Of a stretch of 64,000 bases of DNA, positions 1 to 64,000 are shown one piece after another. A program made the translations under genes and the position numbers. This DNA is from Sinohyriopsis cumingii (taxonomy: Eukaryota; Mollusca; Bivalvia; Unionida; Unionidae), in the NCBI GenBank assembly GCA_028554795.2, contig CM068839.1, positions 90,554,182 through 90,618,181 of the forward strand, in the 5' to 3' direction. The notes beneath the pieces are model-generated. The model was not told the origin of the DNA. It worked only from the letters and a program-made list of their open reading frames with translations, and ran no database searches. Every line of letters begins with the position of its first letter. The stretch's first letter is position 1.

Positions 1-2637
1 ATCTTTTTCGATTTCGAATGCAAGCAAGAGACCGGCATTCACATTCCTAATTTCTGCGTGGCTCATCGAGCGTGCGAGAAGTGCATTCAAGAACCTATCT
101 TCAGTCATTGCCCTCACTGCAGCAAGATTCCTGGAGGGCATGAAAAAATCTTTCGGGGACCGAACACATTAGCCGATTTTGCACAATGGGTCTTAGACCC
201 CATCGACAAGACGTGGAGCCAAGAGGACATCGAACGTTACGGAGATTGTCATCGTCATGCCACGGTGATAGCTCACAATTTCTCCGGATACGATGGACAG
301 TTTCTTTTGAGGTACTATACGGAACAAGGCACCGAACGTCCTAAAGTGACTTTGAACGGAGCCAAAATCATTTTCATGCAAGTGGGACAAGTACAGATTA
401 AAGATTCGATGAGCTATTTGGCCATGCCTTTGAGTCGAATGCCTAAAACGTTTGGAATGACAGAAGTGGCTAAAGGGTACTTTCCACACTTTTTCAATAC
501 GGAAGCCAATCAACACGCCGTTCTACCCCATTTACCTGAGGCTCACTATTACGACCCCGACAACATGCGTACCGAACAACGAGAAGCTTTCTACGCTTGG
601 TACCAGGCTCACGCCTCGGACCCTTTCGACTTTCAGGAAGAAATGCTAAAGTATTGTCGTTCCGACGTGGACATTTTACGGCGTTGCTGTGGAAAATTTC
701 GATAACTGTTCATGGAACACTGAGGGGTCGATCCTTTGAAAGAAGCTTGCACCATTGCCAAAGCGTGTTCCTTAGTGTATCGACAACGATTCATGCCTGA
801 AAACACCGTGGCTGTCATCAGCCCTCAAACGACCAACTTTGTCAAACGTCAATACTCGGTCAAAGCCCTACGTTGGTTACATTACTTGTGCGACAAGGAA
901 GACAAGTGGATTCAGCATGCCCGCAACGGAGTGGGTGAAAAGACCATCGGAACCTATTCGGTCGATGGCTGGGACTTAGAAAACCCCAAGATCGTGTACG
1001 AGTTTAACGGTTGCTTATTTCACGGATGTCCCGTCTGTTACCCTGACCGTAGCACTAAAAATCAGTTTTTGCAACGAACCATGGAAGACTTGTACCAGGA
1101 CACATGTCAGCGGCGCTTAAAGTTGGAACAGCAAGGATACCAAGTGGTGGAAATGTGGGAACACGAGTACGATCACCGTATGAAAACCGATCCCGAGTTT
1201 AAACGCCTTGTGGAGAGTTACCACTTCATGGACCCGCTGAACCCGAGGGATAGTTTGTACGGAGGAAGGACCAATGCCACCTGTTTGCTGTATCAAGCCG
1301 ACGAAAAGAAAGGAGAAGAAATCAAATACTTGGACGTGTGTTCGCTGTATCCCTACGTGTGCAAATATTGTCGCTTTCCTGTAGGACACCCACAATTGCT
1401 GACGGAACACATCGACCTGAAAAACATTCGACAATACGAAGGCTTGATCAAGTGTAAAGTTTTTCCTCCCACGAACCTATATCATCCCGTCTTACCTCAC
1501 CATTGTCAAGGCAAACTGATGTTTCTTTTGTGCCGTACTTGTGCCGAAACGTGCAACCAAGACCAGCCTTGCCATCACACCCAGGAAGAACGTGCCTTGA
1601 CGGGAACCTGGGTCAGCGTAGAATTGTTCAAAGCTCTGGACATGGGATACCAACTGTTAGAAGTGTACGAAATTTGCCACTTTCCCAAGACACAACAATA
1701 CCACAAGGGTGACCCCAGTCAGAAAGGTATTTTCGCCGACTACGTGGATGCCTTTTTGAAACTGAAGCAAGAAGCCAGCGGCTATCCGTCCTGGTGTCAC
1801 ACTCCCGAAGACCAAATACAATTCAAAGAGAAATACTATGAACAAGAAGGCATCTCTTTAGACCACATCGAGAAAAACGAAGGCAGGCGATCGTTTGCCA
1901 AAGTGATGTTAAATTGCTTGTGGGGTAAAATGGCACAACGACCGTGTTTACTCAAGACGGAATATTTGACAGAACCTTCCCGCTACTTCCAGATGATTCA
2001 CGACAAAACCAAATACATGAAACACGTGGACGTCGTTCGAGAGGATTTGACCTTGGTCAATTACGAAGAAGATCTGGACTTTGTACAAGACGACCCTTTT
2101 GGAAATGTCATCATTGCGGCTTACGTGACAGCTCATGCTCGCTTTAAATTGTACGAAGCTTTAGAACTGTTAGGAGAACGCGTCCTGTACTTTGACACGG
2201 ACAGTTGCATTTACATCCATCACCCGAGTCAACAGCACCCTGACATCGAAGGAGACCGTTTAGGAGCCTGGACAGACGAGCATCCCGACGACAAGATTCT
2301 AAGTTTCGTCAGTGGTGGTCCCAAAAATTACGGCTACGAATACCGGGACAAACAAGGAGAAGTGCACACGACGTGCAAAGGGAAAGGACTGACTCTGAAT
2401 TATCGTACCAGTCGTGTGGTCAACTTTGGGGTATTGAAAGAAGCCTTGCAATCGGGAGAGGATGGAAACTTTAAAGTGACCACCTATCAACCGAACAAGA
2501 TTGTACGTTTACCCACTCACCACATCGTCAGTCGGCCCTTGGAAAAAGTCTATCAAATCGTGTACCAGAAGCGAGTGCGACTTCCCAATCATTTCACCTT
2601 ACCGTATGGACACGTTGGTATAAAACATTGGTTGTAA
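1..2637 (+). pseudogene. Protein-primed family B DNA polymerase, N-terminus missing, stops present
   Basis: This is the replicative polymerase of the element. One reading frame runs from base 1. It holds exonuclease motif I (FDFE, bases 10-18), motif II (HNFSGYDGQF, near 274), motif III (YCRSDVDIL, near 652), polymerase motif A (DVCSLYP, 1333-1353), motif B (KVMLNCLWG, near 1900) and motif C (YFDTDS, near 2188). The frame is broken by TAA at 703-705 (GAA in element 2) and by TGA at 721-723, the latter shared with element 2. The C-terminus differs from element 2 after GHVGI: it reads KHWL and stops. The start lies upstream of the window. The family normally copies linear genomes with a terminal protein as primer. 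Confidence 0.93.
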
Positions 2638-2660
2638 GAGGATAGTCACCCGCTAGAAGG

Positions 2661-3119
2661 ATGACTTCGCCACAGCAAGAATCGAGTGAGAAACCCGATG
2701 AGAACTCCAAGTTCAAACCCTACCATTTTCCAGTCTTCTTACCTGACTATTGTGATTGTGCCCGTCGATTGGACACGTTTCAGAAATGGCCTACGGATAG
2801 GGAAGGATTACCTTCTTCGCATGTTTTAGCTAGAACAGGATTTGTCTACTTGGGACCTGAGTCAGGATTGGGATACGAGGTACAGTGTTTCGCTTGCGGA
2901 CTGAAGTTACGAATGGATCTATGTATCTATAAAGATTCAGCTATTCTGGAACATACTCGATGGTCTCCGCACTGCCCTTACCTTTCTATGGCCTTTCCAC
3001 CCATCACACTACGGTACAATTATGACGGTACCTTAGAGACGGTACCTTCCAGAACAAGACATAAAAAACATGAAAAAGGAAAGATGTACAAGCTTGAGAC
3101 TGCATTGCGACTAGTATAA
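2661..3119 (+). CDS. BIR-domain (IAP-like) protein 1
   Basis: A 152-residue protein with one baculovirus-IAP-repeat zinc fold: R..TF..WP near residues 33-43, VLARTGFVYLG near 55, CFACG near 76, and EHTRWSPHCPYL near 97-108. The C-x2-C...H...C ligands are all present; the usual tryptophan between them is replaced in LRMDLCIYKD. There is no RING. IAP-type proteins bind caspases or other death-pathway partners, and viral ones restrain apoptosis; that role here is inferred from the fold only. It begins 24 bases after the PolB stop and its own stop codon sits inside the TATA box of the next gene. Element 2 lacks it. Confidence 0.85.
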   Translation: MTSPQQESSEKPDENSKFKPYHFPVFLPDYCDCARRLDTFQKWPTDREGLPSSHVLARTGFVYLGPESGLGYEVQCFACGLKLRMDLCIYKDSAILEHTRWSPHCPYLSMAFPPITLRYNYDGTLETVPSRTRHKKHEKGKMYKLETALRLV

Positions 3120-3124
3120 AAAGG
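3115..3124 (+). promoter_or_regulatory. TATA box for second BIR gene
   Basis: TATAAAAAGG lies 54 bases before the ATG at 3178. The TAA inside it (3117-3119) is the stop codon of the preceding BIR gene. The following CAAGATCGATAGTTCATTG stretch recurs in element 2 just after its PolB, so the site predates the split of the two copies. Confidence 0.65.
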
Positions 3125-3177
3125 GGCTATGGTCAAGATCGATAGTTCATTGTGACTACCAAGACCGAGTGAACAAG

Positions 3178-3810
3178 ATGAATACTTTCAGAGAAACACA
3201 GAACAAGTTGTTTAGAAAGGCACAATTCAAGTGTGAGGCTTCGGAAGTGGAATGCGATTGTGAGCCTTGCGATGGATACGATGCTGTACCTTGTGACCTG
3301 AGCAATGGCGTAAAGCATCATGGGAACTTTAGTGTCCCTACCCCTATCATGGAAAGTGATGCTGTGCGTGTCAAACCTGAGGGATGCGAAAGCGATGCCG
3401 CTCGTCCTCTTAGACAGTTTACCGGGTTTAAAGGGGAATGTTCACCTTCACGTCTACCCCCCTACGGATGTCATCCAGCCCTGAGCAAACTCCTGTTCAT
3501 GTCACCCAACCCTCATCTAAACGAACCTGTGAAAGACGAATATTCGTTTCCTGTGCGTTTGTCGGAATACTGCGACTTTGAAAATCGTCTTCAATCGTTC
3601 AAAGGAAAATGGCCTAAGTATCTGGGAGGACCGACCCCCGAAGAATTAGCCAGAGCCGGATTTTTCTACTTGGGCGAAGGAGATAAAGTCAAGTGCTTCA
3701 GTTGCGGTGTGTCACTTCACCACTGGGAACCGCAAGATTCGGCCTACGTAGAACATGCTCGATGGTCACCGAATTGTCATTACTTACCCTTAGTGGGACC
3801 GAGACATTGA
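3178..3810 (+). CDS. BIR-domain (IAP-like) protein 2
   Basis: A 210-residue protein. The first 120 residues are Cys/Glu-rich at the start and otherwise low in recognisable structure. The C-terminal part (about 123-205) is a textbook BIR: LQSFKGKWP, ELARAGFFYLG, CFSCG, HHWEPQDSAYVEHARW, SPNCHYL. Compared with BIR protein 1 this copy keeps the tryptophan. ATG 3178 is chosen over an upstream GTG because it follows a clear TATA box at 3115. An anti-apoptotic job is likely by family, not proven by sequence. The gene is missing from element 2, where small flanking remnants of its 5' and 3' surroundings are joined, which points to a deletion there. Confidence 0.87.
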   Translation: MNTFRETQNKLFRKAQFKCEASEVECDCEPCDGYDAVPCDLSNGVKHHGNFSVPTPIMESDAVRVKPEGCESDAARPLRQFTGFKGECSPSRLPPYGCHPALSKLLFMSPNPHLNEPVKDEYSFPVRLSEYCDFENRLQSFKGKWPKYLGGPTPEELARAGFFYLGEGDKVKCFSCGVSLHHWEPQDSAYVEHARWSPNCHYLPLVGPRH

Positions 3811-3838
3811 AGTAACTTCTTACCATAATAATCTGTTC

Positions 3839-4294
3839 ATGGATACTTTACAAGAGAACATTTGTGCTTTGCCTGTGGAGTTGAGAGAACGCATTTACCG
3901 AGAGCTGGTGAAAATACAAGTGAAACGTAAAGAACAATTGCATCCGTTACGTCACCGGTGTTTGAACCACTGGTACCTGAATGCTATACAAGGACTGATT
4001 GAGTTGAAACTGTTCCATTGGACAGATATTGATCAACGACCTCCTGGTTATAAAAAGAATTGGTTTGGTATTGACGATTCTATCTACTACATTGTGAACG
4101 TACTCGATCCAATTCCACAGAAAGAGTTAACGAATTACCAACATCTTTTACGCAATGTCAACTTAGTGAAAGAGGAAACTTCTGAACGAATTTTAATGTG
4201 TAGATTAGTGATGAAACGATTTAGATTCGACAATGAATTAAAACCATGTCTGTGCAAACAGTACATTTCTTGTGTCAGACAAAAGAGGATTTAG
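3839..4294 (+). CDS. F-box-like small protein, tandem copy 1
   Basis: A 151-residue protein, first of three tandem paralogues. The N-terminus (about residues 10-28, ALPVELRERIYRELVKIQ) fits the start of an F-box (L-P-x-E-L-x3-I-x3-L), followed by a conserved C..HWYLN stretch; the rest is hydrophobic/basic with no repeat domain that I recognise. If it is an F-box it would recruit a Skp1-cullin ubiquitin ligase to a viral target, but the match covers only the first helix. It sits directly after the BIR genes, in an accessory island absent from element 2. Confidence 0.55.
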   Translation: MDTLQENICALPVELRERIYRELVKIQVKRKEQLHPLRHRCLNHWYLNAIQGLIELKLFHWTDIDQRPPGYKKNWFGIDDSIYYIVNVLDPIPQKELTNYQHLLRNVNLVKEETSERILMCRLVMKRFRFDNELKPCLCKQYISCVRQKRI

Positions 4295-4306
4295 TATGAC
4301 CTATTC

Positions 4307-4579
4307 ATGGATACTTTGCTAGAGAACATTCGTGCCTTGCCTGTGGAGTTGAGAGAACGCATTTACCGAGAACTGATCAAAATTCAAGTGAAACGCAAAC
4401 TCAAAGTTATTGAACCGTTTTTAAATTATGCTCTGTTTCAAAGTATAAGAAGACTGATTATGAGTGGATATTACATCAGGCACAAAGGTAAACGAGGCTA
4501 TTGGCCACCACCCAAGGATTCCAAAAACAGTGTATATACTTATGGATACTTTACAAGAGAACATTTTGGGCTTGCCTGA
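4307..4579 (+). CDS. F-box-like small protein, tandem copy 2 (truncated)
   Basis: A 90-residue paralogue of the preceding gene. The first 34 residues are almost identical (LPVELRERIYRELIKIQVKR), then it diverges and stops early, its tail running in another frame over the start of copy 3. Only 12 bases separate it from copy 1. It may be a shortened real gene or a relic of unequal crossing-over within the tandem array; the body region conserved between copies 1 and 3 is missing. Confidence 0.45.
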   Translation: MDTLLENIRALPVELRERIYRELIKIQVKRKLKVIEPFLNYALFQSIRRLIMSGYYIRHKGKRGYWPPPKDSKNSVYTYGYFTREHFGLA

Positions 4580-5039
4580 GGAGCTGAGAGAAAGGATTTA
4601 CCTAGAGCTGGTCAAAATACAAGTCAAACGTAAAGAACAATTGCATCCGTTACTTCACCAGATCTTTAACCACTGGTACCTGAATGGTATAAGAGGACTG
4701 ATTCGTCAGAAATTTTTTCAGTGGTCAGACCTTGTTGAACACTTTCAGTTTGTGAATGATGATGAACTAGACGTTCGTAATTTTGGTTACTTCGAGATTC
4801 ACTTACTGCAACGTATTGAGGAAGACGAGTTAAAGGATTACCAACATTTGTTACATGGAATCTGCTTAGAGAAAGACGAAACATCTAGACAAACTCTGAC
4901 GTTTCAGTTACAGTATGTAACATTTAAATTCCCTACTGGAGAACGAACATGTCTAGTTAGAAATTACCTTTATTGCTTCCGAAACAAAGAGACTATAAAA
5001 TCAAGTTGCCATGCCACGGATTATGTCACATATTATTGA
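4542..5039 (+). CDS. F-box-like small protein, tandem copy 3
   Basis: A 165-residue paralogue of copy 1, aligned over its whole length: MDTLQENI..LPEELRERI, then KRKEQLHPLLHQ..NHWYLNGIRGLI, and a C-terminal ELKDYQHLLHG block matching copy 1. ATG 4542 is chosen because it starts the shared MDTLQEN sequence; the frame is open upstream but not conserved. It overlaps the end of copy 2 in another frame. Function unknown; the F-box assignment is tentative as for copy 1. Confidence 0.55.
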   Translation: MDTLQENILGLPEELRERIYLELVKIQVKRKEQLHPLLHQIFNHWYLNGIRGLIRQKFFQWSDLVEHFQFVNDDELDVRNFGYFEIHLLQRIEEDELKDYQHLLHGICLEKDETSRQTLTFQLQYVTFKFPTGERTCLVRNYLYCFRNKETIKSSCHATDYVTYY

Positions 5040-5226
5040 ACAGATTCCGTGGAAGGAACTCAATCACCATATTCAAACCGTGGATCATTACCATCGATTA
5101 TTACAAGAACTGTATCCATTCAATTTGGGTCGACAAGTGGTGTGTGTCTTAGTGACTTGTTTTCTGGGATTTCGTTTACCAGCCGATTCTTTGTGGACTC
5201 TTTACGATCAGTACTTACCACCTTAA
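5011..5226 (+). CDS. Small unknown protein
   Basis: A 71-residue ORF that starts inside the end of the third F-box-like gene and ends in TAATG, so its stop overlaps the ATG of the next ORF. It has a hydrophobic centre (VVCVLVTCFLGF). I do not recognise it. It could be a separate gene or the front part of the following reading frame after a one-base change. Absent from element 2. Confidence 0.35.
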   Translation: MPRIMSHIIEQIPWKELNHHIQTVDHYHRLLQELYPFNLGRQVVCVLVTCFLGFRLPADSLWTLYDQYLPP

Positions 5227-5802
5227 TGGCCTTAAATGGTAACGAAAAACTCCTTTTGCTCAAAGCCTTGCGTTTTCATCTGGATACTTCTCGACCTCTA
5301 CGGGAAAAAAAGATTCGTCAACTTTTAGCTACCCAAGACGTGTATGATGATGTGTGTGTAGCTTGTGACTTACATCCCCATTGGACAGATGTCCGTGCCT
5401 GGAAAGAATGGGATTTTGAGGCTTGGACCCAAGAAGTGGCCCAGTATGCACGAGAGTTGTTCAAGGAAAAAAGTTACTTTTCAACCCGTGTTAGTGACGG
5501 TGCCAGAAGAACCCGTCACCCAGGACGGGACTGTCGTGGACAGGCCTCAAAGACCCTTTCGGGAGGACACTTGTGTGACCTTACCCCCTACTATAGAACT
5601 GGTTAGAACATTACCCAAAACATGTTGTACAGACACTTGTTTTTATTCCACGTTAATGGTTATCATCTGCCTTTTATCCTTGTACTTAAGCCTTTGGTTT
5701 TATGTATTTTTGCCTTTCGTATTCATGTTTGAAACATTCAATAAACGTGTTCTGAAAAAAGTATATGAATTCTTGTCTTGTTTGTTTTCGTGTCACAAGT
5801 GA
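5226..5802 (+). pseudogene. Tail-anchored membrane protein in two overlapping frames
   Basis: The ATG at 5226 opens a frame with a helical, charged N-part ending in WTQEVAQYARELFKEK. Downstream, near 5463-5475 (AAGGAAAAAAG), coding character passes to the +1 frame, which continues through PVLVTVPEEPVTQDG to a C-terminal membrane segment (MVIICLLSLYLSLWFYVFL) and stops at 5802. Between elements 1 and 2, changes upstream of the A-run are silent in the first frame and changes downstream favour the second, so both parts seem to belong to one protein. Element 2 has the same A-run length. Either a shared one-base lesion or real recoding/splicing explains it. The protein would sit in a membrane; no family recognised. 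Confidence 0.5.
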
Positions 5803-5815
5803 CATTTCTCACACT

Positions 5816-6574
5816 ATGGCTACCTCTGCTGTCTCTGCTCCCTCTTCCTCTACTGTCAAAGTCATCGACGAACACTTAGATCGTGCCAGTTGGGAGGCTT
5901 TGTATCTTCGCCATCCTTTTAACAGGCTCATTGCTGGACCTAGCGGTTCGGGCAAAACCGAATTCGTCAAACGTTTAATCGAACATAAACATCATTTGAT
6001 CGATCGGCCACCTCAACGGATCGTGTGGTGTTACAAAGAGTGGCAATCGGCGTACAGCCTCTTGCGAGAAAGTCAAGGCGATTCCATCGTGTTTGTGGAA
6101 GGCATTCCTAAAGAAGACGACGGCATCGTCTCTCACTCCCGTCAAACCCATTTGGTCATTTTCGACGACATGTTAGGAGAAGACGAAGAAGAAATTAAAC
6201 TGTGGTTCACGCGCAAAGGGCATCACCGTAATGCCAGTGTCGTTTACATCACCCAAAATTTGTTTCAACAAAGTAAAGCCCATCGCACCATCAGTTTCAA
6301 TGCGCATTACGTGGTCTTGTTTAAAAGCCCTCGAGATAAATCGCAAGTGCAAGTCTTAGCCAAACAGTTAGGGATGCCTTGGCTGACTCAGGCGTACGAC
6401 GATGCCACTCAAACACCACACGCCTATTTACTCGTCCGTCGATTTGAAACCTACGACCCCCGAGGATTTGACATTTCGTACCCACTTGTTTCACCACTGG
6501 TGCCAAGACGGAGGGCCTGTCCTGTACACGTCTCCGTCCTCGACTTAATTTCACTCCACATAAAAAATCTATAA
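5816..6574 (+). pseudogene. Genome-packaging ATPase (A32/FtsK-HerA type), C-terminus frameshifted
   Basis: This ATPase would drive DNA into capsids. Walker A is GPSGSGKTEF (about residues 42-51), Walker B is LVIFDDML (near 115), and VVYITQNLFQQS follows. ATG 5816 is used because MATSAVSA is identical in element 2; the frame is open a little further upstream without conservation. Near 6434 element 1 has a short insertion relative to element 2, so the last 40 or so residues are read in the wrong frame (RRFETYDPRG...). The TAA stop is embedded in the TATA box of the core gene. Confidence 0.88.
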
Positions 6575-6577
6575 AAA
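6570..6577 (+). promoter_or_regulatory. TATA box for core-protein gene, overlapping ATPase stop
   Basis: TATAAAAA lies 39-46 bases before the core ATG at 6616. The stop codon of the ATPase (6572-6574) is part of it. The same arrangement is kept in element 2 (34324-34331 on the - strand). Confidence 0.6.
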
Positions 6578-6615
6578 CCTCAGACCCTTTTTCGTCTGTC
6601 TCACACAGCTTGAAC

Positions 6616-7568
6616 ATGTCGTCCCTTCAGTCGCATCTTCCCGTCAAATTGATTCGTGCCTTGTATGGCATCAGTGGAGAAAAAATCCACAAATACGAGC
6701 TCGTGTCTTAGAAGCTAGTCTCAAAGAAGTCTTACGATGGTTCATGGTGACGGCACGTCAAATACTCCAAGGAATCATTCAGATTCCTCATCAAACCAAA
6801 CGCTTTTTCGATCGAAACAAAGTCGCTTTGGTCCAACAGGCCGATCCCCGCATCGACACTCAAACCAAAAAACAAATCATTTTGAAACCTGGAGGGAGCG
6901 GTACTCTAGGAGGGGTCATCATTCGCTCTCTCTTAAGATGGGATCCTAATGCCCCCAAACTTCTCCCCAAGAAAAAAGTCAAACGAAGCCCCAAGAAGAA
7001 AAAGAAAAAGACCAGGTCCCCAAGAAGAAGAACTTCTCCAGTGGCGGGACCCTCATCTTATCAGACACCACCCCGGAAAAAGAAAAGAAGCCCCCAGAAA
7101 AAGAAACAGAGAAAAAGTCCCCAGAAAAAGAAAAGTCCACAGAAGAAAACTAGTCGCAAGAGAGGCACTTCGGCCAGGACGCAACTTTACACTCGCAAAC
7201 CACGACCTGCCACGGCGGTGACTGCGTCTCCGGCATCCTCACGTTCATCCACTTCTCCGTTGATGACACCAAGAACTGAAGAGTACTTGGAGACGTTGAT
7301 CACACCAAGAACTTCTCCGTTGATGACCCCAAAAAGAACTTCCCCAGTGGCAGGACCCTCCAATTTAGCGGCAGTGGCTGCTGCTCACAAAGTACCTTCT
7401 CCCAAAATCAAAGTCCAAGAAAGATCGGGCATGTTACAAAGTTTACTGGATTTGTCCAAGCAAGAACTGGCTCGATTTAGTCCGTTACGTACCCCTGCAC
7501 GACGTGTCATGCCTGTCCTCAAATTAATACGACGTAAAGACAATCAGTGGCGACGCGTTCCAGTATAA
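6616..7568 (+). pseudogene. Basic virion core / DNA-binding protein, frameshifted
   Basis: The intact homologue in element 2 has about 315 residues: a conserved N-part (LPVKLIRALYGIS) and a region around GGSGTLGGVIIRSLLRW, then a long Lys/Arg/Ser/Pro tract with repeated SPKKK, SPQKKK and TSPVAGPS units, and a conserved tail (SLLDLSKQELARFSPL). It resembles histone H1-like or adenoviral core proteins and probably condenses virion DNA; this is inferred from composition and position. In element 1 an A-run near 6681 is one base shorter than in element 2, so the frame from ATG 6616 ends at once and the remainder is read from about 6744. Confidence 0.7.
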
Positions 7569-7572
7569 AAAA
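7564..7572 (+). promoter_or_regulatory. TATA box overlapping core-protein stop
   Basis: TATAAAAAA; its internal TAA (7566-7568) is the stop of the core gene. It precedes the ATG at 7627 by about 55 bases. Conserved in element 2 (around 33335). Confidence 0.55.
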
Positions 7573-7626
7573 GACGTGTGACCAAGTAGGGTATCAGTGT
7601 TTTTTGGTGCTCCTGAAGACTCAAAG

Positions 7627-8016
7627 ATGTCACCCTCCAGAAAACCCCAAGGAAAGAAAAGGAAAGGACTACCACCACGTTTAGTCAACCATGGGGACAT
7701 GTTATCTGTCCTGTCCAAAGCTTCTCCACCTCTACGAAAAAAACTCATTCAAAATCGGCCTCCAAAGAGGTCATCGATACCGTGTGCGAATGTTGTTTCA
7801 ACGTTTTTGAAAGGCACGATCCCTTTGTCCAAACACCAGAAACAATGCCTAGGCAAACATCGTCACGTTCTTCGCCAAATGGTTCGAAAGAAAATTCCCA
7901 TTCGTCAAAAGAAGAAGATGTTGGTCCAACGTGGAGGCATTTTACCCCTCTTTTTAGGCCCCATATTGAAAGGAGTCTTGGGAACCATGTTGGGAGGACT
8001 GGTGGGAGCAAGATAA
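7627..8016 (+). CDS. pX/mu-like small virion protein
   Basis: About 129 residues: basic N-terminus (SPSRKPQGKKRKGLPPRL), a conserved helical part (DMLSVLSKASPPLRKKLIQ), a Lys/His-rich middle (KHQKQCLGKHRHVLRQMV), then MLVQRGGILPLFLGPILKG and a Gly-rich end. The QRGG plus hydrophobic tail arrangement is common to a small virion protein of many Polintons, likened to adenoviral pX. At 7797-7812 the likely ancestral frame changes: CECCFNVFE lies in one frame and FLKGTIPLSKHQ in the next, on a five-T run shared with element 2. So the open frame in element 1 may be partly out of frame in the middle. Confidence 0.6.
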   Translation: MSPSRKPQGKKRKGLPPRLVNHGDMLSVLSKASPPLRKKLIQNRPPKRSSIPCANVVSTFLKGTIPLSKHQKQCLGKHRHVLRQMVRKKIPIRQKKKMLVQRGGILPLFLGPILKGVLGTMLGGLVGAR

Positions 8017-8065
8017 AAAGGCCCTCGGAAGTCCCAAGATCTCAGAATCGACCCCTGACAACCCC

Positions 8066-8703
8066 ATGGAAGGACGAAAACTGGCTTTAGTGCCTTACAA
8101 ACGATGGATGGAACACCATCGGTGGCAAGAACAACGCACCCTGCATTTACCTCCCAATCCCAATTTGAGCGAGATGTCCCAGTTACAACACGAATTGCAG
8201 TCCTTGATGGATCGCCAAGATTTGTCCGAAACAGAAAAATCGCAAAAGTACGGTCAACTCTTGCAACGACTGCAACTCTTTCACCAGAAAGCTTTAGACG
8301 AAACAGCTCTACCCACTCTGAAAGATTTTAAGACCTTAAGTAAAGTCCAGCACCATCACCAGTACCAGTACCAGTACCACCACTACCAGTGACCAAGACA
8401 GAAAAAGGAGAAGAAGAAGAAGAAGGGTTTCAAACTCCACCAGAAAAAGTACGCAAGTGAACAACACCACCTACCTCCAGAATTGGATGGATTAAAAAGA
8501 TGATGGCCACCCCTTCTTCATCACAAGAGAAAAAGAAAGTGAAGACAGAAGTGAAGACAGAAGTGAAACAAGAACCGATATCCCCCGCTCAGACATCCTA
8601 CTCTTCAACACCTATTGCCGGTCGCACACGCAAAGCATTGCAATCCAAGAAAGTACCCCAAGAGAAAAAGAGTAGCATCCTCCAAGAGTGGGTGTCTTAT
8701 TAA
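8066..8703 (+). pseudogene. Virion-associated protein of unknown function, broken
   Basis: Homologue of the intact 207-residue protein at 32217-32840. The N-part (EGRKLALVPYKRWMEHHRW, then a Gln/Leu-rich helical region) is kept to about 8340. A frame change in the CACCAGTACCAG repeat and a TGA near 8458 break the middle; the C-part (SSQEKKKVKTEVK, ILQEWVSY) is open again from about 8500. The ALVPYKRW motif marks a protein found next to the integrase in many Polintons. Function unknown; a virion role is inferred from the company it keeps. Confidence 0.65.
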
Positions 8704-8721
8704 CACACAAACACAAAAAAA

Positions 8722-9759
8722 ATGGAAAAAGTCTTAGCCAGCATTTACTACGATCCCTCTCATCCTGCAGGTTACGCAGGAGTTCAAAAATTGTATCGTG
8801 CTGCCAAAACTCGACTGAAAAGTCTCCGTTTACCTCAAGTGCAACGATGGTTACAAGAACAAGCTACCTACACTTTACACAAACCCATTCGACGCAAGTT
8901 TGCCAGAAGTCGCACCCGAGTGAAAGGCATCGATCATCAATGGCAAGCCGATTTAGCCGATGTCTCTTATTTGGCCAGCTACAATCGTGGCTACAAATAT
9001 TTGTTTTGTGTCATCGACGTCTTTTCCAAATTTGCCTGGGTCGTACCCTTGACTTCCAAATCCAGCAGCGTGTTAGTGCGAGTCCTGCAACGGGTGTTGA
9101 AACAAAGCGGTCGTCACCCTCTTCGATGGCAAACGGACAAAGGCACCGAATTTCTGAACCAAGCTTTCCAAAAAGAATCAAAGAAACGTGACATTCATTA
9201 TTTTACCACCGAGAATCCCGACACCAAAGCCAGCATCGTGGAACGTTTTCAACGCACTTTGAAAGAACGCATGTGGAAATATTTTACGCATACCACACTC
9301 TGAAGTACATCGACATCTTACCGCACCTGGTACAACCAATCTTACCATCGAAGCATCGGACGTCCAACGAGGACTGTCCCCAAGAAAAGTGGAGAGTTAG
9401 TCGTAGGAGATTGGGTGCGCATTGGCAAAACCAAACGCACTTTCGACAAAGGTTACTTACCTAACTGGACGACCGAATTGTTTCGCGTCACTGGACGAGT
9501 GCATGGCCGTCATCCTGCCGTCTATAAATTGGAAGACATGAACGGAGAAGTGCTCAAAGGAACGTTTTATTTGCCCGAGTTACAACGTGTCACCAAAAAA
9601 GAAGACGACGTGTACGACATCGAAAGCATTCTCGAACGCAGAACCCGTAAAGTGGACAAACGACGTGTCAAAGAAGTCAAAGTACGTTGGAAAGGATATC
9701 CACCCAGTTTTGATTCTTGGATCGACGCTTCGCAAGTCATCGACTATAAAAAGAAGTGA
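8722..9759 (+). pseudogene. Retroviral-type integrase with chromodomain, frameshifted
   Basis: Integrates the element by cut-and-join of its TIR ends. Visible parts: an N-terminal HHCC-like region (HPAGYAGVQKLY ... LQEQATYTLH), an rve core with D (WQADLADV), D (RWQTDKGTEF) and E (ASIVERFQRTLKE), and a C-terminal chromodomain (EVKVRWKGYPPSFDSWI). After KYFTH (about 9290) the frame breaks and about 80-100 bases present in element 2 are missing; the reading resumes near 9415. ATG 8722 is shared with element 2. A chromodomain integrase suggests targeting to particular chromatin. Confidence 0.9.
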
Positions 9760-9764
9760 CCATC

Positions 9765-10184
9765 ATGCCCTTTCACACAGACGCAGCTACGTCAACCACT
9801 CCTCCTTCACCCAGTTCTTCTGTGCAAGATTTACAAAAACAACCCTTGTGGGTGTGGTGCGGAGAACGTGTGCCTAAAACGCAAATCGTCTTTTTCTGCC
9901 ATATCTTCGTGGTGTATTGTGTCATCGGGGCAGCCATTGCCAATTTGAGTTTGCAACAAGGAGACAAACAATTTTGGACCATTTTATTGAGCAGTTGCAT
10001 CGGTTACCTGCTTCCCAATCCCTCCCTGAAATTCTCTTCCAACGGGAACCACGGAAATCTTGTGTCCAGTGCCAGTGCCAGTCACGACTCCAACAACAAC
10101 CACAACCAGAACCCCATTTTGGGCGGAGACACGCCTCTGACTTCCAGTAACCCCTCGGACAGCCACAGAACTCTGGAATTATGA
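9765..10184 (+). CDS. Two-segment membrane protein of Polintons
   Basis: About 139 residues. After a Ser/Thr/Pro-rich start comes LQKQPLWVWCGERVPK, a first hydrophobic segment (IVFFCHIFVVYCVIGAAIA), a short loop with QQGDKQFW, a second segment (TILLSSCIGYLLPNP), then a polar Asn/His-rich tail. The protein is well conserved in element 2. The LLSSCxGYLLPNP signature is one I associate with a small Polinton membrane protein of unknown role. It ends in ATGA, overlapping the penton start by four bases. Confidence 0.7.
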   Translation: MPFHTDAATSTTPPSPSSSVQDLQKQPLWVWCGERVPKTQIVFFCHIFVVYCVIGAAIANLSLQQGDKQFWTILLSSCIGYLLPNPSLKFSSNGNHGNLVSSASASHDSNNNHNQNPILGGDTPLTSSNPSDSHRTLEL

Positions 10185-11143
10185 GTCACCGAAACCAATT
10201 TTACTTAACCTTACCCAGTGACAGTTCCATGGAGGTGTTTCCCCACAACACGTTGTGCTGTTACACGGCCAAATTACCTCAGGCCATCCCCTTAGATCAC
10301 GAAGCTCATTGGGAAGTGGCTTTGGTAGAAATGATTCACCCAACACAAATCAAAAACATCACTGAAACTCAAAACACTTTTGACGTCGAAATTCTGGACC
10401 CAGCGGTGCAGGAAAAAATGACGAACAGTCCTCAACATAGATCACATCTTGCGAAGGACCCAATACCCCGTAACAGCAGTGACCCTTCTCCTCCTCTTTA
10501 CGTTTATCACTTTAAAATTAACTCAGGCCATTATTTTAGTGGTCAACATCTGGTGGAGGCCATCGCTGACAAATTCTATGCAACATTTGACAAAATTCTG
10601 ACCAAAATAGATAAACGTGTCACCATCGAGTACCACAAACGGTCTCACCGTCTACTCATCAAATTTCAAAATGAGAATAGAAGTATACGTATTAAATTTT
10701 GCCCTGGATTGTATGACATTTTGGGTGGAGACTTCAATTTGGTCACGGATAAGCACTCCAAAAAGTTTCACATCGCAGAGATTGACAACAACGAGCATTT
10801 TGCAAGGTATTTTCGTTTCCCGGTAGAACTGAACCAGGGACTGAATTTGATCTTTGTTTACTCCGATGTGGTGGAGTACAACGTGGTGGGACACACCTCC
10901 GTGCCGTTACTGCGTGTCATTCCTTTCAAAGTAAATTCTGCCACGGCCACTGACGAGGAAGGTGGAAACACTTATCACGTCCACCGCGAATTTGTCCATC
11001 CTCACTATTTGCCTGTCAGCAAGTCGTATTTGGACACGGTCAACATTGCTATAAAAGGAGATTTGGGACAAAATATTCCATTCACCAAAGGAAAAGTCAC
11101 GGTGAAACTCCATTTTCGAAAACGGTTCTCTCACGATTCGTAA
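10181..11143 (+). CDS. Penton (minor capsid) protein
   Basis: A 320-residue, uninterrupted protein of the single jelly-roll penton type. It starts with NQFYLTLPSDSSMEVFP and has the conserved WEVALVEMIHPTQ strand, YHKRSHRLLIKF, LYDILGG, VYSDVVEYNVVG and the C-terminal HVHREFVHPHYLPV ... VTVKLHFRKR block. It would form the capsid vertices. Its order (membrane protein, penton, pVI-like, MCP) is the same in element 2. It is one of the few large intact genes in element 1. The middle (about residues 85-110) is unlike element 2 and may be a variable surface loop. Confidence 0.82.
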   Translation: MSHRNQFYLTLPSDSSMEVFPHNTLCCYTAKLPQAIPLDHEAHWEVALVEMIHPTQIKNITETQNTFDVEILDPAVQEKMTNSPQHRSHLAKDPIPRNSSDPSPPLYVYHFKINSGHYFSGQHLVEAIADKFYATFDKILTKIDKRVTIEYHKRSHRLLIKFQNENRSIRIKFCPGLYDILGGDFNLVTDKHSKKFHIAEIDNNEHFARYFRFPVELNQGLNLIFVYSDVVEYNVVGHTSVPLLRVIPFKVNSATATDEEGGNTYHVHREFVHPHYLPVSKSYLDTVNIAIKGDLGQNIPFTKGKVTVKLHFRKRFSHDS

Positions 11144-11187
11144 GTCATGTATCCAGTGCACGACAGCGAGGACACGGTTTAGGAGAT

Positions 11188-11559
11188 ATGTTAAAATCGG
11201 CCTTTCGTTCGGTGGCCCCAGTGTTGAAACCGATGGTGACACGCGGATTGCACGCCTTGAAAGATGCGGCACTGACACAAGGCAAAGAATTTCTCCAAAA
11301 TGTCATCATCGACAAGCAAAACCCCAAAGAAGCCTTCATGAGGGCAGGCAAAAATGTCTTGCTGCAAACGGGTAAAGACCTTTTGGGTCGACGAGACACA
11401 CCTATAAATGCCCTGCACGCTACCGAGTCAGGCATTCAGCAAGGACAAGGCAGAAAGAGACGACGAAGAAAACACCCTTTCACCAGACTTCACACTTCTA
11501 AAGCGAGAAAGGCCAAGAAAAGAAGAACCGTTCGAGACTTAGACGTTTTCGATTATTGA
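11188..11559 (+). CDS. pVI-like minor capsid protein, N-terminus damaged
   Basis: 123 residues from ATG 11188: MLKSAFRSVAPVLKPMVTRG, an amphipathic helical region, then a very basic tail (KRRRRKHPFTRL, KARKAKKRRT) ending DLDVFDY. In element 2 the protein begins earlier with MYPVYRG and a QRGHGLGD segment that looks like an adenain-type cleavage site; in element 1 a deletion of about 13 bases after 11160 breaks that start. Position before the MCP and the Gly-rich N-terminus recall adenoviral pVI. The assignment is by analogy. Confidence 0.6.
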   Translation: MLKSAFRSVAPVLKPMVTRGLHALKDAALTQGKEFLQNVIIDKQNPKEAFMRAGKNVLLQTGKDLLGRRDTPINALHATESGIQQGQGRKRRRRKHPFTRLHTSKARKAKKRRTVRDLDVFDY

Positions 11560-11616
11560 GAAACAGCAACAAAAAAATCTTGCGCCTGTTCCAAGACCGA
11601 ACTGGACCTGTTTGCC

Positions 11617-12900
11617 ATGCCCCCCACCATGATGACCATGCAAGAATCCCAGTGGGTGGAATTTCACCCCCTCTCCTCATTGGCCGATTCCGCTCCCATC
11701 GAGTTTGAAATCAAAGGACAGCCCGAAGATTACATCGATCTGAATAGCAGTTACTTGTACCTGAAAGTCAAAGTTCTAGATAAGACTGGAGGTGGTATAG
11801 ACGGTGACGAGAAAGTAGCTCCCGTCAACAATTTCATGCATTCCTTGTTCAGCTCAGTGGACTTGTACTTGAATAACAAACTGGTCAGTAGCAGCATGGA
11901 TACTTACCCTTACCGTGCCTACCTGGAAAATCTCTTGACGTACGGAATAGATGCCAAGAATACTGGTCTCAATGCCTGCGTGCTGTGGGAACCTGACGAA
12001 GCGGGCGAATTTGATAAAACAGGTCTTGATGATGACCCCAAATCAAAAGATAGCAATGAGGGATTTGTAGAACGAAGAAACAGAATCAAAGATAGAAAGA
12101 GTTTAGAACTGATGGATCGTTTGCATTTGGACATGTGGTTGCAAGAAAAGTATTTGCTGAACGGGGTCAATGTCTGCTTGAGACTGAATCGCAGCAGTGC
12201 CGCTTTCCATTTGATGGCTAATAGTGCTGACGTCAATCCCAAAAGCAAAATCGAGGAGGCCAAACTCTACGTACGACGCGTGGAAGTGTTACCTAAAGTG
12301 GGAAACGACATCAGTCAGACGTTGAGCAGAACGACTGCCAAGTATCCCATACGACGCGTGGAAGTGAAAACGTTCACCATTCCTGCTGGACAGCATTCCA
12401 TGATCGAAGATCATCTGTTTCAAGGACAGTTACCCAAACGTTTAATCCTTGGTATGGTCTCGAATTCAGCCTTCAACGGAGCCTTCACTCAAAATCCTCT
12501 CAACTTTCGACACTTTTATGTGAAGAAAATCGAAGTCAGTCGCGATGGTAAGACCTTGTGTACCTGACCTTTCGAACCTGTCTTTAGTGACGACGAGACT
12601 AAGATGAATTACTTGAGATCGTACTTGTCCTTGTACGAAGCCACCGGTCAGTTAGGAACCAACACCAGTCACGGCATTACGTACGAGGATTATGCAGGAG
12701 GCTATGCTTTGTGGGCTTTTGATTTCACTCCAGACCAAGGCACCGACGAGGGACATTTCCACCCTATAAAATCCGGCCAGATTCGTGTGGAACTTCAGTT
12801 TGCAAAAGAGCTGCCAGAGACAGTGAACGTCATCCTGTATGCAGAATTCGATAATACGATAGAAATCAACAGTTTGAGAGAAGTCATTCTAGACTATTAG
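11617..12900 (+). pseudogene. Major capsid protein (double jelly-roll hexon type), one stop
   Basis: The conserved N-terminal ELDLFAMPPTMMTMQESQW is followed by EFEIKGQPEDYIDLNSSYLY, and the C-terminal half holds IEVSRDGKTLCT and the conserved YLSLYEATGQ ... GHFHPIKSGQIRVE. This is the hexon-like capsid subunit. Compared with element 2, a deletion between the pVI stop and TCTTGCGCC has removed the upstream ATG codons, leaving ATG 11617. An in-frame TGA at 12565-12567 replaces CGA of element 2, a C-to-T change at a CpG, as expected of methylated host DNA. After the TGA the frame stays open to 12900. Confidence 0.88.
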
Positions 12901-12950
12901 AAGCTAAGGAAGACTGTTATCCCTCTTTACCTAGTGGAGAAACTTTGGAG

Positions 12951-13409
12951 ATGGAATGTGCGGAAACTGTGGAAGGAGAATCCCAAGATAAAGACGAAGA
13001 CGTTGTCATGATGAAATCGAGATGGCCAGAACAAGAAGCCCATTTAGTCTCCTGTTTTGCCAAACACTTAGTCGAAAAAATGACGGAATTGATCAAGAAA
13101 AATTGCTATGGATGTCATAACGATCATCCCAGTCAAATTCAACACGATAAATGCCTAATGTTGAGTCAAGAAGAAAAATTGGACGAGTATCTGGACGATG
13201 CTTGGAGTCTCATCTCGGACGAAGACGTGTTGCACCAGTGGTATAAAGACTTGCGTGAACATTCTTGTCCACCATTAACCACTCAAGAGATCCATCGCAT
13301 CGAAACTCTCCTGAATCAGAGTGAGGAGACGAAACGAAGAAACGGTTATTTGTCAGACATTTTCAAGCAAAATGTCAGGATCGAATTGATGACTTATTAT
13401 TACCTGTGA
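12951..13409 (+). CDS. Small conserved Cys/His protein next to protease
   Basis: About 152 residues, acidic start then WPEQEAHLVSCFAKHLVEKM, a conserved NCYGCHNDHPSQIQHDKC cluster that looks like a metal site, and a C-terminal REHSCPPL..QEIHRIETLL. Element 2 starts nine or more residues earlier with MEDCCPS; element 1 has lost that ATG, so ATG 12951 is used. I know this C-x2-C...DHPSQ...H arrangement only as an uncharacterised Polinton protein. It lies between MCP and protease in both copies. Confidence 0.6.
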   Translation: MECAETVEGESQDKDEDVVMMKSRWPEQEAHLVSCFAKHLVEKMTELIKKNCYGCHNDHPSQIQHDKCLMLSQEEKLDEYLDDAWSLISDEDVLHQWYKDLREHSCPPLTTQEIHRIETLLNQSEETKRRNGYLSDIFKQNVRIELMTYYYL

Positions 13410-13437
13410 AGAAGAAGAAAAAAACACACACAAAACA

Positions 13438-13998
13438 ATGGATACCTGGGAACTTTATTACCTTTTGAACCACAGTTCGTATACGGCTTCTTGGAATCCT
13501 GTCGTCTGTGCTAAAGATGAACTCCCTGATCGCAAACCTCAAGACCATCTAGCTTACGTGATCAACACTGACGACAGTCATCTCCCAGGAACCCACTGGG
13601 TAGCCGTTTACTTTCCTCAAGAAGGATGTGTGGAATATTTCGATTCGTACGGATTGCCCCCTTTGGAAGACGATATCATTGACTTTATGAGAAGAAATGC
13701 TCAGACCACCCGATTCAATAATGTGAAATTACAAGGCACAGATTCCTTGGTGTGTGGACAATATTGTGTGTATTTGCTGCATCATCGCAGCCTGGGCTAT
13801 TCCTTAGAACATTTAGTGACTCATTTTGATCCTCGTTCTTCTTCAAGAAATGATGTGAAAGTATATTGATGGTTTTGTGACCATTATGCTTATCTTTTGT
13901 CTCAAGCTAGGAAATGTAGTGTCCATCAATGGCCTAATGACTTCCAATAGTGGAAATCACAATTTTATTCACAACGTTGTCAGCCCTGTTTAAAGTAG
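13438..13998 (+). pseudogene. Adenain-like cysteine protease, premature stops
   Basis: Adenovirus-type maturation protease that would cleave capsid and core precursors. The triad is visible: His in PGTHWVAVYF, Asp in VEYFDSYGLPP, Cys in LVCGQYCVYLLHH. The open frame from ATG 13438 is cut by TGA at 13867-13869 (CGA in element 2, again CpG decay) and by a later TAG; the homologous tail (WFCDHYAYLLSQ, CQPCLK) continues to 13998. The catalytic part is complete, so a shortened enzyme could still fold, but the 42-residue tail is lost. Confidence 0.88.
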
Positions 13999-14243
13999 AG
14001 TGTAAATTGAAGAAAAATTGTTTGTGATTTGAAAAAACGTTTGATGTTATAGTGTTGGATAATTGTTAAAAAATGTTAGAGTTGTTGTTTAGTGTTAAGT
14101 GATTTTTGAATAAAAAATGTTGTGTTTTGAAAAAAAAATGCCTTTGTCTTTTGTTTGGCTATGAGAATGTTTGATTCATGCTCTTTGACTTCTTACTATC
14201 CCTCTCATGACACTCATTGAACGTTGCGGCTCGAAAACCGTGG
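13999..14243 (+). other. 3' region of late block with AATAAA signals
   Basis: AT-rich stretch after the protease without a gene. It holds GAATAAAAAATG near 14108, a plausible polyadenylation signal for the rightward virion gene block. This contrasts with the histone-type stem-loop ends of the three small genes that follow. Confidence 0.45.
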
Positions 14244-14280
14244 AGGGATGTTTTCCTTCACGTCCGCGCTTTGACTTTAA
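14244..14280 (+). promoter_or_regulatory. Cassette A promoter motif
   Basis: AGGGATGTTTTCCTTCACGTCCGCG-type motif ending GCTTTGACTTTAA. The same motif (GGGGATGTTTTCC followed by TTCACGTCCGCGCTTT) stands in front of cassettes B and C and of all three counterparts in element 2. It ends about 55 bases before the ATG of ORF A. Confidence 0.6.
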
Positions 14281-14334
14281 GAACCGGGTTGTTTCCAGTC
14301 TAACCATCCATTGTCGACTCATCCTCCTACGAAG

Positions 14335-14712
14335 ATGTGCTCCAAACTAGCTAAGCTAAACGAAGCCTACGTGAATTTGCATAGGGTCAGACACAGTCTG
14401 ATACCGAAGCCAGAAGAGATAGAGAATGTGAGAATGCTAAAAGTCACTGAAGACCTGATTGAAGAGCTCTTCAGAGAAGAAGCGAACAGGGAGAAAGAAG
14501 AATGGACAGAGAAGTACAGACTTCAGAGACAGCAGCAACAGCAGCAACAGCAACAACAACAGCAGCAGCAGCAACCTGAAGCTGACAGAGGCTTTGTCGA
14601 TTGTCGTATCGACACCAAAGAGTTCTTCTTCTCTTTCCGAAGAAGCAGACCTATCGCCAGAAAGTCTATCCTCAGAGGACATCGCATTCTTAGAAACAAA
14701 AGATTGCCATAG
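14335..14712 (+). CDS. Terminal cassette ORF A: coiled-coil, poly-Gln protein
   Basis: 125 residues. The N-part is helical (SKLAKLNEAYVNLHRVRHSL), then acidic/basic heptads (TEDLIEELFREEANREKEEW), a run of 15 glutamines near residue 65 coded by mixed CAG/CAA (13 in element 2), and a Ser/Arg-rich tail (FFFSFRRSRPIARKS). ATG 14335 (MCSKLAK) is shared by both copies. The gene is followed at once by a histone-type 3' stem-loop. No domain recognised. The pattern 'helix then EELxxEE' recurs in ORFs B and C, so the three may be old paralogues. Confidence 0.65.
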   Translation: MCSKLAKLNEAYVNLHRVRHSLIPKPEEIENVRMLKVTEDLIEELFREEANREKEEWTEKYRLQRQQQQQQQQQQQQQQQPEADRGFVDCRIDTKEFFFSFRRSRPIARKSILRGHRILRNKRLP

Positions 14713-14734
14713 CAAACAAAAAAACAAAACAAAA

Positions 14735-14777
14735 AAAACAGCCCTTTTCAGGGCTACCCAATACTCTAGAAAAGAAA
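14735..14777 (+). terminator. Histone-type 3' stem-loop after ORF A
   Basis: AGCCCTTTTCAGGGCT (14740-14755) forms a 6-bp stem with a TTTC loop, preceded by A-rich DNA and followed by ACCCA, exactly as in animal replication-dependent histone genes. TAGAAAAGAAATAA about 13 bases on resembles the purine-rich histone downstream element that pairs with U7 snRNA. Confidence 0.8.
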
Positions 14778-15070
14778 TAACCATCAATTTGCCAATGTGT
14801 GTAGGTAGAGTAGTGTGAATATAAACACTAACTCTTTTTTTAATAGTGTGAGTGTATGTGTTTGTGTATAGGATTGTGCGTTTGTAAGTGCTCACGTACG
14901 TTGGTGTGGATAGTAGATTAAGATGATGGGTTTTTTTTGGCTGTTTGAGGTGTGGGGAGAGTAGATTTGGGGTTGGATTGTATTGCTTTGCGTATGTGAA
15001 TAGTCTATTGAAGTGATTAATGAAAAATTTTTTTAGAATAGGAATGGGAAGTATAAAAAAGTGAGTGAGT
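14778..15070 (+). repeat. Spacer A, duplicated after cassette B
   Basis: No gene. The stretch CATCAATTTGCCAATGTG, then TAAACACTAACTC and a GTGTTTGTG-rich section with AGCTCACGTA, is repeated at about 15618-15760 after ORF B, showing that cassettes A and B are tandem duplicates including their spacers. Mirrored copies lie at 25000-25270 and 25880-26150 in element 2. Confidence 0.6.
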
Positions 15071-15170
15071 GTTTCTTTTAGGTCCGCGCGTTGTTTTGGT
15101 CATGATCTAGGTAAGATCAATTTTATGTTTTTAGGGGGATTTTTCCATCACGTCCGCGCTTTCACTATAA
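15071..15170 (+). promoter_or_regulatory. Cassette B double promoter motif
   Basis: Two related boxes about 60 bases apart: TTTCTTTTAGGTCCGCGCG (from 15072) and TTTTTCCATCACGTCCGCG (from 15140), the second running into TTTCACTATAAATTG with a TATA box at 15165-15171. The linker holds ATGATCTAGGTAAGATCAAT, conserved before cassette C and in element 2. Confidence 0.6.
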
Positions 15171-15221
15171 ATTGAAACTCGCTGGACAGTCTAGCTACCC
15201 TGTTCATTCGTTGACAAAACA

Positions 15222-15536
15222 ATGAATACCAGAATTGTGAAACTGCTAGAACTCCAGATGCACCTGGAATATGCCAGGCGCATACTAAATGAACTGGCCG
15301 CGGAGGCCATTGTAGAAGGAGCAAGAATGAAAGAGGAGGAGGAGGAAAGAAGAAGAAAAGAAGAGGAGGAGAGAAGAAACAAAGAAGAGGAGAGAGGAAA
15401 TTTCAGAATCCCAGAGACAGAAAATTCGGATTCTGAAGCCACATATCCCGCCTCTGCACTCCCAAGAAGAAAGGTGAAAGGAGACTGGGGAAGAAGATGC
15501 GTGTGTGGCGCCAGGCCAGGAAGGTGCCATCATTAG
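15222..15536 (+). CDS. Terminal cassette ORF B: Glu/Arg-rich coiled-coil protein
   Basis: 104 residues. Helical start LLELQMHLEYARRILNELAA, then a long EEEERRRKEEEERR charged helix, and a short conserved tail with FRIPETENSDSEA and GDWGRRCVCGARPGRCHH, whose cysteines and histidines could bind metal. The element 2 copy is 126 residues, longer only in the charged repeat. Followed by a histone-type stem-loop. Not recognised; an early regulatory role is a guess from position. Confidence 0.6.
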   Translation: MNTRIVKLLELQMHLEYARRILNELAAEAIVEGARMKEEEEERRRKEEEERRNKEEERGNFRIPETENSDSEATYPASALPRRKVKGDWGRRCVCGARPGRCHH

Positions 15537-15572
15537 ATAGGTGCATCTGGAGTTTAAAAAAAAAACACAAAA

Positions 15573-15615
15573 CCAACAGCCCTTTTCAGGGCTACCCAAT
15601 ACTCTAGAAAAGAAA
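15573..15615 (+). terminator. Histone-type 3' stem-loop after ORF B
   Basis: AGCCCTTTTCAGGGCT at 15578-15593, then ACCCA and TAGAAAAGAAATAA, identical in layout to the stem-loop after ORF A. The 6-bp stem and TTTC loop are intact. Confidence 0.8.
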
Positions 15616-15826
15616 TAACCATCAATTTGCCAATGTGTGTAGGTAGTGTGAATATAAACACTAACTCTTTTTTAATAGTGTGAGTGTATGTGTTTGTGTG
15701 TTTGTGTGTTTGTGTTTGTAACAGCTCACGTATGTTTGTGTGAATAGTAGATTATGGGTTTCTTAATTGTTTCTTAGCGTATGTGGAGAGTATAGTTTGG
15801 GTTTTATTATATGAAATGAGAAAGTA

Positions 15827-15935
15827 GGGGGATGTTCTCCTTCACGTCCGCACGTTTTAAGTGATGATCTAGGTAATGTCAATTTTATGTTTTTAGGGGG
15901 ATGTTTTCCATCACGTCCGCGCTTTCACTATAAGA
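15827..15935 (+). promoter_or_regulatory. Cassette C double promoter motif
   Basis: Two boxes: GGGGATGTTCTCCTTCACG with TCCGCACG (15827-15854) and GGGGATGTTTTCCATCACG with TCCGCGCTTTCACTATAAG (15896-15934), linked by the same ATGATCTAGGTAATGTC spacer as in cassette B. It ends about 50 bases before ATG 15985. Confidence 0.6.
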
Positions 15936-15984
15936 ACCCACCACGTTCGTCGTTTGAACCATTCTACGGAATAACAGATACAAG

Positions 15985-16566
15985 ATGGAAGTGTCGGCGT
16001 TGTTTAATGACTTAAGAAATGTTTACTTTTGAATGATGGATGGAGAATATACTATTGAAAGGATAGAAAGAGAATGGAGGTTGAGAAAAAGTCTTGACTA
16101 TGTCAATGAACTACAATTAGCGAGGAAGATGATAGAGGAAATGATAGAGGAAGAAGTTAAGAGATTGAGAGGATTGATTCAACCAGAGTATGTAAGAGTG
16201 GGGACTATAAAAGAGTCTATGGACAAGGTAAAAGGAGTGAGATGTTATTTAGAAGAGCTAGAGAAATGGTCAGAGTGGAAGTTCGTGAAAAGGGGCAGTG
16301 AACAACTAAAGAAAGCGGAAGAAAAGATGAAAAAGATAATAGAGGAAGAAGTGCAGAAAATTAAGGACAGGTGGGCAAAAGATAGAAAAGAACAAGAGAA
16401 TAGAAAGAAAAAAGAAGAATATGAGAGACTGAACAATAACTGGATAAAAATCCAACAGAAGTTCCGAGCCATGGGTCACCCGGACTGGATGCCGGAAACA
16501 GAAAAGAAGAAGAAGAAAGGAATGATGGAAAAAAAAAGAGGATGGTGGAAGAAGTTTAGGAGTTAG
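15985..16566 (+). pseudogene. Terminal cassette ORF C: long coiled-coil protein, one stop
   Basis: 193 codons beginning MEVSALFNDLRN. In element 1 a TGA at 16030-16032 replaces the TGG of element 2; after it the frame is open from MMDGEYTIERI. Nearly all of the protein is Glu/Lys-rich helix (LQLARKMIEEMIEEEVKRL; EEKMKKIIEEEVQKIKDRW), with a small motif FRAMGHPDWMPE near the end and a basic tail. The identical length in both elements suggests it was under selection until recently. It is the outermost gene and its 3' stem-loop belongs to the TIR. Confidence 0.65.
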
Positions 16567-16581
16567 AAGAAGAAGAAAAAA

Positions 16582-16630
16582 CCCAAAGGCCCTTTTCAGG
16601 GCCACCCATATTTCTCGAAAAGAGAATGAC
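16582..16630 (+). terminator. Histone-type 3' stem-loop after ORF C (best match)
   Basis: CCAAAGGCCCTTTTCAGGGC and CACCCA (16583-16608) match the animal histone consensus in stem (6 bp), loop (TTTC), 5' flank (CCAAA) and 3' flank (ACCCA). AAAAGAGA at 16618-16625, 14 bases after the stem, is a near-ideal histone downstream element, complementary to the CUCUUUU of U7 snRNA. Confidence 0.85.
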
Positions 16631-16909
16631 TTTCAATTGCCTACCCCCTTTTTTTTTAAAAAAAATTTTTTTTTCAAAAAAAATCCCATGTTCAATTCCC
16701 CTTGAGGCTAGAGTTGCCCACGATTTTTTTCCCATGTTAAATTCCCCTTGAGGCTAGGTTTGCCCACGATTTTTCCCATGTTAAATTCCCCTTGAGGCTA
16801 GGTTTGCCCACGATTTTTTCCCATGTTAAATTTCCATTGAGGCTAGGTTTGCCCAGGGGTCTCTGTAATGCTAATTTCCATTGAGGCTAGGGTGCCCCAC
16901 TTCACTACT
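16583..16909 (+). repeat. Right terminal inverted repeat of element 1
   Basis: Homologous to the TIRs of element 2: stem-loop, a poly-T/A stretch, then about five units of roughly 44 bases (CCCATGTTAAATTCCCCTTG, AGGCTAGGTTTGCCCACGAT) and the end ACTACT. Where each element 2 unit has TACGTACAA, each unit here has TAGCCTCAA. The left partner is outside the window. Confidence 0.8.
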
Positions 16910-19900
16910 CATGTGATTCACATACATTTACATTCAGATGAAGTCACACTGAACTTATTGCCAAAAGTAATTTCTTAAATATACTGACTTTATATAAAAA
17001 CTGTTAGATTTATTGAGTAATGCAATCTGTTTTGTTCATAGTTGCATCCACCCCAGCAACCGCACTACTTTTAGTACCATTATACTCTTGTCATTTGGTT
17101 TGCCACAGTTTATTCATTCGAGAACTGTTTTTCTGCTACTGAAAACTATATTGAAATATTAGTATACTGAGTTTTTGTCTCATAGTTTTGTACAGAATAA
17201 GATATAAGATATGAGAATGTTTTCTATCTTGGAATATATTGAACCTTATACATATGTGGTTGATATCGCCAGATTTGCGCTAGACTGCGTTTTGCCAGTT
17301 TGCCACATCTGATTCGTTGGCCGATTCGGTTTGCCAATTATGATTGGTTTAGTACTGTCACATGGTACAAAATCGAAGGTCATATATTGGAGTGGAAGAC
17401 AGTACTTGTCAGATAACTGCAGAGCGCGGTCAAATTCAAAACCAGAACTAACACCTGTGAAGTCCAACACCCACTTTTAGATAATGACATATATAAATCG
17501 CTAAATAATAATAATAACAAATAATAATGATAGTATAAGACTGACAAAGTAATTATAATACTCTGATTTTTTTGGACATTGATTAGGTGAAAATCCAGTA
17601 AAATAAGAAATACTTTGAACATTTGTACGTCCGTGATTTTAACAATATGCAGAGGCAAGAATTTTGGAAATTTTTGAATTACATAGGAAATGTTTGAGTA
17701 AGACAATTAATCTTCCAAAATATCGTGCAGTTATCTCTTACCACATTGGTAACCTGGGTTAAACGAATACAAAGCAAATATTCAACTCTCGTATGTTGGG
17801 GTCACTCTATGATTTCCAATCATTATTTAATTTATTTAACATTGAAACAAGACTAGTATGTGCTGAGACATTTTATTGAAATGGTCCAGGAACAAAACAT
17901 CGAAATTTAACGTCAGTATCTAATTGTTACAATACCAGAGTACAAGCAACGAGTGTTTTCTTGCAGGAGTATATGTGTCTTATTCCAATAAATAGTATGT
18001 ACTGGTGACAGCTTTCTAGTTTCTTAGTTATATTACTTTCATTAAACATTTGTGTTGACTTTACTGCTGAATGGAACTTCTTCAATGAACCCTCCCTAGC
18101 AGACAGGAAGTAGAGGTCGCTTACAATATCTAATGAACGACTAGCATGTAGGAAGCAGCCGCCGTTACTGATGATGGCTTCAATAAGCATATGCAATGAT
18201 CTGTTGCTGTCTCTGTAGGTTCCTAAAAGCTTTTATATGTGGTTGCTAGTTTACCCACCTTCTCGGCACAAATGTGCTCTGCACACTACATCTCAAGGTG
18301 GACTTTGTGGGTTTGTATTCCTGGCTATCTCGATCTCGGCACGTCTGCTTGAGGTCATCGCCCTCCAGGACGGGTTTCTATAAAGGAGGAACAAAATTGT
18401 GTTCAAATACATCCTGGCTGCCCTTTAAAACTGTAACTGCCACATTCTCTCGCGCTCCAGCCTCAGCATATTGTTTTGCATGATTTTTAACTTTCGAGTG
18501 CATCCATTGTTATCTGAAGCCATCGATGAGCACATCATGCTGCTATTCACGGTAATGCCATAAAGCGGCACTATTTGAGACGCTGGTTCAGGTACCTACC
18601 AATTCGATACTGGCTGAGGAACATGTGGCAGTACTGGCTGCAGTTCTGGCTGTGGCATACGTTGCTGAAATATCTGCTGAATCATTTCTCTAGCTATTCC
18701 ACCTCAGCAGCAAGAGCCAAATTTCCTCTTGCACTGATATCCTTTTAGTAAAAGCTGTTTGTAGTTGGAACCTGCAACCGATCAAAAGCAAGCGATCGTG
18801 GCTGTGTGGGGTGATCATGCTGACATTTAATATTCTGGGTGGCTGAAATATCAACGACGTCGTTACTTATTGAACGCCTGTGGTATCCTCCAAAACGCTG
18901 ACATACTCTCTGCGTTGGTGTTGAGAGACCAAACAACTAAGTGACCTTCTCGTGGCTATCCTGGCCAACGGCTTTACTTTCCTCCTGGACGTCTGAGCAT
19001 TGTGAGGAGTTAAAAATGTCACATTCGTGGCCGTCGCCCAGATAAAAAACGTGTCTTTAATATCAGGCCAGCCTCAGAATGCTTCCAGATCTGTGAGAAA
19101 ATACCTGCTGCGCTATAGCTGCTCCGGATGTAGGAATCTGCCGCACATCCATCTGGACCGTGGTAGTAACCACATGCCAACAATATTTGGAAAGCTGATT
19201 TGTGATACGTCTAGTTGAGGCGCAATTCGGACTACGAACACGTAAGTTCTGGTATTTGGATCAAAAACTGCATCATATGTCTGATTATATAAATAAGAGT
19301 ACAGTTTCGTAGTATCCAGAATAACAAATTTCTTCCGACTGAGATATGGTAATGATTCATTTGCCGTTTTAGATTTCATCCACACCCCTTTAAAGACCAC
19401 ATTAAATGCTTCAGCGCACTTTCGATGTGATGAATATTACATATACTCTCTGCGCGGATATCATGGATATTTTCAACATAAAAACCCTTACTTCAGCTTT
19501 ATTCAAGAAAAAATGATCTTACATTTTGATTGCCAAAAGCACTATTGAAGAACTGCTGGAGTACCTGAATTTCTTCCTTCAAGAAACAAGTTCCACAATA
19601 TTTTAGAGAGCGTTTTAGTAAGTCTGGAAACAGCCTTTTGCTAATTTAGCCGGGGTATCATCGGTCCATGTCGCCAATAGTATTTTCCTTCAAATCTGAA
19701 ACTTCAATTTTCATTTCATTTGACTGGGTACCCAGCAAATTTTCCCTGGTGTCTTTGAGTGATAGAGCTGAATGAATTAATGGCTGTTCTGTTTATCCGT
19801 CTAGGTTCTGTCAATGCTTAAAGAATGATTTGACTACGAGTGTAAAATGAAATGTATGTAAAAGTTGTTTCTTACCGAGTAAAGTGTCAACGAACAAAAT

Positions 19901-20308
19901 TATTGAAAATCAAGATTTGTAATTTAGACTAGTTTCAACATGGAATACACTACTATTAATCTAAATATTGCAGTTCTTTAGACAAACGTCATGTTGTTCG
20001 TAAATGATAATATGCTATTGATGAAAAAATATTTCTGTATAGATGTTGGGAAAACTACAAAGTTTATAGATATTTTAGTGGCTGATGCGCTTTAAAACGT
20101 GTCTATTCACACGTACAATCCGCAGTGCTGGTATGCGAGAGCGTAACGGCCTATGTAAGCCGCCTATCTAAATAAGTATTTATTTTCTTAAACCGTTGAA
20201 TGCACAATCAGTGAACCATGAAAACGGGCACAATCAGTGAACCATGAAAACGGGACGAAACAATACATAATATATAGAACTGTACGCAAATTTTAATTTG
20301 TGAGATTT
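16910..20308. other. Host DNA without a recognisable gene
   Basis: Flanking host sequence with many stops in all frames. Short ORFs up to about 108 codons exist (for example on - at 17380-17706 and 19113-19400) but show no domain, no splice-bounded structure and no relation to the elements. Nothing more can be supported. Confidence 0.5.
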
Positions 20309-20715
20309 TCAGTCACTCAAACGCACGCCTGAAAACGTCACGTGCCGAAACTCTGTAGCGCTGGCTAGTGTGGATTCGCTGTGGTAGTGTGTCGATGTCC
20401 ATACAGATTGTCCCATCCTCAGTCGTATAATAGCGACATTGCCGCCTTGGTCCTCCTGATTTAAATGCATACTATAGGCAACAGCATCACTGACATTAAT
20501 ATCATCGACCATTAGCTGCACCCACACAGCTTGGGCGTGGATACTGTTGACAAAAAAAGAAATAAGGTACAGACCATCCTGAGGACCAGTGAATATTCCT
20601 GTATGAGCGTTGTAGGCATTGCCTTCGTTTGTCAATACACCGTTATATTTTATTACTTGGTTGATTCCAAGGTGATAGACGTAGTCAGTAACATATGTTG
20701 AAAATGCAACTGGTT
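20309..20715 (-). CDS. C1q-domain gene, exon 2
   Basis: Second coding exon of a host gene. It begins after a polypyrimidine/AG acceptor (TTTCTTTCCAG read on -) and encodes a C1q globular head: VAFSTYVTDYVYHLG, then IFTGPQDGLYLISFFV, DQGGNVAIIRLRMGQSVW and the terminal FSGVRLSD. These are the conserved aromatic and glycine positions of the C1q/TNF fold. With exon 1 it gives 266 codons with matching phase. Secreted coiled-coil plus C1q proteins are lectin-like immune recognition molecules strongly expanded in bivalves. Together these make it a likely intact host gene. Confidence 0.85.
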
Positions 20716-20831
20716 CTGGAAAGAAATGTTTTAAAACATTTTGAATTAGTAACTTATTTAACCGGTGGATTTTCGTATTTCACAAGGTATTTATGAGTAT
20801 TACAGAGTTCAAAACACAAAATTACTATAAA

Positions 20832-21010
20832 TAATACTATCATACAGGTTAAAGAATTTTAATTCGTACTCAACCGAGTTTCGAACCCGGGTCCCCTGGG
20901 TAAACACCACCCATCGCCATGCTTGCACGCACCTGCCTATATTCCATCGCGACAAAGCACGCATCAATTAAAATGATGGTACTGAGTCGGTGTTATATGC
21001 ACTCGTGGGT
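20832..21010. repeat. tRNA-related SINE-like repeat in C1q intron
   Basis: On the - strand GGGACCCGGGTTCGAAACTC resembles a tRNA B box and T arm. The flank AATAATACTATCATACAGGT recurs as a diverged copy at 21208-21256. This suggests a tRNA-derived SINE or its fragments. The whole consensus cannot be fixed from one copy. Confidence 0.4.
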
Positions 21011-21373
21011 AGCAGAAACACTCGCATTTTGACCTAGTAATTAGTTCATATATATGCACACATCATTCCAAATTACTATGAAAGAAATCAATGTATATAA
21101 GATTAATTCTAGAGAATTACAAACATACACCAGACATAATGGAAACTGCTCTCCGTGGATTCTACAGGAGAATGAGTGATAACGCTCGGCAGAATTAATA
21201 TTTAATACAAATAATACTTTCATACAGGTTAGAGAACTTTAAGTCTTACTCAACGGAGAGTAGAACTTTACCTAATTACAGTTTTGAACAGTATTTAAAT
21301 ATTGGTTGTAACAGTTTCTGATTGGGGTACAACGAGTCAAAATGTATCACTTCTGACATATTAGTCTACTCAC

Positions 21374-21764
21374 GGTTTGCGGCTTGTCTGATAAGGAATC
21401 CTGCTTTAGACGTTTTGTTGCCATTATTCACAGCTTTTGAATTAAACTCCATATCATTGTCTTGTTTTGGAATTCGAAAATCATCACTGTGATATTTTTC
21501 TGCTCTAACTAAATTTAGAAGGACTTTAAGTCGTTTAGTTTCCTCCTTCTGCTTGTACAGGTCATTATTTAGAATACGAATTTTTGCTTGCATTGAAAGT
21601 TCTCGATTCTCCATTTCTTTCATTTTTGTCTCCATTTTCTCCATCCTGTCAAGTAACTTGGGGATAACATCATTGTATGAATCGTAACTGGAATGTCCTG
21701 CTTTTACCGTAACTATAAAAGCACAGAGAGCGACAATCAGTCGAGTGAAGTTAACTGCAATCAT
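21374..21764 (-). CDS. C1q-domain gene, exon 1 (signal peptide and coiled coil)
   Basis: ATG at 21764 gives a signal peptide (NFTRLIVALCAFIVTVKAG) followed by a coiled coil (LLDRMEKMETKMKEMENREL and on to KRLKVLLNLV) for trimerisation. The exon ends at a GTGAGT donor (21368-21373 on -), in phase with exon 2 at 20715. The intron of about 660 bases holds SINE-like sequence. An upstream in-frame methionine exists, but the signal peptide fixes this start. Confidence 0.8.
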
Positions 21765-21878
21765 TGTAACGTATGATAAAGGTATTACTTTTGACAAAGG
21801 TAACTGCTCTAGTCGTGCCTTCGTTTTGACCTCGGAAACACGAAGAGCACGAAGAGCTTTCTTATCAACGATAATCAA

Positions 21879-23070
21879 AACTAGTTGTGATGATCATGTG
21901 ACCTTTGAAATCAGTGTCAAAGCTACACGGCGTATATCACGCCAAACCCTAAATATATCAACCAAATGAGCGGTGTTTGTTGGTTGCGTTTAGAAACTAG
22001 CAAGTTAAAAAGGTGTGGTACAGTGATAAGTATGGTACTAAAACATCACAAGTGATGAACTTGAAGTAAATAGTATTCAAACATGTTTAATATATGCTCT
22101 TCACCTTTTAATGATAACACATGAAAAATATTTCGTAATAACGCATGTCTGCTTTTCTATATGTATCAGAATTAAATGTTTTCCGGGTATTTTGTATCAA
22201 GTAAATATTAATTTAATACATTGATAAAGTGAGAAAGATACTATTTTGTGTATGAGGTTAAACTCTCCAGAACAAAATTAATATGTTTTCCTTAAAGATA
22301 AAAGTCCGAAAAAGAAAGTTTAATCATTCAGCAAAAAATGAAGTAGAAAAGTAAACATCTTTCAAGTATAGATTGAAAGTTTATATCAACTGCATTATTT
22401 TAATACGTTCATGATTGAAATATGGTATAAACAAGCGTCGTGACATAGGAGAACATTATCTATCCTATAGAACGAATACGAGTGATGATGTTATATTGTG
22501 TGGCTTGCATATATAATCCGCATACTGGCTGATACGACTCCATAGTTTTAAAGTAAGAGACAGAACAAAGCGAGATCCAAGTGTTTTAAAATTCAACAAA
22601 TTGTTTATTTCCCTAGAATATAAAGTGAACTTTAAAACGAACTTACAGTAATTAACTAAATTAAATCCCAAATAGATATTGAAAGTTTTATCACAAGTCC
22701 AAATGTATAAGGATCCTAATGGATTCCAGTCATTTTCCAAATAAGCTCCAACATAATGTTGTGAAGAAGATATTACTAAAACGATAATAAAGAGCACATT
22801 AAATGTCAGGTACAACAGGAAATTCAATTATCCTAGCCTCAGATTAAGGTAAACGTGTTTACCTTTAAATATAATTATCTGAATATTGAATCCACATTCT
22901 TAGAAAAATCTAAACTACGATTTATGTTTTTTACAAGTTAATGTCCCTAGTGAGGTACACAGTAAACTTAATTTTGGACATGGTCAGGTACAATACTGTG
23001 AAATCAACCCAGAATTTGACAAACAGCAAGAAAGACCTTGCTCCCATTATACAGGACTAAATTGAGATAT
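21879..23070. other. Host DNA upstream of C1q gene, no gene seen
   Basis: AT-rich flank between the C1q gene and the left end of element 3. It must include the C1q promoter, but no convincing TATA or coding exon is visible. A 120-codon - strand ORF at 22465-22827 has hydrophobic start residues but no known domain. Confidence 0.4.
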
Positions 23071-23075
23071 GAACT

Positions 23076-23719
23076 AGCAGCAGAGAGGGCGAACAGACCA
23101 AAGATCGAAAAGTGTCGAAAAACTAAAAATAACCCCTCCTACGAAAAAAAAAATAAAAAGCAAAAATAAATCTTCCAAAGATTTCTCAAACTGGTGTTAC
23201 TTTACCGTCGTTGTCTTTTTTTGTTCGTAGGAAGGGTTATCTTACCACGTGGACACTTTATTGAGGTCGCGCCCTCTCTGCTGCTATTAATTTATGTAAA
23301 TTTACCACCATACCAAGTTTGATGAATATTTCTCAACACGTTCTTTTTTGTCGTTTCTCCTCATCTGTTTCATCTTTATTTGTTTCATCTTTATTTGTTT
23401 TGTTCTTCAAGAAACATTCAAGTTCTGATGGTGGTTTTTCTATTTTTGGATTTATGTTCTTTCTTTTTCTGTAATATATCATTAAATTTCTATATCGATC
23501 TCCACCGCAATTTTTACAAATCTGATATAATCCTCTAACGCCGTTGTTACATCCAACAAAGCGTCGTGAACCAACATGAGAATTTTTTGATAAAATATAA
23601 TTATGTCTCCTGCAATATTCTCCACGGCACCTTTTGTTGCATTTATCTGTTGTTCCTTGAATTAACCACGTACAATTGTGCATATATTAATGACATCTGT
23701 TTAATTAAATTTATTAATT
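23076..23719. repeat. Left terminal inverted repeat of element 3
   Basis: Inverse copy of 57606-58287, with identity continuing up to TTATTAATT at 23719. The outer 210 bp (23076-23285) is itself a foldback: AGCAGCAGAGAGGGCG at the outside and CGCCCTCTCTGCTGCT at 23270-23285, with inner arms CCTACGAAAAAA / TTTTTTTGTTCGTAGG. The inner part holds a complete small gene. Confidence 0.85.
23333..23683 (-). CDS. Cys-rich zinc-ribbon protein in left TIR
   Basis: 116 residues, copy of the gene at 57642-58022 in the right TIR. MHNCTWLIQG, then CNKRCRGEYCRRHNYIL, CVGCNNGVRG-like (here RRFVGCNNG) and ICKNCGGDRYRNL form two Cys clusters, probably two zinc ribbons; the tail has a KDETNKDETDEE repeat. Here it ends early (RTC) through a small change. 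A third, decayed relative is at 51660-51920. I do not know its function; DNA or RNA binding is a reasonable guess. Confidence 0.6.
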   Translation of the reverse strand: MHNCTWLIQGTTDKCNKRCRGEYCRRHNYILSKNSHVGSRRFVGCNNGVRGLYQICKNCGGDRYRNLMIYYRKRKNINPKIEKPPSELECFLKNKTNKDETNKDETDEEKRQKRTC

Positions 23720-23742
23720 AAAAAATTTTTATATAAAAAATA

Positions 23743-23880
23743 ATGGTACATCCAGAATCTAATGCTGCAAGAATAGCACGAGAGAGACTAGAAGCAATTA
23801 AAACATTTCTTCCCGTGCGAGATTCATTCAGAAAAAATCTACAAGCGCAGCAAGAAGCACAAGTTGAATACGAAGAGGAC
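23743..23880 (+). pseudogene. Element 3 AGNNS coiled-coil gene, 5' part cut by element 2
   Basis: The first 46 codons of a gene whose remainder starts at 41949. It matches the intact start of the homologue at 63119 (ARxARERLEAIKxFLPVRDS). A TATATAAAAAA box stands at 23731. The reading frame runs straight into GAGGAC, the target duplication of element 2, and resumes in the same phase after the right duplication. The insertion therefore disrupted a previously readable gene. Confidence 0.85.
23875..23880. repeat. Target-site duplication, left (GAGGAC)
   Basis: GAGGAC immediately before the AGTAGT terminus of element 2; repeated at 41943-41948. Six bases is the usual Polinton duplication length. 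Confidence 0.92.
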
Positions 23881-24227
23881 AGTAGTAAATGGGGCCACCC
23901 GACGTACAATGGGAATTAGCATTACAGGGACCCCTGGGCCACTCTACGTACAAGGGAAATTTAACATGGCGAAAAATCGTGGGCCACTCTACGTACAAGG
24001 GGAATTGAACATGGTGAAAAATCGTGGGTCACTCTACGTACAAGGGGGAATTTAACATGGGGGAATAGAGTTTGGGTTTGTCTAGGGACAAGGGGAATTG
24101 AATATGGGATTTTTTTTTTTAATTTAAATTTAAATTTAAATTTAAATTTAAATTTAAAAAAAGGGGTAGGCAATGGAAAGGCTATCTCTTTTCAAGAAAT
24201 ATGCGTGTCCCTGAAAAGGGCCTTTGG
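23881..24227. repeat. Left terminal inverted repeat of element 2
   Basis: Matches the inverse of 41589-41942 with few differences. From outside: AGTAGTAAATGGGGCCACCC, four to five units with CTACGTACAAGGG and AACATGGNGAAAAATCGTGGG, a (AAATTT)n tract at 24121-24158, and the histone-type stem-loop. Confidence 0.92.
24192..24227 (-). terminator. Histone-type 3' stem-loop after ORF C' (in TIR)
   Basis: Read on -: CCAAAGGCCCTTTTCAGGGA with CACGCA (24207-24222 for the stem). One stem pair is lost (C to A) and ACCCA has become ACGCA; TTGAAAAGAGATAG follows as downstream element. It is in sense with ORF C'. Confidence 0.7.
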
Positions 24228-24234
24228 CTTTCTT

Positions 24235-24816
24235 CTATTTCCTCCATTTACCCATCCAGCCCCTAATCTTTCCCCAAATTCCTTTTTTCTTCTTCTTTTC
24301 ATTTTCCGGTATCCAGTCCGGGTGTCCCATGGCTCGGAACTTCTGTTGGATTTTTATCCAGTTATTGTTCAGTCTCTCATATTCTTCTTTTTTCTTTCTA
24401 TTCTCTTGTTCTTTTCTATCTTTTGCCCACCTGTCCTTAATTTTCTGCACTTCTTCCTCTATTATCTTTTTCATCTTTTCTTCCGCTTTCTTTAGTTGTT
24501 CAATGCCCCTTTTCACGAACTTCCACTCTGACCATTTCTCTAGCTCTTCTAAATAGCATCTCACTGCTTTTACCTTGTCCATAGACTCTTTTATAGTCCC
24601 TACTCTTACATACTCTGGTTGAATCAATCCTCTCAATCTCTTAACTTCTTCCTCTATCATCTCCTCTATCATCTTCCTCGCTAATTGTAGTTCATTGACA
24701 TAATCAAGACTTTTTCTCAACCTCCATTCTCTTTCTATCCTTTCAATAGTATACTCTCCATCCATCATCCAAAAGTAAACATTTCTTAAGTCATTAAACA
24801 ACGCCGACACTTCCAT
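24235..24816 (-). CDS. Terminal cassette ORF C': long coiled-coil protein
   Basis: 193 residues, intact version of ORF C of element 1, starting MEVSALFNDLRNVYFWMMDG at ATG 24816. The protein is almost entirely charged helix, with the FRAMGHPDWIPE motif near residue 165 and a basic tail ending GKWRK. No domain recognised. Its promoter has the double CACGTCCGCG box and its end is the TIR stem-loop, so mRNA end formation depends on the TIR. Confidence 0.7.
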   Translation of the reverse strand: MEVSALFNDLRNVYFWMMDGEYTIERIEREWRLRKSLDYVNELQLARKMIEEMIEEEVKRLRGLIQPEYVRVGTIKESMDKVKAVRCYLEELEKWSEWKFVKRGIEQLKKAEEKMKKIIEEEVQKIKDRWAKDRKEQENRKKKEEYERLNNNWIKIQQKFRAMGHPDWIPENEKKKKKGIWGKIRGWMGKWRK

Positions 24817-24867
24817 CTTGTATCTTATTCCGTAGAATGGTTTGAACGACGAATACTGTGGGTTCTT

Positions 24868-24973
24868 ATACGAAAAGCGCGGACGTGAAGGAAAACATCC
24901 CCCTAAAAACATAAAATTGATCTTACCTAGATCGTGACCAAACAACGCGCGGACGTGAAGGAAAACATCCCCT
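24868..24973 (-). promoter_or_regulatory. Cassette C' double promoter motif
   Basis: Two GCGCGGACGTGAAGGAAAAC-type boxes (from 24877 and 24946 in + coordinates) linked by AAAATTGATCTTACCTAGAT. Mirror of the cassette C promoter in element 1. Confidence 0.6.
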
Positions 24974-25283
24974 ACTTTCTCATTTCATATAATAAAACCA
25001 AAACTATACTCTTCATATACGCTAATAAACAATTAACAAACCCATAATCTACTATTTACACAAACTTACGTGAGCAGTTACAAACACAAACACAAACACA
25101 CAAAATAAACAATAAAGAAACCCATGATCTACTATTTACACCAACCTACGTTAACAGTTACAAACACAAACACAAACACACAAACACATACACTCTCACT
25201 ATTAATAAAGAGTTAGTGTTTATATTCACACTACTCTACATACACACATTGGCAAATCGATCGTTATTTCTTTTCTAGAGTAT

Positions 25284-25304
25284 TGGGTAGCCCTGAAAAG
25301 GGCT
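25284..25304 (-). terminator. Histone-type 3' stem-loop after ORF B'
   Basis: Read on -: AGCCCTTTTCAGGGCT then ACCCA, perfect 6-bp stem and TTTC loop, followed by TAGAAAAGAAATAA. Confidence 0.8.
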
Positions 25305-25331
25305 GTTTTTTGGAACTTCATGGACACCTGG

Positions 25332-25712
25332 TTAATGGTGGCACCTTCCAGGCCTGGCGCCGCATACACATCTTGTCCCCCAGTTACTTTTTACCTTTTT
25401 TGGGGAGAGAGCAGAGGGAGGATATGTGGCTTCAGAATCCCAATTTTCGGTTTCTGGGATTCTGAAATTTTTTCTTCTCTCCTTTTCCTCTTCCTCCTCT
25501 TCTTTGTTTCTTCTCTCCTCCTTTTTGTATCTTCTTTCTTCTTCTTTTTCTTCTTTATATCTTCTCTCCTCCTCTTCTTTGTTTCTTCTTTCCTCCTCCA
25601 CTCTTATCCTTCCCTCCTCCACAATGGGTTCCGCGGCCAGTTCATTTAATATGCGCCTGGCATATTCCAGATGCACATGAAGTTCCAACAGTTTCGTCAG
25701 TCTCGTGTTCAT
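25332..25712 (-). CDS. Terminal cassette ORF B': Glu/Arg-rich coiled-coil protein
   Basis: 126-residue version of ORF B: LLELHVHLEYARRILNELAA, an expanded EERRNKEEEERRYKEEKEEE tract, FRIPETENWDSEA and the GTRCVCGARPGRCHH tail. The conserved ends and the length-variable charged centre suggest the ends matter and the helix is a spacer. It is flanked by its own promoter and stem-loop. Confidence 0.62.
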   Translation of the reverse strand: MNTRLTKLLELHVHLEYARRILNELAAEPIVEEGRIRVEEERRNKEEEERRYKEEKEEERRYKKEERRNKEEEEEEKERRKNFRIPETENWDSEATYPPSALSPKKVKSNWGTRCVCGARPGRCHH

Positions 25713-25762
25713 TTTTGGTGTTGATCAATCAACAAGGGTAGTTGGACTGCCGAACGAGTTTC

Positions 25763-25871
25763 AATTTATAGTGAAAGCGCGGACGTGAAGGAAAACATCC
25801 CCCTAAAAACATAAAATTGATCTTACCTACATCATGACCAAAAACAACAACGCGCGGACCTAAAAGAAACA
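25763..25871 (-). promoter_or_regulatory. Cassette B' double promoter motif
   Basis: CAATTTATAGTGAAAGCGCG then GACGTGAAGGAAAACATCC, and a second GCGCGGACCTAAAAGAAAC box about 60 bases upstream. TATAAATTG on - is the TATA box. Confidence 0.6.
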
Positions 25872-26165
25872 CTCACTCACTTTTTATGCTACCCATCACT
25901 ATTTTAAATTTTTTTATAAATCACTTCAATAGACTATCCACATACGCAAAGCAATCCAATCTAACCCCAAATATACACCTCAAACACCAAAAAAACATTA
26001 TTTTAATCTACTATTCACACCAACTTACGTTAGCACTTACAAACACAAACACACAAACACACAAACACATACCCTCACATTTTTTAAGAAAGAGTTAGTG
26101 TTTATATTCACACTACTCTACCTACACATATTGGCAAATCGATTGTTATTTCTTTTCTAGAGTAT

Positions 26166-26186
26166 TGGGTAGCCCTGAAAAGGGTT
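26166..26186 (-). terminator. Histone-type 3' stem-loop after ORF A'
   Basis: Read on -: AACCCTTTTCAGGGCT then ACCCA. One stem pair is lost by G to A; the rest equals the copy in element 1. Confidence 0.72.
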
Positions 26187-26214
26187 GTTTTTTGTTTGCT
26201 ATGGCAATCTTTTT

Positions 26215-26574
26215 TTAGTTTCTAAGAATGCGATGTCCTCTGAGGATAGACTTTCTGGCGATAGGTCTGCTTCTTCGGAAAGAGAAGAAGAACTCTTTGG
26301 TGTCGATACGACACTCGACAAAGCCTCTGTCAGCTTCAGGTTGCTGCTGCTGCTGTTGTTGTTGCTGCTGTTGCTGCTGTCTCTGAAGTCTGTACTTCTC
26401 TGTCCATTCTTCTTTTTCCCTGTTCATTTCTTCTCCAAAGAGCTCTTCTATCAAGTCTTCAGTGATTTTTAACATTCTCACATTCTCTATTTCTTCTGGC
26501 TTCGGTATCAGACTGTGTCTGACCCTATGCAAATTCACGTAGGCTTCGTTGAGCTTAGCTAGTTTGGAGCACAT
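26215..26574 (-). CDS. Terminal cassette ORF A': coiled-coil, poly-Gln protein
   Basis: 119 residues from ATG 26574 (MCSKLAKLNEAYVNLHR). Same layout as ORF A, with 13 instead of 15 glutamines and the tail shortened by a few residues. The mixed CAG/CAA coding would slow slippage. Differences from element 1 are few and mostly conservative. Confidence 0.65.
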   Translation of the reverse strand: MCSKLAKLNEAYVNLHRVRHSLIPKPEEIENVRMLKITEDLIEELFGEEMNREKEEWTEKYRLQRQQQQQQQQQQQQQPEADRGFVECRIDTKEFFFSFRRSRPIARKSILRGHRILRN

Positions 26575-26915
26575 CTTCTTAGGAGGATGAGTCGACAATG
26601 GATGGTTAGACTGGAAACAACCCCGGTTCTTAAAGTCAAAGCGCGGACGTGAAGGAAAACATCCCCACACGGTTTTCGAGCCGCAACGTTCAGTGAGTGT
26701 CATGAGAGGGATAGTAAAAAAATGAAAGAACATCAATCCAACATTCTTATAGCTAAATAAACCACAAAGGCATTTTTTTTTTCAAAACACAACATTTTTT
26801 ATTCAAAAATCACTTAACACTAAACAACAACTCTAACATTTTTAACAATAATCCAACATTATAACATCAAACAATTTTTTTTCAAATCACCAACATTTTT
26901 TTCTCAATTAACAAT
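26575..26915 (-). other. Cassette A' promoter and 3' end of virion block
   Basis: The GCGCGGACGTGAAGGAAAAC box at 26640-26667 is the promoter of ORF A'. Upstream of it (left-to-right 26780-26915) is AT-rich DNA after the protease stop, with TTTTTATTC (AATAAAAA on -) near 26798 as likely polyadenylation signal. No gene seen. Confidence 0.5.
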
Positions 26916-27476
26916 CTACTTTAAACAGGGCTGACAACGTTGTGAATGAAATTGTGATTTCCACTGTTGGAAGTCATTAGGCCATTGATGGACACTACGT
27001 TTCCTAGCTTGAGACAAAAGATAAGCATAATGGTCACAAAACCATCGATCTACTTTCACATCGTTTCTAGAAGAATGACGAGGATCAAAATGAGTCACTA
27101 AATGTTCTAAAGAATAGCCCAGGCTGCCATGGTGCAGAAAATACACACAGTACTGTCCACACACCAAGGAATCTGTGCCTTGTAATTTCACGTTATTGAA
27201 TCGGGTGGTCTGAGCATTTCTTCTCATAAAGTCGATGATATCGTCTTCCAAAGGGGGCAATCCGTACGAATCGAAATATTCCACATATCCTTCTTGAGGA
27301 AAGTAGACGGCTACCCAGTGGGTTCCTGGGAGATGACTGTCGTCCGTGTTGATCACGTAAGCTTGATGGTCTTTAGGTTTGCGATGAGGGAGTTCATCTT
27401 TAGCACAGACGACAGGATTCCAAGAAGCCGTATACGAACTGTGGTTCAAAAGGTAATAAAGTTCCCAGGTATCCAT
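26916..27476 (-). CDS. Adenain-like cysteine protease
   Basis: Intact 186-residue maturation protease. Triad: His in PGTHWVAVYF, Asp in VEYFDSYGLPP, Cys in LVCGQYCVYFLHH. MDTWELYYLLNHSSYTASW at the start and CQPCLK at the end are shared with element 1. Adenains cleave after small Gly-containing sites in core and pVI-type proteins; matching GG/GxG sites are present in the neighbouring virion proteins. Length is close to that of adenoviral proteases. Confidence 0.93.
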   Translation of the reverse strand: MDTWELYYLLNHSSYTASWNPVVCAKDELPHRKPKDHQAYVINTDDSHLPGTHWVAVYFPQEGYVEYFDSYGLPPLEDDIIDFMRRNAQTTRFNNVKLQGTDSLVCGQYCVYFLHHGSLGYSLEHLVTHFDPRHSSRNDVKVDRWFCDHYAYLLSQARKRSVHQWPNDFQQWKSQFHSQRCQPCLK

Positions 27477-27503
27477 TGATTTGTGTGTGTGTTTTCTTCT
27501 TCT

Positions 27504-27989
27504 TCACAGGTAATAATAAGTCGTCAATTCGATCCTGACTTTTTGCTTGAAAATGTCTGACGAATAAACGGTTATTCGTTCTGTTTCCTCACTCTGATTC
27601 AGGAGAGCTTCGATACGATGGATCTCTTGAGTGGTTAATGGTGGACAAGAATGTTCACGCAAGTCTTTATACCACTGGTGCAACACGTCTTTGTCCGAGA
27701 TGAGACTCCGAGCTTCGTCCAGATACTCGTTCAATTTTTCTTCTTGACTTAACATCAGGCGTTTATCGTGTTGAATTTGACTGGGATGATCGTTTTGACA
27801 TCCATAGCAATTTTTCTTGATCAATTCCGTCATTTTTTCGACTAAGTGTTCGGGAAAACAGGAGGCTAAATGGGCTTCTTGTTCTGGCCATCTCGACTTC
27901 ATCATGATCACTTCTTCTTTTTCCACGGTCTCCTCACATTTCATGTCCAAAGTTTCTCCACTAGGTAAAGAGGGACAACAGTCTTCCAT
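27504..27989 (-). CDS. Small conserved Cys/His protein next to protease
   Basis: 161 residues, complete version of the element 1 gene at 12951. It starts MEDCCPSLPSGETLDMKCEE, then WPEQEAHLASCF, the NCYGCQNDHPSQIQHDK cluster and SCPPLTTQEIHRIEALL. Five bases separate its ATG from the MCP stop. Function unknown; conserved between Polintons at this position. Confidence 0.65.
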   Translation of the reverse strand: MEDCCPSLPSGETLDMKCEETVEKEEVIMMKSRWPEQEAHLASCFPEHLVEKMTELIKKNCYGCQNDHPSQIQHDKRLMLSQEEKLNEYLDEARSLISDKDVLHQWYKDLREHSCPPLTTQEIHRIEALLNQSEETERITVYSSDIFKQKVRIELTTYYYL

Positions 27990-27994
27990 GGTTT

Positions 27995-29308
27995 CTAGTA
28001 ATCTAGGATGACTTCTCTCAAACTGTTGATTTCTATGGTATTATCGAATTCTGCATACAGGATGACGTTCACCGTTTCATCAGGGTCTCGTTTTGCAAAC
28101 TGAATTTCCACACGAATTTGGCCGGATTTTATAGGGTGGAAATGTCCCTCGTCGCTGCCTTGGTCTGGAGTGAAATCAAAAGCCCACAAAGCGTAGCCTC
28201 CTGCATAATCCTAGTACGTAATACCGTGACTGGTATTGGTTCCTAACTGTCCGGTGGCTTCGTACAAGGACAAGTACGATCTCAAGTAATTCTTCTTGGT
28301 AAAGTCAGGTTCGAAAGGTCGGGTACACAAGGTTTTGCCATCGCGACTGACTTCGATTTTGGACACGCCAAAGTGTTGAAAGTAGAAAGGATTTTTTTCG
28401 GCAGCTCCGTTGAAGGCTGTATTCTCGACGATACCAACGATCAAACGTTTGGGTAACTGTCCTTGGAACAGATGATCTTCGATCATGGATCGCTGTCCCT
28501 TGGGAATGGTGAAGGTTTTCACTTCCACGCGTCGTATGGGATACTTGGCGGTCGTTCTGCTCAACGTCTGATTGATGTCGTTTCCCACTTTAGGTAAAAC
28601 TTCCACACGGCGTACGTAGAGTCTGGCTTCTAGGATTTTGGTTTTGTAACCGTCACTATCAGCCATCAAATGGAAAGCGGCACTGCTACGATTCAGTCTC
28701 AGACGGACATCCACCCCGTTCAGCAAATACTTTTCTTGCAACCACATGTCCAAATGCAAACGATCCATCAGTTCTAAACTTGTGTTGACTCCCGTGATTC
28801 TCTTTCTTCGTTCTACAAATCCGTCATTGTTGTCTTTCTTTTCATCAGTTTCCAAATTTTCAAACTTGGTAGGTTCGTCAGCTTCCCATAGCACACAATC
28901 ATTGAGATGAGTGTTCTTGGCATCTATTCCGTACGTCAAGAGATTTTCCAGGTAGGCACGATAAGGGTAAGTATCCATGCTGCTACTGACCAGTTTGTTA
29001 TTCAAGTACAAGTCCACTCCACTGAACAAGGAATGCATGAAATTGTTGACGGGAGCTACTGCTTCATCGTCTATAGGACCTCCAGTCTTATCTAGAATTT
29101 TGACTTTCAGGTACAAGTAACTGCTATTCAGATCGATGTAATCTTCGGGCTGTCCTTTGATTTCAAACTCGATGGGAGCGGAATCAGCCAATGAGGAGAC
29201 GGGATGAAATTCCACCCATTGGGATTCTTGCATGGTCATCATGGTGGGGGGCATGGCAAACAGATCCAGTTCAATCTTGGAACAAGCGCAAGACTCTCGG
29301 TGCATCAT
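27995..29308 (-). pseudogene. Major capsid protein (double jelly-roll hexon type), one stop
   Basis: 437 codons from ATG 29308: a Cys-containing start (SCACSKIELDLFAMPPTMM), EDYIDLNSSYLY, RLHLDMWLQEKYLLNGV, RRVEVLPKVGNDI and the C-terminal YLSLYEATGQLGTNT. A TAG at 28211-28213 replaces GAG of element 1, about 72 codons before the natural end. As in element 1, the lost part is the tail of the second jelly roll. Acidic loop differences between the copies (around residues 135-160) suggest a variable surface loop. Confidence 0.88.
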
Positions 29309-29322
29309 TTTTTTGTTCTTTC

Positions 29323-29748
29323 TCAATAATCGAAAACGTCTAAGTCTCGAACGGTTCTTCTTTTCTTGGCCTTTCTCGCTTTAGAAGTGTGAAGTCTGGT
29401 GAAAGGGTGTTTTCTTCGTCGCCTCTTTCTGCCTTGTCCTTGCTGAATGCCTGACTCGGTAGCGTGCAGGGCATTTATAGGTGTTTCTCGGTGACCAAAA
29501 ATGTCTTTGCAAGTTTGTAGCAAGACATTTTTGCCTGCCCTCATGAAGGCTTCTTTAGGGTTTTGTTTGTCGATGATGACATTTTGGAGAAATTCTTTGC
29601 CTTGTGTCAGTGCCGCATCTTTCAAGGCGTGCAATCCGCGTGTCACCATCGGTTTCAACACCGGGGCCACCGAACGAAAGGCCGATTTTAACATATCTCC
29701 TAAACCGTGTCCTCGCTGTCGAGCAACCCCTCGGTACACTGGATACAT
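29323..29748 (-). CDS. pVI-like minor capsid protein
   Basis: 141 residues, intact. MYPVYRGVARQRGHGLGDML contains a likely adenain cleavage site (GHGLGD), then an amphipathic helix, KNVLLQTCKDIFG and a very basic tail ending RDLDVFDY. It resembles pVI by position and layout; a similar MxxYRxxYGDGL start occurs in element 3 (42887), which supports an old common origin. Confidence 0.68.
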   Translation of the reverse strand: MYPVYRGVARQRGHGLGDMLKSAFRSVAPVLKPMVTRGLHALKDAALTQGKEFLQNVIIDKQNPKEAFMRAGKNVLLQTCKDIFGHRETPINALHATESGIQQGQGRKRRRRKHPFTRLHTSKARKAKKRRTVRDLDVFDY

Positions 29749-29751
29749 GAC

Positions 29752-30666
29752 TTACGAGTCGTGAGAGAACCGTTTTCGAAAATGGAGTTTCACCGTGACT
29801 TTTCCTTTGGTGAATGGAATATTTTGTCCCAGATCTCCTTTTATAGCAATGTTGACCGTGTCCAAATATGACTTGCTGACAGGCAAATAGTGAGGATGGA
29901 CTAATTCGCGGTGAACGTGGTAAGTGTTTCCACCTTCCTGGTCACTGGTCGTGGTACTATCCACTTTGAAAGGAATGACACGCAGTAACGGTACGGAGGT
30001 GTGTCCCACCACGTTGTACTCCACCACATCGGAGTACACAAACATCAAATTCAGTCCTTGGTTCAGTTCTACAGGGAATCGAAAAAACTTGTAAAATTCC
30101 ATATTGCTGTTGATCTTTGGTTTAAAATTTGGAGCCATTTTTGTGTCTCCACCTAAAATATCAAACAAGTCACGATTAAAACTGATGGACATCGTTTGGG
30201 TATCCGGAAATTTCATCAGTAAGCGACGAGCCACTTTATGGTACTCCAGGGTGACACTTTTATTTATTCTGTTCAGGGCTTTGCCAAAGGCTAACTCGAA
30301 CCTGGAAGCAATGGTGTCCACCAAATGTTGGCCACTAAAATAAAACCCTGCCGGAATTTTCAAGGTATAGATATTGAAGGGTGAATTGTTGGATGGTTTT
30401 GTGTCCCCTGCAAACCCGATGTCATTCATTGCTTCTTGTAATTCTTGGTTCAGGATTTCGACCTCAAAAGTGTTTTGTTTTTCGATGATGTTTTGGATTT
30501 GTGTAGGGTGAATCATTTCTACCAAAGCCACTTCCCAATGGGCTTCGTGATCTAAGGGGATGGCCTGAGGTAATTTGGCCGTGTAACAGCACAACGTGTT
30601 GTGGGGAAACACCTCCATGGAACTGTCACTGGGTAAGGTTAAGTAAAATTGGTTTTGGTGACTCAT
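29752..30666 (-). CDS. Penton (minor capsid) protein
   Basis: 304 residues, open throughout. NQFYLTLPSDSSMEVFPHN and WEVALVEMIHPTQIQNI at the start, LMFVYSDVVEYNVVGHTSV and HVHRELVHPHYLP near the end. It is about 16 residues shorter than the element 1 copy; the difference falls in the variable middle. Its ATG overlaps the stop of the upstream membrane protein by four bases (ATGA). Confidence 0.83.
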   Translation of the reverse strand: MSHQNQFYLTLPSDSSMEVFPHNTLCCYTAKLPQAIPLDHEAHWEVALVEMIHPTQIQNIIEKQNTFEVEILNQELQEAMNDIGFAGDTKPSNNSPFNIYTLKIPAGFYFSGQHLVDTIASRFELAFGKALNRINKSVTLEYHKVARRLLMKFPDTQTMSISFNRDLFDILGGDTKMAPNFKPKINSNMEFYKFFRFPVELNQGLNLMFVYSDVVEYNVVGHTSVPLLRVIPFKVDSTTTSDQEGGNTYHVHRELVHPHYLPVSKSYLDTVNIAIKGDLGQNIPFTKGKVTVKLHFRKRFSHDS

Positions 30667-31079
30667 AATTCCAGAGTTCTGTGGCTGTCCGAGGGGTTAC
30701 TGGACGTCAGAGGCGTGTCTCCGTCTAAAATGGGGTTCTGATTGTGGTTGAAGTGGTGACTGGCACTGGCACTGGACACAAGGTTCCCGGGGTTCAAGTT
30801 CGAGGAGAATTTCAGGGAGGGATTAGGAAGCAGGTAACCGATGCAACTGCTCAATAAAATGGTCCACAATTGTTTGTCTCCTTGTTGCAAACTCAAATTG
30901 GCAATGGCTGCCCCGATGACACAATACACCACGAAGATTTGGCAGAAAAAGACGATTTGCGTTTTAGGCACACGTTCTCCACACCACACCCACAAGGGTT
31001 GTTTTTGTAAATCTTGCACAGAAGAACTAGGTGAAGAAGGAGTGGTCGACGCATCTGCGTCTGCTGTGTGAAAGGGCAT
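30663..31079 (-). CDS. Two-segment membrane protein of Polintons
   Basis: About 138 residues from ATG 31079. WVWCGERVPKTQIVFFCQIF begins the first membrane segment; TILLSSCIGYLLPNPSL is the second. The tail is Ser/Asn-rich. Highly similar to element 1. Role unknown; a virion membrane or entry-related function could be imagined but is not shown. Confidence 0.7.
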   Translation of the reverse strand: MPFHTADADASTTPSSPSSSVQDLQKQPLWVWCGERVPKTQIVFFCQIFVVYCVIGAAIANLSLQQGDKQLWTILLSSCIGYLLPNPSLKFSSNLNPGNLVSSASASHHFNHNQNPILDGDTPLTSSNPSDSHRTLEL

Positions 31080-31084
31080 GATGG

Positions 31085-32195
31085 TCACTTCTTTTTATAG
31101 TCGATGACTTGCGAAGCGTCGATCCAAGAAACAAAACTGGGCGCATATCCTTTCCAACGTACTTTGACTTTTTTGACACGTCGTTTGCCCACTTTACGGG
31201 TTCTGCGTTCGAGAATGCTTTCGATGTCGTACACGTCGTCTTCTTTTTTGGTGACACGTTGTAACTCGGGCAAATAAAACGTTCCTTTGAGCACTTCTCC
31301 GTTCATGTCTTCCAATTTATAGACGGCAGGATGACGGCCATGCACTCGTCCAGTGACACGAAACAATTCGGTCGTTCAGTTAGGTAAGTAACCTTTGTCG
31401 AAAGTGCGTTTGGTTTTGCCAATGCGCACCCAATCTCCTACGGCCAACATTCCACTTTTCTCGGGGACAGCCCTCGTCGGGGACGTACCAAACAGACGCT
31501 CAAACACCAGCACTTCGTTGTCGGGAGTCACGTCTTGCGGGGCACGTCCGATGCTTCGATGGTAAGATTGGTTGTACGCTTGCACCAGGTGTGGTAAGAT
31601 GTCGATGTACTTCAGAGTGTGGTGATGCGTAAAATATTTCCACATGCGTTCTTTCAAAGTGCGTTGAAAACGTTCCACGATGCTGGCTTTGGTTTCGGGA
31701 TTCTCGGTGGTAAAAAAATGAATGTCACGTTTCTTTAATTCTTTTTGGAAAGCTTGGTTCAGAAATTCCCTGCCTTTTGTCCGTTTGCCATCGAAGAGGG
31801 TGACGACCGCTTTGTTTCAACACCCGTTGCAGGGCTCGCACTAACTCGCTGCTCGATTTAGAAGTCAAGGGTACGACCCAGGCAAATTTGGAAAAGACGT
31901 CGATGACACAAAACAAATATTTGTAGCCACGATTGTAGCTGGCCAAATGAGAGACATCGGCTAAATCGGCTTGCCATTGATGATCGATGCCTTCCACTCG
32001 GGTGCGACTTCTGGCAAACTTGCGTCGAATGGGTTTGTGCAAAGTGTAGGTAGCTTGTTCTTGTAACCATCGTTGCACTTGAGGTAAACGGAGACTTTTC
32101 AGTCGAGTTTTGGCAGCACGATACAATTTTTGAACTCCTGCGTAACCTGCAGGATGGGAGGGATCGTAGTAAATGCTGGCTAAGACTTTTTCCAT
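31085..32195 (-). pseudogene. Retroviral-type integrase with chromodomain, several breaks
   Basis: MEKVLASIYYDPSHPAGYAG start, core D in WQADLADV, a frameshift at the second D (TDK then RQGISEP, near 31780) and another before VERFQRTLKERM, so the frame resumes at 31678. A TGA at 31376-31378 replaces the tryptophan of element 1 (LPNW). The chromodomain part (KVRWKGYAPSFVSWI) is intact. The region lost in element 1 (YNQSYHRSIGRAPQDVTP) is present here, so the two copies broke independently. Confidence 0.9.
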
Positions 32196-32216
32196 TTTTT
32201 TGTGTTGGTTGGTGTG

Positions 32217-32840
32217 TTAATAAGACACCCACTCTTGGAGGATGTTACTCTTTTTCTCTTGGGGTACTTTCTTGGATTGCAATGCTTTGCGTGTGCGGCC
32301 GGCAATAGGTGTCGAAGAGGAGGATGTCTGAGCGGGGGATATCGGTTCTTGTTTCACTTCTGTCTTCACTTTCTTTTTCTCTTGTGATGAAGAAGGGGTG
32401 GCCAACATCTTTTTAATCCATCCAATTCTGGAGGTAGGTGGTGTTGTTAACTTGCGTACCTTTTCTGGTGGAGTTTGAAACCCTTCTTCTTCTTCTCCTT
32501 TTTCTGTCTTGGTCACGGTTAGTGGTGGTACTGGTACTGGTACTGGTGATGGTGCTGGACTTTTCATCAAGGTCTTAAAATCTTTCAAAGTGGGTAGAGC
32601 TGTTTCGTCTAAAGCTTTCTGGTGAAAGAGTTGCAGTCGTTGCAAAAGTTGACCGTACTTTTGCGATTTTCCTGTGTCGGACAAATCTTGGCGATCCATC
32701 AAGGACTGCAATTCGTGTTGTAACTGGGACATCTCGCTCAAATTGGGATTGGGAGGTAAATGCGGGGTGCGTTGTTCTTGCCACCGATGGTATTCCATCC
32801 ATCGTTTGTAAGGCACTAAAGCTAGTTTTCGTCCTTCCAT
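32217..32840 (-). CDS. Virion-associated protein of unknown function
   Basis: 207 residues, intact version of the element 1 pseudogene. EGRKLALVPYKRWMEYHRW at the start, Gln/Leu-rich helices, a Pro/Val repeat (SPAPSPVPVPVPPL), an acidic patch, a Lys-rich part (EKKKVKTEVKQEP) and a conserved ILQEWVSY end. The ALVPYKRW motif is shared by Polinton proteins next to the integrase. An SUMO-like site pattern (VKxE) occurs twice, which may be chance. Confidence 0.65.
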   Translation of the reverse strand: MEGRKLALVPYKRWMEYHRWQEQRTPHLPPNPNLSEMSQLQHELQSLMDRQDLSDTGKSQKYGQLLQRLQLFHQKALDETALPTLKDFKTLMKSPAPSPVPVPVPPLTVTKTEKGEEEEGFQTPPEKVRKLTTPPTSRIGWIKKMLATPSSSQEKKKVKTEVKQEPISPAQTSSSSTPIAGRTRKALQSKKVPQEKKSNILQEWVSY

Positions 32841-32889
32841 GGGGTTGTCAGGGGTCGATTCTGAGATCTTGGGACTTCCGAGGGCCTTT

Positions 32890-33278
32890 TTATCTTGCTC
32901 CCACCAGTCCTCCCAACATGGTTCCCAAGACTCCTTTCAGTATGGGGCCTAACAAGAGAGGCAAAAATGCCTCCACGTTGGACCAACATCTTCTTTTTTT
33001 GACGAATGGGAATTTTCTTTTGAACCATTTGGCGAAGAACGTGACGATGTTTGCCTAAGCATTGTTTCTGGTGTTTGGACAAAGGGATCGTGCCTTTCAA
33101 AAACGTTGAAACAACATTCGCACACGGTATCGATGACCTCTTTGGAGGCTGTTTGAATGAGTTTTTTTCGTAGGGGCGGAGAAGCTTTGGACAGGACAGA
33201 TAACATGTCCCCATGTTTGGCTAAACGTGGTGGCAGTCCTTTCCTTTTCTTTCCTTGGGGTTTTCTGGAGGGTGACAT
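32890..33278 (-). pseudogene. pX/mu-like small virion protein, frameshifted
   Basis: From ATG 33278 (MSPSRKPQGKKRKGLPPRL) the frame reads through KEVIDTVCECCFNVFERHD and then leaves the ancestral frame at a five-T run, as in element 1. The KHQKQCLGKHRHVLRQMV and MLVQRGG parts are in the next frame, and a further one-base insertion after RGG (FASLV) spoils the hydrophobic tail that element 1 keeps (LPLFLGPILKG). Confidence 0.6.
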
Positions 33279-33337
33279 CTTTGAGTCTTCAGGAGCACCA
33301 AAAAAACACTGATACCCTACTTGGTCACAGGCCTTTT

Positions 33338-34285
33338 TTATACTGGAACGCGTCGCCACTGATTGTCTTTACGTCGTATCAGTTTGAGGACAGGCATGAC
33401 ACGTCGTGCAGGGGTACGCAACGGACTAAATCGAGCCAGTTCTTGCTTGGACAAATCCAATAAACTTTGTAACATGCCCGATCTTTCATGGACTTTGATT
33501 TTGGGAGAAGGTACTTTGTGAGCAGCAGCCACTGCCGCTAAATTGGAAGGTCCTGCCACTGGGGAAGTTCTTTTGGGGGTCATCAACGAAGAAGTTCTTG
33601 GTGTAATCAACGTCTCCAAGTACTCTTCAGTTCCTGGTGTCATCAACGGAGAAGTGGACAAACGTGAGGATGCCGGAGACGCGGTCACTGCCGTGGCAGA
33701 TCGTGGTTTGCGAGTGTAAGGTTGCGTCCTGGCCGAAGTGCCTCTCTTGCGACTAGTTTTCTTCTGTGGACTTTTCTTTTTCTGGGGACTTTTACTCTGT
33801 TTCTTTTTCTGGGGGCTTCTTTTCTTTTTCCGGGGTGGTAGTGTCTGGTAAGAGGAGGGTCCTGCCACTGGAGAAGTTCTCCGTGGGGACCTGGTCTTTT
33901 TCTTCTTGGGGCTTCGTTGGACTTTTGTCTTGGGGATAACTTTGGGGGCATTAGGATCCCATCTTAAGAGAGAGCGAATGATGACCCCTCCTAAAGTACC
34001 GCTCCCTCCAGGTTTCAAAATGATTTGTTTTTTGGTTTGAGTGTCGATGCGGGGATCGGCCAGTTGGACCAAAGCGACTTTGTTTCGATCGAAAAAGCGT
34101 TTGGTTTGATGAGGAATTTGAATGATTCCTTGGAGTAATTGACGTGCCGTCACCGTGAACCATCGTAAGACTTCTTTGAGACTAGCTTCTAAGACACGAG
34201 CTCGTATTTCTGGATTTTTTTCTCGACTGATGCCATACAAGGCACGAATCAATTTGACGGGAAGATGCGACTGAAGGGACGTCAT
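33338..34285 (-). CDS. Basic virion core / DNA-binding protein
   Basis: About 315 residues from ATG 34285 (MTSLQSHLPVKLIRALYGIS); the frame is open further upstream only as the shifted ATPase tail. N-part with GGSGTLGGVIIRSLLRW, then repeated SPKKKK, SPQKKKSPQKK and TSPVAGPS units, and a C-terminal LLDLSKQELARFSPL. Its stop sits in a TATA box. H1/core-like by composition; the IIRSLLRW and ELARFSPL parts are the only conserved folded-looking segments. Confidence 0.7.
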   Translation of the reverse strand: MTSLQSHLPVKLIRALYGISREKNPEIRARVLEASLKEVLRWFTVTARQLLQGIIQIPHQTKRFFDRNKVALVQLADPRIDTQTKKQIILKPGGSGTLGGVIIRSLLRWDPNAPKVIPKTKVQRSPKKKKTRSPRRTSPVAGPSSYQTLPPRKKKRSPQKKKQSKSPQKKKSPQKKTSRKRGTSARTQPYTRKPRSATAVTASPASSRLSTSPLMTPGTEEYLETLITPRTSSLMTPKRTSPVAGPSNLAAVAAAHKVPSPKIKVHERSGMLQSLLDLSKQELARFSPLRTPARRVMPVLKLIRRKDNQWRRVPV

Positions 34286-34326
34286 GTTCACACTGTGTGA
34301 GACAGACGAAAAAGGGTCTGAGGTTT

Positions 34327-35082
34327 TTATAGATTTTTTGATGGGGAGTGAAATGAAGTCGAGGACGGAGACGTGTACAGGACAGGCTCTCCGTCTTGGC
34401 ACCAGTGGTGAAACAAGTGGGTACGAAATCGCAAATCCTCGGGGGTGGTAGGTTTCAAATCGACGAGTAAATAGGCGTGTGGCGTTTGAGTGGCATCGTC
34501 GTACGCCTGAGTCAGCCAAGGCGTTCCTAACTGTTTGGCTAAGACTTGCACTTGCGATTTATCTCGAGGGCTTTTAAACAAGACCACGTAATGCGCATTG
34601 AGACTGATGGTGCGATGGGCTTTACTTTGTTGAAACAAATTTTGGGTGATGTAAACGACACTGGCATTACGGTGATGCCCTTTGCGCGTGAACCACAGTT
34701 TAATTTCTTCTTCGTCTTCTCCTAACATGTCGTCGAAAATGACCAAATGGGTTTGACGGGAGTCAGAGACGATGCCGTCGTCTTCTTTAGGAATGCCTTC
34801 CACAAACACGATGGAATCGCCTTGACTTTCTCGCAAGAGGTTGTACGCCGATTGCCACTCTTTGTAACACCACACGATCCGTTGAGGTGGCCGATCGATC
34901 AAATGATGTTTATGTTCAATCAAACGTTTGACGAATTCGGTTTTCCCTGAACCGCTAGGTCCAGCAATGAGGATGGTAAAGGGATGGCGAAGATACAAAG
35001 CCTCCCAACTGGCACGATCTAAGTGTTCGTCGATGACTTTGACAGTAGACGAAGAGGTAGCAGAGACAGCAGAGGTAGCCAT
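34327..35082 (-). CDS. Genome-packaging ATPase (A32/FtsK-HerA type)
   Basis: 251 residues, intact. MATSAVSATSSSTVKVIDEH, Walker A IAGPSGSGKTEFVKRL, Walker B HLVIFDDMLGEDEEE, then SVVYITQNLFQQSKA and the conserved C-part ending SPSKNL. The correct C-terminus here (LVDLKPTTPEDLRFRTHLFH) shows that element 1 is frameshifted. Length fits Polinton packaging ATPases. Confidence 0.92.
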   Translation of the reverse strand: MATSAVSATSSSTVKVIDEHLDRASWEALYLRHPFTILIAGPSGSGKTEFVKRLIEHKHHLIDRPPQRIVWCYKEWQSAYNLLRESQGDSIVFVEGIPKEDDGIVSDSRQTHLVIFDDMLGEDEEEIKLWFTRKGHHRNASVVYITQNLFQQSKAHRTISLNAHYVVLFKSPRDKSQVQVLAKQLGTPWLTQAYDDATQTPHAYLLVDLKPTTPEDLRFRTHLFHHWCQDGEPVLYTSPSSTSFHSPSKNL

Positions 35083-35170
35083 AGTGTGAGAAATGTCACT
35101 TGTGACACGAAAACAGACAAGACAAGAGTTTATATACTTTTATCAGAACACGTTTATTGAATGTTTTTTT

Positions 35171-35545
35171 TCAAACATGAATACGAAAGACAAAAATACA
35201 TAAAAGCCAAAGGCTTAAGTACAAGAATAAAAGGCACATGATAACCATGAACGTGGAATAAAAACAAGTGTCTGTACAACAACCACATGTTTTGGGTAAA
35301 GTTCTAACCAGTTCTATAGTAGGGGGTAAGGTCACACAAGTGTCCTCCCGAAAGGGTCTTTCAGGCCTGTCCACAACAGTCCCGTCCTGGGTGACGGGTT
35401 CTTCTGGCACCGTCACTAACACGGGTTGAAAAGTAACTTTTTTCCTTGAATAACTCTCGTGCATACTGGGCCACCTCTTGGGTCCAAGCCAAACCAATCT
35501 GGTTTCTTCTTCGTCAACGACATGGTAAGTTACTTCAATGAACAA
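35171..35545 (-). CDS. Tail-anchored membrane protein (3' frame)
   Basis: Open frame of 124 residues, equivalent to the 3' frame of 5226-5802 in element 1. It reads KVTFQPVLVTVPEEPVTQDG and ends in a membrane segment (FMVIMCLLFLYLSLWLLC). The front part of the element 1 gene is missing: a junction formed from pieces that flank the BIR genes in element 1 precedes it. No ATG exists in this frame near its start, so it is probably the broken remainder of the gene. Confidence 0.45.
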   Translation of the reverse strand: MFIEVTYHVVDEEETRLVWLGPKRWPSMHESYSRKKVTFQPVLVTVPEEPVTQDGTVVDRPERPFREDTCVTLPPTIELVRTLPKTCGCCTDTCFYSTFMVIMCLLFLYLSLWLLCIFVFRIHV

Positions 35546-35549
35546 TGAA

Positions 35550-38500
35550 CTATCGATCTTGCCTAGGGTTCCTTTTCATATACAGACCAATACCGACGTG
35601 ACCGTACGGCAACGTAAAGTGATTGGGAAGTCGCACTCGCTTCTGGTATACAATTTGATAGACTTTTTCCAAGGGTCGACTGACGATGTGGTGAGTGGGT
35701 AAACGTACAATTTTGTTCGGTTGATAGGTGGTCACTTTAAAGTTTCCATCCTCTCCCGATTGCAAGGCTTTTTTCAATACCCCAAAGTTGACCACTCGAC
35801 TGGTACGATAATTCAGAGTCAGTCCTTTCACTTTGTACGTTGTGTGCACTTCTCCTTGTTTGTCCCGGTATTCGTAGCCGTAATTTTTGGGGCCATCACT
35901 GACGAAACTTAGAATCTTGTCGTCGGGATGCTCGTCTGTCCAGGCTCCTAAACGGTCTCCTTCGATGTCAGGGTGATGTTGAATCGGGTGATGGATGTAA
36001 ATGCAACTGTCCGTGTCAAAGTAGAGGACGCGTTCTCCTAACAGTTCTAAAGCTTCGTACAATTTTAAGCGAGCATGAGCTGTCACGTAAGCCGCAATGA
36101 TGACATTTCCAAAAGGGTCGTCTTGTACAAAGTCCAGATCTTCTTCGTAATTGACCAAGATCAAATCCTCTCGAACGACGTCCACGTGTTTCATGTATTT
36201 GGCTTTGTCGTGAATCATTTGGAAGTAGCGGGAAGGTTCTGTCAAATATTCCGTCTTGGGTAAACACGGGCGTTGTGCCATTTTACCCCACAAAGAATTT
36301 AACATCACTTTGGCAAACGATCGCCTGCGTTCGTTTTTCTCTATGTGCTCTAAAGAGATGCCTTCTTGTTCATAGTATTTCTCTTTGAATTGTATTTGGT
36401 CTTCGGGAGTGTGACACCAGGACGAATAGCCGCTGGCTTCTTGCTTCAGTTTCAAAAAGGCATCCACGTAGTCGGCGAAAATGCCTTTCTGCGTGGGGTC
36501 ACCCTTGTGGTATTGTTGTGTCTTAGGAAAGTGGCAAATTTCGTACACTTCTAACAGTTGGTATCCCATGTCCAGAGCTTTGAACAATTCTACGCTGACC
36601 CAGGTTCCCGTCAAGGCACGTTCTTCCTGGGTGTGATGGCAAGGTTGGTCTTGGTTGCACGTTTCGGCACAAGTACGGCACAAGGGAAACATCAGTTTGC
36701 CTTGACAATGGTGAGGTAAGACGGGATGGTATAGGTTCGTGGGAGGCAAAACTTTGCACTTGATCAAGCCTTCGTATTGTCGAATGTTTTTCAGGTCGAT
36801 GTGTTCCGTCAGCAATTGTGGGTGTCCTACAGGAAAGCGACAATATTTGCACACGTAGGGATACAGCGAACACACGTCCAAGTATTTGATTTCTTCTCCT
36901 TTCTCTTCGTCGGCTTGGTACAGCAAACAGGTGGCATTGGTCCTTCCTCCGTACAAACTATCCCTCGGGTTCAGTGGGTCCATGAACTGGTAACTTTCCA
37001 CGAGGCGTTTAAACTCGGGATCGGTTTTCATACGGTGATCGTACTCGTGTTCCCACATTTCCACCACTTGGTATCCTTGCTGTTCTAACTTTAGGCGTCG
37101 CTGACAAGTGTCCTGGTACAAGTCTTCCATGGTCCGTTGTAAAAACTGATTTTTAGTGTCACGGTCAGGGTAACAGACGGGACATCCGTGAAATAAGCAA
37201 CCGTTAAACTCGTACACGATCTTGGGGTTTTCTAAGTCCCAGCAATCGACCGAATACGTTCCGATGGTCTTTTCACCCCCTCCGTTGCGGGCATGCTGAA
37301 TCCATTTGTCTTCCTTGTCGCACAAGTAATGTAACCAACGTAGGGCTTTGACCGAGTATTGACGTTTGACAAAGTGGGTCGTTTGAGGACTGATGACAGC
37401 CACGGTGTTTTCAGGCATGAATCGTTGTCGATACACTAAGGAACACGCTTTGGCAATGGTGCAAGCTTCTTTCAAAGGATCGACCCCTCAGTGTTCCATG
37501 AACAGTTCTCGAAATTTTCCACAGCAACGCCGTAAAATGTCCACGTCGGAACGACAATACTTTAGCATTTCTTCCTGAAAGTCGAAAGGGTCCGAGGTGT
37601 GAGCCTGGTACCAAGCGTAGAAAGCTTCTCGTTGTTCGGTACGCATGTTGTCGGGGTCGTAATAGTGAGCCTCAGGTAAATGGGGTAGAACGGCGTGTTG
37701 ATTGGCTTCCGTATTGAAAAAGTGTGGAAAGTACCCTTTAGCCATTTCTGTCATTCCAAACGTTTTAGGCATTCGGCTCAAAGGCATGGCCAAGTAACTC
37801 ATCGAATCTTTAAACTGCACTTGTCCCACTTGCATGAAAATGATTTTGGCTCCGTTCAAAGTCACTTTAGGACGCTCGGTGCCTTGTTCCGTATAGTATC
37901 TGAGAAGAAACTGTCCATCGTATCCGGAGAAATTGTGAGCTATCACTGTGGCATGACGATGACAATCTCCGTAACGTTCGATGTCCTCTTGGCTCCACGT
38001 CTTGTCGATGGGGTCTAAGACCCATTGGGCAAAATCGGCTAACGTGTTCGGTCCTCGAAAGATTTTTTCACGCCCTCCAGGAATCTTGCTGCAGTGAGGG
38101 CAATGACTGAAGATAGGTTCTTGAATGCACTTCTCGCACGCTCGATGAGCCACGCAGAAATTAGGAATGTGAATGCCGGTCTCTTGCATGCATTCGAAAT
38201 CGAGAAAGATGAAATTGACTTTCTTCTTGTGATCGTCCTCTTTCTCTGGTGGGGGTTGGTATTTTTGCACGTAACATTCGTGTTCCAAGTCCACGATGTG
38301 GTGACAAATGTGACATTTTTTCTTTCCTCGACATACGTGTGCCTTGGTACTATTGGTACGTATGCCTTGTCCACAGGTAGGGCACAATCTCAGGAGTTGA
38401 CAAGCACTTTTCTTCTGTGAACCTTGTGTTTTCAAATGTTGTTGGTAACAGGTAGGGCTGACAAACGTGCGCAGACAAGTCGAACAAGGCACTGGTTCTT

Positions 38501-39614
38501 CGCTCAGACAGGGTGGAGAGGCCAAACATCCTGGGCATTTCCATCCACAATGCTTGTGTTGCTCTCGATTGTTATAACCATAATCACATTTCTCACAGTA
38601 ATATCTGTATCCCAGGAATCCGGTGATAGTGGTAATGGTATCGAAATGGTCATCGTGATAATAAACATGAATGTATTTTCCGTCCTTAAAGTCTTGGCCT
38701 CGAAACAACAGAGGTCCGCGCATTTCTTGAGGGTGCACTTTCAAGGTGTAGCGTGGAGCTAGGGCATCTTGCAATTTTTGCATCTCAGGAATGCCACAGG
38801 GTGTGTCTTTGGACAGACCAGCTTGTTGCAACAGGAGTTCTGCTTCGTTTCGTTGTTTGGCTCGATGGGAACGCTGAATAGTGTTCCAGGCTGTTTTCCA
38901 TTCTGCCGTGTCGTTCTTGTTGGCATAGGTTCGTCCCACCACGATGGCTCGAGCTAAACACATCTGGTCTTGAGGGTTGTTAATTCGGACGAGACTTGTT
39001 TTGGTGTTGCGAAGGTCGTCCACCAATAACATCTTTTTGCGTCCTGTCCCTTGAGGAAGAGAGACGTGAGCCATTTTCAGTGTGGCTTTACCATCGGTGA
39101 AGTCAAACTGGTCATTAGATTGTTGTACGTGTTGAATCTTGTCCATGACTTTGGAAGGGGTCAGTTCTGCGGGTCTGCTAAACTCGATCCAAACAGGGGA
39201 TTTCAAACCGTCGTGATCTATGGATAGTGTCAAGCGATCGTCTTCTTTGGGTTGACATTGTCGCTTGAGTGCGGTGAGCAAAGAATCCCACATCTCGGTG
39301 ATAAACCCTTCTGCTTTCTCTAAGGGTACGTCGGCCTCGAAATCTTTAAACTTCACCGTGTAGGTGTAAGCCGTAGTTCTAAATTTTCTAGAGGAGCGCT
39401 TTTCCGTCTCTCGAATGGAATAGTACTTTTCAGGGTTGACTAAGGGAGGTGAACTTGGTTTAGAGGGTTCGGATTCTGGTTCACTCATGTCCCCTTCAAA
39501 ATCACTGGCATGAATTTGTGCCAAGATTTCAGCCCTGGTACGAGGCGATAGATCACGCTTCTGCCTCTTGCTTTCTTCTTCTTCTTTCTTCTCGAATGAA
39601 TAGGATCGTTTCAT
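35550..39614 (-). pseudogene. Protein-primed family B DNA polymerase, complete but for one TGA
   Basis: About 1,354 codons. N-terminal charged region (RSYSFEKKEEEESKRQKRD), a Cys-rich zinc region (about 335-440: YCEKCDYGY, CPGC and more), exonuclease motifs FLDFECMQETG (about 485), HNFSGYDGQF, YCRSDVDIL, then polymerase motif A DVCSLYP, motif B KVMLNSLWGKM and motif C YFDTDS, with the terminal-protein-type insertions between them. A TGA at 37488-37490 follows ELFMEH and is shared with element 1; otherwise the frame is open. The ATG at 39614 lies behind a TATA box in a divergent promoter. Confidence 0.94.
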
Positions 39615-39749
39615 CTTGAGTGCAAAACGTCAAATGACTCAAGTTTAAACACCATAGACTAATTTATAGTCATGGCAGACCAGCGTATATAAAAGGGTGT
39701 GTGTCTTGTCCTTTTCACTATTCATTTCACTCTCAAGCCGAGCACAACG
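39615..39749. promoter_or_regulatory. Divergent promoter between PolB and zinc-knuckle gene
   Basis: Two TATA boxes face opposite ways: TATAAAT on - (39662-39668) for PolB and TATATAAAA on + (39686-39694) for the zinc-knuckle gene at 39750. Only about 18 bases separate them, so the two genes probably share upstream factors. Confidence 0.65.
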
Positions 39750-40241
39750 ATGGAAGAGACTAACCAAATCGAACGTTTCGTCAGAGCTTTGCGAGGGGTC
39801 ATTAGAAAATTCTCTTCAGACCAGCCCACGGACTACTCTCCTTCCTTTCGAGATAAAAGTCAAGATACTTGCTATATCTGTCAGAAGAAAGGGCATTGGT
39901 CTTCAGAGTGTCCAGACCGTCAAAAAAGAAAAAAAAACAGGGGCTAAAAAAGACAAAAGTCAAGATACCTGTTATTATTGTAAAGAAAAAGGACATTGGT
40001 CTCCAGATTGCCCAAAAAAGAAACAAGAGGAGTCAGAAGAAAAGAAGGATTCTTCAGAAGAAGAGAGGGATACTTCGGAAGAAGAGAGGGATTCTTCGGA
40101 AGAAGAGGGGATTCTTCAGAGGAAGAAGAGGAAGAAAGAAGACAATTCAATTTACAAGAGGCAAAGAAACAGGAGAAGAAAAGAAAAAGGGAAGAAAATG
40201 AGGAAAAGACGGTGAAGAAATTCAAAAAACAGAAAGACTAA
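39750..40241 (+). pseudogene. CCHC zinc-knuckle protein, frame break between two knuckles
   Basis: From ATG 39750: NQIERFVRALRGVIRKF, a first knuckle CYICQKKGHWSSECP, then a stop at 39947. The next frame carries a second knuckle CYYCKEKGHWSPDCP and an acidic repeat (SSEEERDTSEEERD) and ends at 40215; a third frame stays open to 40241. The two knuckles come from an internal duplication of about 70 bases. C-x2-C-x4-H-x4-C knuckles bind single-stranded nucleic acid. One small indel would join the two halves; I leave it unjoined. Confidence 0.65.
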
Positions 40242-40494
40242 ATAAGGAGAAAGAAGAAGTCAATGAACTTTTAATTAAAGTGTTGTGTTGTGAATTGTGA
40301 ATTGGATTGTAAAAAATGGAGAAAAGAATACATTAATGATATAAGGTAAGTGTCTTTGAGTTATGATTTTAAAATAAGAAGCTACACTCACGCACTCATA
40401 CACAGACACGTACTATAAGGGTAAAATGAGTGGGGTTTTTTTTTGTTGAGTTATTGGCAAATTGAAATTGTATTTCTTTTCGAGAAATGTGAGT
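40242..40494. other. Convergent 3' region
   Basis: AT-rich sequence after the zinc-knuckle gene, with TTAATTAAAG near 40272 as a weak polyadenylation candidate and no histone-type stem-loop on +. GGCAAATTGAAATTGTATTT near 40456 resembles the sequence downstream of the other stem-loops. Confidence 0.4.
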
Positions 40495-40510
40495 AGCCCT
40501 GAAAAGAGCC
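40490..40510 (-). terminator. Histone-type 3' stem-loop for the 41113 gene
   Basis: Read on -: GGCTCTTTTCAGGGCT (40495-40510), a 6-bp stem with two G-T wobbles and a TTTC loop, then ACTCA and TCTCGAAAAGAAATAC as downstream element. It sits about 20 bases after the stop of the - strand gene. Confidence 0.75.
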
Positions 40511-40530
40511 TTTTTGGTGTAGGGGTGAGT

Positions 40531-41113
40531 TTAACCAATCAACTTTAACTGCCTTAAGCCTTTGCCACGGCCAAGGCCTACTTCTGAACTGCGTAATGTT
40601 GATGATGATGATTGAGTTGAAATCACTAAGGGTGGTACGGCAGGCTTAGTCACAGGGTTGACGTGTTTAGCTCGGGAAGGTCGTATTCTCTTCGGTCGTG
40701 ATAAAGAAGTCTGATACATTTGTTTCAGACTTCTTAACTCCGCTAAAATGTCCAACAGTACCGTGACCGTTTGATTTTCACCCTCTTGTTTCTTTGCTGC
40801 TACTTCTTCTTGCTGTTGTTGCTGTTGTTTTTTTTCTTACCTCTTCTTCTTGCTGCTGCTGCTGCTGTAGGAGAAAAGCTTGTTCCGCTTCTTTTTGTCG
40901 TTGTATAAATTTCTCCAATTCTTCTTTCTGTCTCTGTCTAAAATTCTCCACTTGCGGTAATGAAGAAGGTAACGAAGGTTCCGGAACAAATTCTTGTGAG
41001 GTAAGAAAATCCACAAAATCCCAATTCACCTCTTCTGAAAGTAAGTCCGGGTTCCCTTGGGCAGTCTCCCCTGCTGGTGCACCCCAATGGATCGTTTTCT
41101 GAGTTTCCGTCAT
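40531..41113 (-). pseudogene. Coiled-coil, Gln-rich small protein, frame break
   Basis: From ATG 41113: KTIHWGAPAGETAQGNPDLL, NWDFVDFLTSQEFVPEPSLP, then a Gln/Glu-rich coiled coil (RQRQKEELEKFIQRQKEAEQ; QQQQQQEEE) and an early stop near 40778. The following frame is open through VLLDILAELRSLKQMYQT and ends at 40531. The break is in an A-rich run after GAGGTAAGA; a one-base slip is likely, and GAG/GTAAGA also looks like a splice donor, so splicing cannot be excluded. The gene has a strong promoter (41158-41183) and a stem-loop end. Confidence 0.6.
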
Positions 41114-41157
41114 GTTGAATCACTGTCGCATAGATTGACTGCACACAAGCGCTAGCG

Positions 41158-41183
41158 AATCTATATAGACCACGTGACGTCAC
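41158..41183 (-). promoter_or_regulatory. TATA plus fused E-box/CRE element
   Basis: CACGTGACGTCAC at 41171-41183 combines an E-box CACGTG with a full CRE TGACGTCA sharing two bases. TCTATATAG at 41158-41168 is the TATA-like box on the side of the - strand gene. Such E-box/CRE elements bind USF/Myc and CREB/ATF factors in animals. Confidence 0.65.
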
Positions 41184-41280
41184 AAACTGTTCTCTTCGGA
41201 TTGGATGCGAGCTGACTGAATTTTGTAAAGCGTGTTCGGATTGGTGAATGAACTCAATCCGTTTCAATCCTACCTCTGCC

Positions 41281-41288
41281 TATAAATA
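41281..41288 (+). promoter_or_regulatory. TATA box of the outermost right gene
   Basis: TATAAATA, 45-52 bases before the ATG at 41333, rightward and divergent from the 41113 gene. The two genes share the 41114-41330 control region. Confidence 0.55.
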
Positions 41289-41332
41289 AGCGCAGTTCAC
41301 TACATTGATTCACCTGTTCTCGTCGCTTCAAG

Positions 41333-41569
41333 ATGTGGACCACAGTTGAGTCATCCACCCTTGTGTCTTCCATGATGTTTAGGACGGACATACCCATGTA
41401 TGTCCGATCCAAGTGGACCGTTGTCCACAGGACAAACACCAGTCTGTGGATACGTAGGATCTACGTTGAAAGACAAGGATGCCTGAAAAGAGTGCTGATT
41501 TACGGACCAACAGTGAGACGCAGCCTAAGAACAAGAAGAAGAAGACCAATGCGGTGCCCTTTATGTTAA
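41333..41569 (+). CDS. Small Arg-rich protein or structured RNA at right end
   Basis: A 78-residue ORF (MWTTVESSTLVSSMMFRTDI, ending RSLRTRRRRPMRCPLC) between a TATA box and a histone-type stem-loop. The transcript would be only about 300 bases. It contains a perfect 8-bp hairpin (GGACATAC/GTATGTCC, 41386-41405), a GTGGACCGTTGTCCAC hairpin, and a 12-bp hairpin at the stop. The ORF may be real, but a structured non-coding RNA is an equal alternative. No counterpart can be checked in element 1, whose left end is outside. Confidence 0.45.
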   Translation: MWTTVESSTLVSSMMFRTDIPMYVRSKWTVVHRTNTSLWIRRIYVERQGCLKRVLIYGPTVRRSLRTRRRRPMRCPLC

Positions 41570-41587
41570 TGGATACATTAACATAAA
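41560..41587 (+). repeat. Perfect 12-bp inverted repeat over the stop codon
   Basis: TTTATGTTAATG, loop GATA, CATTAACATAAA. The TAA stop of the small ORF (41567-41569) is in the left arm. It lies just before the histone-type stem-loop, giving two consecutive hairpins. Confidence 0.7.
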
Positions 41588-41588
41588 C

Positions 41589-41630
41589 CCAAAGGCCCTT
41601 TTCAGGGCCACGCATATTTCTCGAAAAGAG
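41589..41630 (+). terminator. Histone-type 3' stem-loop at right TIR
   Basis: CCAAAGGCCCTTTTCAGGGC and C (stem 41594-41609) with perfect stem and loop, then ACGCA instead of ACCCA, and TCGAAAAGAGATAG as downstream element. Same TIR module as at the left end. Confidence 0.78.
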
Positions 41631-41942
41631 ATAGCCTTTCCATTGCCTACCCCTTTTTTAAAATTTAAATTTAAATTTAAATTTAAATTTAAATTTTTTA
41701 AAAAAAAAAAAAATCCCATATTCAATTCCCCTTGTCCCTAGACAAACCCAAACTCTATTCCCCCATGTTAAATTCCCCCTTGTACGTAGAGTGACCCACG
41801 ATTTTTCACCATGTTCAATTCCCCTTGTACGTAGAGAGGCCCACGATTTTTCGCCATGTTAAATTTCCCTTGTACGTAGAGTGGCCCAGGGGTCCCTGTA
41901 ATGCTAATTCCCATTGTACGTAGGGTGGCCCCATTCACTACT
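41589..41942. repeat. Right terminal inverted repeat of element 2
   Basis: Inverse copy of 23881-24227. It contains stem-loop, (AAATTT)n tract (about 41665-41698), the TACGTA-bearing units and the end ACTACT. Confidence 0.92.
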
Positions 41943-41948
41943 GAGGAC
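41943..41948. repeat. Target-site duplication, right (GAGGAC)
   Basis: GAGGAC directly after ACTACT; partner of 23875-23880. The interrupted reading frame resumes at 41949. Confidence 0.92.
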
Positions 41949-42858
41949 ACTAAAGAACTGTTTAAACCCGTCACTGCAGCTACTGAAAAAGTTACAACTG
42001 TCATCAAAGAAGATCTTCTTTCGGTATCAAAACAAACATCAGAACAAGCTGAAAAAATAGCAAGAAGAACTAAACAGACAAAGAAGATTTTACGAGATCT
42101 TCCAACTGATATAGCTGCGGCTCAACCTCCACCTGTTGGTGAGGAAATACTTGAAGGTATTGAAAAACTTCGTACTGAGATCACCGGCGTGGACAAAGTA
42201 CTTGAATCTAAACCTAAACCAGTAAAAGAAGATATCAAATTGATTGCAAGATTAAGAGAAGGAGTTGTTGAAGAAATTAGAAATACTGAAAGAGAAAAAT
42301 TACCCGAAAAAATATTAGATTATGTATCTGACAAATCTGGTATTTTAAACCCCCATCATGAAAAAGTAAAAAATGAAGATCTTCTTAAATGGATATATCA
42401 CGTATATACAAACAAAAAAACAGGTTAAAGGTGATGACTTGGGATACAACACTCTTTATGAAGAAGTAAACACACTTTATAGAGAGAAAAGACAACTAGA
42501 ACGAGAAAAATCCCCCCGGTATCAACTTCCTCCACCTTTGCAACGAACAGAACAAAAACAATCTTATTGACCGCTGATGTCGGAAATGAAAGAAATGTTT
42601 GGAGCGACACCATCTAAGAAATCAAAAGAAGGAGCTACTGGTAGTGGTTTCGGAGGTAATTTTGTTTGTCCTGATAATATCATTAATGATGCGTCACGGT
42701 TAGAAGTTCTCATAGGAGGAAAACGTGCCGGAAATAATTCACCAGAAATAATTAATGAAGCAGCTGATATTTGCCGGCGATTATTTCAAGGCGGTATTAT
42801 GGATATCGGAGTTTACCGAGAACTTATTGATGAACTTGTTGATGATTATAGTGACTAG
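41949..42858 (+). pseudogene. Element 3 AGNNS coiled-coil gene, 3' part
   Basis: Continuation of 23743-23880. It reads ELFKPVTAATEKV, RRTKQTKKILRDLPTDIAAA and QPPPVGEEILEG, closely matching element 4. A frameshift in the A-run near 42415 and a TGA at 42568-42570 break it; the last part (42577-42858) has VCPDNIINDASRLEVLIGG, KRAGNNSPEIINEA and a C-terminal ELIDELVDDY. The AGNNS domain recurs as a C-terminal domain in invertebrate Polinton proteins; function unknown. Largely helical, possibly structural. Confidence 0.72.
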
Positions 42859-42886
42859 TTGTTAGATAAATAGCAAATAAAATAAG

Positions 42887-43321
42887 ATGATCATACATAA
42901 TAATCATCGTAAACCCGTACAGGTCAGAGCGGTAAACTCACGATTACCAATCTACAGAGCTACTTACGGAGATGGACTTGATGATGTTGTACAGGGATTA
43001 TTTACAAGGATAGCTCCAAAAGTAGCACCTGTTGCAAAACAATTATCGATGAAAGCTATTGACATTGTTCGTGATAAAGCTCCTGGAGCAATTGTCAATG
43101 TTGCTGGTAACGAGTTTTCTTCGATCAAAGACAGACTAGCACGATTAATGCGACGAAAACGACAACCATCAGTGAAACTGGCAAGTACTGAAGTGATGCC
43201 CGCTGACGTAAATAAAATAATAAATCAGGCTGGAAATCAAAAACTAGCGGAATTATCTGAAGAAGCAGAAAGAAATATAACATCAAATTTAATAGCAGGA
43301 AGCGGTCTTCGTCGACGATGA
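42887..43321 (+). CDS. pVI-like minor capsid protein (element 3)
   Basis: 144 residues: LPIYRATYGDGLDDVVQGLF at residues 20-39, a helical middle (VAPVAKQLSMKAIDIVRDKA), and a basic part (RLARLMRRKRQP). The PxYRxxYGDGL start is like MYPVYRG...GHGLGD of elements 1 and 2 and includes an adenain-like cleavage site. It precedes the MCP as in the other lineage. The frame is intact. Confidence 0.62.
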   Translation: MIIHNNHRKPVQVRAVNSRLPIYRATYGDGLDDVVQGLFTRIAPKVAPVAKQLSMKAIDIVRDKAPGAIVNVAGNEFSSIKDRLARLMRRKRQPSVKLASTEVMPADVNKIINQAGNQKLAELSEEAERNITSNLIAGSGLRRR

Positions 43322-43360
43322 TTTAGATCACCATTTGGAAAAATGGTAATCATAATAAAA

Positions 43361-44800
43361 ATGTTCAAGCGCGAATCCGACGTAGCATTTGATATGGAGG
43401 CACCTGTCCTTAAGTATGAATCGGTACGTGATTATCAATTTTATTCCTATGACGCAAGACAACCAAATCAGCGGAGGAGAATCAAATTACAGGTTTATGA
43501 TACAAGTAGATATTTCTTGCCCGCTAAGGCGTTTATTGAAGTAGAAGGTAGACTTGTAACGAATGTTGTAGCTAATACGCCATATGGTGCCAATTTGCGT
43601 GTTGGTTTTGTCAACAACGGGATTATGGCACTGTTTGATAGCGCCACATACATGATTGATGGAAAAAATATTGAATGAATTCAAAAGGATGTTGATGTTG
43701 CTACAACAACAATTGGTCTAGCGAGATATTCTGATGATTACACAAGATCAGCCGGTCCAAAAATGATGTTTGCCAAGGATATTACTAACCACGCTGATCA
43801 TGTTCAGTATACTAAAATACGGACAGCAGTAGGTACTGCATCTGATCCACATCCAGATGATTTTGAACACGCAGCCAGACCAGGTGCTGCTTTTGATATT
43901 ATAAAAAGTGTTAGTGCGACTTACAACCTAGGATTTGCAACGCGCCGAGCAGCGTTGTCAGGAGAAAATAGAAATTTCTCATGTGCAATTCCATTATCTC
44001 ACATCTTTGGATTTTGCAGAAATGTTAGAAAGGTCATCTTTGGAGCTAAACATACAGTTGTGCTCGTAAGAAAAGGTGATGATAATGATGCAATATGGCG
44101 AGGTGATGGTGTTGCTGATGGTAAAGTAAATATATCAAAGCTTTCATTGTGGATGCCAGTAAAGACTCCATCTATTACTGAAGAATAAAAATTAATATCT
44201 TTTATGGATCAAGGAGGTAAATCATTGCTATCATGGTTAACAGTAACCACAGATGCTACTCAAAGTTCTGTTAATGGTTTATTTACATGGCATATAGCAT
44301 CACAACAAGGTGTTTCTGCACCACGGCATATTTTTATTGCGCTGCAAGATAATGCTCGGACAAATAATCAAGAACGTTCACATATGATATTTGACAACCT
44401 TGGAGTTAATGAAGTTTCCTTGCGGATAAATGGACATCAAGAACCAACTGAAGTGTTAAATTTTGATCAAAATCACGTAGCGCGTTTATATCATCGTTTA
44501 ATGTCATTCATGGGACGTGATCAAAATATAGATACTGGTTTGCAAATATCACAACTAGATTTTACAAATCTATATCCGATTTATTATTTTTCTCTGGAAC
44601 ATCTTGATTTGTCCAAACAATCTGTCGTTGATATACACTTTCGAGCTCGTGTTACTAACCCTCCTGCTGATATAGCTGGTCCACCTCTTATTCGCGGCAC
44701 CTACAGAGCAATCGCGGTCATACTCAGCGATAAAGCCATGTTACTTGAAGGTGGTAGTGGTCGAATGAGAGTCATTGATGCACCAGTGGAAAATTTTTAA
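43361..44800 (+). pseudogene. Major capsid protein (element 3), two stops
   Basis: One frame of 480 codons from ATG 43361 with TGA at 43676-43678 and TAA at 44186-44188. YQFYSYDARQPNQRRRIKLQ near residue 25, YFLPAKAFIEVEGRLV and NGIMALFDSATYMIDG in the first jelly roll; ISQLDFTNLYPIYYFSLEHL and FRARVTNPP, then YRAIAVILSDKAMLL in the C-part. These strand patterns are typical of Polinton MCPs of a different branch from elements 1 and 2, with little residue identity to those. Confidence 0.8.
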
Positions 44801-44833
44801 TCATGTTATTTAGAAAAATGTATTTATATAAAA

Positions 44834-45298
44834 ATGTCGTATAGTCATGTTAATGTCACTCTGACTCCTGGTCAGATCAAAAAAATTCAATCAAAAACCG
44901 CCAACAAATGCGGAACTAAAATATCACTAAAACGAGATCAGATTGGTGGTGGTCCAAACAAATTATCGTTGACAAATAATCAGATTAAACATTTCAATAA
45001 AGCCCTAAAATCAAAAACCGGAGTTCAATTCCATCTTTCTCTAAGCGCCATCAAGGACATGGTTAAAATAGGTGGTATATTTCCACTTCTCGCGGCTATA
45101 CCAGCATTAATATCTGCTGCAGCTCCAGCCGTAGCAAAAGCAGCCGCGTTAGGTGCTGTTGGAACAGCTGCTGAAATGGCTCTAAAGAAAGCAACAGGAA
45201 ATGGATACAAAAAAGGGACGCGGCCTAAGATTACCGGGATCTCGTTGGAGAAGAGGTCTGAGGCTTCCACGTTAGACGCTTCAGCATCAAATTTTTGA
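44834..45298 (+). CDS. pX-like virion protein (element 3)
   Basis: 154 residues: VTLTPGQIKKIQSKTANKCG, SLTNNQIKHFNKALKSKTG, then MVKIGGIFPLLAAIPALIS and an Ala-rich hydrophobic section, and a polar tail. The basic N-part plus KIGGxxPLLAAIPAL is the common form of a small Polinton virion protein likened to adenoviral pX. A GG site before the hydrophobic part suits adenain cleavage. Preceded by TATATAAAAATG. Confidence 0.62.
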   Translation: MSYSHVNVTLTPGQIKKIQSKTANKCGTKISLKRDQIGGGPNKLSLTNNQIKHFNKALKSKTGVQFHLSLSAIKDMVKIGGIFPLLAAIPALISAAAPAVAKAAALGAVGTAAEMALKKATGNGYKKGTRPKITGISLEKRSEASTLDASASNF

Positions 45299-45350
45299 TT
45301 TACTTGATGCTGCTAAACGATTAAAAATAAAAGCCTTTAGAGGTGTTTTT

Positions 45351-45698
45351 ATGCGAGATCAATTGCCGGACCGACCAAACAAACTCGAAACAGGTATTAT
45401 TAACCTTGACTCAAATTCAGGACCCGGTACTCATTGGGTATCATACGCGGTTGATCCACGTGGAATTGTATATTTTAATTCATACGGGTTAGCTCCACCT
45501 GTTGAATTTATCAAGTATGTCGCACCACTTCACGCGCAAGTTTGGTATTCAACGCTACCCACGCAAACAATGATAGATCCACCAATATGTGGCCGTGAGG
45601 CAATTAATGTACTTAACGCTATATCAAAATCATCCAAACCACCACATAAAGTCGTGCGTGATTATACAAGCAACCGATTCGTTTTAAACAGATCTTAG
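45351..45698 (+). CDS. Adenain-like cysteine protease (element 3)
   Basis: 115 residues from ATG 45351. His in GPGTHWVSYAV, Asn in IVYFNSYGLAP, Cys in PPICGREAINVL. The third residue of the triad is Asn here instead of Asp/Glu. The frame is open upstream to 45276 (FDLLDAAKRLKIKAFRGVF) with family-like residues but no ATG, so the true start may be non-ATG, spliced, or lost. It overlaps the end of the pX-like gene in another frame. Confidence 0.78.
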   Translation: MRDQLPDRPNKLETGIINLDSNSGPGTHWVSYAVDPRGIVYFNSYGLAPPVEFIKYVAPLHAQVWYSTLPTQTMIDPPICGREAINVLNAISKSSKPPHKVVRDYTSNRFVLNRS

Positions 45699-45704
45699 AT
45701 TATA

Positions 45705-46730
45705 ATGGTTGATATTTACGGAAGAAGATCTTCTTCACGCGTTGAGAAAAAGTCTGGCGACGTTGATCTGTCAAAGTACGCGACTAAAGATGATCTCGCT
45801 GATATCATGAATCTTGCTGGAGTTGACCCAGATGAGGTTGTTATTTTTCAGGATCGATACGGAAAACTAAAAACGAGCAACATCAGATGGAATGATATAA
45901 TTCGACGAGTACTCGGTGCGGCCACGGATAATATTCCTGTGTTTACTGACAGCGGCAAAATCAGGGATTCAGGTATATCGTTTACAACCATCAGAAATCA
46001 AATTACAAAAAGTGTTGCTAATCGCGTGAAAAATACCGGTGATACAATGACGGGTGAACTCAGCATGAACGGGAATAAGATAGTAGTTTTAAGAGATCCA
46101 ACATCCGACGAGGACGCAGCAACAAAAAAGTACGTTGACGTCAACTACAACACCGTAGATGGTAAATTATCCACGTTGCGGACCGAGTATGACGTTCATG
46201 TGAGCGCTTTTGGAAGATTTCGAAGAAATTTTCAAACAACCGATGAATCTATAGATAAATTCTTTGGCACTCCGCACTCCGTTGACATAAAACTTTCTGA
46301 TATCAAGACGAACATTGACACGATCAAACAAACACAACAAAACATTCTAGCGGGGATTCCTGAGATCGTTAATAAAACCAATTTGATAAAAATCCCAGCC
46401 GGAATAACTCCCGGGCATATTATCAACATCGTATACACAGCATCATCGGGATTCGCAACATGGTCGCAGCAAAATAAAACTATCAGATATACCGCAACAA
46501 TCACTGGCGTGTACAGGCTGTCTGTGTTCAGTGCTGCAAAATTTGAAATATTTACAACGTATCCATGGCGCCATTCAACTGATAAATTTTCCGGGGTTGT
46601 ATCTGTTATATTAAATAGCGGAAGCGAAGAAATTTTTATTCTGGAAGCAGCTGATAAGACATTAAACGCAACATCTTACTGGTGGTGTTTGGAATTTGTA
46701 GCTGAAACATCTCAATTATTTACTGCATAA
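45705..46730 (+). CDS. Fibre-like protein with phage-tail-fibre motif
   Basis: 341 residues, open. SKYATKDDLADIMNLA, then a shaft region with DNIPVFTDSGKIRDSGIS and GDTMTGELSMNGNKIVVL, PTSDEDAATKKYVD, a motif well known from bacteriophage tail-fibre and collar proteins. A heptad region (LSTLRTEYDVHVSAF to IDTIKQTQQNI) follows, and the C-terminal 110 residues are beta-rich (TASSGFATWSQQNKTI) and may form a knob. A trimeric attachment fibre is the likely role, by family logic. Starts 6 bases after the protease. Confidence 0.72.
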   Translation: MVDIYGRRSSSRVEKKSGDVDLSKYATKDDLADIMNLAGVDPDEVVIFQDRYGKLKTSNIRWNDIIRRVLGAATDNIPVFTDSGKIRDSGISFTTIRNQITKSVANRVKNTGDTMTGELSMNGNKIVVLRDPTSDEDAATKKYVDVNYNTVDGKLSTLRTEYDVHVSAFGRFRRNFQTTDESIDKFFGTPHSVDIKLSDIKTNIDTIKQTQQNILAGIPEIVNKTNLIKIPAGITPGHIINIVYTASSGFATWSQQNKTIRYTATITGVYRLSVFSAAKFEIFTTYPWRHSTDKFSGVVSVILNSGSEEIFILEAADKTLNATSYWWCLEFVAETSQLFTA

Positions 46731-46736
46731 AAATAT

Positions 46737-47223
46737 ATGGACGGTGCACAATATAGGTACAATCAAGCGCGTGAATGGCAGGCAGCATTAAAAGATCGAG
46801 TCGAACTATATACAGTAAAAACAAAAAAAATATCGACGACGATTAGTTATCGTTGATGTGATTGTTTATTCAGTATCAGCTGTTGTTGCTGGAACAGGTG
46901 TTATATTATCAGCGGTGACAATGATGGCACCAGTAGCCGTAACTATTTGTATTTCAGCAGCTACAACAATTGCAGGTGTGCTCAAGATCATTGCAAAAGA
47001 AATATGTACCTGCACGAATGAAAAATTATCCGATTACATGATAAGATTACACACAACGATGGTAGCATACTCGAAATTGTCCTCGTTGTTATCAGCGAGT
47101 CTCAGTGATGGAATTATATCTGATTTCGAGTTTTCAATGATGACTAAAATATACGACGAAGGCATCGGTATTAAAGACATAAGTACTAATAATGACAGAA
47201 TTACTTTAGCAGATCGTGACTAA
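46737..47223 (+). pseudogene. Membrane protein (element 3), frameshifted
   Basis: ATG 46737 gives YRYNQAREWQAALKDRVELY and ends near 46855; the next frame continues with a Val/Ala/Gly-rich double membrane segment (SAVVAGTGVILSAVTMM; PVAVTICISAATTIAGVL), then KLSSLLSASLSDGIISDFEF. Small proteins with this order (YRxxAxxW, glycine-rich membrane hairpin, ISDxEF) are common in invertebrate Polintons. Role unknown. Its last codons overlap the penton start. Confidence 0.62.
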
Positions 47224-48587
47224 TACAACTCCGCCAAAGATAACGATGATCTCGGTAAGTTCAACTAATCCTGAATTTAGTATTAAATTTCCTACTGCAA
47301 TTCCAGTAAAGGAAATAGCACTAGCTCAATTACGGGTATATTACAGCTGGCCAAATATCAGATCAAAATCATTTAATGGTACACCAGCAAATAATTCGCT
47401 TGTATTTGCTAACAAGAACAAACCAGATGGTACTCCTGAATGGATGGATGTTGGAATACCCACGGTATTTATGAGATTGAACAAATTAATGAGGAATTTC
47501 AACGTAGAATAAAATCAATAACCGGAAAAGAAGCGAAAATATAAATTAACGTTCATGAACCGACGCTATCTTCTGCGGTTGAGATACATTCTCCTGATTT
47601 TGTCGTTGATATTTATCAATCCACGATAAGATCCGTACTAAGTTGGCCGGATGTTCCCCCAGTGCATGAAGGACTACCTGAACCAAAACGAGCTGATTTT
47701 ATGTCAACAAATAGCTCTCGTCACGAAGTTGCAATGACAGATATTTGGTGATGGTGGCGTGGACTTCGAACTTGGAATATTAGTTTGGATGATTTAATTG
47801 GTTATGGTGGTACCATATCTTTACCAGGAGGTAAACTTCGTGATCATATTATTGAAGAAGAAATTAAAAAAACTATCGACACTTCCAATCTTGATCATAA
47901 AGATCAACTAAATAAACTACGTGAACGCCTCACTGAGTATCTTTACGATATAACATCCCACGAGACACGAGGGGAAATTATCAAACAAACAGAAATTCTG
48001 AATTATATCGCAGAAGCTATGAACGCAGTCACAACAAAATCATAGATCTAATTTTAAAATCATCTCCTGCTTCAAAAATGTTTTTAATTGATAAATATAA
48101 AATCAGGGAATCTGATATACCGACGTTCAAATTTCCAGATTATAACCCGGACGCTCGGAGAAAATCTGTCAATGACATCATTAATTAGTTTTTTCTTAAA
48201 ATACTCGATGCGTGGAAAAAACTAGCACCACCTCCAACTGTTCTCAGATATAATAATGATCCACACGGCGGCGGCAGGCACGTATCTCCGGGAATCGTTA
48301 ATATAACCAGCACGATGGTGGTCAATCTGGTTTGTGACGTAGTCAATGGCAGCATTCAAATAGATCTCGGAAAATCAAATCAGGCTCAACAGGGATATGT
48401 TTTATATACATTTACACCATAAGTTTTCCCTGGAAGTTTAATCGTGCAAGAACCAACTAATCCTGTGTATCTGCGGTGTCACAATAATATGTTAACACGA
48501 ATAAATTTTAAGCTCACAGACCACCTTAATCGCTTAATTGACCTACGTGGAGAAGAGCTGGTGATAAATCTGTATGTGAAATTGTAG
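47216..48587 (+). pseudogene. Penton-like gene region (element 3), decayed
   Basis: First part (to 47512): FSIKFPTAIPVKEIALAQLR, then in the next frame YEIEQINEEFQRRIKSITG-like sequence and STIRSVLSWPDVPP, both typical of Polinton pentons. Around 47701-48045 a frame with a TGA at 47749-47751 gives WWRGLRTWNISLDDLIGYGG and LNYIAEAMNAV. The last part (48080-48587) has VVNGSIQIDLGKSNQAQQGY, VLYTFTP and RLIDLRGEELVINLYVKL, a penton C-terminus, with two more stops. Possibly two adjoining genes; not separable with confidence. Confidence 0.6.
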
Positions 48588-48637
48588 ATCTTTGATTTTA
48601 AGGATCCAGTAAATATTATATAAAGTACCAGCACGTG

Positions 48638-48898
48638 ATGGTTTTTATACATGACAAAGAAGTACTTGAAAACGCCATTAGAACAGCGTTTTCAGAACCT
48701 CCAAACACAGAGAAATTTAACGTTAATTTAGTTATTGATGAATACGGAAACGGGGATTTCTTATTAACACAAGAACAGTTATATGAGCTCCGTCGAGAAC
48801 ATATTGTCGCGATCATTTGTAAGAGAGATCAGATTCTAAATTATGTACACTCCTGTATTAAACTCGATCAACTTAAAAAAATATTTCAGAATAAATAA
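48638..48898 (+). CDS. Small unknown protein (element 3)
   Basis: 86 residues (VFIHDKEVLENAIRTAFSEP ... FLLTQEQLYELRREHI), ordinary soluble composition, Ile/Leu/Glu-rich. No domain recognised. It is the last gene of the rightward structural block, ahead of a repeat-rich non-coding region. ATG 48638 follows TATATAAAG at 48617. Confidence 0.4.
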   Translation: MVFIHDKEVLENAIRTAFSEPPNTEKFNVNLVIDEYGNGDFLLTQEQLYELRREHIVAIICKRDQILNYVHSCIKLDQLKKIFQNK

Positions 48899-49400
48899 AA
48901 ATATTTCAGAATAAATAAAAATATTTTTTATTATTGATATCGTGATTGGTACTCAATTTGTGTAAATCAATCAGATTGTTGATTCTGATGGGGTGATTGG
49001 TACTCAATTCGGGTAAATCAATCAGATTGTTAATTCTGATGGGGTGATTGGTACTCAATTCGTGTAAATCAATCAGTTTTCCAAAAAATACTGCAAAAAA
49101 TGTTTTATTATTATTCTGAAATATTTTATTATCATTCTGAAATATTTTATTTTTTATTATTGATTAGATGATTGGTACTCAATTCGTGCAAATGAATCAA
49201 TTTATTAATTCTGATAGGGTGATTGGTACTCAATTCGTGTATATCAATTAGTTTTGTAATTCTGATAGGGTGATTGGTACTTCAAAATTATGCCAATCAA
49301 TTAGATTTCCAAAATATACTACAAAAAAATATTTTATTATTATACTGAAATATTTATTTTTTGGGTGATTACTCAAAATTATGTTAATCAGATTTTATAT
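48885..49400. repeat. Minisatellite, about 51-bp unit
   Basis: Six or more diverged copies of a unit with GTGATTGGTACTCAATTCGT and GTAAATCAATCAGA, interleaved with ATTCTGAAATATTTTATTAT blocks. The first bases duplicate AAAATATTTCAGAATAAAT from the end of the preceding ORF. Confidence 0.75.
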
Positions 49401-49401
49401 T

Positions 49402-49707
49402 TCAGAAATAAAATATTTCAGAGAGGGTTGCTTTGGTCGTTACCTGTTGACATAATTTTCTTAAGTATCTTATGCGGGTACTGATTGTTTTTTTCGTTTC
49501 GTGCTCGCTGGATAATCCCGATCTGACTTTTTCTACTTCAACAGAAAGAGGAATAAATTCATTTACTTGATCATCGTTCACCATAGCTGATGACTGAAAC
49601 ATAGCTGCCTGAATCCGCTTTATGAACTTATATTGAGATGATAGAACATACTTATTTTCATTTTTAAGTTCTTCTAACGTTTCAAAATCAGATATTATTT
49701 TTTTCAT
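49402..49707 (-). CDS. Small unknown protein, - strand (element 3)
   Basis: 101 residues, MKKIISDFETLEELKNENKY and a polar helical sequence ending in KATLSEIFYF. No family recognised. It is the only open frame in the repeat-rich centre of element 3 with normal composition. It may be a captured or decayed gene. Confidence 0.35.
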   Translation of the reverse strand: MKKIISDFETLEELKNENKYVLSSQYKFIKRIQAAMFQSSAMVNDDQVNEFIPLSVEVEKVRSGLSSEHETKKTISTRIRYLRKLCQQVTTKATLSEIFYF

Positions 49708-49829
49708 GATTTAGTTCATCAGATATATTAATTCCGTTTTCTTCTAGTTTTTTAATAGCAGAAATAATGTCTTTGATATTTTCATAATATAACATATAAA
49801 TCTTTAAAACAAATATTTTTTATCCCTAT

Positions 49830-50470
49830 AGAACCCCTATCGAGTGTTTAGCGAGTTCGTCCGGATGTTTCAAGGACGGCACGGGTACACGAAACACTAT
49901 CCTCTATGAGAGCTCCTAACCCGTCAAACAATGGTCTAGAGGCCCAAGAGGGTGTGTTTGGTGAAGACAATCCTCATTAAACTCGCAGATTGCCATCGCA
50001 TTCTACTAAGTTTAGAGGACACACAGAACATTCAATGAATGACGAGCCCCTATCGAGTGTTTTAGCGAGCTCAGAGCTCAGATTATGCATGTAATGAATG
50101 AATGACGAGCCCCTATCGAGTGTTTTAGCGAGCTCAGGACAGTACAAACATATAACTTAATTAAGGAAATGAGTATATACAATGAATGAAGGACGGCACA
50201 AACACACAATGATTGAAGGACAGTACAAACATATACGCTCAGCAGAACCCCCCAATAATCAGCCCGTGGGTGATACAAAACATGTATCAACCACCAGTTG
50301 ATATGTGATTGAGGGTTCTGCTGAGCGGAGGGGTTTTGCGGTACCCCCCAATTATTATAAAAATCGCAATTATGCGTAACCACCGACCAGTTGTCAGCCA
50401 TGGGGATTCGATCCTGGACCGTGAGCGTCACAGTCCAATACGATACCGATTGAGCTATCGAACCTTCTTA
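49830..50470. other. Structured repeat region with tRNA-like sequence
   Basis: CCCCTATCGAGTGTTTTAGC with GAGCTC recurs at about 49834, 50047 and 50109. GCTCAGCAGAACCC (50237-50250) pairs perfectly with GGGTTCTGCTGAGC (50313-50326). On - , 50372-50464 starts GGTTCGATAGCTCAATCGGT and contains GGATCGAATCC, like tRNA A and B boxes, but it does not close as a cloverleaf. No gene. Confidence 0.55.
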
Positions 50471-50515
50471 CAAACATATGTTTTGGAAATTAATATATAG
50501 TTACGGTACATATAT

Positions 50516-50900
50516 TTACACTAAAACAACGGTTTCTGTGCTAAAATAAAGATTTCTACATTTAAATAACTGTTTATGCATTAAAATAACGGTTTCTGAA
50601 TATATCTGTATTATAACAACGGTTTCTGAATATATCTGTATTATAACAGCGTTTTTCGTAACAGACTGCAAATACAAACCTGCGAAATTAATAACAGCGG
50701 TCCTAAGCGGATTGTGAATACACCTGCAGATCGATTTGTACCATAACAACGGTTTCTAAGCTGACTGTAAATGCAGCGTGTTCTACCTATTTACAACTAC
50801 CTGCGGATCAATAACAGCGGTTCCAAACAGATTGTAAATTACCCTGATTTCTCGTAACAGATCTAAAAATAAATCCGCTATGTTGTGTGATGGGAAATAC
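50516..50900. repeat. Short tandem repeats around AACGGTTTCTG
   Basis: Units such as ATAACAACGGTTTCTGAATA and TATCTGTATTATAACAGCG are repeated with drift from 50516 to about 50880. Non-coding. Together with 48885-50470 this forms a 2.2-kb gene-poor centre. Confidence 0.55.
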
Positions 50901-51133
50901 GTTTATATATTTAAAAAAAACAATAAATATACTTCTACGAGTAATTACTTATGACGTAATTAGTTAAACTGACTAATTACGATCATAAAAAATCAGAAAT
51001 CTACGAATACAAAAGTAATCTCCCAATCGTGAGTCAAAAAAAGTAATGCATGGAGGAAATACTGAAACATAAATTAAAAAAATTAATTCGAGGTGGTGAT
51101 GATAGTTAACAATACTGAAACGTTATTTTTTGT

Positions 51134-51604
51134 TTATATTTTTATTGAGAAAGCGGTTTTATATATATTTTCTGCTACTTTTTGTACTGAATACGAGTGA
51201 GTATCAAAGTATTTCGCAGCAGCACATATCGAACGAAATATTATTTCTTCACCGGTTTCTATGTTTGTAGAACTTACCGCCCTCTTTCCGATTGTTTTAC
51301 ATCTTCCAGTATTACCACGTGCAGAGTTCTCGCTCTGCGTAACAACTCGAAGGTTAGAAAAACTATTATTTTGAGGATCCCCGTCAGAATGATCGATTAC
51401 AAGACCGTCTTTGATTAATCACTTGTGACACTCATACACAAATCGATGACAGAGATAATGTTTCTTTCTAGCAGTAAACATTAGATAACCAGTTTTAGTA
51501 ACAACACCAACCGGTCTTTATAACCTGCAATTTCTGATCACACCATTACCATCTGATTCGTAGTTCTTGATGACAGGATGTGGGATAAATTTATTTTGCT
51601 CCAT
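51134..51604 (-). pseudogene. HNH endonuclease of phage/homing type, stops
   Basis: Frame from ATG 51604 with two in-frame stops. It reads HYLCHRFVYECHK, then GLVIDHSDGDPQNNSFSNLR and VVTQSENSARG, the His-Asn-His core of phage-type HNH enzymes, and a C-terminal helix-turn-helix-like AAAKYFDTHSYSVQKVA. Such genes often spread as homing endonucleases. It is on the opposite strand to the flanking genes and may be a passenger of element 3. Confidence 0.75.
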
Positions 51605-51659
51605 TATACAATAATGTTATTTGTTTAAATCATTGTTTGTCTGAAATCTTGATATATAA

Positions 51660-51920
51660 TCACTCCAAGGATTTTATAACGTTTTCACTATTATTATTTT
51701 TTTGGTCATAATATCTTTTAAGTTCTCTGAACCGTTTTCTACCGCACTTTCCACATAATTATGTTTTTCCTCGCACCCCAACACCACATCGCAGACACTG
51801 TATTGGTCCTAGACTTCCTTGCCGTATGCCTTGTAAGTGCATCCAACAAAATTCACCTCTACAGGATTTGTTGCATCGATTTAATGAACCGATCATGAAC
51901 CAAGCACAATGATTCATCAT
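51660..51920 (-). pseudogene. Zinc-ribbon paralogue of the TIR gene, one stop
   Basis: 87 codons from ATG 51920: NHCAWFMIGSLNRCNKSCRG, EFCWMHL, CLRCGVGVRG, a TAA, then LCGKCGRKRFRELKRYYDQK. The Cys spacing and GVRG...GRxRxRxLxxYY pattern equal the genes at 23333 and 57642, but identity is lower, so it is an old duplicate rather than a TIR copy. Confidence 0.65.
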
Positions 51921-51961
51921 ACATATATAATATTTTTTATTTAAATATTTGTTTTAATTAT

Positions 51962-52465
51962 ATGAACAAATTCGAGAAATTATCCCAAACTAGGCCTTCT
52001 AAATATAAATTTAATCTCGACAGATTATCTCCTGACTTACCAGTACGAGATTTGGTTGATCCGAAAGATAAAAGTTTGATCTCGAAAATTCATGATGGCA
52101 AGAAAGAATTTTACACAGATGGTGCATCTCATGTATGGTCAACGTTCAAGATTATTCGCAATGCTGTCAAGGACGCTACAATGAATGACAAACGAGCGGC
52201 AACTATCATTAACTACATCGCTGAATACGAAGGTGATCAAAAATATTTCTTCAGAGTAAAATTTATTGTGTTAACAGAAACAGATAGTTGGATTATCCGT
52301 GACAAATACGATCCTGTCCTTGGTAATAACAAAATTGCCATATTAAGTAAAAATTCCAGACCGGGTCTATTGACTGGTATTGATAAACCGTATTATGAGC
52401 GAGCGTACCCTGTAACAGCAGTTATTTATGGAATCTATGAGATAAATAAAAAAAACCAGCGTTGA
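51962..52465 (+). CDS. Unknown protein upstream of PolB (element 3)
   Basis: 167 residues, open: KFEKLSQTRPSKYKFNLDRL, DGASHVWSTFKIIRNAV, RDKYDPVLGNNKIAILSKNS, PYYERAYPVTAVIYGIYEI. A soluble mixed alpha/beta protein with no motif I know. It sits 13 bases before the PolB frame and diverges from the zinc-ribbon pseudogene, so it may be the first gene of the replication block. Confidence 0.5.
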   Translation: MNKFEKLSQTRPSKYKFNLDRLSPDLPVRDLVDPKDKSLISKIHDGKKEFYTDGASHVWSTFKIIRNAVKDATMNDKRAATIINYIAEYEGDQKYFFRVKFIVLTETDSWIIRDKYDPVLGNNKIAILSKNSRPGLLTGIDKPYYERAYPVTAVIYGIYEINKKNQR

Positions 52466-52478
52466 TAAACTGACACCC

Positions 52479-54149
52479 ATGAAATTTTCAAAAATAAATT
52501 ATGTAGCCGAACGAGTAATAGAACACTTTACAAACGCGATGCGTGGAAATGGGTTAACTGATTTAAGACGTGAAAAAATAAACTCGTGGGCTTATTCAGT
52601 TAAGGATACCGGTGCTACAATAAAAGATGTTGCTGAATTAGGAAAAATATTAAAATTTCCAATAAATGTATCAACGATAACGGGAGAAATATTATAGGAA
52701 TCGAAATATAAATCGAAAGGAGCTCCAATAAATATTATTGATCATAATGCGCACGCATGGACCAGCGCAGTAACAATATTTCCACGTGATCGAACTGTTA
52801 GATTTTACCCCTAAGATATGGGGAGAGGTATGTTTGATTTTATTAACGAAATAAGTAAAAACGATCCTGTATCGGTATGGTTATTTAAAAGTGATGAGGA
52901 AGGTGGATTTGATCAGTTTGTTAGACCAAACGGTGAAATATATCGAACAGAATTTCTCCACGACGAGATGATAAATCTCGCGGAGAAGTTTTTAGAGTGC
53001 AAGCACTCCACGGAAAATACTGAAAAATTACTAACTAACTGTTTTACCGTTCCATCTGTTGCGGCTCATTTTGCTCGAGAAAAATATTCATGGAAACCAA
53101 CACGATTTGATATACTCGAGGACGTATACGCAAGTTGCGTCGAATACGGACACGGCGGATTATGGAATACCAAGTATAATTACAATGATGTTATTTCGGT
53201 TGATATGGTTGCATGTTATCCGGGAAGTTTTCTAGGATACGGAGATTGTTCTGTGTACTTTAAAAGATTTGGTCACCCCACAAACGAGATGACGCGAGTG
53301 GCAATTAATGCACCATTACCTGATTTTGATCTAACTGGATTCGCTTGTGTTGAATCATTCGAGTTTAACGAAAATCTTCACAGGATTTGTTATGTTTGGT
53401 TTGGTAAACATTTTTGTGAAAAACGTTGGGCGCCTATAGTTTTATTACGATATATGCTAGATTATGCGGTACTGACATCGTTGGTTGTTGCGGTACTGAC
53501 ATCGTTGGTTGTCAGTGAGGCAATTATATCATATCATGCGCAGACCGAAGTTTGGTTGCCCATGCCAGATTCTATCAGTCTCGATGAAGTTATTAAGGAA
53601 ATTAAGGAAAAATGTCCTGGTGTTTCCGAAGATGATATTATCAAAGAAGCTCCTAAAATTCTCGAGATTAAACTCAAAACCGCAAAAGATCTCGGTAGAA
53701 AAATTATAGGTAAATTTACTCAAGGTGGTGCATATGATCATAAAAGACATCACGCACGATTAATTCTAGATGATGCCGAGTACGATTTTATAATTGCTGA
53801 TACAACAGCGAGAAATACACTTGCAAATCGAGAAAGTGTTTATTTATCCGACGGAACAAAATTGGGTACGATCGTTAGTTACATAAATGATGTCTCCCCA
53901 CAGTATACTCATCTAAGATCTTCAATGTTGGCTTATGTTTCTATAAGTTTATTATGGATGATTAATAGATTTCCTGAGACCGCAGTCAGAGTCGCAACAG
54001 ATTCGTTTTATATTTCGAGTAAATATTTAGAATCTGTTATGGAATTTATGAGTAGTGATGAACGATGGGGTTCGTGGAGAATAAAAAAAAGAAATATTAC
54101 ACAATTATGCAGAATCAGCAGACGTTCCAATGTGACATTTTTATCGTAA
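52479..54149 (+). pseudogene. Family B DNA polymerase (element 3), stops and frameshift
   Basis: One frame with stops at 52695-52697 and 52812-52814. Motif A: DMVACYPGSFLGYGD; around motif B: GRKIIGKFTQGG; motif C: VRVATDSFYI. Also typical are RFGHPTNEMTRVAINAP and DVSPQYTHLRSSMLAYVSI. A 24-base tandem duplication at 53467-53514 adds eight residues (AVLTSLVV twice). No exonuclease motifs are seen in front, so this polymerase is much shorter than that of elements 1 and 2. Near 54090 the coding frame passes into the frame of the helicase that follows. Confidence 0.82.
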
Positions 54150-54168
54150 AGGTAATAAAATATCAGAA

Positions 54169-55458
54169 ATGTCGAAAGCGCCATCGGTGAGTGATCCAAT
54201 AACTAGATATAAGACAGTATATCTCAATGGACCTGGTGGATGCGGCAAGACGACTCGAGCAATTAATGTTTTTAGAAATTCAGATATGATCGTGCTGACA
54301 CCCACACATAGACTTGCACGAGAGATGAAACAACGGCAAGTACAATCGTACACGTATCATAGTTTCTTTTGGTGGCTCGGGGGTACATGGACTCCTGAAC
54401 GAATGGGAGAAAAATATATACCTAAAATAATTATTTGGGACGAGATATGTACTGTGTCATTGAATACATTAAAAACGTTTCTTGACTGGTTGTTGACGAA
54501 AAATACCGCTATAATAATGTGTGGCGATCATGGTCAGCCGCCGCTTTTTGTTGGATTATCTCCACATGATTGGTTAAAAAATTTCGTTGATTATTACGAA
54601 GAAATAGATGATGATCATAGAGCTCTTGATGCAAATTTAAAGGAGTTTAAAAAATTAATCAGATTACAATCAAACAAAATTCAGTGTGAAATAATACGCG
54701 GAGTGATCTCAGAGACCTCAATGAACGATTTTTTAAATTTATGGAGATCCAACGATTTGATAGTAGCAAGCAGAAAAATAATCAGAGACGATTTACAACA
54801 GCAGTTATTTCAGCTGCATAAAGAAAAATACTCAGAATTACCCGTTCCTTTATGTTATAGACCATCAGATACACGAAAACAGAATATTAATGTTGATATT
54901 CAAGGACAGACTGAGAATCAAAATCTTGTGTTAAATGATATTGTCGCTGTTGATATCAGTGTGGTCGAAGATGCATTACGCGCTGACAAATCTCCATGGG
55001 TGTTGGGATACGCTATGACGATCCACTCGTCTCAGGGATTAACTATTTCTGATACACGAGTTTGGATTGTGGACGATCGTATTGAGTGGTCAAATTTAGT
55101 CTATTTAGCAGTATCAAGGGTTAGAAAAATATCTCAGTTACGGAGAATTATAATTCCTGAAATCGTTAACAAATTTAACATCATCGATGATGATATAATA
55201 AGAAAAAAATTAATCGGATACAAACAATCTGATAAAAAAAATAAACGCAACTTTGATCTTGATGTTGAATTTATTATTGAGTTAAAACAGCAGCAGAATA
55301 ATCATTGCGCAAGTTGCAATTGTATAATGCTGTGGAGGTATTCGAATAATGATTCGAGACAATTTACCGTAGACAGAAAAGATAATAATCGTGGTCATAC
55401 ACGAAAAAATGTGATGTTGACCTGTCTCGAGTGTAATCGACGTAGAGGCGCTAGTTAA
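54169..55458 (+). CDS. SF1 helicase fused to HNH nuclease
   Basis: 429 residues. Walker A LNGPGGCGKTTRAI, Walker B IIWDEICTVS, MCGDHGQPPLF (motif III), GYAMTIHSSQGLTI (motif V) and YLAVSRVRKISQL (motif VI) mark a Pif1/UvrD-type superfamily 1 helicase. The last 75 residues form an HNH domain: CASCNCIML, DRKDNNRGHTRKNV, LTCLECNRRRG. The frame is open upstream of the ATG across a single TGA back into the end of PolB, which suggests an original PolB-helicase-HNH fusion. It ends in a 8-base overlap with the convergent integrase. Confidence 0.85.
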   Translation: MSKAPSVSDPITRYKTVYLNGPGGCGKTTRAINVFRNSDMIVLTPTHRLAREMKQRQVQSYTYHSFFWWLGGTWTPERMGEKYIPKIIIWDEICTVSLNTLKTFLDWLLTKNTAIIMCGDHGQPPLFVGLSPHDWLKNFVDYYEEIDDDHRALDANLKEFKKLIRLQSNKIQCEIIRGVISETSMNDFLNLWRSNDLIVASRKIIRDDLQQQLFQLHKEKYSELPVPLCYRPSDTRKQNINVDIQGQTENQNLVLNDIVAVDISVVEDALRADKSPWVLGYAMTIHSSQGLTISDTRVWIVDDRIEWSNLVYLAVSRVRKISQLRRIIIPEIVNKFNIIDDDIIRKKLIGYKQSDKKNKRNFDLDVEFIIELKQQQNNHCASCNCIMLWRYSNNDSRQFTVDRKDNNRGHTRKNVMLTCLECNRRRGAS

Positions 55459-56420
55459 GTGATCGCGGTGGTAGTTGTGTATCCTCGGGGATTATTTGCA
55501 GTTGTTCACGTACAAATCCACGTTGAGGAGCAGTTAAATCTAATCTGTAGATTGCAGGTCTACCTGAGGATCTTGTCACGGTGGATATTTTGTGTGTGGT
55601 AACACTCCAAATAGGATCAGTCGCTCTTTTTTTAACACCTTCAAGTTCACCCGGTTCATATAAATATCTAACTATAACATCACCCAGTATTTTTTGTTTT
55701 TCAATATATTTTCGTTGTGTTGGTATATTTTTTTTTATAATTGCATTAATGGGTTTCATGTTGGTTGTTCGTGTAATCTCGTTATTTAATGCAGCTATCA
55801 CGCTTGGTAATCTTGCAACCCATTCGCTAGATCTCGTATCCTGAATAAATTCCTTTGCATATTGATATCCAAATAACCGCTCAGCAAGTGTTCGATTAAA
55901 TCGCTCAACAATTGCCTGATCACGATGAATCGCAGTATGACCTCGTCGTATTTTGGTATTATGTTGTTTCATCAGCGATGATACTGGACCAAGAAATTCC
56001 TTGCCAGGATCAACTTGTAGCAGCTGTGGCCATCGCAGACCACCTTGTGGTCCGGGCCCTCGTTGATAAATTCGTTCAAACGCATCGGCTACTTCAGATG
56101 ATGTTTTCGCTGATAGCGGTTCTGCATCTTTATATCTACTTGCAACATCAACAACAGTTATCGCGTACTTGTATGTTTTTTCTGCGCACAGTATCATGTG
56201 GTAAAAATAAAATATCTGCCTGACGAACTTCATTAGGAACATTAACATCGAAATACTTCTACTGAATTCGTTTCAGTGGTGGTAGGTAAATTTGCCATAT
56301 TGCTTGTTTGGATAACCACGGTTTAGCAGTAGAATATTTAACCGCTGCTGCATCAGCAAGTTTACCAATTGCTGCTTTACCTTTCCAGTATCCTCCTGGT
56401 GAATAATAAATCGATTCCAT
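55451..56420 (-). pseudogene. Retroviral-type integrase (element 3), broken
   Basis: Start MESIYYSPGGYWKGKAAIGK at ATG 56420, a TAG in QIYLPPLKRIQ, first core Asp in VRQADILFLPHD, a frameshift near 56180, then VVDVASRYKDAEPL, second Asp in LLQVDPGKEFLGP and Glu in AIVERFNRTLAERL. The C-part (IYRLDLTAPQRGFVREQLQI) looks like an SH3-type tail; no chromodomain is seen, unlike elements 1 and 2. Confidence 0.85.
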
Positions 56421-56924
56421 TATATACTACCAGACCCAAACGCTAATTTACCTTTCATCGCAGATCTTACTAACCAATTAGCTAATTTTTCTTTAATATT
56501 TTTATTTTTTATAGAATCTAGCGCGTGAATTAATTTCACGTCTGCAATATGTCTCTCTTGTAGATTTTTACTTTTATACGCAACATCATGAGCGTGACAT
56601 GCTCGATCAATAGTGTTTACTGGTTCCTCGCCTGGTTTTGGCTGATCCTGATTATCAAGTCTGATATCAAGTCTGGTACCAGGACCGCAATAATTATATC
56701 CTGGTAGATGTTTTTTCTCCTGAATATTTAGCCCATGGAGTACCTGGAAACTTTGACATCAAATTAGCAATATCACCACCGCGCTTATTAGGTAAAAACG
56801 AAAATTTCTTTCTACCGCACACAGAACATTTTCCACCATACGCTATTTTTTTATTTTTTGTTGTAACCGTAGCTAAATCAGTAGTTGGAGTTTTAGATCT
56901 GCAGCGTAGACAATATAAATTCAT
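56420..56924 (-). pseudogene. Zinc-ribbon plus phospholipase A2 (parvovirus VP1-like) protein, frameshifted
   Basis: ATG 56924: LYCLRCRSKTPTTD and GGKCSVCGRKKFSFLPNK form a zinc ribbon, followed by a frame change at GAGAAAAAAC near 56710. The next frame reads LPGYNYCGPGTRLDIRL (calcium loop) and IDRACHAHDVAYKSK (catalytic His-Asp), the signature of parvoviral capsid PLA2. It ends at 56420 in TAATG overlapping the integrase start. In parvoviruses this activity opens endosomal membranes during entry. Confidence 0.78.
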
Positions 56925-56936
56925 GTTATAAAATAT

Positions 56937-57606
56937 ATGGATATAATTGATTTCTCCGCAACTCGGCAGCGAGAGCCAGTTAAACACCACCCTGCGTTAC
57001 CAAATTCCATCAGAATGAGTATCATAGGACAATCTGGATCGGGTAAGACGCAATTATTACTTAATCTGATAATGAGATGGTTGAAATGGGATAAATTATA
57101 TTTGGTAGCACCATCCGTTGATGATCAGAGGTGTTATGAAGTATTAAAATACTTTAAAGAAAATGCAAGATTAATAAATGACGGGGAAAATAATATTATT
57201 GATTTTATAACAGATATTGATGAAGCACCGTCCGTAGATGATCTTGATGGGTTTATTAATAATTTAGTTGTATATGATGATGTGATGCTAGATAAACAAA
57301 CAAATCCAGCCAGGATATTTTCTCGTGGCAGACATGAAAATACAGATGTGATCTATGTTACTCAGCGGTATACACAAATTCCGAAAGTAATCAGGGATAA
57401 CTGTAATATTTTAGTTGTGTTTAATGGCGTAGACACACACACACACTTAGAAATATTCATCAAACCTGTGCAGCGGTGACATGGATATAATTAAATTCAG
57501 AAATTTCTTTTCACGGGCGCAAACTACTCCGCATGGATTTATAACAATAAATTTGCACGATCCTAGAACAAGATATCGTATAGGTCTTGATAAAATATTT
57601 GGATAA
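56937..57606 (+). pseudogene. Genome-packaging ATPase (element 3), C-terminus shifted
   Basis: SIIGQSGSGKTQLLLNLIMR is Walker A, NLVVYDDVMLDKQ Walker B, then DVIYVTQRYTQIPKVIRDNC. At the (AC)n run near 57430 the frame changes, so the open frame stops at 57479; the conserved tail continues as MDIIKFRNFFSRAQTTPHG and ends at 57606. The AC repeat is a natural slippage site. The 3' end abuts the TIR; in element 4 part of this gene is inside the TIR. Confidence 0.82.
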
Positions 57607-58287
57607 ATTAATAAATTTAATTAAACAGTTATCATTAATATATGCACAATTGTACGTGGTTAATTCAAGGAACAACAGATAAATGCAACAAAAGGTGCCG
57701 TGGAGAATATTGCAGGAGACATAATTATATTTTATCAAAAAATTCTCATGCTGGTTCACGACGCTGTGTTGGATGTAACAACGGCGTTAGAGGATTATAT
57801 CAGATTTGTAAAAATGGCGGTGGAGATCGATATAGAAGTTTAATGATATACTACAGAAAAAGAAAGAACATAAATCCAAAAGTAGAAAAACCACCATCAG
57901 AACTTGAATGTTACTTGAAGAACAAAACAAATAAAGATGAAACAAATAAAGATGAAACAGATGAGGAGAAACGACAAAAAGAACGTGTTGAGAAATATTC
58001 ATCAAACTTGGTATGGTGGTAAATTTACATAAATTAATAGCAGCAGAGATGGCGCGACCTCAATAAAGTGTCCACGTGGTAAGATGATCCTTCCTACGAA
58101 CAAAAAAAAAAGACAACGACGGTAAAGTAACACCAATTTGAGAAATCTTTGGAAGATTTATTTTTGCTCCAATTTGTGTCGATGCTTTTGATTAAATCTG
58201 TCGACGCTTTTTTTTTGTTCGTAGGAGAGGTTATTTTTAGTTTTTCGACGCTTTCCGATCTTTGGTCTGTTCGCCCTCTCTGCTGCT
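57606..58287. repeat. Right terminal inverted repeat of element 3
   Basis: Inverse copy of 23076-23719, about 40 bases longer. It holds the zinc-ribbon gene and the outer foldback (58040-58287), and ends ...CGCCCTCTCTGCTGCT. Confidence 0.85.
57642..58022 (+). CDS. Cys-rich zinc-ribbon protein in right TIR
   Basis: 126 residues, intact: NCTWLIQGTTDKCNKRCRG, EYCRRH, RRCVGCNNGVRGLYQICKNG, then YRSLMIYYRKRKN and an acidic KDETNKDETDEEKRQK tail. Two Cys/His clusters suggest zinc binding. Being in the TIR, it exists twice per element and is expressed inward from both ends. Unknown function. Confidence 0.65.
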   Translation: MHNCTWLIQGTTDKCNKRCRGEYCRRHNYILSKNSHAGSRRCVGCNNGVRGLYQICKNGGGDRYRSLMIYYRKRKNINPKVEKPPSELECYLKNKTNKDETNKDETDEEKRQKERVEKYSSNLVWW

Positions 58288-58663
58288 GAACTTGATTATG
58301 GTTGGATTGTGAATGGAGAAGCTTTTAAGTCTTACATGTAGATGCGTGTTCTAATGCACAGTGAAATTTACATTCTGAAAACCTCTGTTCTGATGCATAA
58401 AAGTTAAAGTATTCTGAATGTAAGGAATTGACTCATATCTATTCCATTAACTTCTGCATATAACATCATGGATAGGCCCAAATACTATGCCGTGGATACT
58501 AACCATCGCGATTATCAAAACCTCCCAAACAATGTTTGATAACACGAATTACAAAAGTCCACAGCAATTAATATCGATGACAGAACAGTGTCACGGAATA
58601 GTGTACTCTTTTGTTATCTATGATGTTCATATGAAATAATTTAATGGGTAACCAAGTCATATG

Positions 58664-58915
58664 ATGTAGGGTTGGGTGGCCTGAGTCTTCTATGGCGCTC
58701 GCCTTTACAGATCACCAATATCTCACCTCTGTCTGAATGTGTTCGAGTCTCAGGTATGTGAGAAAGCATGTTAGTGTCATTTCATGGGTCGGGCATTCTT
58801 CCTGTGGTTTTCCAGGCCTCTTCCTCCACTAGATATTCTGGTCCCCATTTATAGTTTATCATGTGCTGAAAAATGGCGTTAGGCCGACAACAGTTACGAA
58901 GACAACAACAAAAAT
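58664..58915 (+). repeat. tRNA-derived SINE-like element
   Basis: GGGTGGCCTGAGTCTTCTAT with A-box-like start, TGTGTTCGAGTCTC as B box, then a body with TTCCTGTGGTTTTCCAGG and the end GCGTTAGGCCGACAACAG. The tRNA-like head and conserved-looking body are typical of a SINE. Family not identified. Confidence 0.5.
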
Positions 58916-61332
58916 CAATTCATGAGCACGCATGCGTAAGGTACCTCACTGTTATTGCATTTTTAATAGTTATTATAGTTGTTGAAATCTGCGAGGTTAT
59001 TTAACCAGAAGATCTCGTCATTTTTGATGATTTATTAGAAGAAGACGAAAAAGAAATTCATATAACTTTACTCGCAAAAACGTAATCATAATGCTATTTA
59101 TCATTTCATTTTTCAAAATGATCACCGAGATTTCATTCTTTGGTTGTGTTTTGTACTTCCAAAAGGATTTCCTTTTTAACATTTTTATTTATACTACATG
59201 TGCATACTATTCTCGTGAAATCAAACCAAAACAATTCTTAAATGAGAGATAAAGCCACATTTAATGTGACATTTTATTCATTCAAGCTTTTAATACATTC
59301 TTACCATAGAAAATATGAATAAAAGCCTTGAAAGGGGTTAGCCGACTAAAATTAATTTAGCAGATGAGGTTTCATCAGATGAATCAGTTCTCTCTGAGAG
59401 TAAGAGCCCTCCACCGACTGGACTTAGTCGATTTTGAGTGAAGTCATATTTGTCAGGCAGGACAGCTTACACGAGTCCAGTTTTGACAGAGGGAAGCATG
59501 AGGTTGACTTCTTCAGGAATGAATCCCTAATAATATTGGATGAGGATCCCTTGAATGGTGAAAAGCTCAGCAGTACAAGTTTGTAGTCCTTGCATAATTG
59601 GCAATGCAAAATGAGCACTTAATAATTGAGCAACACCTATGCATTGTCAACATTGTTTTTGCGTTCAACTACAAGGTACACTACATTGAAAAAGTCGTAA
59701 TACGTAACAGACAGGGGTGCATGAAGTTGCAATTTGAATGATGTATCAGATTGCAAAAGGAAATACACCAGCTAAAGGTTATGGAAAATTCGGTGTTTTG
59801 AATTATATCATAGAAACCTTATATACTGTTTGTTCAGGTGTGGTCGATATTATTTCTTTGACTTAGTCTTTAATTTTTAATTTATGAAATAAAAACGACT
59901 AACGTACACAATTTGATTAACGATCTGACAGTTACATCCAGAAAAGTAAAGTAATAATGTATGCAACTCTTAATCAAATTTAAAAGAAACTGAAAAAGTT
60001 ACTAACAACAAAAACACGATATTTACTTCCTGGTAGTCTGCCGGAAATATTATAATATGTTTGAGAAATACAAATACTGCTCCAGTTATGTCTTCGTATC
60101 GGCCTACACGACAATTAATACAAGTATGATTTTAGAAAAATCGGCTACGTTATCTATTTTCTCGGACCTCTACACCACACTGACAAATTTATATGGTTTT
60201 ACAAATCACGCTGATTTGATATACATATTCAGTCAGGGCATGAGAAAATTTGAAAATGATTTTAATTCATCAGTTACTTTTATGAAATGATAGATAACAA
60301 ATTCATGAGACTGGTTTTAAAATAAGAAATAGCAATAAATCAGCATGTTGATATGGTGATCATTTACGATGAAATAGAAATATATTGTTAAGGAGGCATT
60401 TAGGATTTATCAAGAGCTGTATCGAATCAACCAGAAAAATATAAAGATTAAAACTGTTTATGTGCGAGATTTCTCAAGATACTAAAAAAATGAAATGAGC
60501 ACAAAAAACTATTTTAGAAAGTAGGAAATAAGGTTTGACGTCATGTTATACAACAGCTATTTTGTCAAAATGCATAATTAACACGACAAACGTAATGTTC
60601 ACCTGCTATTTATTGTGACTTTGAATGTGTGTGGATTAAATCCAATGCTTTAAGATTGGAAGATCCAAAATGTAAAGTCTGCACCGAAGAAAACAGAATA
60701 CATTTATTTAATCCAAGATTTGTCACACATGTGATACAAAACATTTAGAAACAAGCTTTGTTAAGATCACCATTTAACTGGACTGTACAGGGAGGTTAGT
60801 ACTTACTTAAATTAAAAATTCCCTAAAATTCATATCTTGCTTCATGCAAAGTATCGCGATATATGATTCACATCTGTTTGTCAAGGTGCTCGTTAGGCAC
60901 GATACACTTATTTATGTAAAGTCCCACCAAACACGGCTGAAAATTAGATTTCCTTTGCAAGGACTATAAATATTGATTTGAAAGAGAAATACGCGAAGAA
61001 AGTTCCTAAGAAAACAATGATTATATTTGTTGACAGCTATCATTCCATGGAGCACAAGATTAAACAGTCAGCAAAGGACTTAGTTGACATAAAAATAAAC
61101 TATAAAACATTTTAAAATTGTTTATGCCAGTATTCATAAAATATTTGCGAAATACTGCATGACTTTTGACAAAGTCCTTTTAGTGAATATTCGCAATTAA
61201 TTTCGGCAGAACAAGTTTCAGTTCAGTATGTATCTAAGTATATATGTGTGTAGGAAGGCAGGTATGTACGAAGTCAGGTGCATTAGTATGTAAAGATAGT
61301 CGTATGTCAGAGTATAATTTCAAGACATTAAG

Positions 61333-61385
61333 TGAGTATGTATGTATGCATGTATGTATGTATGTATGTATGTATGTATGTTTGT
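61333..61385 (+). repeat. (ATGT)n microsatellite
   Basis: About twelve copies of TATG/ATGT with a single interruption (ATGCATGT). Host simple repeat. Confidence 0.9.
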
Positions 61386-61671
61386 ATAACTTGTCCAGAC
61401 AGTTAATGACACTTAATGAAAAATGAATTAAATACAGAACCTGTTATATAAAATTTCTTATTTTGATAAATTCAAACGTTTAAAGAGAAATGAGCGATAA
61501 TACGACATTTGCTTTAGAGTCCTATATTGTTCTAGAAAATGAACCTCATGTCTCAATTAAACGTTTAAATGTAGACCTGATAGTGCATTTGTCTGATGAT
61601 CTTTTGCATGAAAAAGCACAAACTATATATCGAGCTTTGTTTTGAGTTTGAGTTGATATTGGAATTTAAGA

Positions 61672-61874
61672 CAGAGGCGTAGCTGGGGGGGGAGGCAGGG
61701 GGGTACATATGTCCCCGGGCGCCAAGGTACAGGGGCGCCAAAATGAGGCTTACAACGTTACATTATAATAAGTAAACAAGGGTAATTTTCAAAAATGTGA
61801 TTAAACGGGGAGGGGGCCGGGGCGTCAATTTTATAGTTCGTCCCCGGGCGCAAAATATCATAGCTACGCCTCTG
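61672..61874. mobile_element. hAT-type MITE, 203 bp
   Basis: Terminal inverted repeat CAGAGGCGTAGCT at both ends, flanked by an exact 8-bp duplication ATTTAAGA (61664-61671 and 61875-61882). CAGRG-type ends and 8-bp duplications are hAT hallmarks. No coding capacity; G/C-rich centre. Confidence 0.85.
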
Positions 61875-62560
61875 ATTTAAGAGTAACATTAACTCCGTTT
61901 TAATGATGTATTCTCGGACGATCTTCACCTCACATTTGCGACTCTAAGTTGAGGTTTGAATCATAAGCTATACCCAAATTATCATATAGCAATCTCAATC
62001 AGAGACAAATGGCTACTTTCGTGTGGTCGATAGAGGGATTAAGATAGTGCTAAGACGAGCACTATAGTAGTCTTAAGTCAAAACTTAAGACTGACTTTGA
62101 GATTCAGCTTATGGTTGTTCATGCCCCATCATAAAGTCATTAGTATAACTTTTTTTAAAAAAATTCCTATCGTCAATGTCCAGCAATACTGAAATAAATC
62201 ACTTCTTTCCTGTTTTTAGAACACACATTATGCACTATATAATACTAATTGTCTGTCCGTCCGTCAGGCTCCTTTCAAAACAGTAAACTTGTGTTTGGAC
62301 AAGAAACTTCTGACAACACCATATATAACTACACCTCATTAAATAGTGGAATAGCCAGATTGAAGGAAAACCACTGAATTAATTAATCTTTATCACTATC
62401 TACACCAAGTCTGTAAGCTAGGCTACCTCTGAATACAAATTTTACAGAAAGATATGTCTTTAACATGGAATGGGACATGGAATGAGCCACAGGTTTGCAA
62501 GCCGTTTGCAAAGGATAATTCCGACTGCAGGCACTTGGATGATCTGTTCAGCTGGGAGGT

Positions 62561-62795
62561 AGCAGCAGAGAGACTGAGCCCACCGACTATTTCGTCAAAC
62601 AAAACCTTCTATCGAAAACACTCTTGATAGAAGTATTGTCTTCACAAAATAAACCCTTCTAGTCAGAAAACATTGATAGAGGCTTTCTTCGCTGACTAGA
62701 AGGGTTATCTCATAAAAAATATCTACCTAAATAACTACTTCTCGATACAAGGGTCTACTAGACGAAACATTCGGTGGCTCAGTCTCTCTGCTGCT
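62561..62795. repeat. Foldback terminus of element 4
   Basis: AGCAGCAGAGAGACTGAGCC at the outside and GGCTCAGTCTCTCTGCTGCT at 62776-62795, with further pairing (CACCGACTATTTCGTC / GACGAAACATTCGGTG) and a perfect inner inverted repeat AACCCTTCTAGTCAG / CTGACTAGAAGGGTT (62652-62706). The layout equals that of element 3 with other sequence. Confidence 0.8.
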
Positions 62796-62811
62796 AGAAA
62801 TTCAAGCATTT

Positions 62812-63082
62812 CTAATTAAAAATTGTATCTAACCCAACTCGATACCGTGTCCGAGGATCATGTAAATTTATCGTTACAAATCCGTGTGGTTTTGCCTGAG
62901 CACGACTAAAGAAATTTCTGAATTTATTTATGTCCATGTCACCGCTGCACCAAGTCTGATGAATATTTCGTAACGTGTGGGCGTCAACGCCGTTAAATAT
63001 CGTTGAGTTACATAAATCACATCAACGTTTTTATGTCTGACGCGTGAGAATATCCTGGCAGGGTTTGATTGTCGTCGCCGTT
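62812..63082 (-). pseudogene. 3' part of packaging ATPase inside left TIR of element 4
   Basis: On - the sequence reads NPARIFSRVRHKNVDVIYVT, QRY, then after an internal deletion of about 50 bases FNGVDAHTLRNIHQTWCSGD and NKFRNFFSRAQAKPHGF, closely matching element 3 at 57307-57606. It is a partial copy in the TIR; the full gene should be at the other end. Confidence 0.75.
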
Positions 63083-63118
63083 TCTGCTGCTGTGAATTAA
63101 AAATTTAAGTTAACAATA

Positions 63119-64000
63119 ATGGCCAACATTGGAGAAGCTCATTCTGCTAGACTGGCTCGAGAGCGACTAGAAGCAATAAAAAAATTTCTTCCTGTACGAG
63201 ATAGTGTAAGACAAAAATTACAAGCACGGCAGCAAGCACAAGTTGAATTTGCAACAGGTGCAGAAGAATTATTTAAACCCGTTACAACAGCTACTGAAAA
63301 AGCTGCGGCGGTCACTGAAAGAGCTTTATTGGGAGATGAAAAGGGTATTCTTCCAGTGCTAAAACAAACCGCCGAGCAGACTGAAAAGATTGCTAGAAGA
63401 ACCAAACAAACAAAAAAGATTTTACGAGATCTTCCAACTGATATAGTTGCAGCTCAACCTCCGCCCGTCGGCGAAGAAATACTTGAAGGTATTGGACAAA
63501 TTCGTGCTGAACTCGCGTCTAAACCAATAAAGGAAAATGTTAAAATGATTGCAAAATTTAAGGAGGGTTTTGCTGAAGATATTAGAAATACTAAAATAGA
63601 AAAATTGCCTGAAAAAATATTAATTAGTATATTTAATAAATCTAGTATCTTAAAACCCGATTCTGAAGTCTTGATAAAGAAGTAAAGAGACTTTATAAAG
63701 AAAAGCTGAAACAACTAGAACAACCCTACCAGCAGGAACCTTCTACACCTTTGCAACAACCACGGCGGAGGATAATAGACACTGACCTAGTCCCGTTAGG
63801 TGAATATGAGGTTGCATCTGAACAAAGTCCACGTCGTCAAAAATCCGAGCCAACTAGGTCGCCGATAATTGGTTTAACAACATCTCCTGAAAGTTTACCG
63901 CAAGATGTTTTAACCCCAAAAATTGTAAGACAGCAACCAAAAACTGGAACGGGTTTAAATATTTGTCCTGATAATATCATCAATGATGTATCACGGGTAG
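63119..64000 (+). pseudogene. AGNNS coiled-coil gene (element 4), frameshifted, cut by window
   Basis: ATG 63119: RLARERLEAIKKFLPVRDSV, EELFKPVTTATEKAAAV, KIARRTKQTKKILRDLPTD, QPPPVGEEILEG. The frame stops at 63685; from about 63668 the next frame continues (VKRLYKEKLKQLEQPYQQEP) through a Ser/Pro-rich part and ICPDNIINDVSRV at the window edge, equivalent to 42660-42700 in element 3. It shows what the gene split by element 2 looks like without insertion. Confidence 0.75.

Follow-up and report, generated by a model that had tools for sequence, protein, structure and literature searches.

Accessory genes at the ends of a Polinton probably terminate in histone-type 3′ signals

The small accessory genes at both ends of the Polinton described here are most probably short units, each ending in a working histone-type 3′ signal that would be processed by host SLBP and U7. 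Eight histone-type stem-loops are present in the 64-kb window (the whole stretch of DNA analysed, 64,000 nucleotides) where the first-pass annotation had placed them, three after the small ORFs of element 1 and five in element 2, and both their positions and their sense orientation were borne out (Table 1). Element 2 is a Polinton, that is, a Maverick-type DNA transposon-virus, and the inner edge of each of its terminal inverted repeats holds a copy of the signal; with the outermost signal so placed, neither end of the element is without it. The left end of element 1 falls outside the window.

Table 1. Features of the two elements, in window coordinates
Feature	Position	Strand	Remarks
AATAAA, last sense poly(A) hexamer of element 1	14109..14114	+	5′ of the stem-loop genes
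Gene a, element 1	14335..14712	+	ORF; 125 aa, Q-rich, basic C-terminus
Stem-loop and purine element after gene a	14735..14780	+	RF00032 31 bits; 27 nt past stop
Gene b, element 1	15222..15536	+	ORF; 104 aa; TATA at -56
Stem-loop module after gene b	15573..15618	+	RF00032 31.7 bits; 41 nt past stop
Gene c, element 1	16033..16566	+	ORF; 177 aa, K-rich, predicted all-helical
Stem-loop module, inner edge of right terminal repeat	16583..16628	+	RF00032 40.8 bits; 21 nt past stop
Remaining right terminal repeat, element 1	16629..16909	.	~45-bp repeat units; ends ...ACTACT
Element 2, complete Polinton	23881..41942	-	main genes on - strand
Stem-loop module, inner edge of left terminal repeat	24182..24227	-	28.4 bits; one mismatched pair
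Gene c, element 2	24235..24912	-	ORF; 12 nt from stem-loop
Stem-loop module after gene b	25264..25309	-	31 bits
Gene b, element 2	25332..25712	-	27 nt from stem-loop
Stem-loop module after gene a	26146..26191	-	weakest, 20.7 bits; one mismatched pair
Gene a, element 2	26215..26733	-	28 nt from stem-loop
Stem-loop module after gene d	40471..40515	-	28.6 bits
Gene d	40778..41113	-	ORF; copy interrupted here; acidic-aromatic N-terminus
Divergent promoter region common to d and e	41114..41332	.	CCAAT boxes, TGACGTCA, TATA
Gene e	41333..41569	+	ORF; 78 aa, Arg-rich; relatives P0122, P0123
Stem-loop module, inner edge of right terminal repeat	41589..41634	+	RF00032 38.8 bits; 24 nt past stop

A search of the window with the stem-loop pattern, allowing up to three mismatches, gave ten matches, eight of which are these sites (0–1 mismatch); the other two, at 39422 and 59324, have three mismatches each and are chance-like, and shuffled sequence gave a mean of 0.94 matches (maximum 3). 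A stricter signature of stem, loop, AC and purine tract was found eight times, against a mean of 0.06 and a maximum of 1 in 200 shuffles. With the Rfam model RF00032 (Histone3), which has a gathering score of 34, the sites at 16583 and 41589 lie above that score and the other six, at 20.7 to 31.7 bits, below it; E is below 1 for all eight, the weakest being 26171 (E 0.45). Together with the matching downstream purine element, these matches uphold the earlier identification of the sites as histone mRNA-type stem-loops. A small ORF lies 5′ of the stem-loop, in the same sense, at every site; for 41594 the sense first given to the signal and its neighbouring ORF held, and the ORF itself was corrected to gene e as listed in Table 1. 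The ORF listed nearest to stem-loop 40495, gene d, ends 267 nt upstream of it in this copy.

Histone-type single-stranded flanks border the stems, which have a uniform orientation to the upstream gene (8/8). A 6-bp stem had been reported at every site, which needs amending for one mismatched pair each at 24207 and 26171 and two G-U pairs at 40495. The ACCCA said to follow the stem is found in five copies, with ACGCA at 24207 and 41594 and ACTCA at 40495. The purine element AAAAGA(GA), placed 13–14 bases downstream, is indeed there, the distance from the stem to the start of AAAAG being uniformly 14 nt in all eight modules. The eight copies are not independent, as genes a and b have a common 3′ module, and a further dependence exists among the c and e modules, which occupy the inner edges of terminal repeats and account for three of the eight stem-loops, the other five lying outside the repeats. 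One base pair is changed on both sides, which was equalled in 173 of 500 shuffles, support too thin for covariation to serve as the main proof, and it was dropped as such. The sequences CTAGAAAAGA and CTCGAAAAGA are candidates for U7 pairing.

Comparison with the histone genes of the host, a check suggested in the first-pass annotation, showed agreement in core sequence and in spacing. The host H4, H2B, H2A, H1 and H3 genes have the same module, with stems GGCCCTTTTNAGGGCC or GGTCCTTTTCAGGACC, and a stem-to-purine spacing of 14–15 nt in all five, versus 14 nt in the element (the H4 value uses the AAAAG of its CTAGAAAAGA; a nearer AAAAG exists at 3 nt). CTAGAAAAGA is present in four of the five host genes and also in the a and b signals. 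Past the purine element, three of four comparisons show a resemblance to host H2A (P 0.003, 0.014 and 0.041; the fourth 0.318), and the stretch of gene a also resembles host H4 (P 0.004), all within 20 uncorrected tests, which is at most suggestive of the capture of a 3′ end from a host histone gene. Genes d and e have a fixed layout of TATA, CCAAT and CRE in their genomic copies, with one TATA about 53 nt before the ATG of gene d and another likewise for gene e. The host histone genes are without this CCAAT/CRE layout, some of its words being present in H3 and H2A alone and differently placed, and we do not claim a histone-like promoter for d and e because the host histone genes are without the CCAAT/CRE part.

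When the copies in the two elements are compared, dN/dS is 0.12 for gene a, 0.30 for gene c and 0.20 for gene b, the last from a repeat-rich gene with dS 0.63 and a doubtful alignment. Gene a matches no Pfam family over the cut-off, and the Pfam matches of genes a–d include no histone family. The structure model of gene c is helical and of low confidence (pLDDT 65.5) and that of gene e reaches 46.7, values too weak for a fold search, which was set aside. The LxCxE motif is absent from the five window proteins examined, a–e, and an S-phase argument based on it was therefore dropped.

Genome-wide, genes c and e each have at least 150 scored copies. All 75 Histone3 matches scored, among the matches listed, exceed the RF00032 gathering score and follow element-family genes in sense. 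Among these 75, 64 lie behind genes c, d or e and ten behind a further coiled-coil gene, which replaces gene c in other element copies (its reference was taken from L031, itself one of the ten), and at one locus, L051, the upstream ORF is merely similar. All of these last 11 loci have other element genes on their 5′ side in the same sense, and ten are followed by terminal-repeat-like DNA. In copies fetched without using the signal in question, it is kept behind gene c in 20 of 20 copies (of at least 150; 16 perfect, three with one and one with two mismatches), behind gene e in 50 of 51 (21/21 and 29/30) and behind gene d in 50 of 52 (22/23 and 28/29), these copies being close kin rather than independent (90–100% identical to the query for c, 99–100% for the 30 of e). 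Across the 51 gene e copies, 50 of them distinct, the stem-loop has a diversity of 0.020 and the purine element one of 0.015, compared with 0.178 at third codon positions, 0.036 at second positions and 0.087 in the 3′ UTR, and a value as low as that of the stem-loop is reached by 3.7% of all 16-nt windows. In the gene d copies, conservation of the stem-loop does not exceed that of the remaining gene. Of 21 genomic copies of gene d, located beside their own signal, 13 have one open frame of 183–195 aa ending 21–27 nt before the signal, and eight are interrupted earlier. These data support the view that histone-type signals characterise the element family.

Sense A[AT]TAAA is absent from element 1 between 14115 and 16909 (0 vs 4.1 expected, P = 0.0155), and in neither element does the a-b-c region have a sense AATAAA (2.1 and 3.0 expected, P 0.125 and 0.047). 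The a-b-c region of element 2 has three sense ATTAAA, and A[AT]TAAA occurs within 300 nt past the signal at 35 of the 75 genomic loci, among the matches listed. In both elements an AATAAA lies downstream of the core replication genes and the putative capsid genes. The Rfam U7 model gave no match here, nor in 14 controls; a U7 pattern gave 28 matches versus three for the reversed pattern, and the three of the 28 that were fetched have flanks in common far past the motif and no strong 3′ hairpin, and were rejected as dispersed-repeat-like.

From the module and its match to host histone genes we infer SLBP/U7 use, non-polyadenylated ends and cell-cycle timing. Each unit of the small accessory genes a, b, c, d and e, and of the coiled-coil gene, would end in a histone-type signal; the stem-loop would be bound by host SLBP and the AAAAGA tract, 14 nt downstream, paired by the host U7 snRNP. 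The pre-mRNA would then be cut just past the stem, giving a non-polyadenylated mRNA stabilised and translated through SLBP, and the core replication genes and putative capsid genes would presumably have ordinary poly(A) ends. As a likely effect, the accessory genes would be active at times of plentiful SLBP, chiefly in S phase, a timing that would suit the element because it encodes its own DNA polymerase and needs replicating cells. As a whole, the first-pass interpretation is partly supported, as regards a histone-type signal that is a family feature and matches the host in core sequence and spacing.

The signal might instead be used without S-phase coupling, providing poly(A)-independent mRNAs for eggs or early embryos, or evading poly(A)-based control. 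The sequence data fit this equally well, and animal eggs store histone mRNA; we consider it the less likely course, though one of some weight. SLBP-independent control of maternal histone mRNA, named in the title of PMC12803260, runs partly contrary to it.

Alternatively, a histone 3′ end could have been captured once and spread unused with the element, as the H2A-like stretch past the purine element (and the H4 likeness of gene a), within the 20 uncorrected tests, and the module common to the a and b copies would allow, and the likeness of the c and e signals could be maintained by homogenisation of the repeats. This is improbable in our view, as the stem and purine element of gene e are low in diversity, the signal follows the stop codon of six different genes and also occurs in a distant element, and ORFs under purifying selection without AATAAA would need some 3′ end. 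Still more improbable is a device at the DNA level, in which the palindrome would be a replication, packaging or recombination site and its histone likeness secondary. Hairpins are common at transposon ends, and the inner edges of terminal repeats hold three of the eight copies; the five outside the repeats speak against it, as do the single orientation to the upstream gene in all eight, with histone-type flanks and the purine element at host spacing, and the signal behind another gene in the distant element L010.

We consider it somewhat more likely than not that the histone mRNA pathway has become an expression programme of a lineage of animal DNA transposon-viruses, with poly(A)-less, SLBP-dependent mRNAs from several unrelated accessory genes, situated at both ends and in part within the terminal repeats, coupled to replication or to the egg and embryo, and ordinary ends for the core genes. 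If so, a high-copy element with several non-histone genes that have histone ends could serve as a natural reporter of SLBP/U7 control and would illustrate how a virus-like transposon can adjust the timing of its genes to the replication of host DNA, and such genes would escape poly(A) RNA-seq.

The first-pass annotation had also suggested looking for stem-loops in related elements, and an RF00032 signal is present in one (L010) of six relatives from other records, the other five being partial or decayed in appearance. L010 is a distant element (hexon 32%, PolB piece 43% identical) with a match of 35.8 bits 28 nt past a small ORF that differs from genes a–e, and a purine spacing of 14 nt; distant Polintons of other animals may thus have the same habit. 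No relative came from scans of IMG/VR with the putative capsid protein of the element, either by itself or within alignment A1, and a phage-collection search gave no match. Two stem-loop patterns gave 6 + 6 loci in IMG/VR, none at the Rfam gathering score, and we take them as chance (the two best, L016 and L017, have a single matched sequence in common, at 24.6 bits).

The signal had been put forward as undescribed for Polintons and adintoviruses. No such account was found in the literature searched, except that a 2025 paper (PMC12220804) tallies histone stem-loops for Polinton-like virus and virophage genomes, with six in all. Those six cases are alike in having a histone 3′ UTR stem-loop in elements of the wider group; the section concerned gives the count alone, without hosts, genes, position or function.

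The likeness to the end of replication-dependent histone mRNAs covers the 6-bp stem, the 4-nt loop, the A-rich 5′ flank, ACCCA or near variants, and the purine element 14 nt past the stem, shortly after the stop codon. Unlike replication-dependent histone genes, genes a–d encode non-histone proteins, and their processing is predicted from sequence. With Mavericks/Polintons the elements share PolB, an rve integrase, a poxvirus-A32-type ATPase, terminal inverted repeats and a 6-bp target duplication (for element 2, GAGGAC at 23875–23880 and 41943–41948). PF03175 (type B polymerase) was found in one PolB piece per element, that of element 2 at 37488–39614; PF00665 (rve) and the ATPase were found by the Pfam scan in element 1, and their copies in element 2 are close counterparts. 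Other element proteins, which have no Pfam match, are related to F54H12.2-like proteins and are putative capsid proteins. Adintoviruses are defined by an OTU-like N-terminal domain of PolB and a chromodomain in the integrase (PMC11071296); neither OTU nor chromodomain is among the Pfam matches of the scanned pieces, the integrase piece being without its C-terminus. The term "stem-loop" has no occurrence in the main text of that paper, and, compared with the Mavericks/Polintons, including adintoviruses, as treated there, the present elements differ in their terminal gene cassettes with histone-type 3′ ends.

All eight histone-type 3' stem-loops of the first-pass annotation were recovered by a pattern search of the window, each preceded by an ORF on the same strand (8/8), and in all eight a purine element, AAAAG, starts 14 nt past the stem. 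The combined signature of stem-loop and purine element has 8 occurrences, where shuffled sequence has a mean of 0.06, and with the Rfam Histone3 model (RF00032) two of the eight exceed the gathering score, five more have E ≤ 6e-4 and one has E 0.45. The stem-loop lies 12 to 41 nt after the ORF in seven cases and 267 nt after gene d, whose copy in the window is interrupted. The ORFs are small terminal genes (a to e) of two related Polintons, elements 1 and 2, and when the right end of element 1 is aligned with both ends of element 2, stem-loop plus purine element make up the terminal repeat's innermost part. The divergent genes d and e have a common region of 219 bp between them.

Pfam searches identified a type B polymerase, in pieces, in both elements, and an rve integrase, a poxvirus-A32-type ATPase and two BIR-domain genes in element 1; comparison of the elements revealed close counterparts of this integrase and ATPase in element 2. 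The ORFs that we take to encode hexon, penton and protease had no Pfam match. The capsid-like protein has 937 relatives, and among the 120 listed those named to species are from bivalves (Mercenaria, Crassostrea, Saccostrea and Ostrea), plus one bacterial MAG record, which points to a bivalve as the probable host.

Features of the window (nucleotide positions)
Feature	Position	Strand	Basis or remarks
Element 1	beyond window start to 16909	+	
Element 2, complete	23881-41942	main genes on -	6-bp target duplication GAGGAC, ends AGTAGT...ACTACT
AATAAA, element 1	14109	sense	between protease-like gene and stem-loop genes
AATAAA, element 2	26803	sense	between protease-like gene and stem-loop genes
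Region of the two genes with BIR (inhibitor of apoptosis) domains and of three ORFs after them, element 1	2661-5039
Three similar ORFs after BIR genes, start MDTL.EN	3839-5039		first of three without Pfam match
Other Polinton-like element	41901-58022 and 63119-63685		seemingly split by element 2; no histone stem-loops in Rfam Histone3 scan
Look-alike ORFs	41901 / 63119		by eye
Look-alike pair	23333-23683 / 57642-58022		by eye

The signal is neither a product of chance nor restricted to one locus. Of 589472 first-look candidates in a Histone3 search of the 2.9-Gb genome, 75 were scored; every one lies above the cut-off (75/75) and was fetched. According to tblastn, the sense gene just upstream is e in 29 loci, d or a later part of d in 23, c in 12, and in 10 a further coiled-coil gene absent from the window (reference from locus L031), with only a similar ORF at one locus, L051. 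Each of the 11 loci without c, d or e has further genes of the element (a, b or two upstream genes) on its upstream side in sense (11/11). DNA like the terminal repeat comes after the signal in 10 of them, and in 50 of the full set of 75. An ORF of at least 31 aa, in any frame, ends within ~115 nt upstream in 72 of the 75. No host histone genes were seen among the 75 loci by short-motif search, yet five host stem-loops pass the cut-off, so that 75 is a lower bound and yields no proportions.

The coiled-coil gene (L027, L031, L032, L046, L048, L050, L067, L070, L081, L099, and the similar ORF of L051) seemingly stands in for c as the end gene of some copies, where it has the same 3' signal and terminal repeat as c; the last gene slot looks interchangeable. 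In loci picked by stem-loop, a TATA precedes e at -52 (27/28) or -53 (1/28) and d at -54 (19/21), and the same pattern found none before the coiled-coil gene (0/10). Eleven gene-e copies lie on one strand of contig C2 (61616966-61834228), nine in a row and a pair further on at 16688-16707 bp spacing, with a 66796 bp gap of about four units in between, the pattern expected of whole elements in tandem, head to tail.

Because the 75 loci were picked by signal, retention was tested in loci chosen otherwise; their copies are closely related to one another, not independent. The signal was present in 20/20 copies of gene c (protein search; 20 fetched of at least 150), and for gene e in 29/30 protein-picked copies and in 21/21 beside d. 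For gene d it was found in 22/23 copies beside e (27 loci gave 24 gene starts, 23 with room; one further weak match, an antisense palindrome, was dropped) and in 28 of 29 starts from the 30 e-protein loci. Among e copies (n=51) diversity is 0.020 in the stem-loop and 0.015 in the purine element, against 0.178 at third codon positions and 0.087 in the 3' UTR, although the c and e signals lie inside the terminal repeat, where homogenisation is possible, and this low diversity is therefore not clean proof of selection; the d copies (n=52) gave no such contrast for the signal. Between elements 1 and 2, dN/dS is 0.12 for a, 0.30 for c (3/177 codons dropped as poorly aligned) and 0.20 for b, which is repeat-rich and doubtfully aligned (dS 0.63). 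These values are like those of the core genes: PolB 0.21, protease-like 0.28, integrase 0.31 (16/156 dropped), penton-like 0.39 (79/304) and ATPase 0.46 (17/233).

In histone mRNAs, SLBP and the U7 snRNP read the stem-loop and the downstream element in 3' processing. The 3' modules of the elements would be read by the same host factors, and, judging from the sequence, the mRNAs of the stem-loop genes are likely to be made through such processing. If so, these genes would be coupled to S phase, as the first-pass annotation proposed; expression in eggs and embryos, in place of S-phase coupling, is a serious alternative. No host U7 snRNA was identified with the Rfam model or by pattern search. 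The a-b-c region of element 1 has no sense A[AT]TAAA hexamer where 4.1 are expected (P 0.0155), and that of element 2 has 3 where 5.9 are expected (P 0.149); AATAAA alone is absent from both (2.1 expected, P 0.125, and 3.0 expected, P 0.047), and the antisense AATAAA control gave 1 against 1.4 and 6 against 1.7. As A[AT]TAAA occurs within 300 nt after the signal in 35/75 genomic loci, the poly(A) pattern lends no more than mild support to histone-type processing.

Six relatives of the capsid-like protein lie in microbial MAG records (L007 to L012), whose bins include symbionts of Escarpia and Bathymodiolus; they are probably animal contamination. A scan of related elements, as the first-pass annotation had suggested, found the signal in one of these, L010 (35.8 bits, 28 nt past a small ORF, at one contig end), and not in the other five, which are seemingly partial or decayed. 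The small ORF of L010 is C2H2 zinc finger-like by eye, with an integrase-like ORF nearby, and identity to the element is 32% for the hexon and 43% for a PolB piece. The e homologue P0123, read from the protein alone, runs past the usual end into ...QKPFSGP...LLEN..., which may be a translated stem-loop with an altered purine element. L009 carries four 76-nt repeats (6357-6659) in which CCAAT, GACG and TATA-like words can be made out by eye, resembling a repeated promoter, and L008 a weak twister-P1 ribozyme match (11734-11798; 28.9 bits, gathering 67.2).

The first-pass annotation knew of no such signal in Polintons or adintoviruses, and the literature searched, for some queries at the top of the result lists, contained no description of histone stem-loops with adintoviruses, Polintons, viruses or transposable elements; in the main text of PMC11071296, 'stem-loop' is absent. 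This novelty is qualified by a bare count of six histone 3'UTR stem-loops among Polinton-like virus and virophage genomes, undiscussed in the section of PMC12220804 that gives it, and the sighting thus has a faint precedent. As far as our searches show, the gene-linked, repeat-borne and host-matched use is without precedent.

Host histone genes form a repeat unit of ~8.3 kb (H4, H2B, H2A, H1 and H3, all on the same strand in the stretch L152), in tandem units of ~8.27-8.29 kb on contigs such as C531 and C561, the latter holding L152. All five stem-loops of L152 exceed the Rfam cut-off (35.0-39.4 bits), and the comparison proposed in the first pass bore out the likeness: four of the five read CTAGAAAAGA, letter for letter the signals of a and b, and that of H2A, CCCGAAAAGG, is close to the CTCGAAAAGA of c, d and e. 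The host spacing from stem to purine element is 14-15 nt, with H4 read from its CTAGAAAAGA. According to PMC6210712, every histone mRNA of the bivalve Lucina pectinata has a stem-loop sequence, and four of these mRNAs also have purine-rich elements. ACCCA stands after many of the element's stems but after no host stem of L152 (0/5); the element's signal was therefore not simply copied from these genes in recent times.
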